In this document: positions 1 to 40,701 of the stretch, one piece after another
Position numbering within the stretch: the stretch's first letter is position 1
How the letters are laid out: the number at the start of each line of letters is the position of its first letter
Source of the DNA: a virus
Reading direction: 5' to 3' (one strand)
Length of the DNA: 40,701 nt
Virus record (IMG/VR): IMGVR_UViG_3300035665_000088
Coordinates: 1-40,701 of that record
The notes under the pieces: generated by a model
The model's database searches: none
The model's input: only the letters and a program-made list of their open reading frames with translations
What the model was told of the DNA's origin: nothing
Translations under genes and position numbers: made by a program

Positions 1-77
1 AAGTGCTGCTGCTGCTGTCGCAGCATCCTTTAATGCTAAGGGAGATTTGCTAGTAGGTACAGCCAATGATGCCTTTA
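1..77 (+). repeat. Left copy of the near-terminal repeat
   Basis: Positions 1-77 align with 40625-40701, identical for the first 31 bases and then with about ten differences, in the same reading frame. It codes the end of the Ala-rich shaft and the AKGDLLVGT module. It is not an exact terminal repeat. Confidence 0.75.
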
Positions 78-607
78 GCCCACTAACAGTTTCAACAACT
101 AATGGTTATATCTTGGCAGTTAACTCTGCTACTGCTACAGGACTTGAATGGCAGGCAGCACCTGCTGGATATACCGCACCAACTATCGGTACCACAGTCA
201 TTACCTCTGGTACTACAGTATCTACAATTACAGCAGTCACTCTCAGTAATGCAACCTTGTCAGGAACCTTGACTGCAGGTGCTACTTCTGGAACTAACGG
301 ACAGTATCTAAAAACTACAGGTACTGGTGTAGAATGGGGAACTGTTCAGGCTGGTAGCCAAGTAAAGATTAATGGCGGTGCTGCATCTACTTATGACTAC
401 ATTGACTTTGTTGGTATGGGTACTGACACTGCTACAACTGGTACAGTCAAGGTATCGCCAATCATAGTAACTGATGCTGACCCTGGAAAGAAAATATTTG
501 TCGGAACAACTACACCTACCTCACCTACAACTGGTGATGTATGGATTGATGAATCTGGTGAAACCGACCCTGACTTAAGAACAATGACACTAATGGGAGC
601 ATACTAA
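2..607 (+). CDS. Tail fibre protein, 3' part (5' end outside window)
   Basis: The frame is open from base 2, so the gene enters from the left and any internal start such as the TTG at 47 is not the true one. The protein is low complexity and rich in Thr, Ala and Gly, as in trimeric tail-fibre shafts. It carries the fibre module AKGDLLVGT, then about 20 residues later TNGYILAVNSATATGLEW, and a second half-module NGQYLKTTGTGVEW. The C-terminus contains GDVWIDESGETDPDL, a small end module common in fibre proteins. The last 25 residues encoded at the right end of the window are in the same frame and nearly identical to the first 25 here, so this is probably the continuation of the gene that starts at 39426. 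It is followed after one base by the next fibre gene. Function is inferred from composition and modules. Confidence 0.75.
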   Translation, partial: SAAAAVAASFNAKGDLLVGTANDAFSPLTVSTTNGYILAVNSATATGLEWQAAPAGYTAPTIGTTVITSGTTVSTITAVTLSNATLSGTLTAGATSGTNGQYLKTTGTGVEWGTVQAGSQVKINGGAASTYDYIDFVGMGTDTATTGTVKVSPIIVTDADPGKKIFVGTTTPTSPTTGDVWIDESGETDPDLRTMTLMGAY

Positions 608-608
608 T

Positions 609-1529
609 ATGGCAGTTAAAAGATATGATGGGTCTGCGTGGCAGACCGTTGCTGGCTTAGGCGCTCAAGGCGCAGCAGCAACATCATCTACTATTGCAAC
701 TTGGGTCAAGACTGCATCAGGTGGTGAAACATCTCTCTCTGGTAATGATGACAATAGCCAGTCACTTTCCTACACAGTAGGACAGGAACTTGTATTCATC
801 AACGGTACGCTACTTAAGCGTGGCTCTGACTACACTGCTACTAACGGCACCAGCATTACAGGGCTTACTGCCCTTGCTGCCAATGATGTGGCTACAGTCT
901 GGACAGTCAACGCCTTCAGCGTAACTGGCGCTATTGCTAACACAATCGTAGATGCTAAGGGTGACTTACTAGTAGGAACTGCTGCTGATACTCCTGGTCG
1001 CTTGGCTGTGGGTACTAACGGACAGTATCTTAAGGCTGACTCCACAACTGGCACAGGACTTGCTTGGGCTACTCTGCCTTCTAGTGGAAAAGTATTACAG
1101 GTAGTAACCGCAACAACCACAACCAATGTTTCTACTAACACAACTACTTGGACAGATACGGGTTTAACTGCAAGTATTACGCCTAGTTCAACCAGCAGTA
1201 AAGTTTTAGTATTAACAAATCAGAATTATCAAATTCGTCGTAGCACTAATAAAGTAGAAGGCGGATATAGATTACGCAGAGATACCACTACTATAGCAGG
1301 TGACCCCGATGCAAGCGCCCCAGATACTTTGGCATTTGAAATAACAGGGGCTTCATTTATTTATGTTTCCGAAGTTTACAATTTTAATAATTTAGACAGC
1401 CCAGCCACTACTTCATCTGTGACCTATAAAACCCAAAGCGCACTACAAACAACAGCAAATAGCGCGGCTTTTGACAATCAAGTATTAGGGCAAGTTTCAA
1501 CAATTATTTTAATGGAAATAGGTGCATAG
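609..1529 (+). CDS. Tail fibre / receptor-binding protein
   Basis: A 306-residue protein starting MAVKRYDGSAW, a typical opening for short tail-fibre proteins. An early Ala/Gly/Thr-rich part leads to one copy of the AKGDLLVGTAADTPGRLAVG module at about residues 115-145, followed by NGQYLKADSTTGTGLAW. From about residue 165 the DNA becomes visibly more AT-rich, and the protein changes to a beta-rich head (TWTDTGLTASITPSSTSSKV onward) that probably contacts the receptor. The change in base composition suggests that the distal domain has been exchanged by recombination. The stop overlaps the start of the next small gene. Fibre identity is well supported by composition and position; the receptor is unknown. 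Confidence 0.75.
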   Translation: MAVKRYDGSAWQTVAGLGAQGAAATSSTIATWVKTASGGETSLSGNDDNSQSLSYTVGQELVFINGTLLKRGSDYTATNGTSITGLTALAANDVATVWTVNAFSVTGAIANTIVDAKGDLLVGTAADTPGRLAVGTNGQYLKADSTTGTGLAWATLPSSGKVLQVVTATTTTNVSTNTTTWTDTGLTASITPSSTSSKVLVLTNQNYQIRRSTNKVEGGYRLRRDTTTIAGDPDASAPDTLAFEITGASFIYVSEVYNFNNLDSPATTSSVTYKTQSALQTTANSAAFDNQVLGQVSTIILMEIGA

Positions 1530-1792
1530 TGAAACAAAATTATTTAACTCAGGCTATCTATAAACTTTGTCCAACAGCAGAATTTAGTTTTACAGACAAT
1601 GATTATTCAACAATTAAATGGGATGTTCTTGAAGGCGCTGCACCTACTCAAGCAGAGATAGATGCAACTATTGAGCAAATTAAAATTGATGAGGCACAGG
1701 CTGAAGCAACTAAAGCAACACAGAGACAAGCCTTGCTTGACCGCCTTGGCATCACCGAAGCCGAAGCCAAACTATTACTCGGAGGTAACTAA
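1529..1792 (+). CDS. Small fibre-partner protein (possible tail-fibre assembly chaperone)
   Basis: An 87-residue protein starting with GTG that overlaps the upstream fibre stop. The N-terminal half (LTQAIYKLCPTAEFSFTDND) resembles small XkdW-like or fibre-chaperone proteins that follow fibre genes in many phages. The C-terminal half is an acidic helix ending LLDRLGITEAEAKLLLGG. That ending recurs in the products at 2481-2696 (LLERLGITEEEAKLLLS) and, in degenerate form, at 4670-4894. Each of the three follows a receptor-binding-like gene, which suggests fibre plus partner pairs. The chaperone role is inferred from position and size. The alternative is a small structural accessory. Confidence 0.6.
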   Translation: MKQNYLTQAIYKLCPTAEFSFTDNDYSTIKWDVLEGAAPTQAEIDATIEQIKIDEAQAEATKATQRQALLDRLGITEAEAKLLLGGN

Positions 1793-2481
1793 TGACAAAG
1801 GCTCGTTCTAATGCTACGGCTCCCAATGCTAAGGGAACCCTAGTTGTAGGTAATGGCACAGATGCCTCTACCACTCTAGCCGTTGCCTCTACTGCTGGCT
1901 ATGTCCTGACAACCGACAGTGCTGAAGCAACTGGTTTGAAGTGGGCTGCACCTGCTGGCGGTTTTACTTTAATTCAAGACCAACAAGCAAGTGCATCTTC
2001 TGCAATTAATTTTACTTCAATTCCAGGAACTTACAAGCATTTATTGTTAACTTGGGAAGGTCTTCGCTCAACTACCGATAGTAGTACCGCTTATGATGTC
2101 CGATTTAATGCAGATTCTTCTGCAATTTATTATAGTCGTGGAATATCTTATATTGGAACAACAGGTACGGTTCAAGCAGCAAGCAATACAAGCGCAGGTT
2201 TTGGTAAATTGATTGGTCAAGGATTTCAAGGTACTGGTGTAAATGAACAAAGCAGAGGTTATCTTTGGATTTATGACTATGCAAGCACAACAAGATTTAA
2301 AGTGTGTGTTGGTTCATCTTCGTTTATGGACCAAGGATTAGGTGAAACTAATTTGCCAATGGTTTTAACTAATTACGCTTCAACTTCTGCTATTACTTCA
2401 GTAGATATTACAAGAATTGCAGGAAGCGGAAACTTAACAAATGCCACAAGCACATCAATTAGATTATATGGAGTATCCTAA
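1792..2481 (+). CDS. Receptor-binding-like tail protein, paralogue 1
   Basis: A 229-residue protein. Residues 1-60 are a variant of the fibre module (AKGTLVVGNGTDASTTLAV, then ATGLKWAAP). The rest is a beta-rich head with the signature INFTSIPGTYKHLLL, RFNADSS and, near the end, TSAITSVDITRI and RLYGVS. The same head signatures appear in the proteins at 3032, 3625 and 4126, so these four are paralogues. The head-coding part is more AT-rich than the module part, which fits domain exchange. It overlaps both neighbours by one base. Assignment to the tail tip is from fibre-module fusion and context. Confidence 0.7.
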   Translation: MTKARSNATAPNAKGTLVVGNGTDASTTLAVASTAGYVLTTDSAEATGLKWAAPAGGFTLIQDQQASASSAINFTSIPGTYKHLLLTWEGLRSTTDSSTAYDVRFNADSSAIYYSRGISYIGTTGTVQAASNTSAGFGKLIGQGFQGTGVNEQSRGYLWIYDYASTTRFKVCVGSSSFMDQGLGETNLPMVLTNYASTSAITSVDITRIAGSGNLTNATSTSIRLYGVS

Positions 2482-2696
2482 TGTTAGAAACTGAAGGCAA
2501 AAAACTTACTGTAAATTGCGAAACAGGCGAAATCATATATGATGTTTATTCTGCTGAAGAAATTGCAGAGCAGTTAGCAAGGGGCGAAGAAATTAAGGCT
2601 CTAAAAAAAAGTGTTGAGCAAGCGGCATTAAGTAAAGCAGCGTTGCTTGAACGCTTAGGAATTACAGAAGAAGAAGCAAAACTCCTCCTATCATAG
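2481..2696 (+). CDS. Small fibre-partner protein
   Basis: A 71-residue acidic helical protein. The N-terminus (KLTVNCETGEIIYDVYSAEE) resembles the start of the protein at 4670 (KLVVDCSTGVTTEVELTAEE), and the C-terminus LLERLGITEEEAKLLLS matches the end of the protein at 1529. It therefore links the two other small partners and shows that all three belong to one family. It sits directly after a receptor-binding-like gene with a one-base overlap. Role unknown; assembly chaperone or tip accessory are both possible. Confidence 0.6.
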   Translation: MLETEGKKLTVNCETGEIIYDVYSAEEIAEQLARGEEIKALKKSVEQAALSKAALLERLGITEEEAKLLLS

Positions 2697-2714
2697 AAAG
2701 GTATGTAGTAACTA

Positions 2715-3029
2715 ATGGCTACAACATCTAAGGTACTGGCTCGCACAGCAGCAGCCACTACATCAGCAACCCTATACACCCAACCAAATACCTCAACCAT
2801 TACGGTTGTCACAAATGTATTAGTAACTAACACCACTGGCAGCACGGCAAACTTTACCCTTGCTTTTGCTGGTACAACCTCAGCCTCATCAGTATCTGTT
2901 GGTGCCTATGACACTACAGTCATTGACTTAAAGCAGGTAATCCCAGCCACTAACCCAGCAGCAACCATTACTGGCTCTGCCTCTACTACTGGTGTTAACT
3001 TCCACATCAGCGGAGTGGAGATTGCCTAA
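2715..3029 (+). CDS. Small virion structural protein
   Basis: A 104-residue Thr/Ala/Ser-rich protein with predicted beta strands (TSATLYTQPNTSTITVVTNV, then NFTLAFAGTTS) and no charged helices. Proteins of this size and composition are frequent next to fibre genes of aquatic phages and usually form a compact beta sandwich. No catalytic motif is seen. It is followed after two bases by a receptor-binding-like paralogue. The structural role is inferred from composition and place. Confidence 0.6.
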   Translation: MATTSKVLARTAAATTSATLYTQPNTSTITVVTNVLVTNTTGSTANFTLAFAGTTSASSVSVGAYDTTVIDLKQVIPATNPAATITGSASTTGVNFHISGVEIA

Positions 3030-3031
3030 CA

Positions 3032-3622
3032 ATGGGAGTCTATAAATTATCTGCTAACTCTGTAAAGAATGGCAGAACTATCTATGGGAGTATGCTTGCA
3101 GGTAATACTGCTTTCTTGCCTACTGATTTTGAGTCTATTGCTACTGTAACTGTTGGCAGCGGTGGCAGTTCTAGCATTGAATTTACTTCCATTCCTGCTA
3201 CTTACACGCATTTACAAGTTAGATTTATTACGCGATTTGGTAGCGTTGCAGTTTTCAAGACCACTTTTAATTCCGATAATGGAACAAATTATGCTTGGCA
3301 CGAAATACAAGGCAACGGAAGTTCGGTAACAGCTAATGCGGGTTCATCCGCTGCTTTTATGTATGGCGCTTATTCAAACGGATTTTCGGCAACCGCCGAC
3401 ACATTCGGTGCTGGAGTTATAGATGTTTTAGATTATGCAAATGCCAATAAATATAAGACCTTGCGTATGCTATCGGGTTACGACGCTAATGGTTCGGGTG
3501 GATTGCAACTCAACAGCGGTTTATGGCAAAGCACTTCCGCCATCACCAGCATAAAAATTGCACCAAATACTTCAACATTTCAACAATACTCCCACTTCGC
3601 CCTATACGGAATTAAGGCATAA
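3032..3622 (+). CDS. Receptor-binding-like tail protein, paralogue 2
   Basis: A 196-residue protein. After a short N-terminus (MGVYKLSANSVKNGRTIYGS) it has the head fold shared with its neighbours: TVTVGSGGSSSIEFTSIPAT, YTHLQVRF, FNSDNGTNYAWHEI, and the ending WQSTSAITSIKIAP then HFALYGIKA. The TVTVGSGG...IEFTSIP segment is almost identical to that in paralogue 4 (4126), while the middle differs, as expected for a variable recognition surface. No fibre-module repeat is present, so it may dock on another fibre. Function is inferred. Confidence 0.65.
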   Translation: MGVYKLSANSVKNGRTIYGSMLAGNTAFLPTDFESIATVTVGSGGSSSIEFTSIPATYTHLQVRFITRFGSVAVFKTTFNSDNGTNYAWHEIQGNGSSVTANAGSSAAFMYGAYSNGFSATADTFGAGVIDVLDYANANKYKTLRMLSGYDANGSGGLQLNSGLWQSTSAITSIKIAPNTSTFQQYSHFALYGIKA

Positions 3623-3624
3623 CT

Positions 3625-4116
3625 ATGGCAATTACATATGAACCGATTGCAACAACAACTCTTACTACATCTGCTTCTAGTGTTACCTTTTCTAGCATTG
3701 GAAGTGGATATACAGACTTAGTTCTAGTCATCAATGCTGCTGCTTCAACTTTAGCAAATACTGGATTGAGGTTTAATTCTGACTCAGGGTCAAATTATTC
3801 TTCAACAATTCTTGCTGGAGATGGTAGTGCTGCTGGTTCTTTTAGATATAGCAACGCTACTTATGGGCAGATAAACTATTATGGATATTTAGAAACAACA
3901 CGAATAGTAAATCAAGTAGTTCATATTATGAACTATTCAAACTCAACTACTTATAAAAGTTATTTAGGCAGAGCAAATAATAGTAGCAATGGAACAGATG
4001 CTACTGTTGGTATATGGCGTAACACTAATGCAATTACTTCTGTAAGTTTTGTTCTAAATACTGGTACTATTTCTTCAGGCTCAACTTTTTCACTATACGG
4101 CATTGCCGCTGCATAA
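3625..4116 (+). CDS. Receptor-binding-like tail protein, paralogue 3
   Basis: A 163-residue protein and the shortest of the four paralogues. The conserved frame is recognisable: YEPIATTTLTTSASSVTFSS, YTDLVLVI, LRFNSDSGSNYSSTI, then WRNTNAITSVSFVLNTG and FSLYGIAAA. It lacks the GSGG loop of paralogues 2 and 4. It starts with ATG two bases after the previous stop and is followed by a good ribosome site (AAGGAG) for the next gene. Tail-tip role is inferred from paralogy. Confidence 0.65.
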   Translation: MAITYEPIATTTLTTSASSVTFSSIGSGYTDLVLVINAAASTLANTGLRFNSDSGSNYSSTILAGDGSAAGSFRYSNATYGQINYYGYLETTRIVNQVVHIMNYSNSTTYKSYLGRANNSSNGTDATVGIWRNTNAITSVSFVLNTGTISSGSTFSLYGIAAA

Positions 4117-4125
4117 GGAGATATT

Positions 4126-4659
4126 ATGGCAACTTATAAAAAGATATCAACTGTAACAGTAGGTAGTGGCGGCGCAAGTACTATTGAGTTTACCTCTATT
4201 CCGCAAACCTATACTGATTTAGTAATAAGAATTTCGGGAAGAACGGATGAATCAGGTCAGGGTCGTTCTTATTTCAGATGGAGATTTAATTCATCTGCTT
4301 CTGGGTACTCTTATCGTTGGACTTATGGATACGATGGTAATGTTGTTAATTCTGTTCTAGATGGTCCTATAAGTACGGGTTTAGTAGCATTAATGAATGG
4401 AGCAAGTTCAACTTCTAATACATTTGGTAATACTGAATTTTACATTCCTAATTATACTGGTTCACAAAATAAATCATTATCTGTTGATGGTGTAACAGAA
4501 AATAACACATCTTCTACTTATATGCTTTCATTAAGTTCATCTATTTGGGCTGACACTTCTGCAATTACTAGTATAACTTTATATGCAGTGAATGTAGGGT
4601 CAGCAAATAAATTTGTTGAACATACAACAGCAACTTTATACGGAATCAAAAACTCATAA
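4126..4659 (+). CDS. Receptor-binding-like tail protein, paralogue 4
   Basis: A 177-residue protein with a strong ribosome site (AAGGAGATATT) before the ATG. It begins MATYKKISTVTVGSGGASTI and carries the shared head elements IEFTSIPQTYTDLVIRI, RWRFNSSASGYSYRW, WADTSAITSITLYAV and TATLYGIKNS. The first 40 residues are closest to paralogue 2, whereas the centre is not. This is the last member of the tandem set and is followed by a small partner gene. Function is inferred as for the other copies. Confidence 0.65.
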   Translation: MATYKKISTVTVGSGGASTIEFTSIPQTYTDLVIRISGRTDESGQGRSYFRWRFNSSASGYSYRWTYGYDGNVVNSVLDGPISTGLVALMNGASSTSNTFGNTEFYIPNYTGSQNKSLSVDGVTENNTSSTYMLSLSSSIWADTSAITSITLYAVNVGSANKFVEHTTATLYGIKNS

Positions 4660-4669
4660 GGAGAAAACA

Positions 4670-4894
4670 ATGCCAACAAAACTCGTAGTAGATTGCTCAA
4701 CAGGAGTCACCACTGAGGTGGAACTTACTGCTGAAGAAATCGCACAGGCAGAAGCAGATGCAGCAGCCTTCGCTGTAGCAGAAGCAGAACGCATCGCAGC
4801 AGAGGAAGCAAAGGCAGCAGCCAAGGCTGCAGCCGAAGCCAAACTTGCAGCACTCGGTCTAACCGCAGAAGAAATCGCAGCACTAGGCAAGTAA
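4670..4894 (+). CDS. Small Ala/Glu-rich fibre-partner protein
   Basis: A 74-residue protein with ribosome site AAGGAGAA ahead of ATG 4670. The N-terminus KLVVDCSTGVTTEVELTAEE matches that of the protein at 2481. The centre is a long Ala/Glu/Lys helix, and the C-terminus AKLAALGLTAEEIAALGK is a degenerate form of the RLGIT-EEAKLLL ending of the other partners. It is the third member of the small family that follows receptor-binding-like genes. The helix suggests oligomerisation. Role unknown. Confidence 0.6.
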   Translation: MPTKLVVDCSTGVTTEVELTAEEIAQAEADAAAFAVAEAERIAAEEAKAAAKAAAEAKLAALGLTAEEIAALGK

Positions 4895-4910
4895 AGAAAG
4901 CAAGGGGACA

Positions 4911-5684
4911 ATGATTCAAAAGAATGAAACTGTAGCAATCGGCTGGTGTGACAATGGCACAACTGACGGCAAGTTTACCGAAGGGTTGCTAGCCGTAACC
5001 CTGGCTGCGCCAGCCAATGGCATGAAGATAGACAAAACTGTACGCGTATCTGGTAATCAAATTAGCAGACAACGTCAACGGTTACTTGACCATTGGTATG
5101 ACAACAACATGTCTGATTGGCTTCTCTGGGTTGATTCAGACATAGTGCTGACCATAGACGCTTTGTACCTATTGTGGCACGCAGCGGATGCTGAGACGGC
5201 ACCTGCTGTAAGCGGCGTCTACTTTATCTCCAAAGAACCTGAGGGAACCACGATGCGTCCGTTCCCTTGTGTGTTTATGGACTTGGGTGAGAATAAGATT
5301 CAGTATCTACATCCGCTTCCAGAGATGGAACTAGTTGACTGTGACTTGGCTGGTTTTGGACTCTTCTTGATGCACCGCAGTGTGGTTGAAAAGATGAGAG
5401 AGAAACTACCAACTAAGTCGTTCTTTGCTGAACAACACGGCAGTGGTGCAGATGATGAATTCGTGGGTGAAGATATTATCTTCTTCCGCAAGATGAAACA
5501 GGCTGGCATACAACTAAAAGCACATACTGGTGCCTTGGTCAAACACATGAAGAGATTTAGTCTTGACTTTGGGTACTATGCGCTGTACTGGTCAATGGAA
5601 CATTTGAAAGAAAAAGCAAGAGAAGAACAGACTGGAAAAACAAGTGGTGGACTTTATCTTCCCAATCAGAAGAAGCGTAGATGA
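4911..5684 (+). CDS. Glycosyltransferase, GT-A fold (GT2-like)
   Basis: A 257-residue protein. Residues 68-80 (SDWLLWVDSDIVL) hold the DxD-type metal and sugar-nucleotide motif WVDSD. Residues 186-194 (GEDIIFFRK) match the ED acceptor-side motif of GT-A enzymes, and the following helix plus HTGALVKH is typical of this group. It should transfer a sugar from a nucleotide sugar in the cytoplasm. It lies between receptor-binding-like genes and the nozzle-like gene, so its target may be a virion protein, although host envelope sugars or modified DNA are alternatives. Ribosome site AAGGGG precedes the ATG. The fold is well supported; donor and acceptor are unknown. Confidence 0.75.
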   Translation: MIQKNETVAIGWCDNGTTDGKFTEGLLAVTLAAPANGMKIDKTVRVSGNQISRQRQRLLDHWYDNNMSDWLLWVDSDIVLTIDALYLLWHAADAETAPAVSGVYFISKEPEGTTMRPFPCVFMDLGENKIQYLHPLPEMELVDCDLAGFGLFLMHRSVVEKMREKLPTKSFFAEQHGSGADDEFVGEDIIFFRKMKQAGIQLKAHTGALVKHMKRFSLDFGYYALYWSMEHLKEKAREEQTGKTSGGLYLPNQKKRR

Positions 5685-5731
5685 CCATATTGACGTTATT
5701 GAAGATATTGGATTCTTACTAAAGGAGAACA

Positions 5732-7687
5732 ATGGCAGGTCGTGATATTACCGAAGGTCGCTCTACGCGGTCTATTGCAGTTGACTTAGGTATCGTTTCA
5801 TCTTCAGCAGTTTGGGAAAACACAACCGTATCGTACGATACAGCCGTTGGCGGTCTGCCGTTCTTCTATGCTATCTCTGATAGCCGTCCTTATATCCGCC
5901 AGACAGCACCGTTCCGTAAGGAACAGTTTGATAATGGCAGTGAGCCAGGAGAACAATCTCTGACTGGATGGTGGCTGCGAAGCCAATCATCTTTCCATAA
6001 TGGTTCTGGAATCAAGTTCTATGACCCATCTGCTGGAGAAACTGTACTTTACAGATTCCATGACTCTAAGGGTGTCAATGTATGGACCAAGGGACAAGTA
6101 ACTCTTCTTAAGAACTGTACTCAAACCCATCAAACTACAGGCGACATTGACTCTAGTGGTGTTACCCAACAACACCTACGTGCTATTCAATGGTCTACCT
6201 ATGAAGGCGTTTTGCTACACGATGAATATGATGTAGACAAGATTGATAGCAACGGCAACGAAACTCACTTTATTGACTATAACTCTGGTACCGATTCTAA
6301 GGTATTTGCTATCTGCGACGATGGTGTTAATGCTTACTGGATTACTAATACAGCAACTAAGAAAACCGTATACAAGAAAGCCTTGACTGGAAACTCGTCT
6401 ACCTCCAATACTGCTATGTTTGATGAAATTGGAACTGTCTCCAATGCAGTTATGGAATACGTCAAGAATCGTATCGTTATGGCGGCTGACAACAAAGTGT
6501 ATGAGTTTGCTCCTACGGCAAGTTCTATGCCTACTGCAGTCTACACCAATCCATCTACTACACACGTTTATAGCAGCATCACATCTTCTGGTCCTGCCAT
6601 CTACCTTGCTGGTTACAATGGTATTCAATCTACGATTGAGAAGTACACTCTTAACACCTCTGGCGCTATGCCTAGCCTTGCATCGGCTATTACCGCAGCA
6701 GAGTTACCTACTGGAGAAATCTGCCACGCAATCCATTACTATCTCGGCTACATAATTATCGGAACCAACAAAGGTATCCGTGTTGCTGCCGTATCAGACC
6801 AAGATGGCTCTTTGAAGTATGGTCCGCTTATTGTAGAAACTAGCCAACCTGTATATGCTTTTGCTGCTCGCGATAAATTTATTTGGGCAACTACAAGTGT
6901 TGATGGAGAACCTGGTCTAACCCGTATTGACCTTGGTTCTGAAATCGAACCATTACGCTTTGCTTATGCCAATGATGTCTATTATGCTGGAGTATCTGGA
7001 AAGAAAACCACTGCTTGCTCTTTCATTGGTAATACCAACCGTATCGCATTTGCTACTAACCTAGGTTATACCTACCTCGAAGATGCCAGCACTCTGGTGA
7101 CTAACGGATACATTGAAACAGGAAACATTCGCTACAACACTCTAGAACCTAAGAACTTCCGCCGCATTATTGGTAGAGGTCAGTTTACTTATGGCTCTAT
7201 GACAGTTGCTACTGTGACAGAAGATGGTACAGAGTATGACCACATCTCATATGATTCGTCTATTCCGTCACAAGAAGTGTCTACAACCCAGCCTGAGAAT
7301 GCTCAAGAGTTTGTAGCCTACAAGTTTACCTTGTACCGTGATGGCACTACTTCCTCCCTTGGTCCTACTTTCAAGGGATACCAAGTCAAAGCCACTATCG
7401 CTACACCACGTCAGCGAGTATTGAAGTTTCCCGTGTTCTGTTACGATGTTGAAACCGATAGGTTCAATGTAGTCACAGGATATGAGGGTCGAGCGCTTGA
7501 CCGCCTTCGTGCATTGGAAAATGCTGAAGCCAATGGTGACGTGCTCCAATGGCAAGACCTTACCACCTCAACTGGTGAGGCTCGCCAGGTTACGATTGAA
7601 CAACTTTCATTTACCCGTCTGACTCCACCCGATAAAAGGTTTTCTGGCTTCGGTGGAATCATTGAAGTTACCTTAAGGACCGTATAA
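5732..7687 (+). CDS. Large tail protein, possibly tail nozzle / minor tail protein
   Basis: A 651-residue protein starting MAGRDITEGRSTRSIAVDLG after ribosome site AAAGGAG. Repeated segments of about 50-60 residues with WTKGQVTLL, YEGVLLHDEYD, KVYEFAPTA and YYLGYIIIGTNKGIR look like blades of a beta-propeller. A beta-rich C-terminal part follows, with helical FNVVTGYEGRALDRLRALEN near the end. Podovirus nozzle proteins and some minor tail proteins have this combination, and the size fits. It is the last structural gene before lysis. No enzymatic motif is visible. The exact tail position is inferred. Confidence 0.6.
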   Translation: MAGRDITEGRSTRSIAVDLGIVSSSAVWENTTVSYDTAVGGLPFFYAISDSRPYIRQTAPFRKEQFDNGSEPGEQSLTGWWLRSQSSFHNGSGIKFYDPSAGETVLYRFHDSKGVNVWTKGQVTLLKNCTQTHQTTGDIDSSGVTQQHLRAIQWSTYEGVLLHDEYDVDKIDSNGNETHFIDYNSGTDSKVFAICDDGVNAYWITNTATKKTVYKKALTGNSSTSNTAMFDEIGTVSNAVMEYVKNRIVMAADNKVYEFAPTASSMPTAVYTNPSTTHVYSSITSSGPAIYLAGYNGIQSTIEKYTLNTSGAMPSLASAITAAELPTGEICHAIHYYLGYIIIGTNKGIRVAAVSDQDGSLKYGPLIVETSQPVYAFAARDKFIWATTSVDGEPGLTRIDLGSEIEPLRFAYANDVYYAGVSGKKTTACSFIGNTNRIAFATNLGYTYLEDASTLVTNGYIETGNIRYNTLEPKNFRRIIGRGQFTYGSMTVATVTEDGTEYDHISYDSSIPSQEVSTTQPENAQEFVAYKFTLYRDGTTSSLGPTFKGYQVKATIATPRQRVLKFPVFCYDVETDRFNVVTGYEGRALDRLRALENAEANGDVLQWQDLTTSTGEARQVTIEQLSFTRLTPPDKRFSGFGGIIEVTLRTV

Positions 7688-7688
7688 C

Positions 7689-7892
7689 ATGTCACCTGCT
7701 GATTGGGCTGGATTAGCCGTATCCGTCACCACTCTCGTCACGGCACTTGCTATGGGAGTGAAGCATTTAACTAAACATTATCTGTCAGAACTTAAGCCCA
7801 ATGGCGGGTCAAGTCTCAAAGACAAGGTGAATAACCTTGAAGAAAAAGTAGACCTACTCACCGATTTAGTCAAAGAAGTATTGAGGAAATGA
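7689..7892 (+). CDS. Small membrane protein with coiled coil, lysis-cassette member
   Basis: A 67-residue protein with one predicted membrane segment at about residues 6-24 (GLAVSVTTLVTALAMGVKH), then a charged linker and a Leu-rich coiled coil (KVNNLEEKVDLLTDLVKEVL). This layout matches small holin-like or DUF2746-like proteins beside actinophage endolysins. It is followed directly by the endolysin gene, and a second membrane protein gene follows the endolysin, giving a two-membrane-protein cassette. Holin, antiholin or spanin-like roles cannot be separated from sequence. Confidence 0.6.
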   Translation: MSPADWAGLAVSVTTLVTALAMGVKHLTKHYLSELKPNGGSSLKDKVNNLEEKVDLLTDLVKEVLRK

Positions 7893-8414
7893 ATGAAACC
7901 TGTAGTCAAGGTCGCGAGTCCTGCTGCTATTGCTGTGCTTCGTCAAGCGACAGCATTGTTTCCGAAGCGCAAGAAACTGTCCGACGGATTATTGCCATCG
8001 TTGGCGCATCAGAAAGCCAGTCCGAATTCAGACCACAACACGGGTCTTGCTGTTGATTTGACCCACGACCCTGCCAATGGGGTCGACTGTGCCGTTATAT
8101 TTGAAAAACTAAAGGAGGATGAGCGTGTCTCGTATCTCATTTTCCAAGGCAAGATATGGTCTCGTGAAAAGGCTAAACAAGGTAACAGAAAGTACGTGGG
8201 TAGTAACCCTCACAATAAGCACCTTCATTGTTCTATTCGCCCTGATTTCGCTAATGACACTAGCCCTTGGTTCTGGTGGCTAAACCAGCCTAAAGTTGTG
8301 AATCAGGTATTGGCTGCCCTTCAACCCCAGCCTAAGAAAAAAGTGGTACCCTCTACCCCAGTGGCAGTATGCACGTGCTGCCCTGTCCATAAACCTAAAC
8401 GAAAGGCAATCTAG
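7893..8414 (+). CDS. Endolysin, M15-family (D-Ala-D-Ala/L-Ala-D-Glu type) peptidase
   Basis: A 173-residue protein. Zinc-peptidase motifs of the M15/VanY-like group are visible: SDHNTGLAVDL at residues 46-56 with H48 and D55 as metal ligands, and NPHNKHLHCSI at 105-115 with the HxH pair H110 and H112. It should cut peptide bonds in host peptidoglycan for release. The last 45 residues are a basic, Pro-rich tail ending in a Cys cluster (VAVCTCCPVHKPK), possibly a wall-binding or zinc element. There is no signal peptide, so export depends on the adjacent membrane proteins. Start chosen at the ATG just after the upstream stop, with a GAGGAAA ribosome site. Confidence 0.8.
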   Translation: MKPVVKVASPAAIAVLRQATALFPKRKKLSDGLLPSLAHQKASPNSDHNTGLAVDLTHDPANGVDCAVIFEKLKEDERVSYLIFQGKIWSREKAKQGNRKYVGSNPHNKHLHCSIRPDFANDTSPWFWWLNQPKVVNQVLAALQPQPKKKVVPSTPVAVCTCCPVHKPKRKAI

Positions 8415-8599
8415 TGGAGCAATTCAAACAAGTAGCACTTACTTGGTTCCGCGCTTCAGCGGCTTCCGCTGTCGCTCTTTACCTTGCTGGTCAGACCGAC
8501 CTTAAGGTTCTTGCTACAGCAGCCCTAACGGGCTTCCTCGGTCCAGTATTGAAGTGGCTTGACCCTTCAGCAGCCGAGTTTGGACGCGGCTCAAACTAG
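8414..8599 (+). CDS. Holin
   Basis: A 61-residue protein starting with GTG that overlaps the endolysin stop. After a short amphipathic N-terminus it has two hydrophobic stretches (RASAASAVALYLAG and VLATAALTGFLGPVLKWL), and it ends in a polar tail (DPSAAEFGRGSN). Small holins with this pattern are common directly after actinophage endolysins. It should permeabilise the inner membrane at lysis. It is followed by tandem terminators that close the late operon. Confidence 0.65.
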   Translation: MEQFKQVALTWFRASAASAVALYLAGQTDLKVLATAALTGFLGPVLKWLDPSAAEFGRGSN

Positions 8600-8609
8600 T
8601 CCTAGAATA

Positions 8610-8628
8610 CCCCTTTTAAGGGGGTTTT
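8610..8628 (+). terminator. Rho-independent terminator 1 after holin
   Basis: Perfect inverted repeat CCCCTTTTAAGGGG followed by G and TTTT, ten bases after the holin stop. The stem is short but GC-rich. It is the first of three hairpins in a row. Confidence 0.55.
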
Positions 8629-8657
8629 AAGGCGATTTGAGACACTTTCAGTTCTTG

Positions 8658-8677
8658 GGGGTATAGAGATATACCCC
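8658..8677 (+). terminator. Hairpin 2 after holin
   Basis: GGGGTATA-GAGA-TATACCCC, a perfect 8-bp stem with a GAGA loop. No T run follows, so alone it may pause polymerase or protect the 3' end of the late mRNA rather than terminate. Confidence 0.45.
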
Positions 8678-8686
8678 TGAGGCTAA

Positions 8687-8746
8687 AAACCCCTCAACTC
8701 AAAGTCAATTTACACACGTTGACTTTTGGTTGGGGGGTCTTTTTTT
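8687..8746 (+). terminator. Strong rho-independent terminator 3
   Basis: A long imperfect stem: AACCCCTCAACTCAAAGTCA on the left pairs with TGACTTTTGGTTGGGGGG on the right, followed by seven T. This is the main terminator separating the lysis cassette from the early genes. Confidence 0.75.
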
Positions 8747-8912
8747 GTTTATATGTGGTACAGTTTTCTCACGGGAAACCGTGGGGCAGAAACTTCAGAT
8801 GACGGGGTGACGGCATAAGCCAGACCCAGCCCCCTTGCCACCTCAATTTTTTGGGGGGGGGTAGGGGGGGCATTTCTTAGAATCTGGGGTTCAGGCATAT
8901 AGGAAGGTAACC

Positions 8913-9089
8913 ATGCCAACATACGATTACGAATGCCGCTCATGCGGCGATACACAAGAAATTAATCTTCCGTTAAACCACGAAGGAGAAATCAATTGCG
9001 GTCATTGTGGCAACGTTTTATTCAAAGTATTTTCGGCAAATCCGATTCACTTCAAGGGCAGTGGCTGGGCTGGGAAGAGTGCGATTTAG
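8913..9089 (+). CDS. FmdB-like zinc-ribbon protein
   Basis: A 58-residue protein with ribosome site AGGAAGG. MPTYDYECRSCG, then CGHCGNVLFKVFS and HFKGSGWAG, is the standard pattern of the FmdB/CxxC_CxxC single zinc ribbon: two CxxC pairs at residues 8-11 and 34-37. Such proteins are frequent in actinobacteria and their phages and may regulate transcription, though the exact role is unproven. It opens the early rightward gene set. A Cys-rich overlapping frame continues beyond its stop (see findings). Confidence 0.8.
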   Translation: MPTYDYECRSCGDTQEINLPLNHEGEINCGHCGNVLFKVFSANPIHFKGSGWAGKSAI

Positions 9090-9126
9090 ACTGCGAAGAT
9101 TGTCCCAACTGTGATACAGTTTGGGA

Positions 9127-9900
9127 ATGAGCGAATTACCTAAACATATATCCTATTCTTCTTTCAACACTTGGTTAGAGTGTGGTTGGAAGTATTACTT
9201 AACTAAACTAAAAGAAGTTCCTGAGAAGCACGCTGTATGGTTTACAGGTGGTTCTGCTGTCCACAAAGCCACAGAACTCTTTGACAAGGGTGAACTTGGT
9301 GACACTAACAACATTGATGAACTGTGGAATAAAGTCTGGTTCAATCAGGTTAAAGAAGACGAAGCACTACACGGTGACATGAACACATGGGAGTTCCGCT
9401 CTCGTGAAGATATGTCATGGTGGTATGGCGAAGGTCTATGGATGTTTGAGCGTTGGACTCAGTTCATGGCTCCTGACCGTGGCTGGTCAGTATACGAAGA
9501 TTTTATTGAGAAGCAATACGAGATTTCTGTAGGAAGCACTACGGTGAAACTAGCCATTGACCGTGTGCTGACTGATTACGACGGGAATAGGGTCCTCGTC
9601 GATATCAAAACTGGTGCGTCATCTCAGAAGCACCCTCTGCAGTTGGCAGTTTACGGTTGGGCTCTTTCCAAACAGGGTCTCACTGTCGACAAGGCAGGCT
9701 TCTGGGATGCACGTACTGGTAGTATCTCCTTGTGGGATTTAGAACATTTACAACCAGAGCGAGTAGAAGAAATCTTGACTGGCTTTGATAAAATGCGAAA
9801 GACTGAGACGTTCCTGCCAAACATGAACTCTTGCGGTCGTTGCGGTGTGCTATCCTATTGCAAATGGATGAATGGAAATAAATCGAAAGGATACGAATAA
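9127..9900 (+). CDS. Cas4/RecB-like PD-(D/E)XK exonuclease
   Basis: A 257-residue protein. The nuclease core is seen as AIDRV (D145), VDIKTG (D159, K161) and QLAVYGW (Q172, Y176), the QxxxY form of the RecB family. Cys20 in the N-terminal helix together with C236, C239 and C245 near the C-terminus gives the C...CxxCx5C arrangement of an iron-sulphur cluster, as in Cas4 and AddB. It should resect DNA 5' or 3' ends in recombination or replication. Start chosen at the ATG overlapping TGA of an upstream short frame; an in-frame TTG six bases earlier is less likely. It is coupled by TAATG to the next gene. Confidence 0.8.
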   Translation: MSELPKHISYSSFNTWLECGWKYYLTKLKEVPEKHAVWFTGGSAVHKATELFDKGELGDTNNIDELWNKVWFNQVKEDEALHGDMNTWEFRSREDMSWWYGEGLWMFERWTQFMAPDRGWSVYEDFIEKQYEISVGSTTVKLAIDRVLTDYDGNRVLVDIKTGASSQKHPLQLAVYGWALSKQGLTVDKAGFWDARTGSISLWDLEHLQPERVEEILTGFDKMRKTETFLPNMNSCGRCGVLSYCKWMNGNKSKGYE

Positions 9901-10322
9901 TGGCTAACGCCACTTTCCAAGTAAGCAGCAAGTTGCCTGATGGAAGAATCTTTGTCATCGCAGGAGATGACTTTGCTTCCTTCAAGACACATCTTTCAGA
10001 TGTGCTTGGTCCTGAAGGTGCTGAATCAATACTAACTACGATGGCTACTTCTATCGAAGGAGCACCATCATTTGAGCAGGCAGTTGCTAACGTGGGAGCA
10101 CAGTTCCCTAACGCAACACCTGTATCACCTGTACCACAAACATCAACACCATCAACTGCTCCGACAGGACGTAGTTGCAAGCATGGTCCTATGACCAAGC
10201 GTCAAGGTTCTAGTGCTAAGGGTCCTTGGAAGGGTTATATGTGCCCTACTCCAAAGGGAACACCTGACCAATGTGATGCGATATTCCTTCGCAGGAATGA
10301 GCCTGAATGGAGCACATTCTAA
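9900..10322 (+). CDS. Hypothetical early protein with C-terminal zinc-binding motif
   Basis: A 140-residue protein. The N-terminal 75 residues (FQVSSKLPDGRIFVIAGDDF onward) look like a small alpha/beta domain. A Pro/Thr-rich linker follows, and then a Cys/His cluster, CKHGPMTKRQGSS, MCPTPKG and QCDAIFLRR, that looks like a zinc ribbon for nucleic-acid binding. It sits between the nuclease and the RecA-like ATPase with start/stop overlap, so a recombination or single-strand DNA binding accessory role is likely but unproven. Such two-part proteins occur beside Cas4-like nucleases in actinophages. Confidence 0.6.
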   Translation: MANATFQVSSKLPDGRIFVIAGDDFASFKTHLSDVLGPEGAESILTTMATSIEGAPSFEQAVANVGAQFPNATPVSPVPQTSTPSTAPTGRSCKHGPMTKRQGSSAKGPWKGYMCPTPKGTPDQCDAIFLRRNEPEWSTF

Positions 10323-10325
10323 AAC

Positions 10326-11114
10326 ATGAGAACCCTTGCCCGTGCTGTTGGTAGCGCGGACATCGGTGGTGAACCACTACCCTCGGTGTTTCGTACGCTT
10401 GACAACAACAAGATAATCTTTCGCAGGTCGGAAGTGTCGATGATTGCTGGTACCCCTGGTGCTGGTAAGTCGACACTTGCACTTGCGATAGCGTTGCGTA
10501 CCAAAGTACCGACGTTGTATGTAAGTGCCGACACAAACGCGCATACTATGGCTATGCGCCTACTTTCCATGATTACTGGCAAGACTCAAACAGAGGCAGA
10601 AGTTATGCTCTCTGATAAAGTCGAAGAGTCACGGAAAATCATCAATGATTCTTCAGGGCATGTCTTTTGGTCTTTTGAGTCAGCACCAACGCTGGCTGAT
10701 TTGGACCAAGAGGTGCTAGCCTTTGAAGAGTTGTGGGGCTGTGCTCCAACTCTTATCGTTGTAGACAACTTAATGGACATCTCCAACGATGGGGGAGAAG
10801 AGTTTGCGGGCATGCGTTCCACAATCAAAGAGTTGAAATATCTCGCAAGAGATACGAACTCTGCTATTCTCGTACTACATCACACCAAAGAGTCGTATGC
10901 TGGTACTCCGTGTCAACCACGTTCTGCTTTGCAGGGCATGGTGGCACAGTTGCCAGCGCTGATTTGCACGGTAGGTTCCGACGCGCCAGGATATATAGCC
11001 GTCGCGCCCGTAAAGAACCGATATGGCAAAGCAGACCCTTCAGGGGGTACGGCTCATTGGTTGCAATTCAACCCTGAAGTCATGGACGTATCAGATATCC
11101 CAGATAGGTCCTAA
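10326..11114 (+). CDS. RecA/DnaB-like P-loop ATPase (helicase-related)
   Basis: A 262-residue protein. Walker A is GTPGAGKS at residues 42-49, and Walker B is LIVVDN at 143-148. LVLHHTKES and VAPVKNRYG fit the RecA/DnaB core, with a sensor-like His pair and a terminal Arg region. It lacks the N-terminal domain of a full DnaB helicase, so it is a single-domain form as seen in many actinophages, sometimes called AAA-ATPase or DnaB-like helicase. It probably acts with the nuclease upstream and the split primase downstream. Full replicative helicase activity is uncertain. Confidence 0.75.
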   Translation: MRTLARAVGSADIGGEPLPSVFRTLDNNKIIFRRSEVSMIAGTPGAGKSTLALAIALRTKVPTLYVSADTNAHTMAMRLLSMITGKTQTEAEVMLSDKVEESRKIINDSSGHVFWSFESAPTLADLDQEVLAFEELWGCAPTLIVVDNLMDISNDGGEEFAGMRSTIKELKYLARDTNSAILVLHHTKESYAGTPCQPRSALQGMVAQLPALICTVGSDAPGYIAVAPVKNRYGKADPSGGTAHWLQFNPEVMDVSDIPDRS

Positions 11115-11317
11115 TGTCCAGACCAATCTCAGAACTCAAACCGAGTTATGACAAGGCGATGGATATCCGTGGTAATCCAACTACGGTGTGCATCTGTGGG
11201 AGTTTCGTATGGAATCTCAAGGTAGTCTTCGCAGAAGACAACACCATTGGGATGTATTTTCTAGATATGGAGTGTGCTGACTGTGGAACACAGGCAACCG
11301 CACCCATTGAGGAGTAA
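11114..11317 (+). CDS. Small zinc-ribbon protein
   Basis: A 67-residue protein overlapping the previous stop by one base. Two Cys pairs, CICGSFVW (C..C) and MECADCGTQATAP, with a beta hairpin between them form a probable zinc ribbon. No further domain is visible. Small proteins of this kind sit among actinophage replication genes. Function unknown. Confidence 0.6.
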   Translation: MSRPISELKPSYDKAMDIRGNPTTVCICGSFVWNLKVVFAEDNTIGMYFLDMECADCGTQATAPIEE

Positions 11318-11319
11318 AG

Positions 11320-11751
11320 ATGAAACTGACAACAGTAACAATAATGTCCGCGATTGCAATATTTGTGGCAACTATGCCCCACGGTGTGGGTGCGTGGCTC
11401 ATCAAGACTACTCATACGGAGTCTTTGGTCAGAAAAATTTCTGACAGAGAAGCCGTTATGGCAAGTCCAGTATTGTATGCAAGGACATATGCAAAAGAAA
11501 AAGTGAATAAGATGTTTCGCAATCCTAACCGTGAATGGTCAGCGTTAGCGAAGTTATGGGGTAAGGAGTCTGCTTGGAACTGGAAAGCCAAGAACCCTCA
11601 CTCATCTGCCTATGGTATTGCCCAAGTATTGGGTACACCTCAAGGCTCAACAATTGAATACCAAGTGAATATGGGGATTAAATACATTGTCCACCGTTAC
11701 GACACGCCCTCAAAGGCGTGGGCTTTTTGGCAAAGGAACGGCTGGTACTAA
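11320..11751 (+). CDS. Lytic transglycosylase-like protein with N-terminal membrane anchor
   Basis: A 143-residue protein. Residues 4-20 are hydrophobic (TTVTIMSAIAIFVATMP), giving an anchor or signal. The C-terminal 70 residues carry the SLT/lysozyme-like core: LAKLWGKESAWNW with E83 as the likely catalytic acid, SSAYGIAQVLGTPQ, and the ending AWAFWQRNGWY. It should cleave the glycan strand of peptidoglycan outside the membrane. It lies in the early region, far from the lysis cassette, so it may serve entry-related wall remodelling, superinfection control or be a second lysin. The sequence resembles the actinophage group often annotated as transglycosylase. Confidence 0.7.
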   Translation: MKLTTVTIMSAIAIFVATMPHGVGAWLIKTTHTESLVRKISDREAVMASPVLYARTYAKEKVNKMFRNPNREWSALAKLWGKESAWNWKAKNPHSSAYGIAQVLGTPQGSTIEYQVNMGIKYIVHRYDTPSKAWAFWQRNGWY

Positions 11752-12095
11752 TGTCAAGCAAGTCCAAGATTAAGGGTTCGCAAGCAGAACGAGACGTAGT
11801 TAAATATCTACAAGAGTGGTTCCCGTACGCAGAAAGACGGCTTGCGGGAGCCACTTTAGATAAAGGTGATATCTCAGGCATCAATGGTGTCTGTATTGAA
11901 ATCAAGAACCATGCCAAGTTAGATTTGGCTGGTTGGCTAGCAGAATTAGAAGTTGAAACTAAAAACTCCAAAGCATGGACGGGAGTTGTCATTCATAAAC
12001 GTAAGGGTAAAGGCAACCCTGCTGACTGGTATGCTACGCTTCCAGTGTCAGTGTGGGTAGAACTCTTACGAAAGGCAATCGATGGAAAAGCCTGA
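11751..12095 (+). CDS. Holliday-junction resolvase-like nuclease
   Basis: A 114-residue protein starting at the ATG overlapping the upstream TAA. Residues E13 (QAERD), D40 (KGDISG) and E50-x-K52 (CIEIKNH) fit the metal site of the archaeal Hjc-type PD-(D/E)XK resolvases. The small size also fits. It should resolve branched DNA before packaging. Its 3' end overlaps the primase zinc-finger gene by 14 bases. VRR-NUC-type nuclease is an alternative. Confidence 0.7.
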   Translation: MSSKSKIKGSQAERDVVKYLQEWFPYAERRLAGATLDKGDISGINGVCIEIKNHAKLDLAGWLAELEVETKNSKAWTGVVIHKRKGKGNPADWYATLPVSVWVELLRKAIDGKA

Positions 12096-12456
12096 TATAT
12101 CAGTAGTTTTAGAGCACTACGGCGCCCGAGTACCGACTCGACATGGGTGGTTCTCAATGAAGTGTCCCTTCCATGACGATAGGCACAACAGTGCCTCAGC
12201 GACAAGAGATGAGAATGCTTTCTGTTGCTTTGCATGTCAGATAAAAGGTGATGCGTATGCTATAATTATGGCTAAAGAAGGAGTGGAGTTTCGTGAAGCA
12301 GTCAACATCGCAAAAAGAATCTTTGATGAGAGCGGCAAAGTATTACCACAGCGCTCTGCACGAAGCGGAGGATTACCTCGCAGAACGGGGAATCACAATG
12401 GAAGCAGCGGAGAAGGCACGCTTGGGCGTCGTCTTAGACCCGCTAACTGGTCATGA
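12082..12456 (+). CDS. DnaG-like primase, zinc-binding (CHC2) part
   Basis: A 124-residue protein. The N-terminal zinc finger is C28-PF-H31 with C49-FA-C52, surrounded by typical primase text (VVLEHYGARVPTR and MKCPFHDDRH). Helical GVEFREAVNIAKRIF ends the domain at about residue 85. The remaining ~35 residues are read in a frame that overlaps the next gene and look non-natural (basic, Gly-rich), so the functional part is the zinc domain. The TOPRIM part is encoded separately downstream in another frame. Together they replace one DnaG protein. Confidence 0.75.
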   Translation: MEKPDISVVLEHYGARVPTRHGWFSMKCPFHDDRHNSASATRDENAFCCFACQIKGDAYAIIMAKEGVEFREAVNIAKRIFDESGKVLPQRSARSGGLPRRTGNHNGSSGEGTLGRRLRPANWS

Positions 12457-12916
12457 AGCGTATACGAATCGGCTCGCTATCCCGTACCTTACAAAGTCAG
12501 GTGTGGTTGACATTCGATTCAGAAGTCTCGGACACGAAGAGCCACGATACATGGGCTTGGCTGGGGCTACGACACACTTGTATAACGTGGGAGCGTTTTT
12601 CCGTGCATCGTCATACATTTGCATTTGTGAAGGTGAAATCGATACCATCACCTTGGACATGGTATGCAACATACCAGCGGTTGGTGTCCCTGGCGTTAAT
12701 AATTGGAAGAAACATTACACTCGGCTCTTGGCTGACTTCGATAAGGTTTTCCTCTTCGCAGATGGAGATAATGCGGGCTCTGAGTTCGGCAAGTCCCTTT
12801 CCCGAGAGTTGTCTAATCTTGTTATTATCCAAGCACCCGAAGGCGAAGATGTCAACTCCCTTTATAGAGTTCACGGTTCAGACTACTTCAAAGAAAAGAT
12901 AGCGGGTGCTCAATAA
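12293..12916 (+). CDS. DnaG-like primase, TOPRIM catalytic part
   Basis: A 207-residue protein starting at GTG 12293 with ribosome site AAGGAG at 12278-12283, nine bases upstream. The helical AEDYLAERGITMEAAEKARLG is the usual linker before the catalytic core. TOPRIM motifs are CICEGEIDTITL (E113) and LFADGDNAG (D157, D159). It should make RNA primers together with the product of the overlapping zinc-finger gene. The two frames overlap by 164 bases. The separate ribosome site argues for two polypeptides rather than a sequencing frameshift; an ATG at 12326 is an alternative start. Confidence 0.75.
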   Translation: MKQSTSQKESLMRAAKYYHSALHEAEDYLAERGITMEAAEKARLGVVLDPLTGHEAYTNRLAIPYLTKSGVVDIRFRSLGHEEPRYMGLAGATTHLYNVGAFFRASSYICICEGEIDTITLDMVCNIPAVGVPGVNNWKKHYTRLLADFDKVFLFADGDNAGSEFGKSLSRELSNLVIIQAPEGEDVNSLYRVHGSDYFKEKIAGAQ

Positions 12917-13263
12917 TGTTATTACCTGAAGACGATGGCACATTTGCCTGCAAGAAGGATAACTTCAAGACAGGTAATCTATTTGAGTATATGGACCATT
13001 TCGGTGTGGAGTATGACTGGATGGTTAAACTCAACCCACGCTATAACTTCAATCTCTTTACCTTCTTGGGTGAACTTACCAACTACATCTTAGATAAGGA
13101 CTGGGAAGAAGCCTACGGCTTGACTCAGAGTGTCACACTCATGATGATTAACGCTAGTGGTGAAGACTTTGAGGAGTTCGTGGAAGAGGCTGAAGTAATC
13201 ACTGGTACACAGAATATGTTTGACCAACTAGAAAGGTTCCTTAATGACAATGGAACTAAATGA
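12916..13263 (+). CDS. Hypothetical early protein
   Basis: A 115-residue acidic protein coupled by TAATG to the primase gene. The text is helical and aromatic (LFEYMDHFGVEYDWMVKLNP, then WEEAYGLTQSVTLMM) with no Cys cluster or catalytic motif. The acidic C-terminus (EDFEEFVEEAEVITG) could bind a basic partner. I do not recognise the family. It is part of the replication transcription unit. Confidence 0.55.
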   Translation: MLLPEDDGTFACKKDNFKTGNLFEYMDHFGVEYDWMVKLNPRYNFNLFTFLGELTNYILDKDWEEAYGLTQSVTLMMINASGEDFEEFVEEAEVITGTQNMFDQLERFLNDNGTK

Positions 13264-13552
13264 TGACGAGCCAAGCAAGTTTGATTTGGTCGTGTGGTAC
13301 ACCTACGACTCGCTCGCTGAACTTCTCATAAAGAAGCATAACGACTACGGACCCAAGAACATTTCCGAAAGTCCTGGCGGTCCTTTGAACGGCTTGCGTG
13401 TGCGTATGCATGATAAACTTGCTCGGATAAACAACTTAATAGATAACAACAAGGAACCTGAGAACGAGCCTTTAGAAGATTCGTTCATAGACATGGCTAA
13501 CTACGCAATCATAGGATTGCTAGTGCTGAGAGGACAATGGGACAATGATTAA
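13244..13552 (+). CDS. DUF1599-like (nucleotide-modification-associated) protein
   Basis: A 102-residue protein overlapping its neighbour by 20 bases; ATG 13244 and ATG 13250 are both possible, with AAAGG upstream. LLIKKHNDYGPKNISES, GLRVRMHDKLARINNL and LEDSFIDMANYAIIGLL are the hallmark segments of the DUF1599 group, related to MazG-like all-alpha nucleotide pyrophosphohydrolases (the K..DYG and D..NYA helices). It may hydrolyse or handle nucleotides. The family assignment is good; the substrate is unknown. Confidence 0.7.
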   Translation: MTMELNDDEPSKFDLVVWYTYDSLAELLIKKHNDYGPKNISESPGGPLNGLRVRMHDKLARINNLIDNNKEPENEPLEDSFIDMANYAIIGLLVLRGQWDND

Positions 13553-13856
13553 ACGCTTTGGACCTTACAAAGGCAGTAAGCAGAACGGTGGTAGACCTAT
13601 CTATGTTTTCAAACGTCGCAAGAAGAATGGGGAAGTTGTTACTACTTCTTCTAACAAAGCCCGTGTTGATTACGAAGACAGCACTGGAGAGAATCTTCCT
13701 CGCCATAAAGAAGTAGACCATAAGAACAACAAGGGACGTGCTGGTGATGACCGCAAGTCTAATCTTCGTGTTGTTTCTAAGTCTGACAACGTGGCTATGG
13801 AGAACAAGCGCAGAGCCAAGAAGAAGCCTGCCAAGAAACGAAAGAAGAAAGCGTGA
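13545..13856 (+). CDS. HNH endonuclease
   Basis: A 103-residue basic protein. HKEVDHKNNKG at residues 54-64, followed by KSNLRVVSKSDN at 71-82, forms the HNH ββα-metal motif (H54, D58-H59, N73). The C-terminus is Lys-rich (KKPAKKRKKKA) and probably binds DNA. It is free-standing, embedded among replication genes with short overlaps at both sides. It could be a homing enzyme or a packaging or recombination helper; the position away from the terminase makes the packaging role less likely. Confidence 0.75.
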   Translation: MIKRFGPYKGSKQNGGRPIYVFKRRKKNGEVVTTSSNKARVDYEDSTGENLPRHKEVDHKNNKGRAGDDRKSNLRVVSKSDNVAMENKRRAKKKPAKKRKKKA

Positions 13857-14632
13857 GCAAAAAGAAATCGAAAGTAAAGCGGGTAGTAGTACTTTCTGAT
13901 ATACAGGCTCCCAGCCATGATGCCAGAGCCATCACAGCACTTCAGGATTTCGTATATGATTTTGAACCTGATGAACTGTACTGCGTAGGTGATGAGGCTG
14001 ATAGCCCTGAACCATCTCGCTGGAACAAAGGTAGAGCAGGCGAGTACGCCAAGACTTTACAATCAGGATTAGATAAAACATCTGACATTATGGAAGGCTT
14101 CAAGGACGTTCTTGGGGACAAGCCATTCCACACTATGAGGAGTAATCATGGCGACAGAATCGACCACTACATATCAAAGTATGCCCCTGCACTTGCTAGC
14201 CTCCGCGCTTTGGAGTATGAGGAACTGCTCCGATACCGTGAACTCGATATTACGTATCACGATAAAATCTGGCAGTTTGCCCCAGGATGGGCTCTTGCAC
14301 ACGGAGACGAAGGAAGCCTTCTACAAACTTCGGGAGGAACTGCGCTTAACCTTGCGAGACGTATCGGATTATCTGTCGTATGTGGACACACCCACCGCCA
14401 AGGTATCCAACATTACCACGTCGGATACAATGGGCGGATTAGTTCAAGACTCTTTGGAGTTGAAGTCGGGCACTTGATGGATTTGAACAAAGCAGACTAC
14501 CTATCCACGGGTGCTGCTAACTGGCAGCAAGGCTTTGCCATTCTGTACATCCGTCGCAGTAACGTTACCCCTGTGACTGTTCCAATTATCGGTAGGTCAT
14601 TCACTGTGGAGGGTAAGACGTACGCATGGTAA
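13853..14632 (+). CDS. Calcineurin-like metallophosphoesterase
   Basis: A 259-residue protein starting at GTG overlapping the HNH stop. All metallophosphoesterase motifs are visible: LSDIQAP (D16), CVGDEAD (46-50), SNHGD (97-101), LAHGDEG (149-154) and CGHTHRQ (177-183). Such phage enzymes may act as phosphatases or nucleases (for example Mre11/SbcD-like or nucleotide phosphatase), and the substrate cannot be told here. The first motif has Q where H is common (DIQ rather than DxH), a variant seen in this phage subgroup. It overlaps the sigma-like gene by seven bases. Confidence 0.75.
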   Translation: MSKKKSKVKRVVVLSDIQAPSHDARAITALQDFVYDFEPDELYCVGDEADSPEPSRWNKGRAGEYAKTLQSGLDKTSDIMEGFKDVLGDKPFHTMRSNHGDRIDHYISKYAPALASLRALEYEELLRYRELDITYHDKIWQFAPGWALAHGDEGSLLQTSGGTALNLARRIGLSVVCGHTHRQGIQHYHVGYNGRISSRLFGVEVGHLMDLNKADYLSTGAANWQQGFAILYIRRSNVTPVTVPIIGRSFTVEGKTYAW

Positions 14633-15318
14633 TAGAACAATACGAAGGACTTGTAGGCGCTATCGCTTATGAGTTCTCCCGTAAGTTCCACATGGTGGAA
14701 TCAGCAGACATACGCCAAGAGTTATGGCTATGGTTTCTGACCCACCCCAAGAAGTTGAAAGCGTGGGAAAGTTTAGATGGCAAAGAAACAACTAAACTTA
14801 TTAGCAGGTCTCTTAGGAATGCAGCAAAGGATTACTGCCAAAAAGAGAAGGCTCGCATTGTTGGTTATCGTGTTGAAGATAACTATTACTATGACCGTCA
14901 GGTATTGGAAATCCTTATCCCTGCTGTTCTTAGGGGCGATTCTTCTGCTCCTTCTATGGTTGATTTAGGATTTACTGCCACCAAGAAGGTGGCTAGTGAA
15001 GGCGGTAATTGGTTTGCGATGATGAGTGACATTGACAAAGCCATGAAGAAGTTACCTGATGAACAATACAACATTCTGTATCTGCGATTCGGTGATGGCA
15101 TGGAGAACTCAGATGTAGCATCAGAACTCCAGATATCTGATGATGCTGCTAGAATGAGAGTCAACAGAGCAATTAACAGTTTGCTTAACATATTAGGCGG
15201 GTCTAAGCCCCGCAGAGAGCGGGACTACACAGAAGATGAAGCCGCCAATCACATCGGAGAGAGTATTGACAGCATTGGAGAACCTACGGAAGAAGGTGGA
15301 CTCCAAGAGTTGGACTAA
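14626..15318 (+). CDS. Sigma-70-family RNA polymerase sigma factor-like protein
   Basis: A 230-residue protein. Region 2 is seen at about residues 5-50 (LVGAIAYEFSRKF, ADIRQELWLWFL). Region 4 lies at about 138-192, with LPDEQYNILYLRFGDG and a helix-turn-helix VASELQISDDAARMRVNRAI. The C-terminus is an acidic tail. It should redirect host RNA polymerase to phage promoters, most likely late ones. It is near the end of the rightward early unit. The domain reading is good; the promoters it uses are not known. Confidence 0.7.
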   Translation: MVIEQYEGLVGAIAYEFSRKFHMVESADIRQELWLWFLTHPKKLKAWESLDGKETTKLISRSLRNAAKDYCQKEKARIVGYRVEDNYYYDRQVLEILIPAVLRGDSSAPSMVDLGFTATKKVASEGGNWFAMMSDIDKAMKKLPDEQYNILYLRFGDGMENSDVASELQISDDAARMRVNRAINSLLNILGGSKPRRERDYTEDEAANHIGESIDSIGEPTEEGGLQELD

Positions 15319-15508
15319 CCCTCTAACTGAAGAAGAGACTGAACTTATTGAAGATGCGCTTTTTGCTGCTAGTGTTCTAACAGCACAGGTGCGTTCCTGG
15401 AACGAAGTTCATCAGATGGTTCCTCAACTCTTTAAGAGTATTATTGATTCATTTAATGACACGATAGTTTTTGCAGAAGACGAGTCCCCTGCGGAGGAGA
15501 CTAAGTAG
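15236..15508 (+). CDS. Hypothetical acidic helical protein
   Basis: Up to 90 residues if the ATG at 15236 is used, which overlaps the sigma gene by 83 bases. A TTG at 15266 has a better ribosome site (GGAG six bases upstream), and a GTG at 15296 is also possible, so the start is open. The body is helical and acidic (TEEETELIEDALFAASVLTA, VPQLFKSIIDSFNDTIVF) without known motifs. No function is assigned. Confidence 0.5.
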   Translation: MKPPITSERVLTALENLRKKVDSKSWTNPLTEEETELIEDALFAASVLTAQVRSWNEVHQMVPQLFKSIIDSFNDTIVFAEDESPAEETK

Positions 15509-15515
15509 AACGGCT

Positions 15516-15683
15516 ATGTCTGTCGATATGCCCAACACAAACCTTTGCGGCTCGTGCCGCTGGGAAGCGCACAAGCGCGAACTTGGGCATGTGAACCTCG
15601 CTAACGAACTCCATGAGTTCTGTAAAGGGTGCGAGTGTCAGGACAATAAAAAAGCCCCTACCGCCGAAGCGGTAAGGGCTTAG
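15516..15683 (+). CDS. Small Cys-rich zinc-ribbon protein
   Basis: A 55-residue protein that ends the rightward early unit. LCGSCRWEAHKRE and FCKGCECQDN give two Cys pairs around a helix, as in small zinc-binding phage proteins. The last 11 codons are formed by an inverted repeat that is the terminator for the opposing transcripts, so the C-terminal residues (KKAPTAEAVRA) are dictated by that hairpin. ATG 15516 is chosen; ATG 15528 is possible. A single CCAACACAAA word, the same as the iteron-like repeats, lies at 15532-15541. Confidence 0.6.
   Translation: MSVDMPNTNLCGSCRWEAHKRELGHVNLANELHEFCKGCECQDNKKAPTAEAVRA
15648..15680 (-). terminator. Terminator of the leftward operon
   Basis: Read on the minus strand, AGCCC-T-TACCGC, loop TTCG, GCGGTA-G-GGGCT, then six T: an 11-bp stem with one mismatch and a C(UUCG)G loop, a very stable terminator. 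It lies within the coding end of the opposing zinc-ribbon gene. On the plus strand there is no T run, so it acts mainly on leftward transcription. Confidence 0.8.
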
Positions 15684-15684
15684 T

Positions 15685-15699
15685 GTACGATTATCGTAC
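15685..15699. promoter_or_regulatory. Dyad site P1, GTACGATTATCGTAC
   Basis: Perfect 15-bp dyad (17 bp with flanking T and A), between the last leftward gene and its terminator. It is therefore downstream of all genes of the block, where it cannot be a promoter operator. Confidence 0.85.
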
Positions 15700-15706
15700 A
15701 GTTGGG

Positions 15707-15907
15707 TTATTCTACATTAACCCAGTTCATAGCAGTCCTCAGAAGGTTGTCGTAGTCACCTTCCATTGACTCAGAGAGGTATTGTTCTACCTCGCTTTCG
15801 GGAACACTCTCCTTTCGGAGAGCGCCCGATACCTTTGCCATGATAGCAAAAGCGTTGCCGTCTTGTCCTGTTAGTTGGACAGTTATATTTTTGTATTTAG
15901 GGTCCAC
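15707..15907 (-). CDS. Small hypothetical protein, last gene of leftward block
   Basis: A 66-residue acidic protein, GTG start 15907 with AGAAAG upstream and dyad P2 13 bases before the start. MDPKYKNITVQLTGQDGNAF, then AIMAKVSGALRK, looks like a small alpha/beta domain, ending TAMNWVNVE. The text resembles small actinophage proteins with one beta strand pair and two helices. A longer reading from 15994 would translate through P2 and the neighbouring gene, and is rejected. Function unknown. Confidence 0.6.
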   Translation of the reverse strand: MDPKYKNITVQLTGQDGNAFAIMAKVSGALRKESVPESEVEQYLSESMEGDYDNLLRTAMNWVNVE

Positions 15908-15920
15908 TTTATTACTTTCT

Positions 15921-15935
15921 GTACGATTATCGTAC
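15921..15935. promoter_or_regulatory. Dyad site P2
   Basis: GTACGATTATCGTAC. It sits between the stop of the 39-residue membrane protein gene and the start of the 66-residue gene, 13 bases upstream of GTG 15907. Confidence 0.85.
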
Positions 15936-15936
15936 A

Positions 15937-16056
15937 CTAGAGAGCCACCGCAAGCACCATGCCTACGGCGATTAGGGTCGAAAGGGAAGTCCATAGGATA
16001 AGTGCTAACTGCTCACTAACGGACTCAATGAAGTAGTTATCGCTATCCTCGTTCAT
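15937..16056 (-). CDS. Very small single-pass membrane protein
   Basis: A 39-residue protein with a good ribosome site (AGAAAGGAACAG then ATG). An acidic N-terminus (MNEDSDNYFIESVSEQ) leads to one hydrophobic segment from about residue 17 to the end (LALILWTSLSTLIAVGMVLA). The stop lies one base before dyad P2. It overlaps the WhiB gene end by 14 bases, as is usual for coupled genes. It may alter the membrane in superinfection or takeover, but nothing specific shows this. Confidence 0.6.
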   Translation of the reverse strand: MNEDSDNYFIESVSEQLALILWTSLSTLIAVGMVLAVAL

Positions 16057-16381
16057 CTGTTCCTTTCTGTATTGCGAACACAGTATTGTCATAAGTGTTC
16101 ATCATGAAGATAGGCGTAATGCCTAACTTCTCTTGTAGTTTCTGACGCTCTATGTGGTCAAGACCACCCCATATTCCAGAAAGACCAGAATACGCAAGAG
16201 CATAGTTCCTACACTCCATTAGAGCAGGACAAGCCTCGCAGATACTACGAGCCTTCATCGCGTCAGGGGTACGCGACCAGCGCTTATTGTTTCCGCGTGG
16301 CTCATCTGGGAACCACCACTCAGCAGGATAGTCCGCGCATGACGGCTTCTCTGATAGGACAGGAAAGTGATTATCTATCAT
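16043..16381 (-). CDS. whiB: WhiB-family transcription factor
   Basis: A 112-residue protein from ATG 16381, chosen because GGAG lies five bases upstream; ATG 16384 and GTG 16387 are too close to it. The iron-sulphur motif is C in KPSCADY, then ICEACPALMECRNYA (CxxCx5C), followed by SGIWGGLDHIER, the G[VI]WGG turn of the family. WhiB proteins bind the sigma factor of host RNA polymerase and change promoter choice. Phage copies can block host WhiB functions. Dyad P3 ends 14 bases upstream of the start. Confidence 0.85.
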   Translation of the reverse strand: MIDNHFPVLSEKPSCADYPAEWWFPDEPRGNNKRWSRTPDAMKARSICEACPALMECRNYALAYSGLSGIWGGLDHIERQKLQEKLGITPIFMMNTYDNTVFAIQKGTDERG

Positions 16382-16532
16382 CATCACTCCGTTCTGTACG
16401 ATTATCGTACGGCTCCCCTATCTTGGAGAAAGCGCATGGTTGGCAATACGCATAAGTGCTATCGTCGTAATGCGGTACAACTAAACCCACACCACACTTA
16501 TAGCACTCACGCTGTTTGTATATTGTTGTCAT
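16371..16532 (-). CDS. Small zinc-ribbon protein
   Basis: A 53-residue protein with ribosome site GAGAAAGAAG before ATG 16532. CYKCG (C10, C13) and YCQPC (C30, C33) form a zinc ribbon with VVPHYDD between them. The C-terminal residues PYDNRT are the translation of dyad P3, and the stop lies 11 bases into the WhiB gene. The tail is therefore set by DNA-level constraints. Function unknown; perhaps a host-protein binder. Confidence 0.6.
   Translation of the reverse strand: MTTIYKQRECYKCGVGLVVPHYDDSTYAYCQPCAFSKIGEPYDNRTERSDDDR
16396..16410. promoter_or_regulatory. Dyad site P3
   Basis: GTACGATTATCGTAC. It is inside the 3' end of the 53-residue zinc-ribbon gene, read there as PYDNRT, and 14 bases upstream of the WhiB start. 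Confidence 0.85.
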
Positions 16533-16749
16533 TGGCTTCTTTCTCTAGCGGTAGTTGTCCCGCTAGGTTGCGATACTCAATGGCTTTGAGCATCAGAGCA
16601 GAGTGGTCTGTCACTCTGCCCTCTGCTAATGCTTTGGATGCACTAGCAGAAAACATCTCGGCTCGCTTACTAAGGTAGTAAGGAGTCGGTGGTACAGGTT
16701 TCCACTTACCCACGATTGTACGCAGGTGTATAGACAGGCTCGATGACAT
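16507..16749 (-). CDS. Hypothetical small helical protein
   Basis: An 80-residue protein overlapping the preceding gene by 44 bases and the next by 26. The central part is helical (LSKRAEMFSASASKALAEGR, ALMLKAIEYRNLAGQLPLEK) and probably dimeric. The first ~20 residues fall in the overlap and the ribosome site is weak, so a start further inside is possible. No family recognised. Confidence 0.5.
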   Translation of the reverse strand: MSSSLSIHLRTIVGKWKPVPPTPYYLSKRAEMFSASASKALAEGRVTDHSALMLKAIEYRNLAGQLPLEKEANDNNIQTA

Positions 16750-16882
16750 TAGGCAATATCATCTTTTCTGCCCATGCTTCTGCTGCTTCCACAGTTGGAA
16801 ACAGTCCATAGGAGAGTGGCTCGTGTTCAACATGCTTGACAGCACGAACTACAAAGCCACTAACCATCATACCCTTTATCAT
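16706..16882 (-). CDS. Hypothetical small alpha/beta protein
   Basis: A 58-residue protein. Start ATG 16882 is chosen because GGGGGTGG lies upstream and the start follows the amidotransferase stop by two bases. The text MIKGMMVSGFVVRAVKHVEH, then YGLFPTVEAAEAWAEKMILP, reads as a beta hairpin followed by a helix, like small SPOR-like or single-domain ligand-binding proteins. It is clearly translated with the amidotransferase gene. Function unknown. Confidence 0.55.
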   Translation of the reverse strand: MIKGMMVSGFVVRAVKHVEHEPLSYGLFPTVEAAEAWAEKMILPNVIEPVYTPAYNRG

Positions 16883-16884
16883 GC

Positions 16885-17733
16885 TCACCACCCCCAAGCA
16901 GGTATGTCGTAGCCTGTACGATTATCGTACGGCTTGGTTTCTGCTTGATAGCATAAGCAGTTGGTCTTATACATACTACACATGTAACACGAGCCGCATG
17001 TAACGCAGAATGAGTCAGCATTGTTCTTCATAGCGACCCAATAATCCGTGACATTGTCACAGATACCGCACTCCAACCATTCGCCAGCGTCATATTCCTC
17101 TTTGGTGAGTGATGAGAGAGCATGCGTGGCGTATGAGGTAGCACCAAAGCGAGAATACCAACTCTCCAGTTCGTAGGTGGTGTTAGACCACCACACGCCT
17201 GTTGAGTCAAACCCACCCTTTTCCTCATGGAGAAGATAGAGTTGATGTTCTGCTTTGGGATTGACAGTAAGGAACGCAACTTTAGAACCTGTTGTGAAGT
17301 CCTCAAGCATGTTCCATACCTGCGGATTATCGAGAGAAGCGACACCGCCGATAGCAGGCATGATGTCCTCTGCGAATATGCGTGTGTCACTACGCATCTC
17401 GCCCTTGCTTTCCAGCACGGACAGTATGCCGTTGTGTGCTAGATACGTCTGCTCATCATCTCCCACCCTGAAAGGGTGGCAGTTATCAACTGTGTTAGAG
17501 CCGTGAGTGGCGTAGCGAGCGTGCCATATGGCATAGCCGTCTAGATACTTAGCCCTATCCTCAATGAACTTGTTGATACACTCATCAGCGTTCATTGTGG
17601 TAAAGGTGTGGATACGCCGCTCTTTGGGAACAGCGATAGCATAGCCGAAGCCATGAGGATTATTGAGAGCCGAGTTTTCCAACTTGTCACGAGAAGGAAT
17701 GACGTTCGGCGGTACTACGCAGAGCATACACAT
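16885..17733 (-). CDS. Class II glutamine amidotransferase with C-terminal zinc cluster
   Basis: A 282-residue protein. MCMLCVV puts a Cys at position 2, the nucleophile after Met removal, which also fixes the start. WHARYATHGS (R73-G78), H86, AHNGI (N101, G102) and RSDTRIFAE (D116) match the GFAT-type amidotransferase active site. It should release ammonia from glutamine, or act as a related N-terminal hydrolase. Residues 222-261 hold eight Cys (CGIC, CVTCGSCYMC, CLC), an added metal domain. PYDNRT at 268-273 is dyad P4. Dyad P5 ends 16 bases before the start. The gene directly upstream encodes an amidoligase, a plausible partner. Confidence 0.85.
   Translation of the reverse strand: MCMLCVVPPNVIPSRDKLENSALNNPHGFGYAIAVPKERRIHTFTTMNADECINKFIEDRAKYLDGYAIWHARYATHGSNTVDNCHPFRVGDDEQTYLAHNGILSVLESKGEMRSDTRIFAEDIMPAIGGVASLDNPQVWNMLEDFTTGSKVAFLTVNPKAEHQLYLLHEEKGGFDSTGVWWSNTTYELESWYSRFGATSYATHALSSLTKEEYDAGEWLECGICDNVTDYWVAMKNNADSFCVTCGSCYMCSMYKTNCLCYQAETKPYDNRTGYDIPAWGW
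16916..16930. promoter_or_regulatory. Dyad site P4
   Basis: GTACGATTATCGTAC inside the 3' end of the amidotransferase gene, read as PYDNRT. It is 33 bases upstream of the 58-residue gene start. Confidence 0.85.
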
Positions 17734-17749
17734 GGGATAGAACCTTTCT

Positions 17750-17764
17750 GTACGATAATCGTAC
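17750..17764. promoter_or_regulatory. Dyad site P5
   Basis: GTACGATAATCGTAC in the 33-base gap between the amidoligase stop and the amidotransferase start, 16 bases upstream of that start and next to the AGAAAGG ribosome site. Confidence 0.85.
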
Positions 17765-17766
17765 GA

Positions 17767-19398
17767 CTACTCGACCGAGTAATCATTCTCGAATGTCTTG
17801 ACCATGAGTGCGGTCAAGTGTGGATAAGTGTCTACGTTCTGATGAACGTAGCCAGCAAAGGCGAGCCATGACAGAGCAGTAGAACGCATCTTGCCGTCTA
17901 CTGTACGCACCATAGCCTTAGAGCCTACAACTCGCAGGTTGCGAGTGTATTCAACGCCAGCGTGGACGAACTCGATACAGGCAAGTACGCGCTCAGGTAT
18001 AAGTGAACCCTTGAACACACGAACCTCTAACGTGTTGTCGTTGTCGGTATTGACAGCAGCGTGACGACCACCTTCGGTGGCGTTGTATTTTACTTTACGG
18101 ACAAGGTGGTTCTTGTCCGCGAAGTTGGCATAACTAGGACTGGACCTACCAGCAAGCCGTTCGACCTGCCGTTGGTTGTCATAGATAAGTTTGATGAACC
18201 GAAGTTCATGTGACTGACGTGAACTGATGAAGTTACGTCTTGTTGTACGATAATCGTACGGCTCACCGAAAGCATCACGGGAAACGTGAACGTGTAAGCC
18301 GCAGGTATCTGTATCCCACGAGCGCAAGCCTGCCCTACGGAAACGAGCGAATGACTGCCACTCGAACTCCAACTGGAAAGACTGGAGTGAGTGTGGGTGA
18401 GTCACTATCTCGAAGCCATGATTAAGAGAGCCGTCCTCTTTGAGATAGACGCGCTCACCGAGAGCCTCCTGAACTAAGTGAGAAGTCTCGTCAATATTTC
18501 CTCCGCTCGCCTCAACTTCGAGTTCAATTCCGAAGAAGAGTCGCTCGTCAGGGTTGTCCTGCTTGCCGAAGAAGAATGGACGTGGCTTGTACGAATAGTC
18601 ATGGATAAGTTCATAACTCGTGTCTGAGTCGTATGAGCAGTCATGTCCTCGCTCGTACCAATACATTTCTCCACAGTCGTCGCACGTATTGACATTATCC
18701 TCATAACAAGTGCGGCAGTATGAGGCGTGTCTGAAGCGATAGTGGGTATCGTCATCAAGGAGTTCATGACTTTCGCAGTGGCTACACTGGAAGTAACTGT
18801 AAGCAAGAGTGTGGTTCCTTTCTTTGAGTATGCGAGTTACACAGTCGAAGCACTTGAGGTCGCCCTCGAAGCGAGTCATCTCGGTTGTATGGTAACTGGA
18901 ACCCCAACCGCCAACGTAGGTTACTCCACAGCAAGAAGGAGTGATAGAGCAGTGTTGATGTATCTGTACGATAATCGTACTGCCGTCAGCATTGGTTCTA
19001 GCGGACTGGGCATCAACAGTTCTGTATCTATCTCTGTTGCCTACCACTTCATCAGATAGCAAGTGGTCACCACAGCAAGAGCAGAGTTTCAATGACTCAT
19101 AGTAATCCACGAAGTCTGCGCTTTGGTTAGGCGAATAAAGCATGAGTTCACCGATAGCCTCAGCGTAAGGACTGCGTCCTTCACGGAAGCCTTCCTCGTT
19201 GCGTGGTTGGGTATATCTGTCAAGCATGTTTAGACATTGGTGATGGCACGCAAAGCACATCACATCTTCATCTTGGTTCCAGTTGTAATCTGGAACGTGG
19301 ATACGACTGAGTGAGTGTGTCATCAGCACAGCAGGGTCATTACAGCGAGGACAGAAGCCCTGTCCGATAATGCCCCAACTAGGCGTGGTGGTCGTCAT
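17767..19398 (-). CDS. Amidoligase-domain protein with N-terminal Cys-rich zinc region
   Basis: A 543-residue protein. The C-terminal domain (about 286-480) has the amidoligase (glutamine-synthetase-fold, Amidoligase_2) motifs: FGIELEVE (289-296), KEDGSLNHGFEIVTHP (320-335), CGLHVHVS (366-373), RHAAVN (445-450) and TLEVRVFKGSL (456-466). These enzymes use ATP to join an amine to a carboxyl group. Residues 15-255 carry many Cys/His pairs (FCPRC, MCFACHHQC, LCSCCG, CFDC, QCSHC, YCRTC, CDDCG), several zinc ribbons that may recognise the substrate. Dyad P8 ends 14 bases before the start; P6 and P7 lie inside, read as PYDYRT and STIIVQ. The target is unknown: protein, peptide, wall or base modification. 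Confidence 0.8.
   Translation of the reverse strand: MTTTTPSWGIIGQGFCPRCNDPAVLMTHSLSRIHVPDYNWNQDEDVMCFACHHQCLNMLDRYTQPRNEEGFREGRSPYAEAIGELMLYSPNQSADFVDYYESLKLCSCCGDHLLSDEVVGNRDRYRTVDAQSARTNADGSTIIVQIHQHCSITPSCCGVTYVGGWGSSYHTTEMTRFEGDLKCFDCVTRILKERNHTLAYSYFQCSHCESHELLDDDTHYRFRHASYCRTCYEDNVNTCDDCGEMYWYERGHDCSYDSDTSYELIHDYSYKPRPFFFGKQDNPDERLFFGIELEVEASGGNIDETSHLVQEALGERVYLKEDGSLNHGFEIVTHPHSLQSFQLEFEWQSFARFRRAGLRSWDTDTCGLHVHVSRDAFGEPYDYRTTRRNFISSRQSHELRFIKLIYDNQRQVERLAGRSSPSYANFADKNHLVRKVKYNATEGGRHAAVNTDNDNTLEVRVFKGSLIPERVLACIEFVHAGVEYTRNLRVVGSKAMVRTVDGKMRSTALSWLAFAGYVHQNVDTYPHLTALMVKTFENDYSVE
18245..18259. promoter_or_regulatory. Dyad site P6
   Basis: GTACGATAATCGTAC inside the amidoligase domain coding sequence, read as PYDYRT (residues 380-385), between the CGLHVHVS motif and a helix. 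Confidence 0.85.
18966..18980. promoter_or_regulatory. Dyad site P7
   Basis: GTACGATAATCGTAC inside the zinc-rich half of the amidoligase gene, read in a different frame from P6, as STIIVQ (residues 140-145). Confidence 0.85.
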
Positions 19399-19412
19399 GG
19401 TTGTTCCTGTCT

Positions 19413-19427
19413 GTACGATTATCGTAC
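19413..19427. promoter_or_regulatory. Dyad site P8
   Basis: GTACGATTATCGTAC. It supplies the TAA stop of the 51-residue membrane protein gene and lies 14 bases upstream of the amidoligase start. Confidence 0.85.
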
Positions 19428-19574
19428 ATGGTTACGAAGCGCGGATACTTTGGAACGAAGTGCTGTGTTCTCACGCGTGAGGCGAGCATTAGCAGATGCG
19501 CTCGTGATGATGAGCGCGACAGCAGCGACTAGAGCGATAGTTACAGCAACAACGTCTAGTGGTTGTAGGTACAT
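19419..19574 (-). CDS. Very small membrane protein with short coiled coil
   Basis: A 51-residue protein, first gene after the leftward promoter, with ribosome site AGAAAGGAACACC before ATG. A membrane segment spans about residues 8-28 (VVAVTIALVAAVALIITSAS), followed by a short heptad-like cytoplasmic helix (ARLTRENTALRSKVSALRNH). The layout recalls small Rz-like, holin-like or membrane-scaffold proteins. The stop codon is part of dyad P8. Function unknown; position suggests it works with the amidoligase. Confidence 0.6.
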   Translation of the reverse strand: MYLQPLDVVAVTIALVAAVALIITSASANARLTRENTALRSKVSALRNHVR

Positions 19575-19603
19575 GGTGTTCCTTTCTGATAGTGGTGGGC
19601 TAT

Positions 19604-19618
19604 GTACGATTATCGTAC
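19604..19618. promoter_or_regulatory. Dyad site P9
   Basis: GTACGATTATCGTAC in the leader of the leftward operon, 29 bases upstream of the 51-residue gene start and about 75 bases downstream of the promoter -10. Confidence 0.85.
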
Positions 19619-19622
19619 AAGC

Positions 19623-19665
19623 GGCTAGTGCTACGCCGAAAAGGTATAAAGACGCAGCACTAGCC
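19623..19665 (-). promoter_or_regulatory. Leader hairpin of the leftward operon
   Basis: Perfect 10-bp inverted repeat GGCTAGTGCT / AGCACTAGCC with 23 bases between the arms, in the untranslated leader just downstream of the promoter. It could be an attenuator, an mRNA-stabilising element or a protein site. Confidence 0.6.
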
Positions 19666-19667
19666 TA

Positions 19668-19684
19668 CGCAGGTCAGACCTGCG
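19668..19684. promoter_or_regulatory. 17-bp dyad at the predicted transcription start (probable operator)
   Basis: CGCAGGTCAGACCTGCG, perfect 8-bp arms around one base. Its right edge is nine bases downstream of the -10, so it covers the likely start point. A protein bound here would block initiation. Its sequence is unrelated to the P1-P11 dyad. Confidence 0.65.
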
Positions 19685-19692
19685 GTAGCATT

Positions 19693-19721
19693 ATTATCCC
19701 GTATCTGGGCTCCTAAGTCAA
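19693..19721 (-). promoter_or_regulatory. Leftward sigma-70-type promoter
   Basis: On the minus strand, -35 TTGACT and -10 GATAAT, each 5 of 6 to consensus, with an exact 17-base spacer. It would drive the 51-residue, amidoligase, amidotransferase, WhiB and zinc-ribbon genes as one unit ending at the 15648-15680 terminator. Confidence 0.7.
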
Positions 19722-19778
19722 ACGGCTAGGGGGGTGCGATAGGCGAACAAAACGGCTATTGGTGGCGAGCCGAGCCCG

Positions 19779-19863
19779 ACACAAACTCGCTTAGTCTCGA
19801 CACAAACTTTCCTCTCCAACACAAACCAAAGGAGTCTCCGACACAAATCTTTTCCAACACAAA
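19779..19863 (+). repeat. Iteron-like repeats, five copies of YCRACACAAA
   Basis: ACACAAA cores begin at 19779, 19800, 19819, 19841 and 19857, each preceded by CCG, TCG or CCA. Spacing is 21, 19, 22 and 16 bases, near two helical turns, all in one orientation. Two more copies lie at 20713 and 20739. Directly repeated words at this spacing are typical of initiator or repressor binding sites. Confidence 0.65.
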
Positions 19864-19874
19864 TTTTTCGGCGC

Positions 19875-19889
19875 GTACGAAAATCGTAC
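19875..19889. promoter_or_regulatory. Dyad site P10 (variant)
   Basis: GTACGAAAATCGTAC: arms kept, centre changed to AAA. It is the only imperfect copy and lies between the iteron-like repeats and the terminator of the 207-residue gene. Confidence 0.7.
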
Positions 19890-19904
19890 ATGTCCAGACA
19901 TGCC

Positions 19905-19934
19905 AAAACCCCCGACCCCTTTCGAGGTCGAGGG
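19905..19934 (-). terminator. Terminator of the 207-residue gene
   Basis: On the minus strand CCCTCGACC, loop TCGAAAGG, GGTCGGGGG, then TTTT: a 9-bp stem with one G-T pair. It starts 16 bases after the stop codon. The 11-base word GGGCTTAGGCG is repeated twice in between. Confidence 0.7.
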
Positions 19935-19949
19935 CTTAGGCGTTAGGGC

Positions 19950-20573
19950 TTAGGCGCTAACTTTGGCTTTCACGCTTGGGTGACGTGAAACCGCCATAGC
20001 GATTTCAATGGCGCGAATCAGAGCCTTTCCGTTCTCGACGTTAGTGATTACCGCTTCATCTCCCGACAAATCGCGGAGAGACTTTAGAGCGAGAGCCACC
20101 ACGCCGTCAGCGTGAGCGAGGACCGCCTTGAAATCAGCGACAGACGCCTTATCGGCTTTCGCCTTTTCGCCCTGCTTAGGCGTGGCGTTCACCAATTCCG
20201 CGAAAGACTTGGAAGCGTTAATGAAGGCTTCAGCGTCAGACTTGAAAGCGCGCTTGGCTTGAATTGTAGCGTTGAGGACCGCCTTGAGAGGCTTCTCTTT
20301 ACCGCCAGCGAGAGCGCGGACTTTTGCGGACAAGATGAAATACTGAGCAGTGGAAGGCTTGATGGTAGGAAGCGCGCCCTTTTCTGCCGCCGCTTCAATA
20401 GTAGCCTTGAGACCGCGTACAGAGATGGAGCCAGCGTTGAGCATTGAGACCGCTTTCTCATAGACCGAAATTTCTGCCTCAAGATTAACGACCGCCTCGA
20501 ACGAAGCCTTGAGGTCAGGGTTTACAACATCAAGCGAGGTAACTGCCTTTGATACTTTGACGTTCTTTTTCAT
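19950..20573 (-). CDS. Helical protein of unknown function flanked by iteron-like repeats
   Basis: A 207-residue, Ala/Lys/Glu-rich, almost fully helical protein. It starts MKKNVKVSKAVTSLDVVNPD after ribosome site AAAAGGAAAAG. Segments LEAEISVYEKAVSML, GLKATIEAAAEKGALPTI, TAQYFILSAKVRAL and AIEIAMAVSRHPSVK suggest a bundle with several amphipathic helices and basic patches. No helix-turn-helix or Cys is obvious. It is transcribed alone from its own promoter to its own terminator. Repeats lie on both sides and dyad P11 is just upstream of its promoter, so it may be the DNA-binding protein of the region. That is an inference from position only. Confidence 0.65.
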   Translation of the reverse strand: MKKNVKVSKAVTSLDVVNPDLKASFEAVVNLEAEISVYEKAVSMLNAGSISVRGLKATIEAAAEKGALPTIKPSTAQYFILSAKVRALAGGKEKPLKAVLNATIQAKRAFKSDAEAFINASKSFAELVNATPKQGEKAKADKASVADFKAVLAHADGVVALALKSLRDLSGDEAVITNVENGKALIRAIEIAMAVSRHPSVKAKVSA

Positions 20574-20620
20574 TTTCTTTTCCTTTTCTCTTAGGTCGAG
20601 CCTTTCTCGACCATGAAAGA

Positions 20621-20649
20621 ATTATGACAGAAATCGAATCCAAAAGCAA
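20621..20649 (-). promoter_or_regulatory. Leftward promoter of the 207-residue gene
   Basis: On the minus strand, -10 CATAAT (5 of 6) and -35 TTGCTT (weak) with a 17-base spacer. Dyad P11 starts 13 bases upstream of the -35, a position for an activator or a remote operator. Confidence 0.5.
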
Positions 20650-20662
20650 CTTACCGCGCCCC

Positions 20663-20677
20663 GTACGATAATCGTAC
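20663..20677. promoter_or_regulatory. Dyad site P11
   Basis: GTACGATAATCGTAC, flanked by C and G. It is the rightmost copy, immediately upstream of the promoter of the 207-residue gene and beside the divergent region. Confidence 0.85.
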
Positions 20678-20712
20678 GCATGCCCACAGGCTCAAGCGCA
20701 GAGAGTCCCCCA

Positions 20713-20745
20713 ACACAAACGCCCCCCTTTTAATCCCGACACAAA
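20713..20745 (+). repeat. Two further iteron-like repeats
   Basis: CCAACACAAA and CCGACACAAA with cores at 20713 and 20739, 26 bases apart, in the same orientation as the five copies at 19779-19863. Confidence 0.55.
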
Positions 20746-20756
20746 AAACGCGCTCA

Positions 20757-20805
20757 CTCGCTTCGCTCGTTCGCACCAAAGACGGAAAGGTGCTCGCTTC
20801 GCTCG
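20757..20805 (+). repeat. Two copies of CTCGCTTCGCTCG
   Basis: Exact 13-base direct repeats at 20757-20769 and 20793-20805, each able to fold on itself (CGAGC-GAA-GCGAG on the minus strand). They are followed by the small hairpin GTCGC-TAC-GCGAC. Confidence 0.6.
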
Positions 20806-20845
20806 CTCTCTTTCCCTACGTGTCGCTACGCGACCCCAGTTTTTA

Positions 20846-20862
20846 TAGCGCCAGGGGCGCTA
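20846..20862. repeat. Short perfect hairpin TAGCGCC-AGG-GGCGCTA
   Basis: Seven-base arms with a three-base loop. A related hairpin AGCGCC-TAGA-GGCGCT lies at 21086-21101, just before the terminase start, so the same stem is used twice. Confidence 0.5.
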
Positions 20863-21001
20863 GGTACACACTCTCCGCAAATAATATTTTTCCAGTATTT
20901 GCTCCGAGTGTGCCCGTAATGTCCATATTATATGTAATCTAGGTAACAGTTTTGTTATAAAGCGTTCGTTTTAGGTATTTGAACGGGTTAGTATATATGT
21001 A

Positions 21002-21073
21002 AGGATATGAGCGGTACACGGAAGCGAATATCCTTCCCGCTCGGCAGTCTATGGGACTGCCTCGCTTTTCTTT
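21002..21073 (+). ncRNA. Candidate structured RNA with attenuator-like hairpin before the terminase
   Basis: AGGATAT (21002-21008) can pair with ATATCCT (21028-21034), and GAGCGG (21009-21014), inside that loop, can pair with CCGCTC (21037-21042). This gives a pseudoknot or two competing stems. Next comes a perfect 7-bp hairpin, GGCAGTC/GACTGCC (21043-21061), followed by TCGCTTTTCTTT. The arrangement resembles a sensor plus terminator in the leader of the terminase operon. It is a prediction from pairing by eye. Confidence 0.4.
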
Positions 21074-21132
21074 AGGGGGTAGCGAAGCGCCTAGAGGCGC
21101 TGAGCGAAGGGGGATTATTATGGAGGATTTAT

Positions 21133-23004
21133 ATGGCTGCCAAATCAGGCTCTGAGCATCATAATGTTGCCAGACTTAAGGAGGCAAAGTCCAAGGTTTT
21201 AGATTTCGTCCGTCAAGGGTTAGACCTACAAGACGCCCTGGCTAGGGCTGGCAGGAAGCCTGACGTGATGAAGGACTGGCGGAAAGACCCTAAGTTTGTC
21301 AAAGAACTTGAAGCCGCCAGGGAAGAAGGCGAGCGCACCCTCAGCATCGTCACAGGGGATGCCAAGTACAAGATAGGTTTCGAGCAGTTCTCGGCAGAGT
21401 TCTTAGACTCACCCATCTTTCCTCACCATAGGTCCTGGATTGATGTACTTGAGGGGCGTGAGCCGTCTTGGTTACATCCAGCGATGACCTATGAGCCTTC
21501 GAGCACCAAAAGGTTGCTGATTAATGTCCCGCCCGAGCATGCCAAGTCTACCGTCATCACGGTCAACTACTGCGTCTATCGGATTGCGATGGACCCGAAT
21601 GTCAAGATTACGATTGTCTCTAAGACTCAAGAACGCGCTAAGGAGTATCTCTACTCCATCAAGCAGCGTCTGAGCCACGAGCGCTGGTCTAAACTCCAAG
21701 CCGTCTACGGTTCTGCTGGAGGATGGAAAGAGGACGCAGATACCTGGAAGGCTGACCGTATCTACCTCAGCCGCGACTCCACCGAGAAGGACCCAACCGT
21801 ACAGGCGCTAGGTATTGGTGGTCAGATTACTGGTGCCCGTTCTAACCTGATTATCCTAGATGACGTTGTGACAACCTCCAACGCTCATGAGTGGGAAAAG
21901 CAACTCCTCTGGCTACAGCGAGATGTTGTTACCCGTCTGGGTGATAACGGTAAGTTGCTTATTGTGGGGACACGTATTGCCTCTAATGACCTTTACAGGG
22001 AAATCCGTAATGGTGAACATTGGAGTAACGGTAAGACCCCCTTCACCTATTTTGCCATGCCCGCAGTTTTAGAACTAGATGAGGACCCAGCCAACTGGGT
22101 TACTCTCTGGGCAAAGAGCCATATACCCTGGGAGGGTTCGGATGAGACGGTACTTCCTGATGAAAACGGTCTATATCCTAAATGGGACGGACCAGCACTC
22201 TATCGAAGAAGGAGTGAAGTTTCTCCGTCAGCCTGGGCACTGGTCTACCAACAGCAAGATGTACAAGAAGATTCTATCTTTGCCCCTGCGTGTGTCCAAG
22301 GTTCGCTCAACAGGATGCGAAAGCGTGGTCCTCTAAAGCCAGGCGCCCCTGGACATCCTAGAGAACGCGGTTCCTGGTACACCATTATGGGTCTAGACCC
22401 TGCGATGACAGGAAACACTGCTGCTGTTATCATGACAGTAGACCGCAATACGCGTCAAAGGTACATTCTTGATGTTGTCAATATGACAGAACCTACCCCA
22501 GCCAAGATTCGTGAACTGATTAATGACTGGGTCGAGAAGTACCAACCACAAGAATTACGAATTGAAATCAATGCTCACCAGAAAGCCTATGCGCTTGATG
22601 ATGACTTGCGTTCATTCCTTGCCTCAGTAGGGGTTAGATTCTCTAGCCAGTTTACAGGTAAGAACAAATGGGACACATCTTTCGGTGTTGCTGCTATGTC
22701 TGGTCTCTTTGGGACTGTACGTAACGGTGTGCATCAAGATGACAACCTGATAGAACTTCCTTCTCAGGATGGTTCTGAGGGTATTAAGTCATTGATACAA
22801 CAATTGATTACTTGGAAGCCTGACACTAAGGGTAAGACCGACTGTGTGATGGCTCTGTGGTTCTGTGAACTACGCGCCAGGGAAATCATTGGCAGTAACA
22901 ACTTTAACCAGAGTCACGTTGTAAACAGATGGGCTACAAGAAAACAACTCGAACAGCGTTACGTGATGAACGTAAACGACTACGAGTTCTCAGTGTACGA
23001 ATAG
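21133..23004 (+). CDS. terL: Terminase large subunit with N-terminal helix-turn-helix-like extension
   Basis: A 623-residue protein. The ATPase has a Walker A variant PPEHAKST (133-140), Walker B LIILDD (239-244) and the coupling motif IVGTR (277-281). The C-terminal RNase H-like nuclease shows GLDPAMTG (420-427), LRIEINAH and KTDCVMALW. It cuts concatemers and drives DNA into the capsid. The first 70 residues (VLDFVRQGLDLQDALARAGR, DVMKDWRKDPKF) look like the DNA-binding helices of a small terminase subunit; no separate small subunit gene was found nearby. Ribosome site GGAGG precedes the ATG. Confidence 0.9.
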   Translation: MAAKSGSEHHNVARLKEAKSKVLDFVRQGLDLQDALARAGRKPDVMKDWRKDPKFVKELEAAREEGERTLSIVTGDAKYKIGFEQFSAEFLDSPIFPHHRSWIDVLEGREPSWLHPAMTYEPSSTKRLLINVPPEHAKSTVITVNYCVYRIAMDPNVKITIVSKTQERAKEYLYSIKQRLSHERWSKLQAVYGSAGGWKEDADTWKADRIYLSRDSTEKDPTVQALGIGGQITGARSNLIILDDVVTTSNAHEWEKQLLWLQRDVVTRLGDNGKLLIVGTRIASNDLYREIRNGEHWSNGKTPFTYFAMPAVLELDEDPANWVTLWAKSHIPWEGSDETVLPDENGLYPKWDGPALYRRRSEVSPSAWALVYQQQDVQEDSIFAPACVQGSLNRMRKRGPLKPGAPGHPRERGSWYTIMGLDPAMTGNTAAVIMTVDRNTRQRYILDVVNMTEPTPAKIRELINDWVEKYQPQELRIEINAHQKAYALDDDLRSFLASVGVRFSSQFTGKNKWDTSFGVAAMSGLFGTVRNGVHQDDNLIELPSQDGSEGIKSLIQQLITWKPDTKGKTDCVMALWFCELRAREIIGSNNFNQSHVVNRWATRKQLEQRYVMNVNDYEFSVYE

Positions 23005-23011
23005 GACTATG

Positions 23012-24736
23012 ATGGAATTAGATATCCAAACGATTGCAAGGCGGGTTGAGAATCTCAAGATTCGCAATGGCGCCCGCGATGCACGAATGCAGGATATCCT
23101 TGCTGTACGCAAAGGTGATATGGGTCAGATTTATCCTGACTTGTTCCCTGAAGGCATGGACAAACCCATGGTGGCTAACTTCGTTGATGTCGCAGCACGC
23201 GACTTGGCTGAGGTTCTAGCACCACTTCCATCATTTAACTGCGCTACAAGCAATGTCAATAATGACCGCGCTCGTGCTTTTGCTGATAAGCGCACCTTGA
23301 TTGCCAACAACTATGTTTACAATTCACGCCTACAGTCACAGATGTACTGGGGTGCTGACTGGTATTTCTCATACGGCTTCTTGCCTGTCTATGTAGAACC
23401 TGATTTTGATTCTAACCTTCCACGTATCCGTGTTGAAGACCCAATGGGTGGTTACCCAGAGTTTGATAGATTTGGTCGTTGCGTAGCATACGCAAAGCGT
23501 TACTTCAAGACTCTTGGTGAACTAGCAGTAGATTACCCAGAGTACGCACCTATCTTGCTTGGTCGCGATGGTTTCAATCAAGACACCAGCATGAAGGTCG
23601 AGATGATTCGCTATAGTGATGCGAATGTAACTGTATTGTTCTTGCCAGACAGAGGCAACCTCGTTCTTAACTACGCGGCAAACCCTCTTGGCAAGATGAA
23701 TGTTTTTGTAGCACGACGTCCTTCACTTGATGAAGAAACACGTGGACAATTTGACGATGTACTGTATGTACAACTAGCACGTGCACGTTTTGCTAATCTT
23801 GCAATGGAAGCAGCAGAGAAGTCTATCCAGGCTCCTCTTGTTGTTCCAACAGATGTCGTCGACATGCCAATGGGTCCTGATGCGATTATCCGCACAGCAC
23901 AGCCAGCAGGCGTAGGTCGCGTTAGACTAGATGTACCAGCAGCAGCGTTTCAGGAACAGGCTGCACTCCAGAGCGAACTTCGCTTGGGTGCACGTTATCC
24001 TGAAGGACGTACAGGAACCATTGATGCTTCAATCATCACTGGTCAAGGCGTACAAGCATTGCTTGGTGCATTCGACTCTCAAATCAAGGCAGGACAGACA
24101 ATCCTGACCGAAGTGTTTGAAGATGTTGTCGCAACATGTTTCGAAATGGATGAACTCCTTTTCGATAAAGAAAAGAGCGTCAAGGGTATCGCACAGGGTA
24201 CGCCGTACGAGTTAAAGTACAAACCAAGCAAAGACATCAAAGGTGACACTTCTATCGAAGTACGTTACGGTTTGATGGCAGGACTTGACCCATCGCGAGC
24301 CTTGATTTTCTCTCTTCAGGCACTTGGAGCCGATTTGGTATCTAAGGATTTCATTCGTCGTGAACTTCCATGGAGCGTAAACGTATCGCTCGAAGAACAA
24401 CGAATTGAAATCGAAAAGATGCGCAGCAATCTGTCTGCTGCTGTAACAGCCACAGCGCAAGCAATACCTGCCATGGCTGCACAGGGGCAAGACCCATCTG
24501 CGCTTATTCAGAAAATTGCAGACGTTATTGAACGTCGTCGCAATGGGGACACTATCGAGGCTGCTGCGCTTGCCGTGTTCACACCCGAGCAACCTGCGCA
24601 GGCAGAGATGACCCCGCCAGGCACACAAGGACCAGTTGAGGCTACCCCGTCCCCAGTCGCTCCTGGACAACCTTCTGGTGGGGTCCCACAACAAGCACCA
24701 GATTTAGCAAGCATATTGGCAGGCTTAGGGGGATAA
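23012..24736 (+). CDS. Portal protein
   Basis: A 574-residue protein; ATG 23012 has AGGA five bases upstream, and ATG 23009 is possible. Placement directly after the terminase, length and composition fit a portal: helical stem region, FLPVYVEPDFDSNLPRIRVE, the long helix EEQRIEIEKMRSNLSAAVTA, and a Pro/Gln-rich disordered C-terminus (PAQAEMTPPGTQGPVEATPS). It forms the dodecameric DNA channel at one capsid vertex. The divergence from well-known portals is high, so the call rests mainly on order and overall pattern. Confidence 0.75.
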   Translation: MELDIQTIARRVENLKIRNGARDARMQDILAVRKGDMGQIYPDLFPEGMDKPMVANFVDVAARDLAEVLAPLPSFNCATSNVNNDRARAFADKRTLIANNYVYNSRLQSQMYWGADWYFSYGFLPVYVEPDFDSNLPRIRVEDPMGGYPEFDRFGRCVAYAKRYFKTLGELAVDYPEYAPILLGRDGFNQDTSMKVEMIRYSDANVTVLFLPDRGNLVLNYAANPLGKMNVFVARRPSLDEETRGQFDDVLYVQLARARFANLAMEAAEKSIQAPLVVPTDVVDMPMGPDAIIRTAQPAGVGRVRLDVPAAAFQEQAALQSELRLGARYPEGRTGTIDASIITGQGVQALLGAFDSQIKAGQTILTEVFEDVVATCFEMDELLFDKEKSVKGIAQGTPYELKYKPSKDIKGDTSIEVRYGLMAGLDPSRALIFSLQALGADLVSKDFIRRELPWSVNVSLEEQRIEIEKMRSNLSAAVTATAQAIPAMAAQGQDPSALIQKIADVIERRRNGDTIEAAALAVFTPEQPAQAEMTPPGTQGPVEATPSPVAPGQPSGGVPQQAPDLASILAGLGG

Positions 24737-24737
24737 T

Positions 24738-24998
24738 GTGGCAACAAAGAAGAAACCAGTCAAGAAGGTCGTAAAGAAATCAACACGACGTCCTAAGACA
24801 ATCAAAGAACCAATCTTAACTAAATTAGATTTTTGGGCTATTGCCACAAAAGAAGTTTATGATTCGTTACGCAAAGCAGGAATGGATGAAAGTACTGCTT
24901 TAGCATTTGCTATGGACAGGACAAGTTATCCTGATTGGATAGTTGACCCTAAGAATCCAGAAGTTAAACCATATGAAGACGACGAAGATGAGGACTAA
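24738..24998 (+). CDS. Small basic/acidic hypothetical protein
   Basis: An 86-residue protein starting at GTG. It has a Lys-rich N-terminus (MATKKKPVKKVVKKSTRRPK), a helical centre (WAIATKEVYDSLRKAGMDES, ALAFAMDRTSYPDWI) and an acidic tail (YEDDEDED). The central part resembles small proteins found after the portal in podovirus-like aquatic phages. It may be a head-assembly accessory. No function can be assigned. Confidence 0.55.
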   Translation: MATKKKPVKKVVKKSTRRPKTIKEPILTKLDFWAIATKEVYDSLRKAGMDESTALAFAMDRTSYPDWIVDPKNPEVKPYEDDEDED

Positions 24999-25000
24999 AT

Positions 25001-25423
25001 ATGTCAATGCAAGATGTACCTGGAGGACCAGGACGGTTTGCTCGTAGAGATGACCTCGGAAACGTAAAGAAGATTCAACGCGAGGGACGTAACATCGCAG
25101 AGGCTTCTGGTGGTTCATACGGTGAACGTGCGAGAAATCAAGAACTTGTTAGCGGAGCGCCAATGGATACACCTGAGGCAACAGCAACAGGCATGAATCC
25201 ACTTGCCGCAGCAATTCCAAATCCTGATGCATTTATGCAAGGCAATGAAGCGCCCCTTTCTGATGGTGCTGAAGGCGGTCCAGGACGTGGACGTAATGCA
25301 CAACAGACTCCAGTTGACGCAATTGACCAAACAGCAGTGCTAGCACGGGCTATGTTTATGGCAAATCCTGACTCAATCATTCTTGCTAACATCGTCAATG
25401 CGTTTAACGAAGAGAATCGTTAA
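25001..25423 (+). CDS. Hypothetical protein of the head module
   Basis: A 140-residue Gly/Ala/Asn-rich protein, largely disordered (VPGGPGRFARRDDLGNVKKI, GAEGGPGRGRNAQQTP), with one clear C-terminal helix (AVLARAMFMANPDSIILANI). ATG 25001 or ATG 25007 may start it. It overlaps by one base the very long gene downstream, so the two are probably co-translated. It could be a small internal or scaffold-like protein. Not recognised. Confidence 0.5.
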   Translation: MSMQDVPGGPGRFARRDDLGNVKKIQREGRNIAEASGGSYGERARNQELVSGAPMDTPEATATGMNPLAAAIPNPDAFMQGNEAPLSDGAEGGPGRGRNAQQTPVDAIDQTAVLARAMFMANPDSIILANIVNAFNEENR

Positions 25424-28400
25424 TGGCAGATTTGCAGAAATCTAATCTTTCACCCGCCATGCGGGCTTTGTATGCTAATGAAGGCGAGGCACGTAATCGT
25501 GCTATCGCGATTCAGATGTCATCACTTACGCCTGACATGTACAGAAACTTCAATGACATAACTTCTGCCTACCCTGGCATGAGTAAAGACCTCGTTATGT
25601 CTATGGTGAAGCAAGGATTATCTGCCAATACCCCTGGAATAAACAAAGTTGTATCCCTTGATGGTATTGCCCAGTTGAAAAAAGACCAGTTCAACGTAGA
25701 AAAAATCAAAAAATCTGTAAATAATGACAAAGGAATTGTCGGTTCTATCTACGATGCTACGCTAGGTAACGTTTATGATGTATTTAAGGGCGCAACTCGT
25801 GTAGGTTTTGCTGCATTGCGTGCACCGTATGACCTAGTAACTACATTAACACGTGATATTGCACAGGAAAAAGACTTTGGACTTTTTGCAAAAGACTTAG
25901 CAACCCTTGGTGGAAAAAATACACTCTTTGGTTCGCTAGTTGCAGATGTTATTGATGGCAAAGGCGGGGTAAAAACAGGGGATGGCTTTTTTATCGACCC
26001 ACAAAGTCGAGTTGGTAAGGCGCAAGCCAAGGCTATGTCAGCCTATGGCAAGGTTAATGGCGAATCTTTCACCATTGGTCGTTTCGTTGCCAAGTCAATT
26101 GAGTCAAATCCAGATAAAACTGGTTACAAAGTACTGTCTGGTCTCGTTGATGCTACTCTAAACCTAGCACTTGACCCATCTATGTGGTTCGGAGCAGGTT
26201 CTGCTAGAGCAATTATCAAGGGTGGTAAAGAAGCAGCAGCGCTTAAGGCTAGTGCTAAGCAATTTAGCCCTACTGCACAGGTAGAAGAATATAATAAAGA
26301 GATTGCCACTCTTGCTAAAGAGAGCGAAGAGTTAATCGGTAAGTACACTAAGCGCAATACCAGCAAATGGATGCGCAGGACTACCGAACTACAAAGACTT
26401 GAAAAACAAAGATTTGAAACACTAGAACCTACAGTAAGCAAACTGCTTATAACTGTAGAAGATTCTTACAAAGCATTTTCTCAAGACCAGTTTGCTCAAC
26501 AGGTTCTTGCCAATGAGAACATCGTCAAAGAGGTTATCTCTAATCCTGGCGTATATGATGGCGAACTACTCCGCGGTATAGATAAACTATCTGCTGAGAA
26601 TGCTAACACTGTAGGTTTTACTGACGGCTACATCGTTCTAGGAGATGCCCCTAAGCCTGGAGTAATATCTTTTGGCGCACATGGCAATGCTGAGTACGCA
26701 GTTACTGTTGCTGGAGAAGAACCATTCAAACTTCTTGACCTAACAGAAGATATCACTAAACTTCCTGGCAAAGAAAAGCAGGCAGAAGTAAATCGCCGCT
26801 TACGGTTTGAAGAGTGGTTAGAAGCAGGTAAGGCAGATGCCAACCTTGCTCCTGAGGTACGTGCTGTGCTTGACCAAGTATCTTTGGCTAGCAAGAACGA
26901 TGCTATGGAACTTAAAGGTTTCTCATGGGCAGTATCGGCTGCAGACCAACCTAAGACACTGGCAGATATCCTAAACACTATTGCTGCTGCTAAAGCAACA
27001 GGTGGTTCTGCTCGTGCTATGCAGTATGCGCTAGAAGGCATACAGAAGATTTGGCAATTTGACGGCATTAGCAATATCCGTGCTATCTACGGTGAGACTG
27101 GTGGCGTTATGGTTACCAATGCTAAACGTATAGCCGCAAAGAATGCGCAGGTAGGAAATGCGATTGCAGAGATTGCTGACCCTTCTAATCTTGGTCCCAA
27201 CATGGCTAAGTTACTTTCTACTGTCAAGACGCTTGATGAGGATATCAACAAAACTCGCCAAGAACTTGAAGTCCTCACCAAGAACAAAGAAGCGTCAGAA
27301 CAACGCCTAAAAGAAATTGATATCTTCCGTAACGTCGTAGACCAAGATGTAGAACTACGCAAGGCAATTATCAATGACCCAGAATACAAGGGTCTACGTA
27401 AGATTATTGACCTTGAAACAGGAATTGCTGAGAAGCGCATCCTTCGTGAGTGGGCTCAGAACAATGTTGGTCTTACCGCAGGTTACAATGGTGACCTTGC
27501 TACAGACTTCAGCAAAGCATTCCAGTTCATGCTTGGAAGACGCTTTACTCAGATTGCAGAAGTAGTTGCTAAAGAAACTGACCCACTAAAGGTACATAGA
27601 TTCTTTGGTAAGAAACTAGATACTGAGATGGTGGCAGCACTTACTGCTGCAAAGACTACAGATGATGTCTACCGCGTATTCTTGTCGTACCTAGGTAACC
27701 CTGCTACTGACCCTAAGATATTCCGTTCAGCCACACTACGCAAGGAAGTTGCGGCACTTACCGCTAATCCAGTTGCTCGTTTGGTTAATCCAATATCGTA
27801 TGTATCTTTCCGTAAGGCAGAACAACTTGACCGTATGTTCAGCCGTTATTTTGTCCGCTCTACTGCTATCAATCTAGGTGATTTGAACAATACCGTCAAT
27901 AGCGTAGAGGATTGGCTAAGTTCTGCTCAGATTAAAACCGTTATTGGTAAGCAAGGGCAGGAAAAGTACATAGATGATATCTCTCGTAAGTTGTTTGCTA
28001 GCACTAGCGAGCAAGAACGAGCAAAGATTATCCAGAATGGCATGGATGACCTGATTGAAGACCTTGCTAAGCGTTTTGGTGCTGATGAGTCAACAATCAA
28101 TGACCTTAAAGATGTAATTAAACTTAATGCTGTACAAAAGAACGCAGATACCACCTATACAGTAGGTAAACTCTCTGAAAACGGAGAAGTTCTTGTCTAT
28201 AATGCTGGTAATGACGTAATTAAAATTGATGGCGGTCTAGCCTATTATCAGTTAGCCCAAGGAACTATGTTCCTTCCAGATACCAAAGAAGTGCTTAAAG
28301 TACTCAATAAGTATCAACTTAATGGCTTGCGTAGCAAGGCTAAAGCGGGAAGAATTCTTGCTGAAGAGATGGGTGATGTCTGGCGTACCGCACAGTTGGT

Positions 28401-31233
28401 ATTCCGTGCATCCTATATCATCCGTAACATCGCAGAAATGCAGATGCGTCAGATGTTCTCTGGTCACGCTAACATCATTACCCACCCAATGCAGTTCATC
28501 TCTATGATGGTTGCCAACTCTGGCAAGGGTGGTAAGTTAGCGCAACGTGTTGCTAAGTATCAATTTGACCTTGGTGGCAACGCATTCAACAATGTGGAGG
28601 CTGAAGGAGAGTTCTTAGAGGCTGTCCGTGGCTACCAGATGTGGGCTTTCCGCCGTGCTTCGGTATCTGACTATCGTAGCAATAAGGGTTCTGAAGTATT
28701 TAAGGTTTACAAAGTAGTTGGTTCTGGTGATAAGAACTTCTTTGAAGGTTTAGCACACACCCTTAATCGTTGGGGTAGCGATGCCTTCAATCCTAAGATT
28801 GCTAAACTCATGCTTACTGGAGATGAAGCCGCTAAGCGTAAGTTCGTAGATGATGTAATCAACGACTTTGATAAGCCTAATAGCGATATCCGCAACTATG
28901 TACTAGGTATCTATGACCGTAACCCTGGTCTTAAAAACGTGTTCTTGCGAGATGCTGGAGTAGATGCAGAGAATATTACTAAAGCAGACCTATCACCTGA
29001 GAAGATATTCACTTTCTTCTTCGATGATGCACAAGAGCACACACTTGCTGGTCAAATGCGTACTATTGCAGGCAATGGTCCTAAGTCACATGTAATTATG
29101 GACTTGCTTGCTGATGGTAAAGTAACATTCCGTAATAATAACGGTAGAAACGTTACAATCGGTATTCCTTGGTTCGATGGACCTTTGAATTCTACACAGT
29201 TATCTGCACTAGAAAGTGCCTTCAAGAAGTCTTTGGTTGATAACTTTAGCCCAGATGACCTCTCTGGTTCAAGGGTATTATTCCAGAAAGAAAGCCTTGT
29301 AGGCGCTCCAGGCAAGAAGGAAATCAACAATATGGTTGACGCCTTCTTTAACTTATCTTCACGCCTAGAGAGCAAGTTTAACTTTGGTCCTGAATACCAG
29401 ATGGCATACTGGGACTTTGTTGCTCGCTACGCTGATATGCTTAGCCTAGATGAACTTAAGTATGTTAGAAACCAAGCACTTAGAACTCTTAACCCTGTCA
29501 ATATACGTACTGGAAACAAGGTTAAAGTCCTTGGTCGTAAACACCCAGTTCTTAGAGTTATTGATAGCAGATTAAAGAAGGTTGCTTCTGGCAAAGTAGA
29601 AGCAGGTACTGCAAACTGGCAGTCCATTCATCAGATGGCTGCTAGAGAAGCATCTAACTATGTTAAAGACTTGTTCTATGATGCTAGCCGTCAAAAGCAG
29701 TGGGCTCAAGCATACCGTTTAGTATTTCCGTTCGCACAGGCTCATACCAATACCATGTATAAGTGGAGCCAACTGGCTACGAGAAACCCAATTCCTTTGT
29801 ATCGCTTTGCTAAGGCGTATGACGCTGCTAACAAAGAAGGCACTAACGTCATCTATGACATCTCAGGTATGGCATACGATGATGACCAAGGATTTATCTA
29901 CCGTGAACCAGGCAGCACAGAGCCTATGTTCAAGATTCCACTTGCTGGAAACTTACTAGGTGCGCTTGCTGGTAAAAACCTTAATATGGCACAAGCCTTA
30001 CAGGTTACAGCGCCAGTACAGTCACTTAACCTTGCTTTTGGTGCGGTTAACCCTCTAGTTCCTGGTCTTGGACCAGCAGCACAGATTCTCTTTACTTCGA
30101 CAGGTAAAGTTGATGAGTTCGGTCCTGCATGGGATATCATGCGTGATATCGTTACTCCATTCGGAGCACCAGATAGTCCAGATGACATCGTATTTCCATC
30201 ATGGATGCGTAAGACAATCCTCTATGCATTTGGAAATGACCAGATGGTACAGCGTGGCGTTAAGGACTGGGCTGCTTACCTAGCATCTAGCGGTGAGTAT
30301 GGCGATAATCCTTTGGCTAATGACCAGACTCGTAACAGATTATTCAAAGATGCAGAACAACTCTCTAAGAGTGTTGGTTGGATGACTGCTCTATTCCAGA
30401 GCATCTCACCTGCTACACCTATGAACGAGGTTCTAGCAAAGATTAAAGACCCAGACAACAAATACCGCTTCATGACAATGACGGTTCTTTATGAACACTG
30501 GGATAGAATTTCAAAGGCAAACCCTGGCGATTACGGCGCAGCCGTACGTCAGTTTGCTGAGACTTATGGCAAGAACAACATCTTGATTGCTCTTGGAAGC
30601 ACAACATCGGCTGTACGTGGTACAGAAGATGCGTGGACTTGGTTGAATAACAACCCAGATGCTGCTGCTAAGTTTGCAACTTCTCCTGGAGATGTGGTTC
30701 CGTACTTCTTCCCTGGTGGAGAAGCCTCTGTCAAGTACTATAACTGGCAGAAGCGTTCAGGTGCTCGCCGTAATCTATCTGCTACTGAAATGGCTAACGA
30801 GGCTGAAGGTCTCATCTATGCCATGATTAAGGGACAGATTGCTGAAGAGCAGGCTGCTAACGGATATCCAGACTTCTGGTATCGCCAAAAGATTGCAGAA
30901 CTTGACAAAGAGTTCGGTGGTCCACCACCCGATATGGTTACAACCAATACTGCACAGGAAAAGATATTCCGAATCGGTGCTGCGTTGGAAGACCCAGCAT
31001 TTACTCAGTCTCCAATCTACAGTCAGATATCAGCATTCTACCCGCAGTACATGGAGTTCCAGAACTTGCTTAATAGCCTTAATGGTGCTAACTACGCACA
31101 GATTAAAGGCAAGAGCGGTATTGCTCCACTTTTAAGAGATAAACTCGTATCTCTTGCTGAAACACTTATGCTAGAAAACCCAGCATTCTCCCGTATCTAC
31201 TACGGAGTATTCGCTGGACAACTGGAAGGTTAA
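25423..31233 (+). CDS. Giant internal virion / ejection-type protein
   Basis: A 1936-residue protein, about 14% of the window. It lies between portal and scaffold/capsid, where N4- and P22-like podoviruses encode virion proteins that are injected. It is mostly helical, with long Ala/Lys/Glu segments such as KTRQELEVLTKNKEASEQRL near residues 610-640, and a few Gly/Pro-rich breaks. Around residue 190 a stretch (SRVGKAQAKAMSAYGKVNGE) and around residue 1530 (LLGALAGKNLNMAQALQV) may touch membranes. I see no transglycosylase, peptidase or polymerase motif. It could form a channel for DNA entry. The ejection role is inferred from position and size. Confidence 0.6.
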   Translation: MADLQKSNLSPAMRALYANEGEARNRAIAIQMSSLTPDMYRNFNDITSAYPGMSKDLVMSMVKQGLSANTPGINKVVSLDGIAQLKKDQFNVEKIKKSVNNDKGIVGSIYDATLGNVYDVFKGATRVGFAALRAPYDLVTTLTRDIAQEKDFGLFAKDLATLGGKNTLFGSLVADVIDGKGGVKTGDGFFIDPQSRVGKAQAKAMSAYGKVNGESFTIGRFVAKSIESNPDKTGYKVLSGLVDATLNLALDPSMWFGAGSARAIIKGGKEAAALKASAKQFSPTAQVEEYNKEIATLAKESEELIGKYTKRNTSKWMRRTTELQRLEKQRFETLEPTVSKLLITVEDSYKAFSQDQFAQQVLANENIVKEVISNPGVYDGELLRGIDKLSAENANTVGFTDGYIVLGDAPKPGVISFGAHGNAEYAVTVAGEEPFKLLDLTEDITKLPGKEKQAEVNRRLRFEEWLEAGKADANLAPEVRAVLDQVSLASKNDAMELKGFSWAVSAADQPKTLADILNTIAAAKATGGSARAMQYALEGIQKIWQFDGISNIRAIYGETGGVMVTNAKRIAAKNAQVGNAIAEIADPSNLGPNMAKLLSTVKTLDEDINKTRQELEVLTKNKEASEQRLKEIDIFRNVVDQDVELRKAIINDPEYKGLRKIIDLETGIAEKRILREWAQNNVGLTAGYNGDLATDFSKAFQFMLGRRFTQIAEVVAKETDPLKVHRFFGKKLDTEMVAALTAAKTTDDVYRVFLSYLGNPATDPKIFRSATLRKEVAALTANPVARLVNPISYVSFRKAEQLDRMFSRYFVRSTAINLGDLNNTVNSVEDWLSSAQIKTVIGKQGQEKYIDDISRKLFASTSEQERAKIIQNGMDDLIEDLAKRFGADESTINDLKDVIKLNAVQKNADTTYTVGKLSENGEVLVYNAGNDVIKIDGGLAYYQLAQGTMFLPDTKEVLKVLNKYQLNGLRSKAKAGRILAEEMGDVWRTAQLVFRASYIIRNIAEMQMRQMFSGHANIITHPMQFISMMVANSGKGGKLAQRVAKYQFDLGGNAFNNVEAEGEFLEAVRGYQMWAFRRASVSDYRSNKGSEVFKVYKVVGSGDKNFFEGLAHTLNRWGSDAFNPKIAKLMLTGDEAAKRKFVDDVINDFDKPNSDIRNYVLGIYDRNPGLKNVFLRDAGVDAENITKADLSPEKIFTFFFDDAQEHTLAGQMRTIAGNGPKSHVIMDLLADGKVTFRNNNGRNVTIGIPWFDGPLNSTQLSALESAFKKSLVDNFSPDDLSGSRVLFQKESLVGAPGKKEINNMVDAFFNLSSRLESKFNFGPEYQMAYWDFVARYADMLSLDELKYVRNQALRTLNPVNIRTGNKVKVLGRKHPVLRVIDSRLKKVASGKVEAGTANWQSIHQMAAREASNYVKDLFYDASRQKQWAQAYRLVFPFAQAHTNTMYKWSQLATRNPIPLYRFAKAYDAANKEGTNVIYDISGMAYDDDQGFIYREPGSTEPMFKIPLAGNLLGALAGKNLNMAQALQVTAPVQSLNLAFGAVNPLVPGLGPAAQILFTSTGKVDEFGPAWDIMRDIVTPFGAPDSPDDIVFPSWMRKTILYAFGNDQMVQRGVKDWAAYLASSGEYGDNPLANDQTRNRLFKDAEQLSKSVGWMTALFQSISPATPMNEVLAKIKDPDNKYRFMTMTVLYEHWDRISKANPGDYGAAVRQFAETYGKNNILIALGSTTSAVRGTEDAWTWLNNNPDAAAKFATSPGDVVPYFFPGGEASVKYYNWQKRSGARRNLSATEMANEAEGLIYAMIKGQIAEEQAANGYPDFWYRQKIAELDKEFGGPPPDMVTTNTAQEKIFRIGAALEDPAFTQSPIYSQISAFYPQYMEFQNLLNSLNGANYAQIKGKSGIAPLLRDKLVSLAETLMLENPAFSRIYYGVFAGQLEG

Positions 31234-31239
31234 TATAAC

Positions 31240-32694
31240 GTGGCAGATAAAAAGTTTGCATCTTCACCTGGGGTGACTGACCTACGTAGCGCAGGCTACA
31301 ATGCAGGTTACAGCACAGGCGCACCTACAGCCTTTCAGCAAGTCGCTAGTGGTGTATTAGGTGGAACTGTAGGTACTGACCGATGGACCAACGTAGATGA
31401 CCCATATGTTAAGTTCCTTTATGCTGCAGATAGTTCAGCAAAGAATGCTGCCTTTCAGAACATCTTTCGTGGTCTTGTAGACCAAAAGGCTCCTGCTGGT
31501 AGCGGTGCTCGTAATGCTTGGGAGTATCTCCAGGGCACCATGCGTAAGATTGGTCTATCTTCGGCTAAGACCACTCTAGGAATACCCGCTCCGCAGGATA
31601 TGACGGGCTTAGAGAACGTTATCAGGGCTACCATAGGTAGTAACGCCGTAGACCCTCTTGCGTGGCTCACATCGGCTGCTATGGGCTATACAGGCGGTAA
31701 GACAGTCAAGCAACCCGACACTACCCCTCAGTTTAACCGTCAGGTCCAAAAGGCTCTGCAACTCAAAGATTGGGGCGATTCTAAGAACGCCCTTTACGAC
31801 ACTTACTATGCTGCTTTCGGAGTTCCACCCGCAGATGACTTGGTGTCCAAACTGGAGACTGCTTGGAATGCTGAGATGAAGAAGCAGACTACCGCTACTG
31901 TAACTGAAGGCAAAACAACCTTCAAGCCTGTCTATGATACAACTAAACCTATCTATGACAAGAGCAAACCAGTTTTGACCAAAAACGGCAATCCAAAGAA
32001 GGATGCTAAAGGCAACATCGTATACCAGCAAAAGGTAGACAAAGACGGCAATCCTATTTTTCAACAGAAAAAGAACAAGGCTGGGGTCTTGCAGTACGAA
32101 AGCGTTTATACTGCAACTACAACTACTGCTGCAGAAGGCTTCACTGCTGGAGAGCAGGAACAGTTCCTGGCTGACTTCCTTAAGGCTAACTTCCCTGAAA
32201 GTGATTTTAATGCCGAAAACATTGGTGGTGCAGCCAAGGCTATCTACGATGATTTAGTAAATGTTCATAACAACAACTATAGCGAAGTGCCTTCTTTCAA
32301 TAAACTTGGTACCGTCATCAAAAACGCAATTGGTTCTGCTGACGAAAATGTAGCAGCAGAAATTATACGTCAGTATAAAGACGATGTCCGTAAGTCTACC
32401 TCTACAAGATACATGAGCCTTACAGAAGAACTTGCTAATGGTAAAGATGCTAAACCTATTGTGCAAGGCTTGCTTACCGATATTAGCAATGCTCTTGAAA
32501 CAACGATTTATGAAGATGACCCGTTGATGGTTCAGATGCTCAACTTCAAGGATGAAAAAGGTAACTATCGTTTGCCTAATGACCTTGAAAAATTCAATAT
32601 CCTGGATAACGACCCACGCAATGCTTTCACTTCACGGAAGAAAAATGAGGCTATCGACTTGGCTCAAACACTAAGAGGTAGGTTACAGCGATAA
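31240..32694 (+). CDS. Internal virion-like protein
   Basis: A 484-residue protein starting at GTG seven bases after the giant gene. The N-terminus (SSPGVTDLRSAGYNAGYSTG) is Gly/Ala-rich. The centre carries a Lys-rich repeat-like part with KPVYDTTKPIYDKSKPVLTK and NPKKDAKGNIVYQQKV. The C-terminal half is helical (VAAEIIRQYKDDVRKSTST, NEAIDLAQTLRGRLQR). Together with its two neighbours it forms a three-gene block of large virion-like proteins, as in podovirus ejection complexes. No catalytic site is visible. Confidence 0.55.
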   Translation: MADKKFASSPGVTDLRSAGYNAGYSTGAPTAFQQVASGVLGGTVGTDRWTNVDDPYVKFLYAADSSAKNAAFQNIFRGLVDQKAPAGSGARNAWEYLQGTMRKIGLSSAKTTLGIPAPQDMTGLENVIRATIGSNAVDPLAWLTSAAMGYTGGKTVKQPDTTPQFNRQVQKALQLKDWGDSKNALYDTYYAAFGVPPADDLVSKLETAWNAEMKKQTTATVTEGKTTFKPVYDTTKPIYDKSKPVLTKNGNPKKDAKGNIVYQQKVDKDGNPIFQQKKNKAGVLQYESVYTATTTTAAEGFTAGEQEQFLADFLKANFPESDFNAENIGGAAKAIYDDLVNVHNNNYSEVPSFNKLGTVIKNAIGSADENVAAEIIRQYKDDVRKSTSTRYMSLTEELANGKDAKPIVQGLLTDISNALETTIYEDDPLMVQMLNFKDEKGNYRLPNDLEKFNILDNDPRNAFTSRKKNEAIDLAQTLRGRLQR

Positions 32695-34190
32695 TGGCTA
32701 AACCTTTAACACAGAAGCAACTTCAGGCTCAATTAAAAAAAGCCCAAGAAATGCTAAAAGAAAGAGAAACTCAACTAGCATCTCTTGAGCAAACCTATGC
32801 AGCGCTGACAGAAAAACCATCTCCTACTTCCACATCAAATCGAATTGTTTATGGAGAAGATTATCTTGATGCTTCTCCAACTCGTCCTGTTGTAAAAGTT
32901 CCTGCGGGTTCTACTGCAGCAATGCTTGCAGAAGAAGCAAAAGATGCTCTTGCTGCTAGGGCAAGCACTGCAGCAAATCCTTTACTTAATGACCCATATT
33001 ATAAGGTTGACCCTAAGACTGGTTTAAGTCCCGCGCAAGCGGAAGCCCAGAAGGCTGAAAGAGAAGCGGCAGCAGCGTTACTTGCTGCTAAAACAAATGC
33101 TGCTAAACTTGCTGCCACGCTAGGTGCAAATATAGACCCTAATACTGGAAAGATTGATGCTGCTACAATAGACCCAGAAAAAGCAGCACGGTTTAATCCA
33201 ATGACTGGTAGATTAAATGTTACCAGCAATACGCTAACAGGCAATGGTACTAGTGGAACAACAGATACTTCTACTGGACGAACTACAAACGTAGATGTTC
33301 TTAAATCGCTACTTCGTGGCATGGGCTTCAGCCTTAGTCTTGTAGATTCATCTGCTGACTTTTTGAATAGACTACTCAAGGACGGACTAGACTATGATAA
33401 TGCAATTGCTATATTCTTGGATGCTAAAGAGTATACATTTAAGAACGGAAATAAAACACAATCACCTTTCTACGCCTCTTACGGATACCTTAACGAGGGA
33501 CTTACAGTACCTAAGTCTGCTGCGGAACTCTTCAATGCAGTTGAAGGATACAAAGAAGTCGTAGGTAAATATAATCTCAATAGCAAATACCTAAGCAGTG
33601 ACTCTTTGAAGAAGTACGTAAAGAACAACGTATCCGTTTCTGAACTTGATGAGCGTGCTAATGCCGCTCGTCTTAAGGCTGTTAATGCCGACAAGGCATA
33701 TACAGATGCTTTACAAGCACTAGGGTACATCAAGACTCCTGCTGACCTTACAGACTTCTTCCTTAACCCAGATATTGGCAAGGAAGCACTTGAGCAAAAC
33801 CGTGCTACGGCAGCATTCTCTACTGAGGCTATCCGTCGTGCTCAACAAGGTGTCAAATTTGATGCTACACGATTTGGAAAGATTTCTGCAGGTCTTGTAG
33901 GTCAAGGATTGAGTGAGGCTCAGATTGGCGCTATGGCTGCTACTGGTTTTGAAACAATCGGTCAGCAACTAGCACCTCTTGAGAAACTAACTGGAATATA
34001 TGAAAGACCACTCACTCCAGATGCTTACATAACTGCTGACAAAATCCAACAAGAACTTGAAGCAGAGCAGTTCCTTGGGACTGCATCAGAACGCCGCAAA
34101 AGACTTAAAGAACAAGAAGAAGCGGCTTTCCAACGTGCTCCTGGTACAACATCGTTCTCGCTAAAAACAGGAACAGCGGGACTTCTATAG
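32694..34190 (+). CDS. Internal virion-like protein with N-terminal coiled coil
   Basis: A 498-residue protein overlapping the upstream stop by one base. Residues 5-40 form a coiled coil (KQLQAQLKKAQEMLKERETQ). A Pro/Ala-rich stretch follows, then alternating helices (AEAQKAEREAAAALLAAKTN, SVSELDERANAARLKAVNAD). The C-terminal part (FETIGQQLAPLEKL, EQEEAAFQRAPGTTSFSL) resembles small internal core proteins. It is the third of the large head-associated proteins before the scaffold. Function is inferred from order only. Confidence 0.55.
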   Translation: MAKPLTQKQLQAQLKKAQEMLKERETQLASLEQTYAALTEKPSPTSTSNRIVYGEDYLDASPTRPVVKVPAGSTAAMLAEEAKDALAARASTAANPLLNDPYYKVDPKTGLSPAQAEAQKAEREAAAALLAAKTNAAKLAATLGANIDPNTGKIDAATIDPEKAARFNPMTGRLNVTSNTLTGNGTSGTTDTSTGRTTNVDVLKSLLRGMGFSLSLVDSSADFLNRLLKDGLDYDNAIAIFLDAKEYTFKNGNKTQSPFYASYGYLNEGLTVPKSAAELFNAVEGYKEVVGKYNLNSKYLSSDSLKKYVKNNVSVSELDERANAARLKAVNADKAYTDALQALGYIKTPADLTDFFLNPDIGKEALEQNRATAAFSTEAIRRAQQGVKFDATRFGKISAGLVGQGLSEAQIGAMAATGFETIGQQLAPLEKLTGIYERPLTPDAYITADKIQQELEAEQFLGTASERRKRLKEQEEAAFQRAPGTTSFSLKTGTAGLL

Positions 34191-34199
34191 AATCCTGAC

Positions 34200-34292
34200 G
34201 TGGACCAACCAGCCCCACGCAGTGTAACAAGACTGGCAGTACGAGCCAATATGGACACCCCAATCTGTATTGAGGCGTGCGATAACTACTAA
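34200..34292 (+). CDS. Possible very small protein between core and scaffold genes
   Basis: A 30-residue frame starting at GTG 34200 (MDQPAPRSVTRLAVRANMDT, ending CIEACDNY) with no clear ribosome site. It fills the only gap of about 100 bases between the large protein and the scaffold gene. The sequence has a natural amino-acid mix with two Cys, but the evidence is weak. The word GCGATAACTACT at its end recurs at 34323-34334. Confidence 0.25.
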   Translation: MDQPAPRSVTRLAVRANMDTPICIEACDNY

Positions 34293-34309
34293 TGATGGGA
34301 GAGGTTGCT

Positions 34310-34789
34310 ATGAGCAACAATCGCGATAACTACTGGGAAGACGACGAAGAAGACGACGATGTACAAGTCGATTTCGGAGCCGCCGATACTGACCTCGTTA
34401 AGAAACTCCGTAAAGCCCTCAAGGCTGAACAGAAACGAGCAAAGGAACTTGAATCAACTCTAGGTGAGTTGAGCAAAGCCCAAAGAGAGCGCGTACTTAA
34501 GGATGTTCTTACATCCAAGGGTGTCAACATGAAAGTCGCTAAATTCATTCCGACTGACCTAGATGCTTCTGAAGAAGCAATTAATTCATGGTTAGAGCAA
34601 AATGGTGATGTTTTTGGATTTGAAATCCAGAAAGAAGCACCGATTGCTCAGCGTGATATTGCAAGTCTACGTCAAATGGATGTCGTGACCCAAGGTGCTG
34701 TATCACCCGAACGAGCAGATGAGTTCGCAATGAAAATCGAAAACGCAGAAAGCGCTGACGATTTGATTGCTTTCCTACGCTCGCAATAA
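34310..34789 (+). CDS. Scaffold-like head assembly protein
   Basis: A 159-residue protein with GGGAGAGG before ATG 34310; an ATG at 34292 has no ribosome site. The acidic N-terminus (WEDDEEDDDVQVDFG) leads to a charged coiled coil (LVKKLRKALKAEQKRAKELE, LGELSKAQRERVLKDVL) and a helical C-terminus (DEFAMKIENAESADDLIAFL). That is the typical layout of a scaffolding protein, and it directly precedes the major capsid gene. It should guide capsid assembly and leave or be cleaved before packaging. Confidence 0.7.
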   Translation: MSNNRDNYWEDDEEDDDVQVDFGAADTDLVKKLRKALKAEQKRAKELESTLGELSKAQRERVLKDVLTSKGVNMKVAKFIPTDLDASEEAINSWLEQNGDVFGFEIQKEAPIAQRDIASLRQMDVVTQGAVSPERADEFAMKIENAESADDLIAFLRSQ

Positions 34790-34819
34790 TATCCGTTCAT
34801 AGTCTAGGAGACTAATCAA

Positions 34820-35773
34820 ATGGCTAATGCCTATGTATCAACAGGTTCCTCCTCACTCGGAGGTACCGCTGGTGCCGCAGGTCTAGTTCAGAAGGCGTAT
34901 GACCGCCTTCTTGAGTTCGCTCTCCGCTCAGAACCTCTAATCCGTTCTGTCGCAGATAAGCGTCCTGCACGCCAGACTCAACCAGGTTCAACAATCGTTC
35001 TACAACGTTATGTTGACCTTACAGCAGCAACAACTGCTCTTACCGAAGATGCTGACCCAGATGCAGTCGGTCTATCGACACCTACATCTGTAACCATTAC
35101 TCTCAATGAGTACGGTAACTCAGTTCTCGTAACTCGTGCGTTGGAACTCTTCAGCCTTGCTGATGTAGACCCAGCAATCGCAAACATCATTGCGTACAAC
35201 CTTGCAGATTCTATCGACAAGGTTGCAATGGCAACACTCCGCGCTGGTACCAACGTAATTTACGCAGGCTCCACCGCAACTTCAACAGCAACAATCACTG
35301 CTGCTGCAACCCTTGCTTCTTCCAACATCCGTCGTGCTGTTGCTAAGTTGCGTGGAAACAACGCTAAGGGACGTAAGGGCAACCTTTACTGGGTCGGTAT
35401 CCACCCAGAAGTATCCCATGACCTCCGTGCAGAAACAGGTTCTGCTGGATGGCTCATCCCTCACCAATACGGCGCTAACCAGAATGAAATCTGGGCAGGC
35501 GAAATCGGAACCTACGAAGGTGCTTACTTCGTTGAGACCAACCGTATGTTTACTGCTACCGATGGTGCTTCAAGCGCCAAGGTATACCGCACAATCGTTG
35601 CGGGTCAGCAGGCTCTCGCTGAAGCAGTTGCTGAAGAGCCACATACAGTTATCGGACCTGTAGTTGACAAGTTGATGCGTCACCGCCCAATGGGCTGGTA
35701 CGGCGTACTCGGCTTCGCTCGCTACCGCGAAGAGGCTTTGTACCGCATTGAAAGCGGTTCTTCAATCGCTTAG
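34820..35773 (+). CDS. Major capsid protein, N4-gp56 type
   Basis: A 317-residue protein with ribosome site TAGGAGA. Hallmark segments of the N4-gp56-like HK97-fold coat are present: KAYDRLLEFALRSEPLIRSV, VLQRYVDLTAATTALTEDAD, SVTITLNEYGNSVLVTRALE and ATLRAGTNVIYAG. The C-terminal part (VVDKLMRHRPMGWYGVLGFA) is the conserved end of these coats. It forms the icosahedral shell. Codons are regular and rich in C at third positions, as expected for a highly expressed gene. Confidence 0.88.
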   Translation: MANAYVSTGSSSLGGTAGAAGLVQKAYDRLLEFALRSEPLIRSVADKRPARQTQPGSTIVLQRYVDLTAATTALTEDADPDAVGLSTPTSVTITLNEYGNSVLVTRALELFSLADVDPAIANIIAYNLADSIDKVAMATLRAGTNVIYAGSTATSTATITAAATLASSNIRRAVAKLRGNNAKGRKGNLYWVGIHPEVSHDLRAETGSAGWLIPHQYGANQNEIWAGEIGTYEGAYFVETNRMFTATDGASSAKVYRTIVAGQQALAEAVAEEPHTVIGPVVDKLMRHRPMGWYGVLGFARYREEALYRIESGSSIA

Positions 35774-35787
35774 TTGATTGACTGTCG

Positions 35788-35809
35788 GGCAGAGCCTTGA
35801 AACTCTGCC
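35788..35809 (+). terminator. Hairpin after the major capsid gene (weak terminator or mRNA cap)
   Basis: GGCAGAG/CTCTGCC, 7-bp stem with an 8-base loop, 15 bases after the stop. No T run follows, so it probably stabilises the capsid mRNA or causes partial termination rather than ending transcription. Confidence 0.4.
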
Positions 35810-35836
35810 TGGCGGTGAGTCCATTAAGGAGGACTA

Positions 35837-36106
35837 ATGACAGATTACATCTTCAGGACACCAACTGTCCGAGAAGGTCCTGCTGGACTACATAGGTTGT
35901 TCTTTTTCTACAAACTAGACCGCGGGATAAGCATCGTCAAATCTGGTGCCACCTACTCACGAGTACGGTACCTTTTAGATGAGGACCTAGCGGACTATGA
36001 TGTGGTATACTTGGGTGGCAGAAACCATGTCGTAAGTGAGGCTACAAAAGCCGAACTTATTGCTGGTGGCGTAGGAATAACAGAAAGTAACTTTACTGCG
36101 ATATGA
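35837..36106 (+). CDS. Small head-associated hypothetical protein
   Basis: An 89-residue protein after ribosome site AAGGAGG. The sequence reads as beta strands with aromatic clusters (MTDYIFRTPTVREGPAGLH, RLFFFYKLDRGISIVKSGA, LADYDVVYLGGRNHVVSEA). Small proteins of this type follow the coat gene in several aquatic phages. It may be a head-completion or decoration protein. It overlaps the next start by four bases. Confidence 0.6.
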   Translation: MTDYIFRTPTVREGPAGLHRLFFFYKLDRGISIVKSGATYSRVRYLLDEDLADYDVVYLGGRNHVVSEATKAELIAGGVGITESNFTAI

Positions 36107-36408
36107 AACATTGGGAGCACCATCCCGAGCCAATTGAAGGTTGCTTTGGTTGCAAAGCATTAACTCTTCAGATGAACGCAGGGGACGCAACACGAGATAT
36201 TCCAGATAAAAAATGGAATGCTGAACTACAAGCATACAGAGATGCTAGAGCACAAGGCATACAGCCTAATAGCACAAATATGCGAGACATTCAGGCAGCA
36301 CATAAGGCATCAGAAGTACTAGGCAAAGCCTATGACGGTAACACGATGCCGAAAGCACATAAAGTAAATAAGGGCGTAGCCGAAGTAATGAAAGAGATAG
36401 GGGCATAG
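36103..36408 (+). CDS. Actinophage-type small protein with Cys pair
   Basis: A 101-residue protein. HHPEPIEGCFGCKALTLQMN (C14, C17) is a recurrent opening of small proteins in actinophages and actinobacterial prophages, followed by a helix KWNAELQAYRDARAQGIQPN and the ending AHKVNKGVAEVMKEIGA. With only one Cys pair, zinc binding would need dimerisation or the nearby His residues. It is coupled by ATGA to the upstream gene. Function unknown. Confidence 0.6.
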   Translation: MKHWEHHPEPIEGCFGCKALTLQMNAGDATRDIPDKKWNAELQAYRDARAQGIQPNSTNMRDIQAAHKASEVLGKAYDGNTMPKAHKVNKGVAEVMKEIGA

Positions 36409-36409
36409 T

Positions 36410-36574
36410 ATGCCAATGGTCGAAGGTAAGAAGTTCCCTTACACCAAGAAGGGGATTGCTGCTGCTAAGAAGGCTTCTAAGAAACACGAGAAGTCTGAAG
36501 GCAAAATGGAACGCATGATTGAGTACGGCAAGAAATCAAAGAAGAAAGCCGCTCCAAAGAGAAAGAAAAAGTAA
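36410..36574 (+). CDS. Tiny Lys-rich protein 1 of the basic chain
   Basis: A 54-residue protein with about 40% Lys (KKFPYTKKGIAAAKKASKK, then KKSKKKAAPKRKKK). It follows the previous stop by one base and ends in TAATG overlap with the next. The composition suggests DNA binding, for instance in packaged-DNA condensation or as a virion core protein. No fold can be named. Confidence 0.6.
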   Translation: MPMVEGKKFPYTKKGIAAAKKASKKHEKSEGKMERMIEYGKKSKKKAAPKRKKK

Positions 36575-36750
36575 TGGCAAAGAAACCTAGAAAAACAGGT
36601 GGGATTACTAACGCTAACGCTAAAGCCCACGTTGCCGAACTTTACAGAAACACACGGTCAATTACCTACAAGCCAAACACCAAACTTGGTGGACGCGAGA
36701 TGGACCCAACAAAGATTCCAGGTTTTAAGTATGGTAAAGGAACGGTATGA
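36574..36750 (+). CDS. Tiny basic protein 2 of the chain
   Basis: A 58-residue protein (MAKKPRKTGGITNANAKAHV, YKPNTKLGGREMDPTKIPGF) starting at the ATG of a TAATG overlap. It is basic and probably beta-poor. It is followed by an ATGA overlap. Function unknown; the context is virion assembly. Confidence 0.6.
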   Translation: MAKKPRKTGGITNANAKAHVAELYRNTRSITYKPNTKLGGREMDPTKIPGFKYGKGTV

Positions 36751-36917
36751 AGAAATCAGCGAAGCATCCAGGATTCAAAGCGGTCCAGAAGAAGATTGCT
36801 CGCAAGTCAGGTGTGTCGATGGAGCGTGCTGGTGCAATCCTCGCCGCATCATCTCGCAAGGCAAGCCCTGCTGCGAAACGCAAGAACCCACGCCTCAAGA
36901 GAGTTAGAGGCAAGTAA
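36747..36917 (+). CDS. Tiny basic protein 3 of the chain
   Basis: A 56-residue Lys/Arg/Ala-rich protein (MKKSAKHPGFKAVQKKIARK, VSMERAGAILAASSRKAS). The segment SGVSMERAGAILAASSRKAS resembles small virion proteins of aquatic phages with a helix-hairpin and a basic C-terminal tail (KRKNPRLKRVRGK). Probable DNA- or RNA-binding virion component. It is coupled on both sides by four-base or one-base overlaps. Confidence 0.6.
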   Translation: MKKSAKHPGFKAVQKKIARKSGVSMERAGAILAASSRKASPAAKRKNPRLKRVRGK

Positions 36918-37057
36918 TGTCATCTGGACAATATAAAACCCATCGTGGTTTTAACTCTGTCCAGATTAAGGACGGGAAAGTAGTAAGGCTCAATAAGAAC
37001 GGCACAGTAAGAGCAGTTCTAGGAAAGTACGGTGAGTATGGCAAAGACAAGTCGTGA
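36917..37057 (+). CDS. Tiny basic protein 4 of the chain
   Basis: A 46-residue protein (MSSGQYKTHRGFNSVQIKDG, VVRLNKNGTVRAVLGKYGEY) reading as two beta hairpins with Gly turns. It overlaps the next gene by 20 bases. It is too short for family assignment. It is kept because both overlaps and composition fit the surrounding chain. Confidence 0.55.
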   Translation: MSSGQYKTHRGFNSVQIKDGKVVRLNKNGTVRAVLGKYGEYGKDKS

Positions 37058-37331
37058 CCCACGGTTAGCCCGTGCTGGAGTATCTGGTTACAACAAGCCA
37101 AAGCGTACTCCTAACCACCCTAAGAAGTCACACGTTGTTGTGGCTAAACAGGGAAGTCAAGTAAAAACAATTAGGTTTGGCGAACAAGGTGCATCCACCG
37201 CAGGTAAGCCAAAGGCTGGGGAATCTCAGCGTATGAAGATGAAGCGCAAGAGTTTCAAGGCTCGTCATAGTCGCAACATCGCCAAAGGAAAAATGAGTGC
37301 CGCATATTGGGCAGATAAGGTCAAATGGTAA
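37038..37331 (+). CDS. Basic protein 5, DUF6321-like
   Basis: A 97-residue protein from ATG 37038; a GTG six bases earlier is possible. The C-terminus MKMKRKSFKARHSRN, then AAYWADKVKW, is the pattern of a small phage protein family (RKSF.ARH...YW..K.W) found in podovirus-like marine phages. I associate it with DUF6321, from memory. It is Lys/Arg-rich throughout. Probably a virion or packaging-associated component. Confidence 0.6.
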   Translation: MAKTSRDPRLARAGVSGYNKPKRTPNHPKKSHVVVAKQGSQVKTIRFGEQGASTAGKPKAGESQRMKMKRKSFKARHSRNIAKGKMSAAYWADKVKW

Positions 37332-37822
37332 TGGCTAAGACATACAAAACCGCTGATGCAGCAAAGGCTGCATACAAGGTAAAAAAAGCCGCACCTAAAG
37401 GTGGAGGCAAGGCTGCATCAGGAAGTAATCTTTACACTCCTGTAAAGCAGTCAACAATCGACAGTATCAAAAAGATGGGAATGACTGCAGCCCTTAAAAA
37501 GGCTGGCGGTTCCAGCAATGCTGAGTTCGTACAAGGCGTAAAGCGTATGTACGGTGCTAACCGTCTTGCTGCTGCGAAGAAGGCTGCTGGAGCAGTTGCT
37601 AAGTCTCCAGATGCCGCACGTGCCGCCGCAGCAAAGAAGCCAATGGCTAAGCCAGTAGCAAAGACTGCTGACGAAGCACGCGCTTCTGCAACAAAGAAGA
37701 AAATCACTATTGGTAAGGGTCCTAACAAGGTTACCCAAGTTCCAAAGTACACATCAAAGAATCCAAAGCCATTGAATCCAAAGGGCTTGTTCCCAGGACT
37801 TCTAGGCGGTAAGAAGAAGTAA
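37331..37822 (+). CDS. Basic Ala/Lys-rich protein 6
   Basis: A 163-residue protein from the ATG of a TAATG overlap. It is rich in Lys and Ala (GVKRMYGANRLAAAKKAAGA, AARAAAAKKPMAKPVAKTAD), resembling histone-H1-like tails, and ends KPLNPKGLFPGLLGGKKK. Such proteins bind DNA through charge and may help condense packaged DNA. No enzymatic motif. It belongs to the same co-translated chain. Confidence 0.6.
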   Translation: MAKTYKTADAAKAAYKVKKAAPKGGGKAASGSNLYTPVKQSTIDSIKKMGMTAALKKAGGSSNAEFVQGVKRMYGANRLAAAKKAAGAVAKSPDAARAAAAKKPMAKPVAKTADEARASATKKKITIGKGPNKVTQVPKYTSKNPKPLNPKGLFPGLLGGKKK

Positions 37823-38217
37823 TGTCATACACTAAACCAGGTCTACGTGAATCCATTAAGAACAGAGTCCTTGCTGGCTCTAAAGGTGGTAGACCTGGTC
37901 AGTGGTCTGCCCGTAAAGCACAACTTGTAGCACAACAATACAAGAAGGCTGGTGGTGGATACACTGGTAGCAAATCAAAGAAACAGAAGTCCCTATCTAA
38001 GTGGACTAAAGAGGAGTGGGGTACTCGCTCTGGTAAGCCTAGCACTCAAGGTGCTAAGGCTACAGGTGAACGGTATCTGCCTAAGAAGGCTCGTCAATCA
38101 CTCTCTAAAAAAGAATACGCAGCAACCTCTGCTAAGAAGCGCCGTGACACACGCGCAGGTAAACAATTTTCAAAGCAACCAAAATCAATCGCAAAGAAGA
38201 CAGCGAGGTATAGATAG
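37822..38217 (+). CDS. Basic protein 7, DUF5872-like
   Basis: A 131-residue protein. LSKWTKEEWGTRSGKPSTQG, ATGERYLPKKARQSLSKKEY and AATSAKKRRDTRAGKQFSKQ match a small, highly conserved family (DUF5872, from memory) seen in phages and giant viruses of water habitats, always basic and with the W-T-KE-W and GERYLP signatures. Its function is not known; a nucleic-acid-binding structural role fits. It overlaps the next gene by one base. Confidence 0.65.
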   Translation: MSYTKPGLRESIKNRVLAGSKGGRPGQWSARKAQLVAQQYKKAGGGYTGSKSKKQKSLSKWTKEEWGTRSGKPSTQGAKATGERYLPKKARQSLSKKEYAATSAKKRRDTRAGKQFSKQPKSIAKKTARYR

Positions 38218-38483
38218 TGGCAGGTATAGCAGGTAGCACTCTCTGTGCAGAATTAAACCGTTTGGCTAACGGAGGAACATATCCCGCTAGAACAGCATTC
38301 CTTGATGAACAAGGCGCTGCCAATGCTTGGGCAGGTACTTCTGGTAAAGGTATCATCGGTGCTCTTAACTATGAGGCTGACAGTTCTCGTCAACCTAACA
38401 ACTTCAAAGGTTTGAACGCAATCTGCAATGAACTTGCTGGAACAACTGGTAAATCTGCGGTAGACGCATTAAGGACCCTATAA
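38217..38483 (+). CDS. Small virion-associated hypothetical protein
   Basis: An 88-residue neutral protein from GTG (MAGIAGSTLCAELNRLANGG, ANAWAGTSGKGIIGALNYEA). It is helical with Gly-rich turns and closes the chain of small proteins. Proteins of this kind precede adaptor genes in some aquatic phages. Function unknown. Confidence 0.55.
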   Translation: MAGIAGSTLCAELNRLANGGTYPARTAFLDEQGAANAWAGTSGKGIIGALNYEADSSRQPNNFKGLNAICNELAGTTGKSAVDALRTL

Positions 38484-38485
38484 CT

Positions 38486-39418
38486 GTGGCAACAACATAC
38501 GCTGATATTGTCAATGAAGTAATCATTAATCTGCAGGGCTATACCATGCAGCAGGACAGGGCTACAAGCCTTTCTGCTGCCGTTACAACCACAACAACTA
38601 CAACCATCAACGTATCCTCTACAACGGACATCGGTAAGGGTATTATTGAAATTGGTGAAGAGTTGATGTGGGTAGAGTCATTCGACCGTGTAGCCAATAC
38701 TCTTACCGTCTCTCCTTGGGGTAGAGGTTATCTAGGAACTACAGCATCTACTGCTGCTACCAATGCCAAGGTAACTATCAGCCCGACTTTCCCTAAGCAC
38801 GTAATTAAGCGCGCCGTCAATGACACGCTTCGTGCGATGAGTTCATCTATCCATGCTGTTAAGCAACTAACCTTTACTTACAATGCTGCTATCACAACTT
38901 ATGAATTACTTGATGGTAACGGTAACAATGTTGAGGCTCAAGCAATCATTGCTGCTCACTGGCAAGAAGTAGGTCCTTCTAAGGAATGGCTACCTATCCG
39001 TAGAATTGACCTAGAGCCATACGCTGACATTTCAACATGGGGTGGCTCAGAAGCCCAACCAGCACAAACTGTAACGATTCGTGATTATATCACTCCAGGC
39101 AGAACTGTTAAACTAACCTACGCTGCTGACCCTGGAACTTTCTCATCTGATTCAGATGTCTTTACAACAGTTATAGGGCTACCCGAATCTTGTAAAGATG
39201 TGGTAGTATTGGGAACTATCTACCGCCTACTTACATTCTTAGACCCAGCACGTTCAAGCCAGACTAGCCCACAGGCTGATGAGATTGACTCTAAGCGTCC
39301 CTTTGGCTCTATTGGCGGAGTCATGCGTCAGATTTATGGTCTATACACACAACGTCTTAATGAAGAAGCAAAAGCGCAACTTCAGAAGTACCCTCCCCGC
39401 GTCCATTACGTCCGATAG
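38486..39418 (+). CDS. Head-tail adaptor / tail-tubular-A-like protein
   Basis: A 310-residue protein from GTG 38486. The N-terminal part (YADIVNEVIINLQGYTMQQD) is helical. A beta-sandwich insert (INVSSTTDIGKGIIEIGEEL, WVESFDRVANTLTVSPWGRG) is followed by helices at the end (YRLLTFLDPARSSQTSPQAD). Helical-bundle plus beta layout, length, and position between the head genes and the fibre fit a podovirus adaptor that joins portal to nozzle. The match is structural by pattern only; other connector roles are possible. Confidence 0.55.
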   Translation: MATTYADIVNEVIINLQGYTMQQDRATSLSAAVTTTTTTTINVSSTTDIGKGIIEIGEELMWVESFDRVANTLTVSPWGRGYLGTTASTAATNAKVTISPTFPKHVIKRAVNDTLRAMSSSIHAVKQLTFTYNAAITTYELLDGNGNNVEAQAIIAAHWQEVGPSKEWLPIRRIDLEPYADISTWGGSEAQPAQTVTIRDYITPGRTVKLTYAADPGTFSSDSDVFTTVIGLPESCKDVVVLGTIYRLLTFLDPARSSQTSPQADEIDSKRPFGSIGGVMRQIYGLYTQRLNEEAKAQLQKYPPRVHYVR

Positions 39419-39425
39419 GTAAACA

Positions 39426-40701
39426 ATGACAGTACGTAAATACTCCTCTCGTGCACAGCAGACAACTCTTGCGTCTGCTATCACTGATACTGCTACCTCC
39501 ATGACGGTAGTATCTGGCTCTGCAGTAATGGGTGGTAAGACCCTTACTGGTACCGAGACATATACAGTCGTCATTGACCCAGATACATCTCTTGAAGAAA
39601 TTGTCAACGTTAAGTTGTACTCTTCTGGTAACTCACTTACCATTGAACGTGCTCAGGACGGTTCTTCTGCTGTAGCCCACGCTGCTGGTGCTGTGGTTCG
39701 TCACATGGTTATCGGTCGTGACTTGCAGGAAGCCAATACCCACCAAGAACTTACTAGCGCAGTCCACGGCATTACAGGTGAGGTTGTTGGTACTACTGAT
39801 ACTCAGACCCTTACCAATAAGACTTTAACTAGCCCAACTATTACTAACCCAAGCATTACTGGTGCTGGAGTAGACGCAAGCATTGTCTTTGAGGGTTCTA
39901 CTGCGGATGCTTTTGAGACAACGCTTACTGTTACAGACCCAACTGCTGATAGAACAATCACTCTGCCTAACGCTACTGGAACGGTAGTTTTAGATACGCT
40001 TACTCAAACTTTAACCAACAAGACTTTGACCAGCCCTACCATCTCGGGCAGTCCAGTCATAACTGGTCTATCCAGCGCAGGTATGATTTCATCCTCTGCT
40101 ACCCCTAAAGATTATGTAGATAGCATTCTAGGCTCAGCAACGGCTGCAGCAACCTCAGCAGCATCGGCTGCTACAAGTGCTGCCTCTGCCGCTACAAGTG
40201 CCTCTAGCGCCTCTACAAGCGCTTCTAACGCCCTAACTAGCGCCAACAGTGCAGCAACCTCAGCCACAGCAGCAGCCACCTCTGCAGCCTCTGCAGCGAC
40301 TTCTGCTACGGCAGCGGCTACCAGTGCTACTAGCGCTGCAGCCAGTGCAACTACGGCTTCTAACTCTGCTTCTGCTGCAGCCACATCGGCTACTTCGGCA
40401 GCAACTTCTGCCTCCTCTGCTTTAACTTCTGCTAACTCAGCAAGTACATCTGCTGCCTCAGCATTGACTTCGGCTAATAGCGCTGCAACTTCTGCTTCTA
40501 CTATGGCAGCCAGCGTTGCCGCTGCTGCTACATCTGCAGCATCTGCCGCTACTAGCGCTTCTAGCGCAGCGACATCTGCATCATCTGCTCTGACTTCAGC
40601 CAACTCTGCTGCTACTTCTGCAGCAAGTGCTGCTGCTGCTGTCGCAGCATCCTTTGATGCTAAGGGAGATTTACTAGTAGGTACAGGGGCAGGAGCCTTT
40701 G
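39426..40701 (+). CDS. Tail fibre protein, 5' part (runs off the right end)
   Basis: 425 residues are encoded before the edge. The first ~100 residues (MTVRKYSSRAQQTTLASAIT, ETYTVVIDPDTSLEEIVNV) form a probable virion-anchoring domain. Two repeats of TQTLTNKTLTSPTI mark the shaft, each followed by a strand-rich module (TADRTITLPNATGTVVL). From about residue 235 there is a long Ala/Ser/Thr coiled repeat (ATSAASAATSA...), then AKGDLLVGTGAGAF at the edge. The frame is the same as that of the partial gene at position 2. It should form the trimeric fibre that recognises the host. Confidence 0.8.
   Translation, partial: MTVRKYSSRAQQTTLASAITDTATSMTVVSGSAVMGGKTLTGTETYTVVIDPDTSLEEIVNVKLYSSGNSLTIERAQDGSSAVAHAAGAVVRHMVIGRDLQEANTHQELTSAVHGITGEVVGTTDTQTLTNKTLTSPTITNPSITGAGVDASIVFEGSTADAFETTLTVTDPTADRTITLPNATGTVVLDTLTQTLTNKTLTSPTISGSPVITGLSSAGMISSSATPKDYVDSILGSATAAATSAASAATSAASAATSASSASTSASNALTSANSAATSATAAATSAASAATSATAAATSATSAAASATTASNSASAAATSATSAATSASSALTSANSASTSAASALTSANSAATSASTMAASVAAAATSAASAATSASSAATSASSALTSANSAATSAASAAAAVAASFDAKGDLLVGTGAGAF
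40136..40640 (+). repeat. Ala/Ser/Thr low-complexity shaft repeat
   Basis: About 170 codons composed almost only of Ala, Ser, Thr and a few Asn, Leu, Val, with a loose period of 7 or 11 residues (for example AATSAASAATS). At DNA level it is built of varied codons, so it is conserved as protein pattern rather than by recent tandem duplication. It gives a fibrous triple coiled coil. Confidence 0.7.
40625..40701 (+). repeat. Right copy of the near-terminal repeat
   Basis: Counterpart of positions 1-77 at the right edge. The changes include SFDAKG against SFNAKG and GTGAGAF against GTANDAF, so the two are either consecutive modules of one fibre gene or variants of the same module. Confidence 0.75.

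Follow-up and report, generated by a model that had tools for sequence, protein, structure and literature searches.

Palindromic sites confined to one operon of freshwater actinophages co-vary with P207, their probable binding protein

We describe a set of dyad-symmetric DNA sites in a group of freshwater actinophages, which are very likely bound by P207, the product of the first gene in the leftward block where the sites lie and a representative of a previously undescribed phage protein family. The window, meaning the whole stretch of 40,701 bases analysed here, is a virus record from this group, whose distant cultured kin infect Ca. Planktophila, and it holds ten exact copies of GTACGATWATCGTAC together with one copy altered at the centre, GTACGAAAATCGTAC. 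Across related loci the dyads and P207 co-occur and co-vary, and this comparison of sequences strongly supports both the original prediction's reading of the repeat as the target of a DNA-binding dimer and its nomination of the 207-residue protein as a candidate. Taken as a whole, an explanation in which the dyads would be operators of dimeric P207, acting as an operon-wide, stoperator-like silencer, is one that we hold with modest confidence.

A recount bore out the eleven copies and their spacing (191-834 bases between neighbours), and at up to three mismatches no further match was found in the whole 40,701 bases, in agreement with the earlier claim that the other 35 kb are free of the word; shuffled windows searched with the same tolerance gave a mean of 0.38 copies, a maximum of 2 and never 11. 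The word is not equally dense in the rightward genes or in the host, with no occurrence outside the block and only five sites in 151 genomes of the likely host order, which therefore offer no host regulon, and a scan of bacterial genomes with the dyad word returned isolated chance matches only. The dyad is symmetric, with its centre in mixed orientation, and since the 6-bp arms remain perfect in the variant at 19875, the core that is conserved reads GTACGA-NNN-TCGTAC. In the flanks of 175 non-redundant sites, position -1 is Y in 98%, position +1 is R in 99% and positions +/-2 are mostly S, and this outward extension of conservation defines a 7-3-7 dyad, YGTACGA-NNN-TCGTACR. The 15-bp perfect dyad first proposed thus stands as a word but not in its extent, as the relatives show a longer motif.

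The sites are distributed over the entire block, from its upstream edge to the terminator (Table 1). Distances from dyad end to start codon hold as first given, at 13 nt for the 66-aa gene, 14 nt for the 543-aa gene and 16 nt for the glutamine amidotransferase (GATase) gene, with 8 nt to a GTG start or 14 nt to an in-frame ATG for WhiB, and many dyads end just 5' of an AGAAAGG-like ribosome site. Dyads within genes use all three reading frames. Around the possible block promoter (20621..20649), matches to the promoter consensus are no more numerous than in shuffles.

Table 1. Dyads, genes and other features of the leftward block, listed from its upstream to its downstream edge
Feature	Position	Strand	Context	Basis
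Dyad	20663..20677		Upstream edge of block, 89 nt upstream of P207 start	Exact match
Possible sigma-70-like promoter of block, TTGCTT-N17-CATAAT	20621..20649	-		By eye, weak
P207, 207 aa, all-helical, proposed dyad binder	19950..20573	-	First block gene	Structure model, co-occurrence, covariation
Dyad, centre variant GTACGAAAATCGTAC	19875..19889		Directly past P207 gene	
Dyad	19604..19618		Upstream of 51-aa membrane-protein gene	Exact match
51-aa predicted membrane protein	19419..19574	-		
Dyad	19413..19427		14 nt before 543-aa start	Exact match
543-aa Cys-rich protein	17767..19398	-		Related to Marvin gp105-like mycobacteriophage proteins (phrog_16683)
Dyad	18966..18980		Within 543-aa gene, reads TIIV	Exact match
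Dyad	18245..18259		Within 543-aa gene, reads YDYR, frame differs from TIIV copy	
Dyad	17750..17764		16 nt before GATase start; place conserved in 55/56 loci	
Class II glutamine amidotransferase (GATase)	16885..17733	-		
Dyad	16916..16930		GATase gene, near 3' end	Exact match
53-aa zinc-ribbon-like protein	16371..16532	-	3' end holds dyad 16396	
Dyad	16396..16410		Before WhiB start	Exact match
WhiB-like protein	16043..16387	-		
Dyad	15921..15935		13 nt before 66-aa gene	Exact match
66-aa protein	15707..15909	-		phrog_1933
Dyad	15685..15699		Downstream edge of block, adjoins terminator	Exact match
Terminator between convergent transcripts	Stem 15652-15681			

In about 250 related loci the same leftward block contains a set of dyads, and more than 20 different dyad sequences occur among these relatives, each genome having a single type at the same places; the sigma-factor relatives counted number roughly 590. 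There are 6-11 dyads per genome, confined to one 5-kb operon, and in relatives of up to 42.6 kb they span at most 5.7 kb. Position is retained regardless of sequence, as 55 of 56 loci have a dyad 14-24 nt ahead of the GATase start. The coding DNA of P207 is nearly devoid of dyads (2 in 50.5 kb, against 79 expected); that of WhiB is equally dyad-free, so that this apparent self-sparing is not specific to P207. Positions 12000-24000 of the window gave no megablast match to deposited phages, and in the cultured relatives E7 and F5 neither the dyad, nor a substitute dyad, nor P207 was found.

P207 is the block protein whose distribution follows that of the dyads. Among 104 dereplicated loci with a complete block, 89 have a P207 homologue and at least four dyads and ten have neither; P207 is accompanied by fewer exact dyads in four loci, all of which have degenerate ones, and dyads stand without P207 in a single locus, whose contig begins inside the block (Fisher p = 4e-10, or 4e-13 with degenerate sets counted). 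GATase, the 543-aa protein and WhiB are found in dyad-bearing and dyad-free loci alike. The distance between dyad sequences correlates with that between P207 proteins at a partial r of 0.54 given GATase (reached in 0/500 permutations), and the 24 dyad types require 24 changes on the P207 tree, as against 40, 36 and 34 on those of GATase, the 543-aa protein and WhiB, respectively. Excess divergence of P207 between types is highest in two predicted helices, 52-63 and 73-86, that would form a helix-turn-helix with residue 77 in its second helix. Gln77 coincides with A at arm base 3 in nine of nine types and in none of 11 others (p = 6e-6), and Glu77 with C in three of three. On the GATase tree, seven of eight independent switches at residue 77 and base 3 are joint and none goes against the rule (p = 0.016); the P207 tree has just four independent switches (p = 0.125), and column tests do not point to residue 77 by itself. 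Co-occurrence, the tracking of dyad type by the P207 tree and the Gln77/Glu77 rule together lead us to regard the dyads as probable operators of dimeric P207. The protein has no convincing family match in Pfam or PHROGs, no match among deposited phages, and only designed helical proteins and chance matches in a PDB sequence search; a search of 201 genomes from the likely host order, run without a positive control, found none.

In the mechanism that we infer, P207 would act as a homodimer with one subunit per 7-bp arm, Gln77 of its predicted recognition helix touching arm base 3. Produced first, it would then occupy the dyads between nearly all block genes and inside the 543-aa gene, and once bound might halt or exclude RNA polymerase over the WhiB/GATase/543-aa operon in a stoperator-like manner, its own coding region being dyad-free. 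That P207 silences the operon is, on balance, somewhat probable from the sequence patterns. We counted in favour of silencing the sites near starts whatever their sequence, their recurrence within long genes and their near-absence from P207 coding DNA. No integrase turned up in the window proteins that were scanned, so silencing has no evident part in lysogeny.

It is possible, if rather doubtful, that P207 binds the dyads but activates the block, or organises or protects its DNA, instead of silencing it. A dyad stands at each end of the block, and in a large share of promoter-scored loci the boundary dyad nearest upstream of P207 has its centre some 54-73 bp ahead of the predicted P207 transcription start, a more activator-like arrangement, comparable to that of class I activators, which we counted against silencing. 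The promoter calls are, however, weak and in the window no better than in shuffles, in the GTTCGG type the boundary dyad is found past the predicted start, at +33/+34, and most dyads are located at ribosome-binding zones or in genes, where an activator would have no obvious use for them.

It is very unlikely that another protein, be it WhiB, the phage's sigma factor or one from the host, binds the dyads with P207 as a mere passenger. WhiB and the sigma factor are transcription proteins from the same region, and WhiB taken alone tracks dyad distance (r 0.40), but its correlation falls to 0.05 with P207 held constant (the corresponding values are -0.005 for GATase and -0.05 for the 543-aa protein); this result, and the occurrence of WhiB in dyad-free loci, speak against its earlier proposal as a binder. 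The scarcity of sites in the host order argues against a host protein, and the matching of residue to base resides in P207. Still a little less probable is a function as RNA hairpins before ribosome-binding sites, also raised originally, to which the proximity of many dyads to that site and the coding-strand bias of start-associated copies towards TAA rather than TTA (47 to 15, p = 6e-5) would be suited. Predicted stability nevertheless ranges across types from -10.7 to a weak -1.0 kcal/mol, the would-be loop of even-centred types forms a palindrome of its own (YTAR, TTTAAA), single changes within the GTACGA set nearly always break pairs without compensation, in-gene copies keep to no one frame, and the link to P207 with its Gln-A and Glu-C rule is typical of double-stranded DNA reading. 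Least probable are module-boundary recombination sites between phages: gene junctions do carry dyads, and dyad type disagrees with the trees of GATase, the 543-aa protein and WhiB, a pattern seen in mosaic genomes, but entire sets change type between flanks that are 86% identical, many dyads are within genes and the rest of the mosaic genome has none. Separately, the palindrome was considered as two facing -10 elements (TACGAT) and rejected, as no conserved -35 was seen by eye upstream of start-associated sites and other types lack TACGAT.

Among the known repeat systems most like this one are the 17-bp dyads of cluster O mycobacteriophages, which have 7-bp invariant arms, a 3-bp A/T-rich centre and a predicted dimeric binder, and of which Corndog carries 34 copies over about 70 kb, not linked to starts (PMC4351075). 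The window group has in common with them the arm and centre lengths, the A/T-rich centre, mixed orientation, intergenic and in-gene sites, the absence of an integrase from the proteins scanned and the prediction of a dimeric binder; it differs in its 6-11 start-linked dyads within one 5-kb operon, in that P207 searched as a profile gave nothing above noise in the Corndog-like record G051, and in its diversification into many types, not reported for cluster O. The view that the repeat differs from the palindromes of cluster O is right for the window but fails for sister phages of the same group (G045-G050), where one dyad type is the cluster O sequence itself, TGTTCGG-NNN-CCGAACA, at the same places.

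Stoperators of the temperate cluster A phages L5 and Bxb1 are asymmetric, transcription-oriented sites, 20-30 genome-wide, bound by the monomeric two-domain immunity repressor Rep (PMC6550527, PMC9283540). As there, many copies of one site in and between genes would serve one phage protein, phages that differ more in the protein also differ more in the site, and specificity diverges jointly; the window dyads are, by contrast, symmetric, of mixed centre orientation and 11 within 5 kb, a change of type alters several of their arm bases together, and P207 is unrelated to Rep by family search (Pfam, PHROGs). Cluster K phages carry the asymmetric 13-mer SAS, GGGATAGGAGCCC, and ESAS, an inverted repeat with imperfect 17-bp arms and 4-13 bp spacers (PMC3203893), which likewise stand just upstream of some genes' start codons; the window word is symmetric and is not GGGATAGGAGCCC, and many of its sites lie in genes, whereas SAS and ESAS are tied to starts. 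KorB of plasmid RK2, a ParB-family CTPase clamp, silences over long range from dispersed palindromic operators (PMC11790492). P207 resembles it in having putative palindromic operators of its own, and the KorB operator-binding domain is its best PDB match by Foldseek, which is not significant (E 0.65-0.95, probability 0.3) and found no confident structural relative. In Pfam, P207 has no ParB-like match above chance, one member hitting a ParB-like PHROG at E 0.19, and all sites are in one operon; the parS-like partition sites once suggested are thus not supported.

How a regulator and its many sites change specificity without loss of function has long been asked, and natural series in which to study it are few; the more than 20 natural regulator/operator types found here at one genomic place provide such a series for concerted switching. 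They also yield a first residue-to-base rule, a system that is sister to the unexplained repeats of cluster O and, judged from sequence, a candidate regulator for an operon of widespread freshwater phages. A P207 of foreign origin but equal type would be expected to act on the operon, and this could drive types to diverge, with all sites switching along with the protein; that the diversification is immunity-like in this way is a tentative reading. Equally tentative is the fuller proposal of a new DNA-binding family in which P207 and its 6-11 operators switched jointly more than 20 times in one phage group, and in which a resident P207 would silence only an incoming phage of its own type. Pairs as close as 86% DNA identity differ at every aligned site: in loci L478 and L480, which are identical to that degree across the block, the sequence at all five aligned sites is GTTGGA for one locus and GCAGGA for its partner.

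The eleven-copy dyad of the original prediction is borne out: the 40,701-base virus contig carries ten exact copies of GTACGATWATCGTAC and one centre variant (see table), and the repeat is likewise confined to the leftward block, with zero further matches in the window at up to three mismatches (0.38 expected and a maximum of 2 in 100 shuffles). An IMG/VR scan by word returned 44 records with several copies of GTACGATWATCGTAC, which have the window's genes and block in common; gathering by word favours that word among the relatives, a bias from which protein-gathered relatives are free. Together with the window, these records hold 323 copies of the core GTACGA-NNN-TCGTAC, in stretches of at most 5.7 kb within records of up to 42.6 kb, and only 15 single-mismatch copies of it, and across 175 non-redundant sites the symmetry extends beyond the core (Y at -1, R at +1, mostly S at +/-2). 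Five dyad sites in 151 genomes of the likely host order give no sign of a host regulon.

Window positions of the repeats and genes discussed
Feature	Position	Strand
GTACGATWATCGTAC, exact copies (starts)	15685, 15921, 16396, 16916, 17750, 18245, 18966, 19413, 19604, 20663	
GTACGATWATCGTAC, centre variant (start)	19875	
Span of the dyads in the block	15685-20677	leftward
P207 gene	19950-20573	minus
Class II GATase and 543-aa protein genes	16885-19398	
Metallophosphoesterase gene	13853-14632	
TTTGTGTYGG copies	19778-19863, 20712-20745, 15534, 10530	minus

The repeat of cluster O mycobacteriophages is TGTTCGG-NNN-CCGAACA (PMC4351075), and a second scan, with that word, found it in the same block of freshwater phages of the window's group (terminase 83% identical). 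Loci were then gathered by protein, independently of any word, via the sigma factor and via the block's glutamine amidotransferase (GATase), and a de novo dyad count gave one dominant repeated dyad type per genome in most of them. Named by their six arm letters, the types are GTACGA, GTACGG, GTATGA, GTATTA, GTAAGA, GTAGGA, GCAGGA, GCCGTA, GTCCGA, GTCTGA, GTCGGG, GTCGGC, GTTAGG, GTTGGA, GTTCGG (in two spacings), GTTCGT, GTTTGG, GGTCGG, TCCGTT, TTCGGT, CTATAT and CTTTAT. Whatever the type, a dyad ends 14-24 nt before the GATase start in 55 of the 56 loci where that start can be located, and in loci L478 and L480, whose blocks are 86% identical in DNA, five exactly aligned sites are all GTTGGA in one and GCAGGA in the other. 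Such diversification would be predicted if like types interfered within a single cell in the manner of the cluster A immunity repressors (PMC6550527).

The GTACGA-type record G043 (L253/L254; 23612 in block orientation) has a single stray GTTCGGATTCCGAAC at the end of the block, 65 nt past the last of its own dyads, which may be left over from a type change or an exchange. Loci L375 and L523 combine GTACGATATATCGTAC and GTATGATATATCATAC-like variants within one genome, a symmetric double change included, and each is, as read from these variants, a dyad set in transition. The Corndog-like record G051 (IMGVR_UViG_2974766419_000001, 72.7 kb) carries about 35 cluster O dyad copies, whose central triplet is mostly AAA/TTT, in contrast to ATT/AAT in the freshwater GTTCGG type.

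The gene that breaks between types is the first of the block, which in the window encodes the 207-residue protein P207. Its positional homologue in GTTCGG-type phages has no BLAST match to P207; profile comparison joins the two (probability 98.4, E 5e-15). Of the 104 complete loci left after dereplication, 89 combine a P207 homologue with at least four exact dyads and 10 have neither; P207 accompanies two or three exact copies in four loci, all with degenerate sets, and the one locus with dyads and no P207 lies on a contig that starts within the block (Fisher p 4e-10, strict count). On the GATase tree the presence of P207 and that of dyads change 7 times each, with well-supported branches under only two independent comparisons. 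P207-free loci, in which zero reading frames match the P207 profile, retain GATase and the Cys-rich 543-aa protein, and because phages without P207 and dyads keep the operon, dyads and P207 together form an extra tier of regulation.

As a would-be hairpin, the dyad has predicted energies that range between types from -1.0 to -10.7 kcal/mol; its copies within the 543-aa gene represent all three reading frames, the would-be loop is itself palindromic in even-centred types, and TAA exceeds TTA on the coding strand of start-associated sites by 47 to 15. The correlation between dyad distance and P207 distance is r 0.62, or 0.67 when residues 48-90 alone are compared, and at constant GATase distance it is 0.54, reached by 0 of 500 permutations; for GATase, the 543-aa protein and WhiB, all correlation with dyad distance is gone at constant P207. 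Twenty-four types require 24 changes on the P207 tree vs 40, 36 and 34 on the three other trees (GATase, 543-aa protein and WhiB). Divergence of P207 columns between unlike dyads peaks in model helices 52-63 and 73-86, the latter including residue 77, which is Gln in 9/9 odd-centred types with A at the third arm base and in 0/11 other types (p = 6e-6), and Glu in 3/3 types with C there, as also in the even-centred GTCGGG type. Counted by single locus, the pairs are Gln-A 39, Glu-C 4, other residues with T 20, and His-A one. Changes of Gln accompany A in 7 of 8 independent cases on the GATase tree, with 0 against (p = 0.016), and four Gln/A changes coincide on a P207 tree built with the helix left out, again with 0 against (p = 0.125). 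Contacts of Gln with adenine are classic in helix-turn-helix proteins, and there are known contacts of Glu with cytosine too. Chiefly because of this matching of residue 77 to base 3, we strongly infer from the sequences that P207 recognises the dyad in its DNA form.

The better AlphaFold2 model has an all-helical N-terminal domain (mean pLDDT at least 90 in each ten-residue block, residues 11-130). Its top PDB structure match is the KorB operator-binding domain (E 0.65-0.95, probability about 0.3), a likeness that we take as a lead only. No Pfam or PHROG family covers P207, and tblastn found no relatives in deposited phages.

The block runs from a boundary dyad through P207, a second dyad and the later genes, most with a preceding dyad, to a last dyad at the terminator; the long 543-aa gene has internal dyads. 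P207 coding DNA holds 2 dyads in 50.5 kb vs 79 expected, and WhiB coding DNA is likewise nearly dyad-free. The boundary dyad often lies 54-73 bp upstream of the predicted transcription start, so that P207 might be an activator rather than a silencer. In our preferred reading, P207 would be a self-expressed silencer, with RNA polymerase blocked along the operon.

The oriented repeat TTTGTGTYGG stands directly downstream of P207 as an array of five copies, spaced by 16-22 bp, with further copies upstream of that gene, and has the same orientation and similar places in relatives, the GTTCGG type included; its 8-mer count by itself is within chance in the window, and by its arrangement it appears iteron-like.

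PHROG and Pfam matches in the window comprise terminase, portal, major head protein, DnaB-like helicase, primase zinc domain, Cas4-like exonuclease, sigma factor and WhiB, and no integrase was among the matches of the reading frames scanned (small frames in part). The closest cultured phages are LanE43AprE7 and LanE43AprF5 (OX376640, OX376641; terminase 60% identical to the window's), whose host is Ca. Planktophila (PMC10202952); group kinship is the only pointer to the host of the window phage. Both have the sigma factor and, in diverged form, WhiB in common with the window, and searches of both found no GATase, 543-aa protein, 207-aa protein or repeated dyad. The metallophosphoesterase shows two identity levels among relatives, about 42% or 83-97%, which suggests gene replacement. 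GATase adjoins the 543-aa protein, and phages retain this pair whether or not they carry dyads; in mycobacteriophages (e.g. Marvin), relatives of the 543-aa protein bear the annotation of a glutamine amidotransferase domain.
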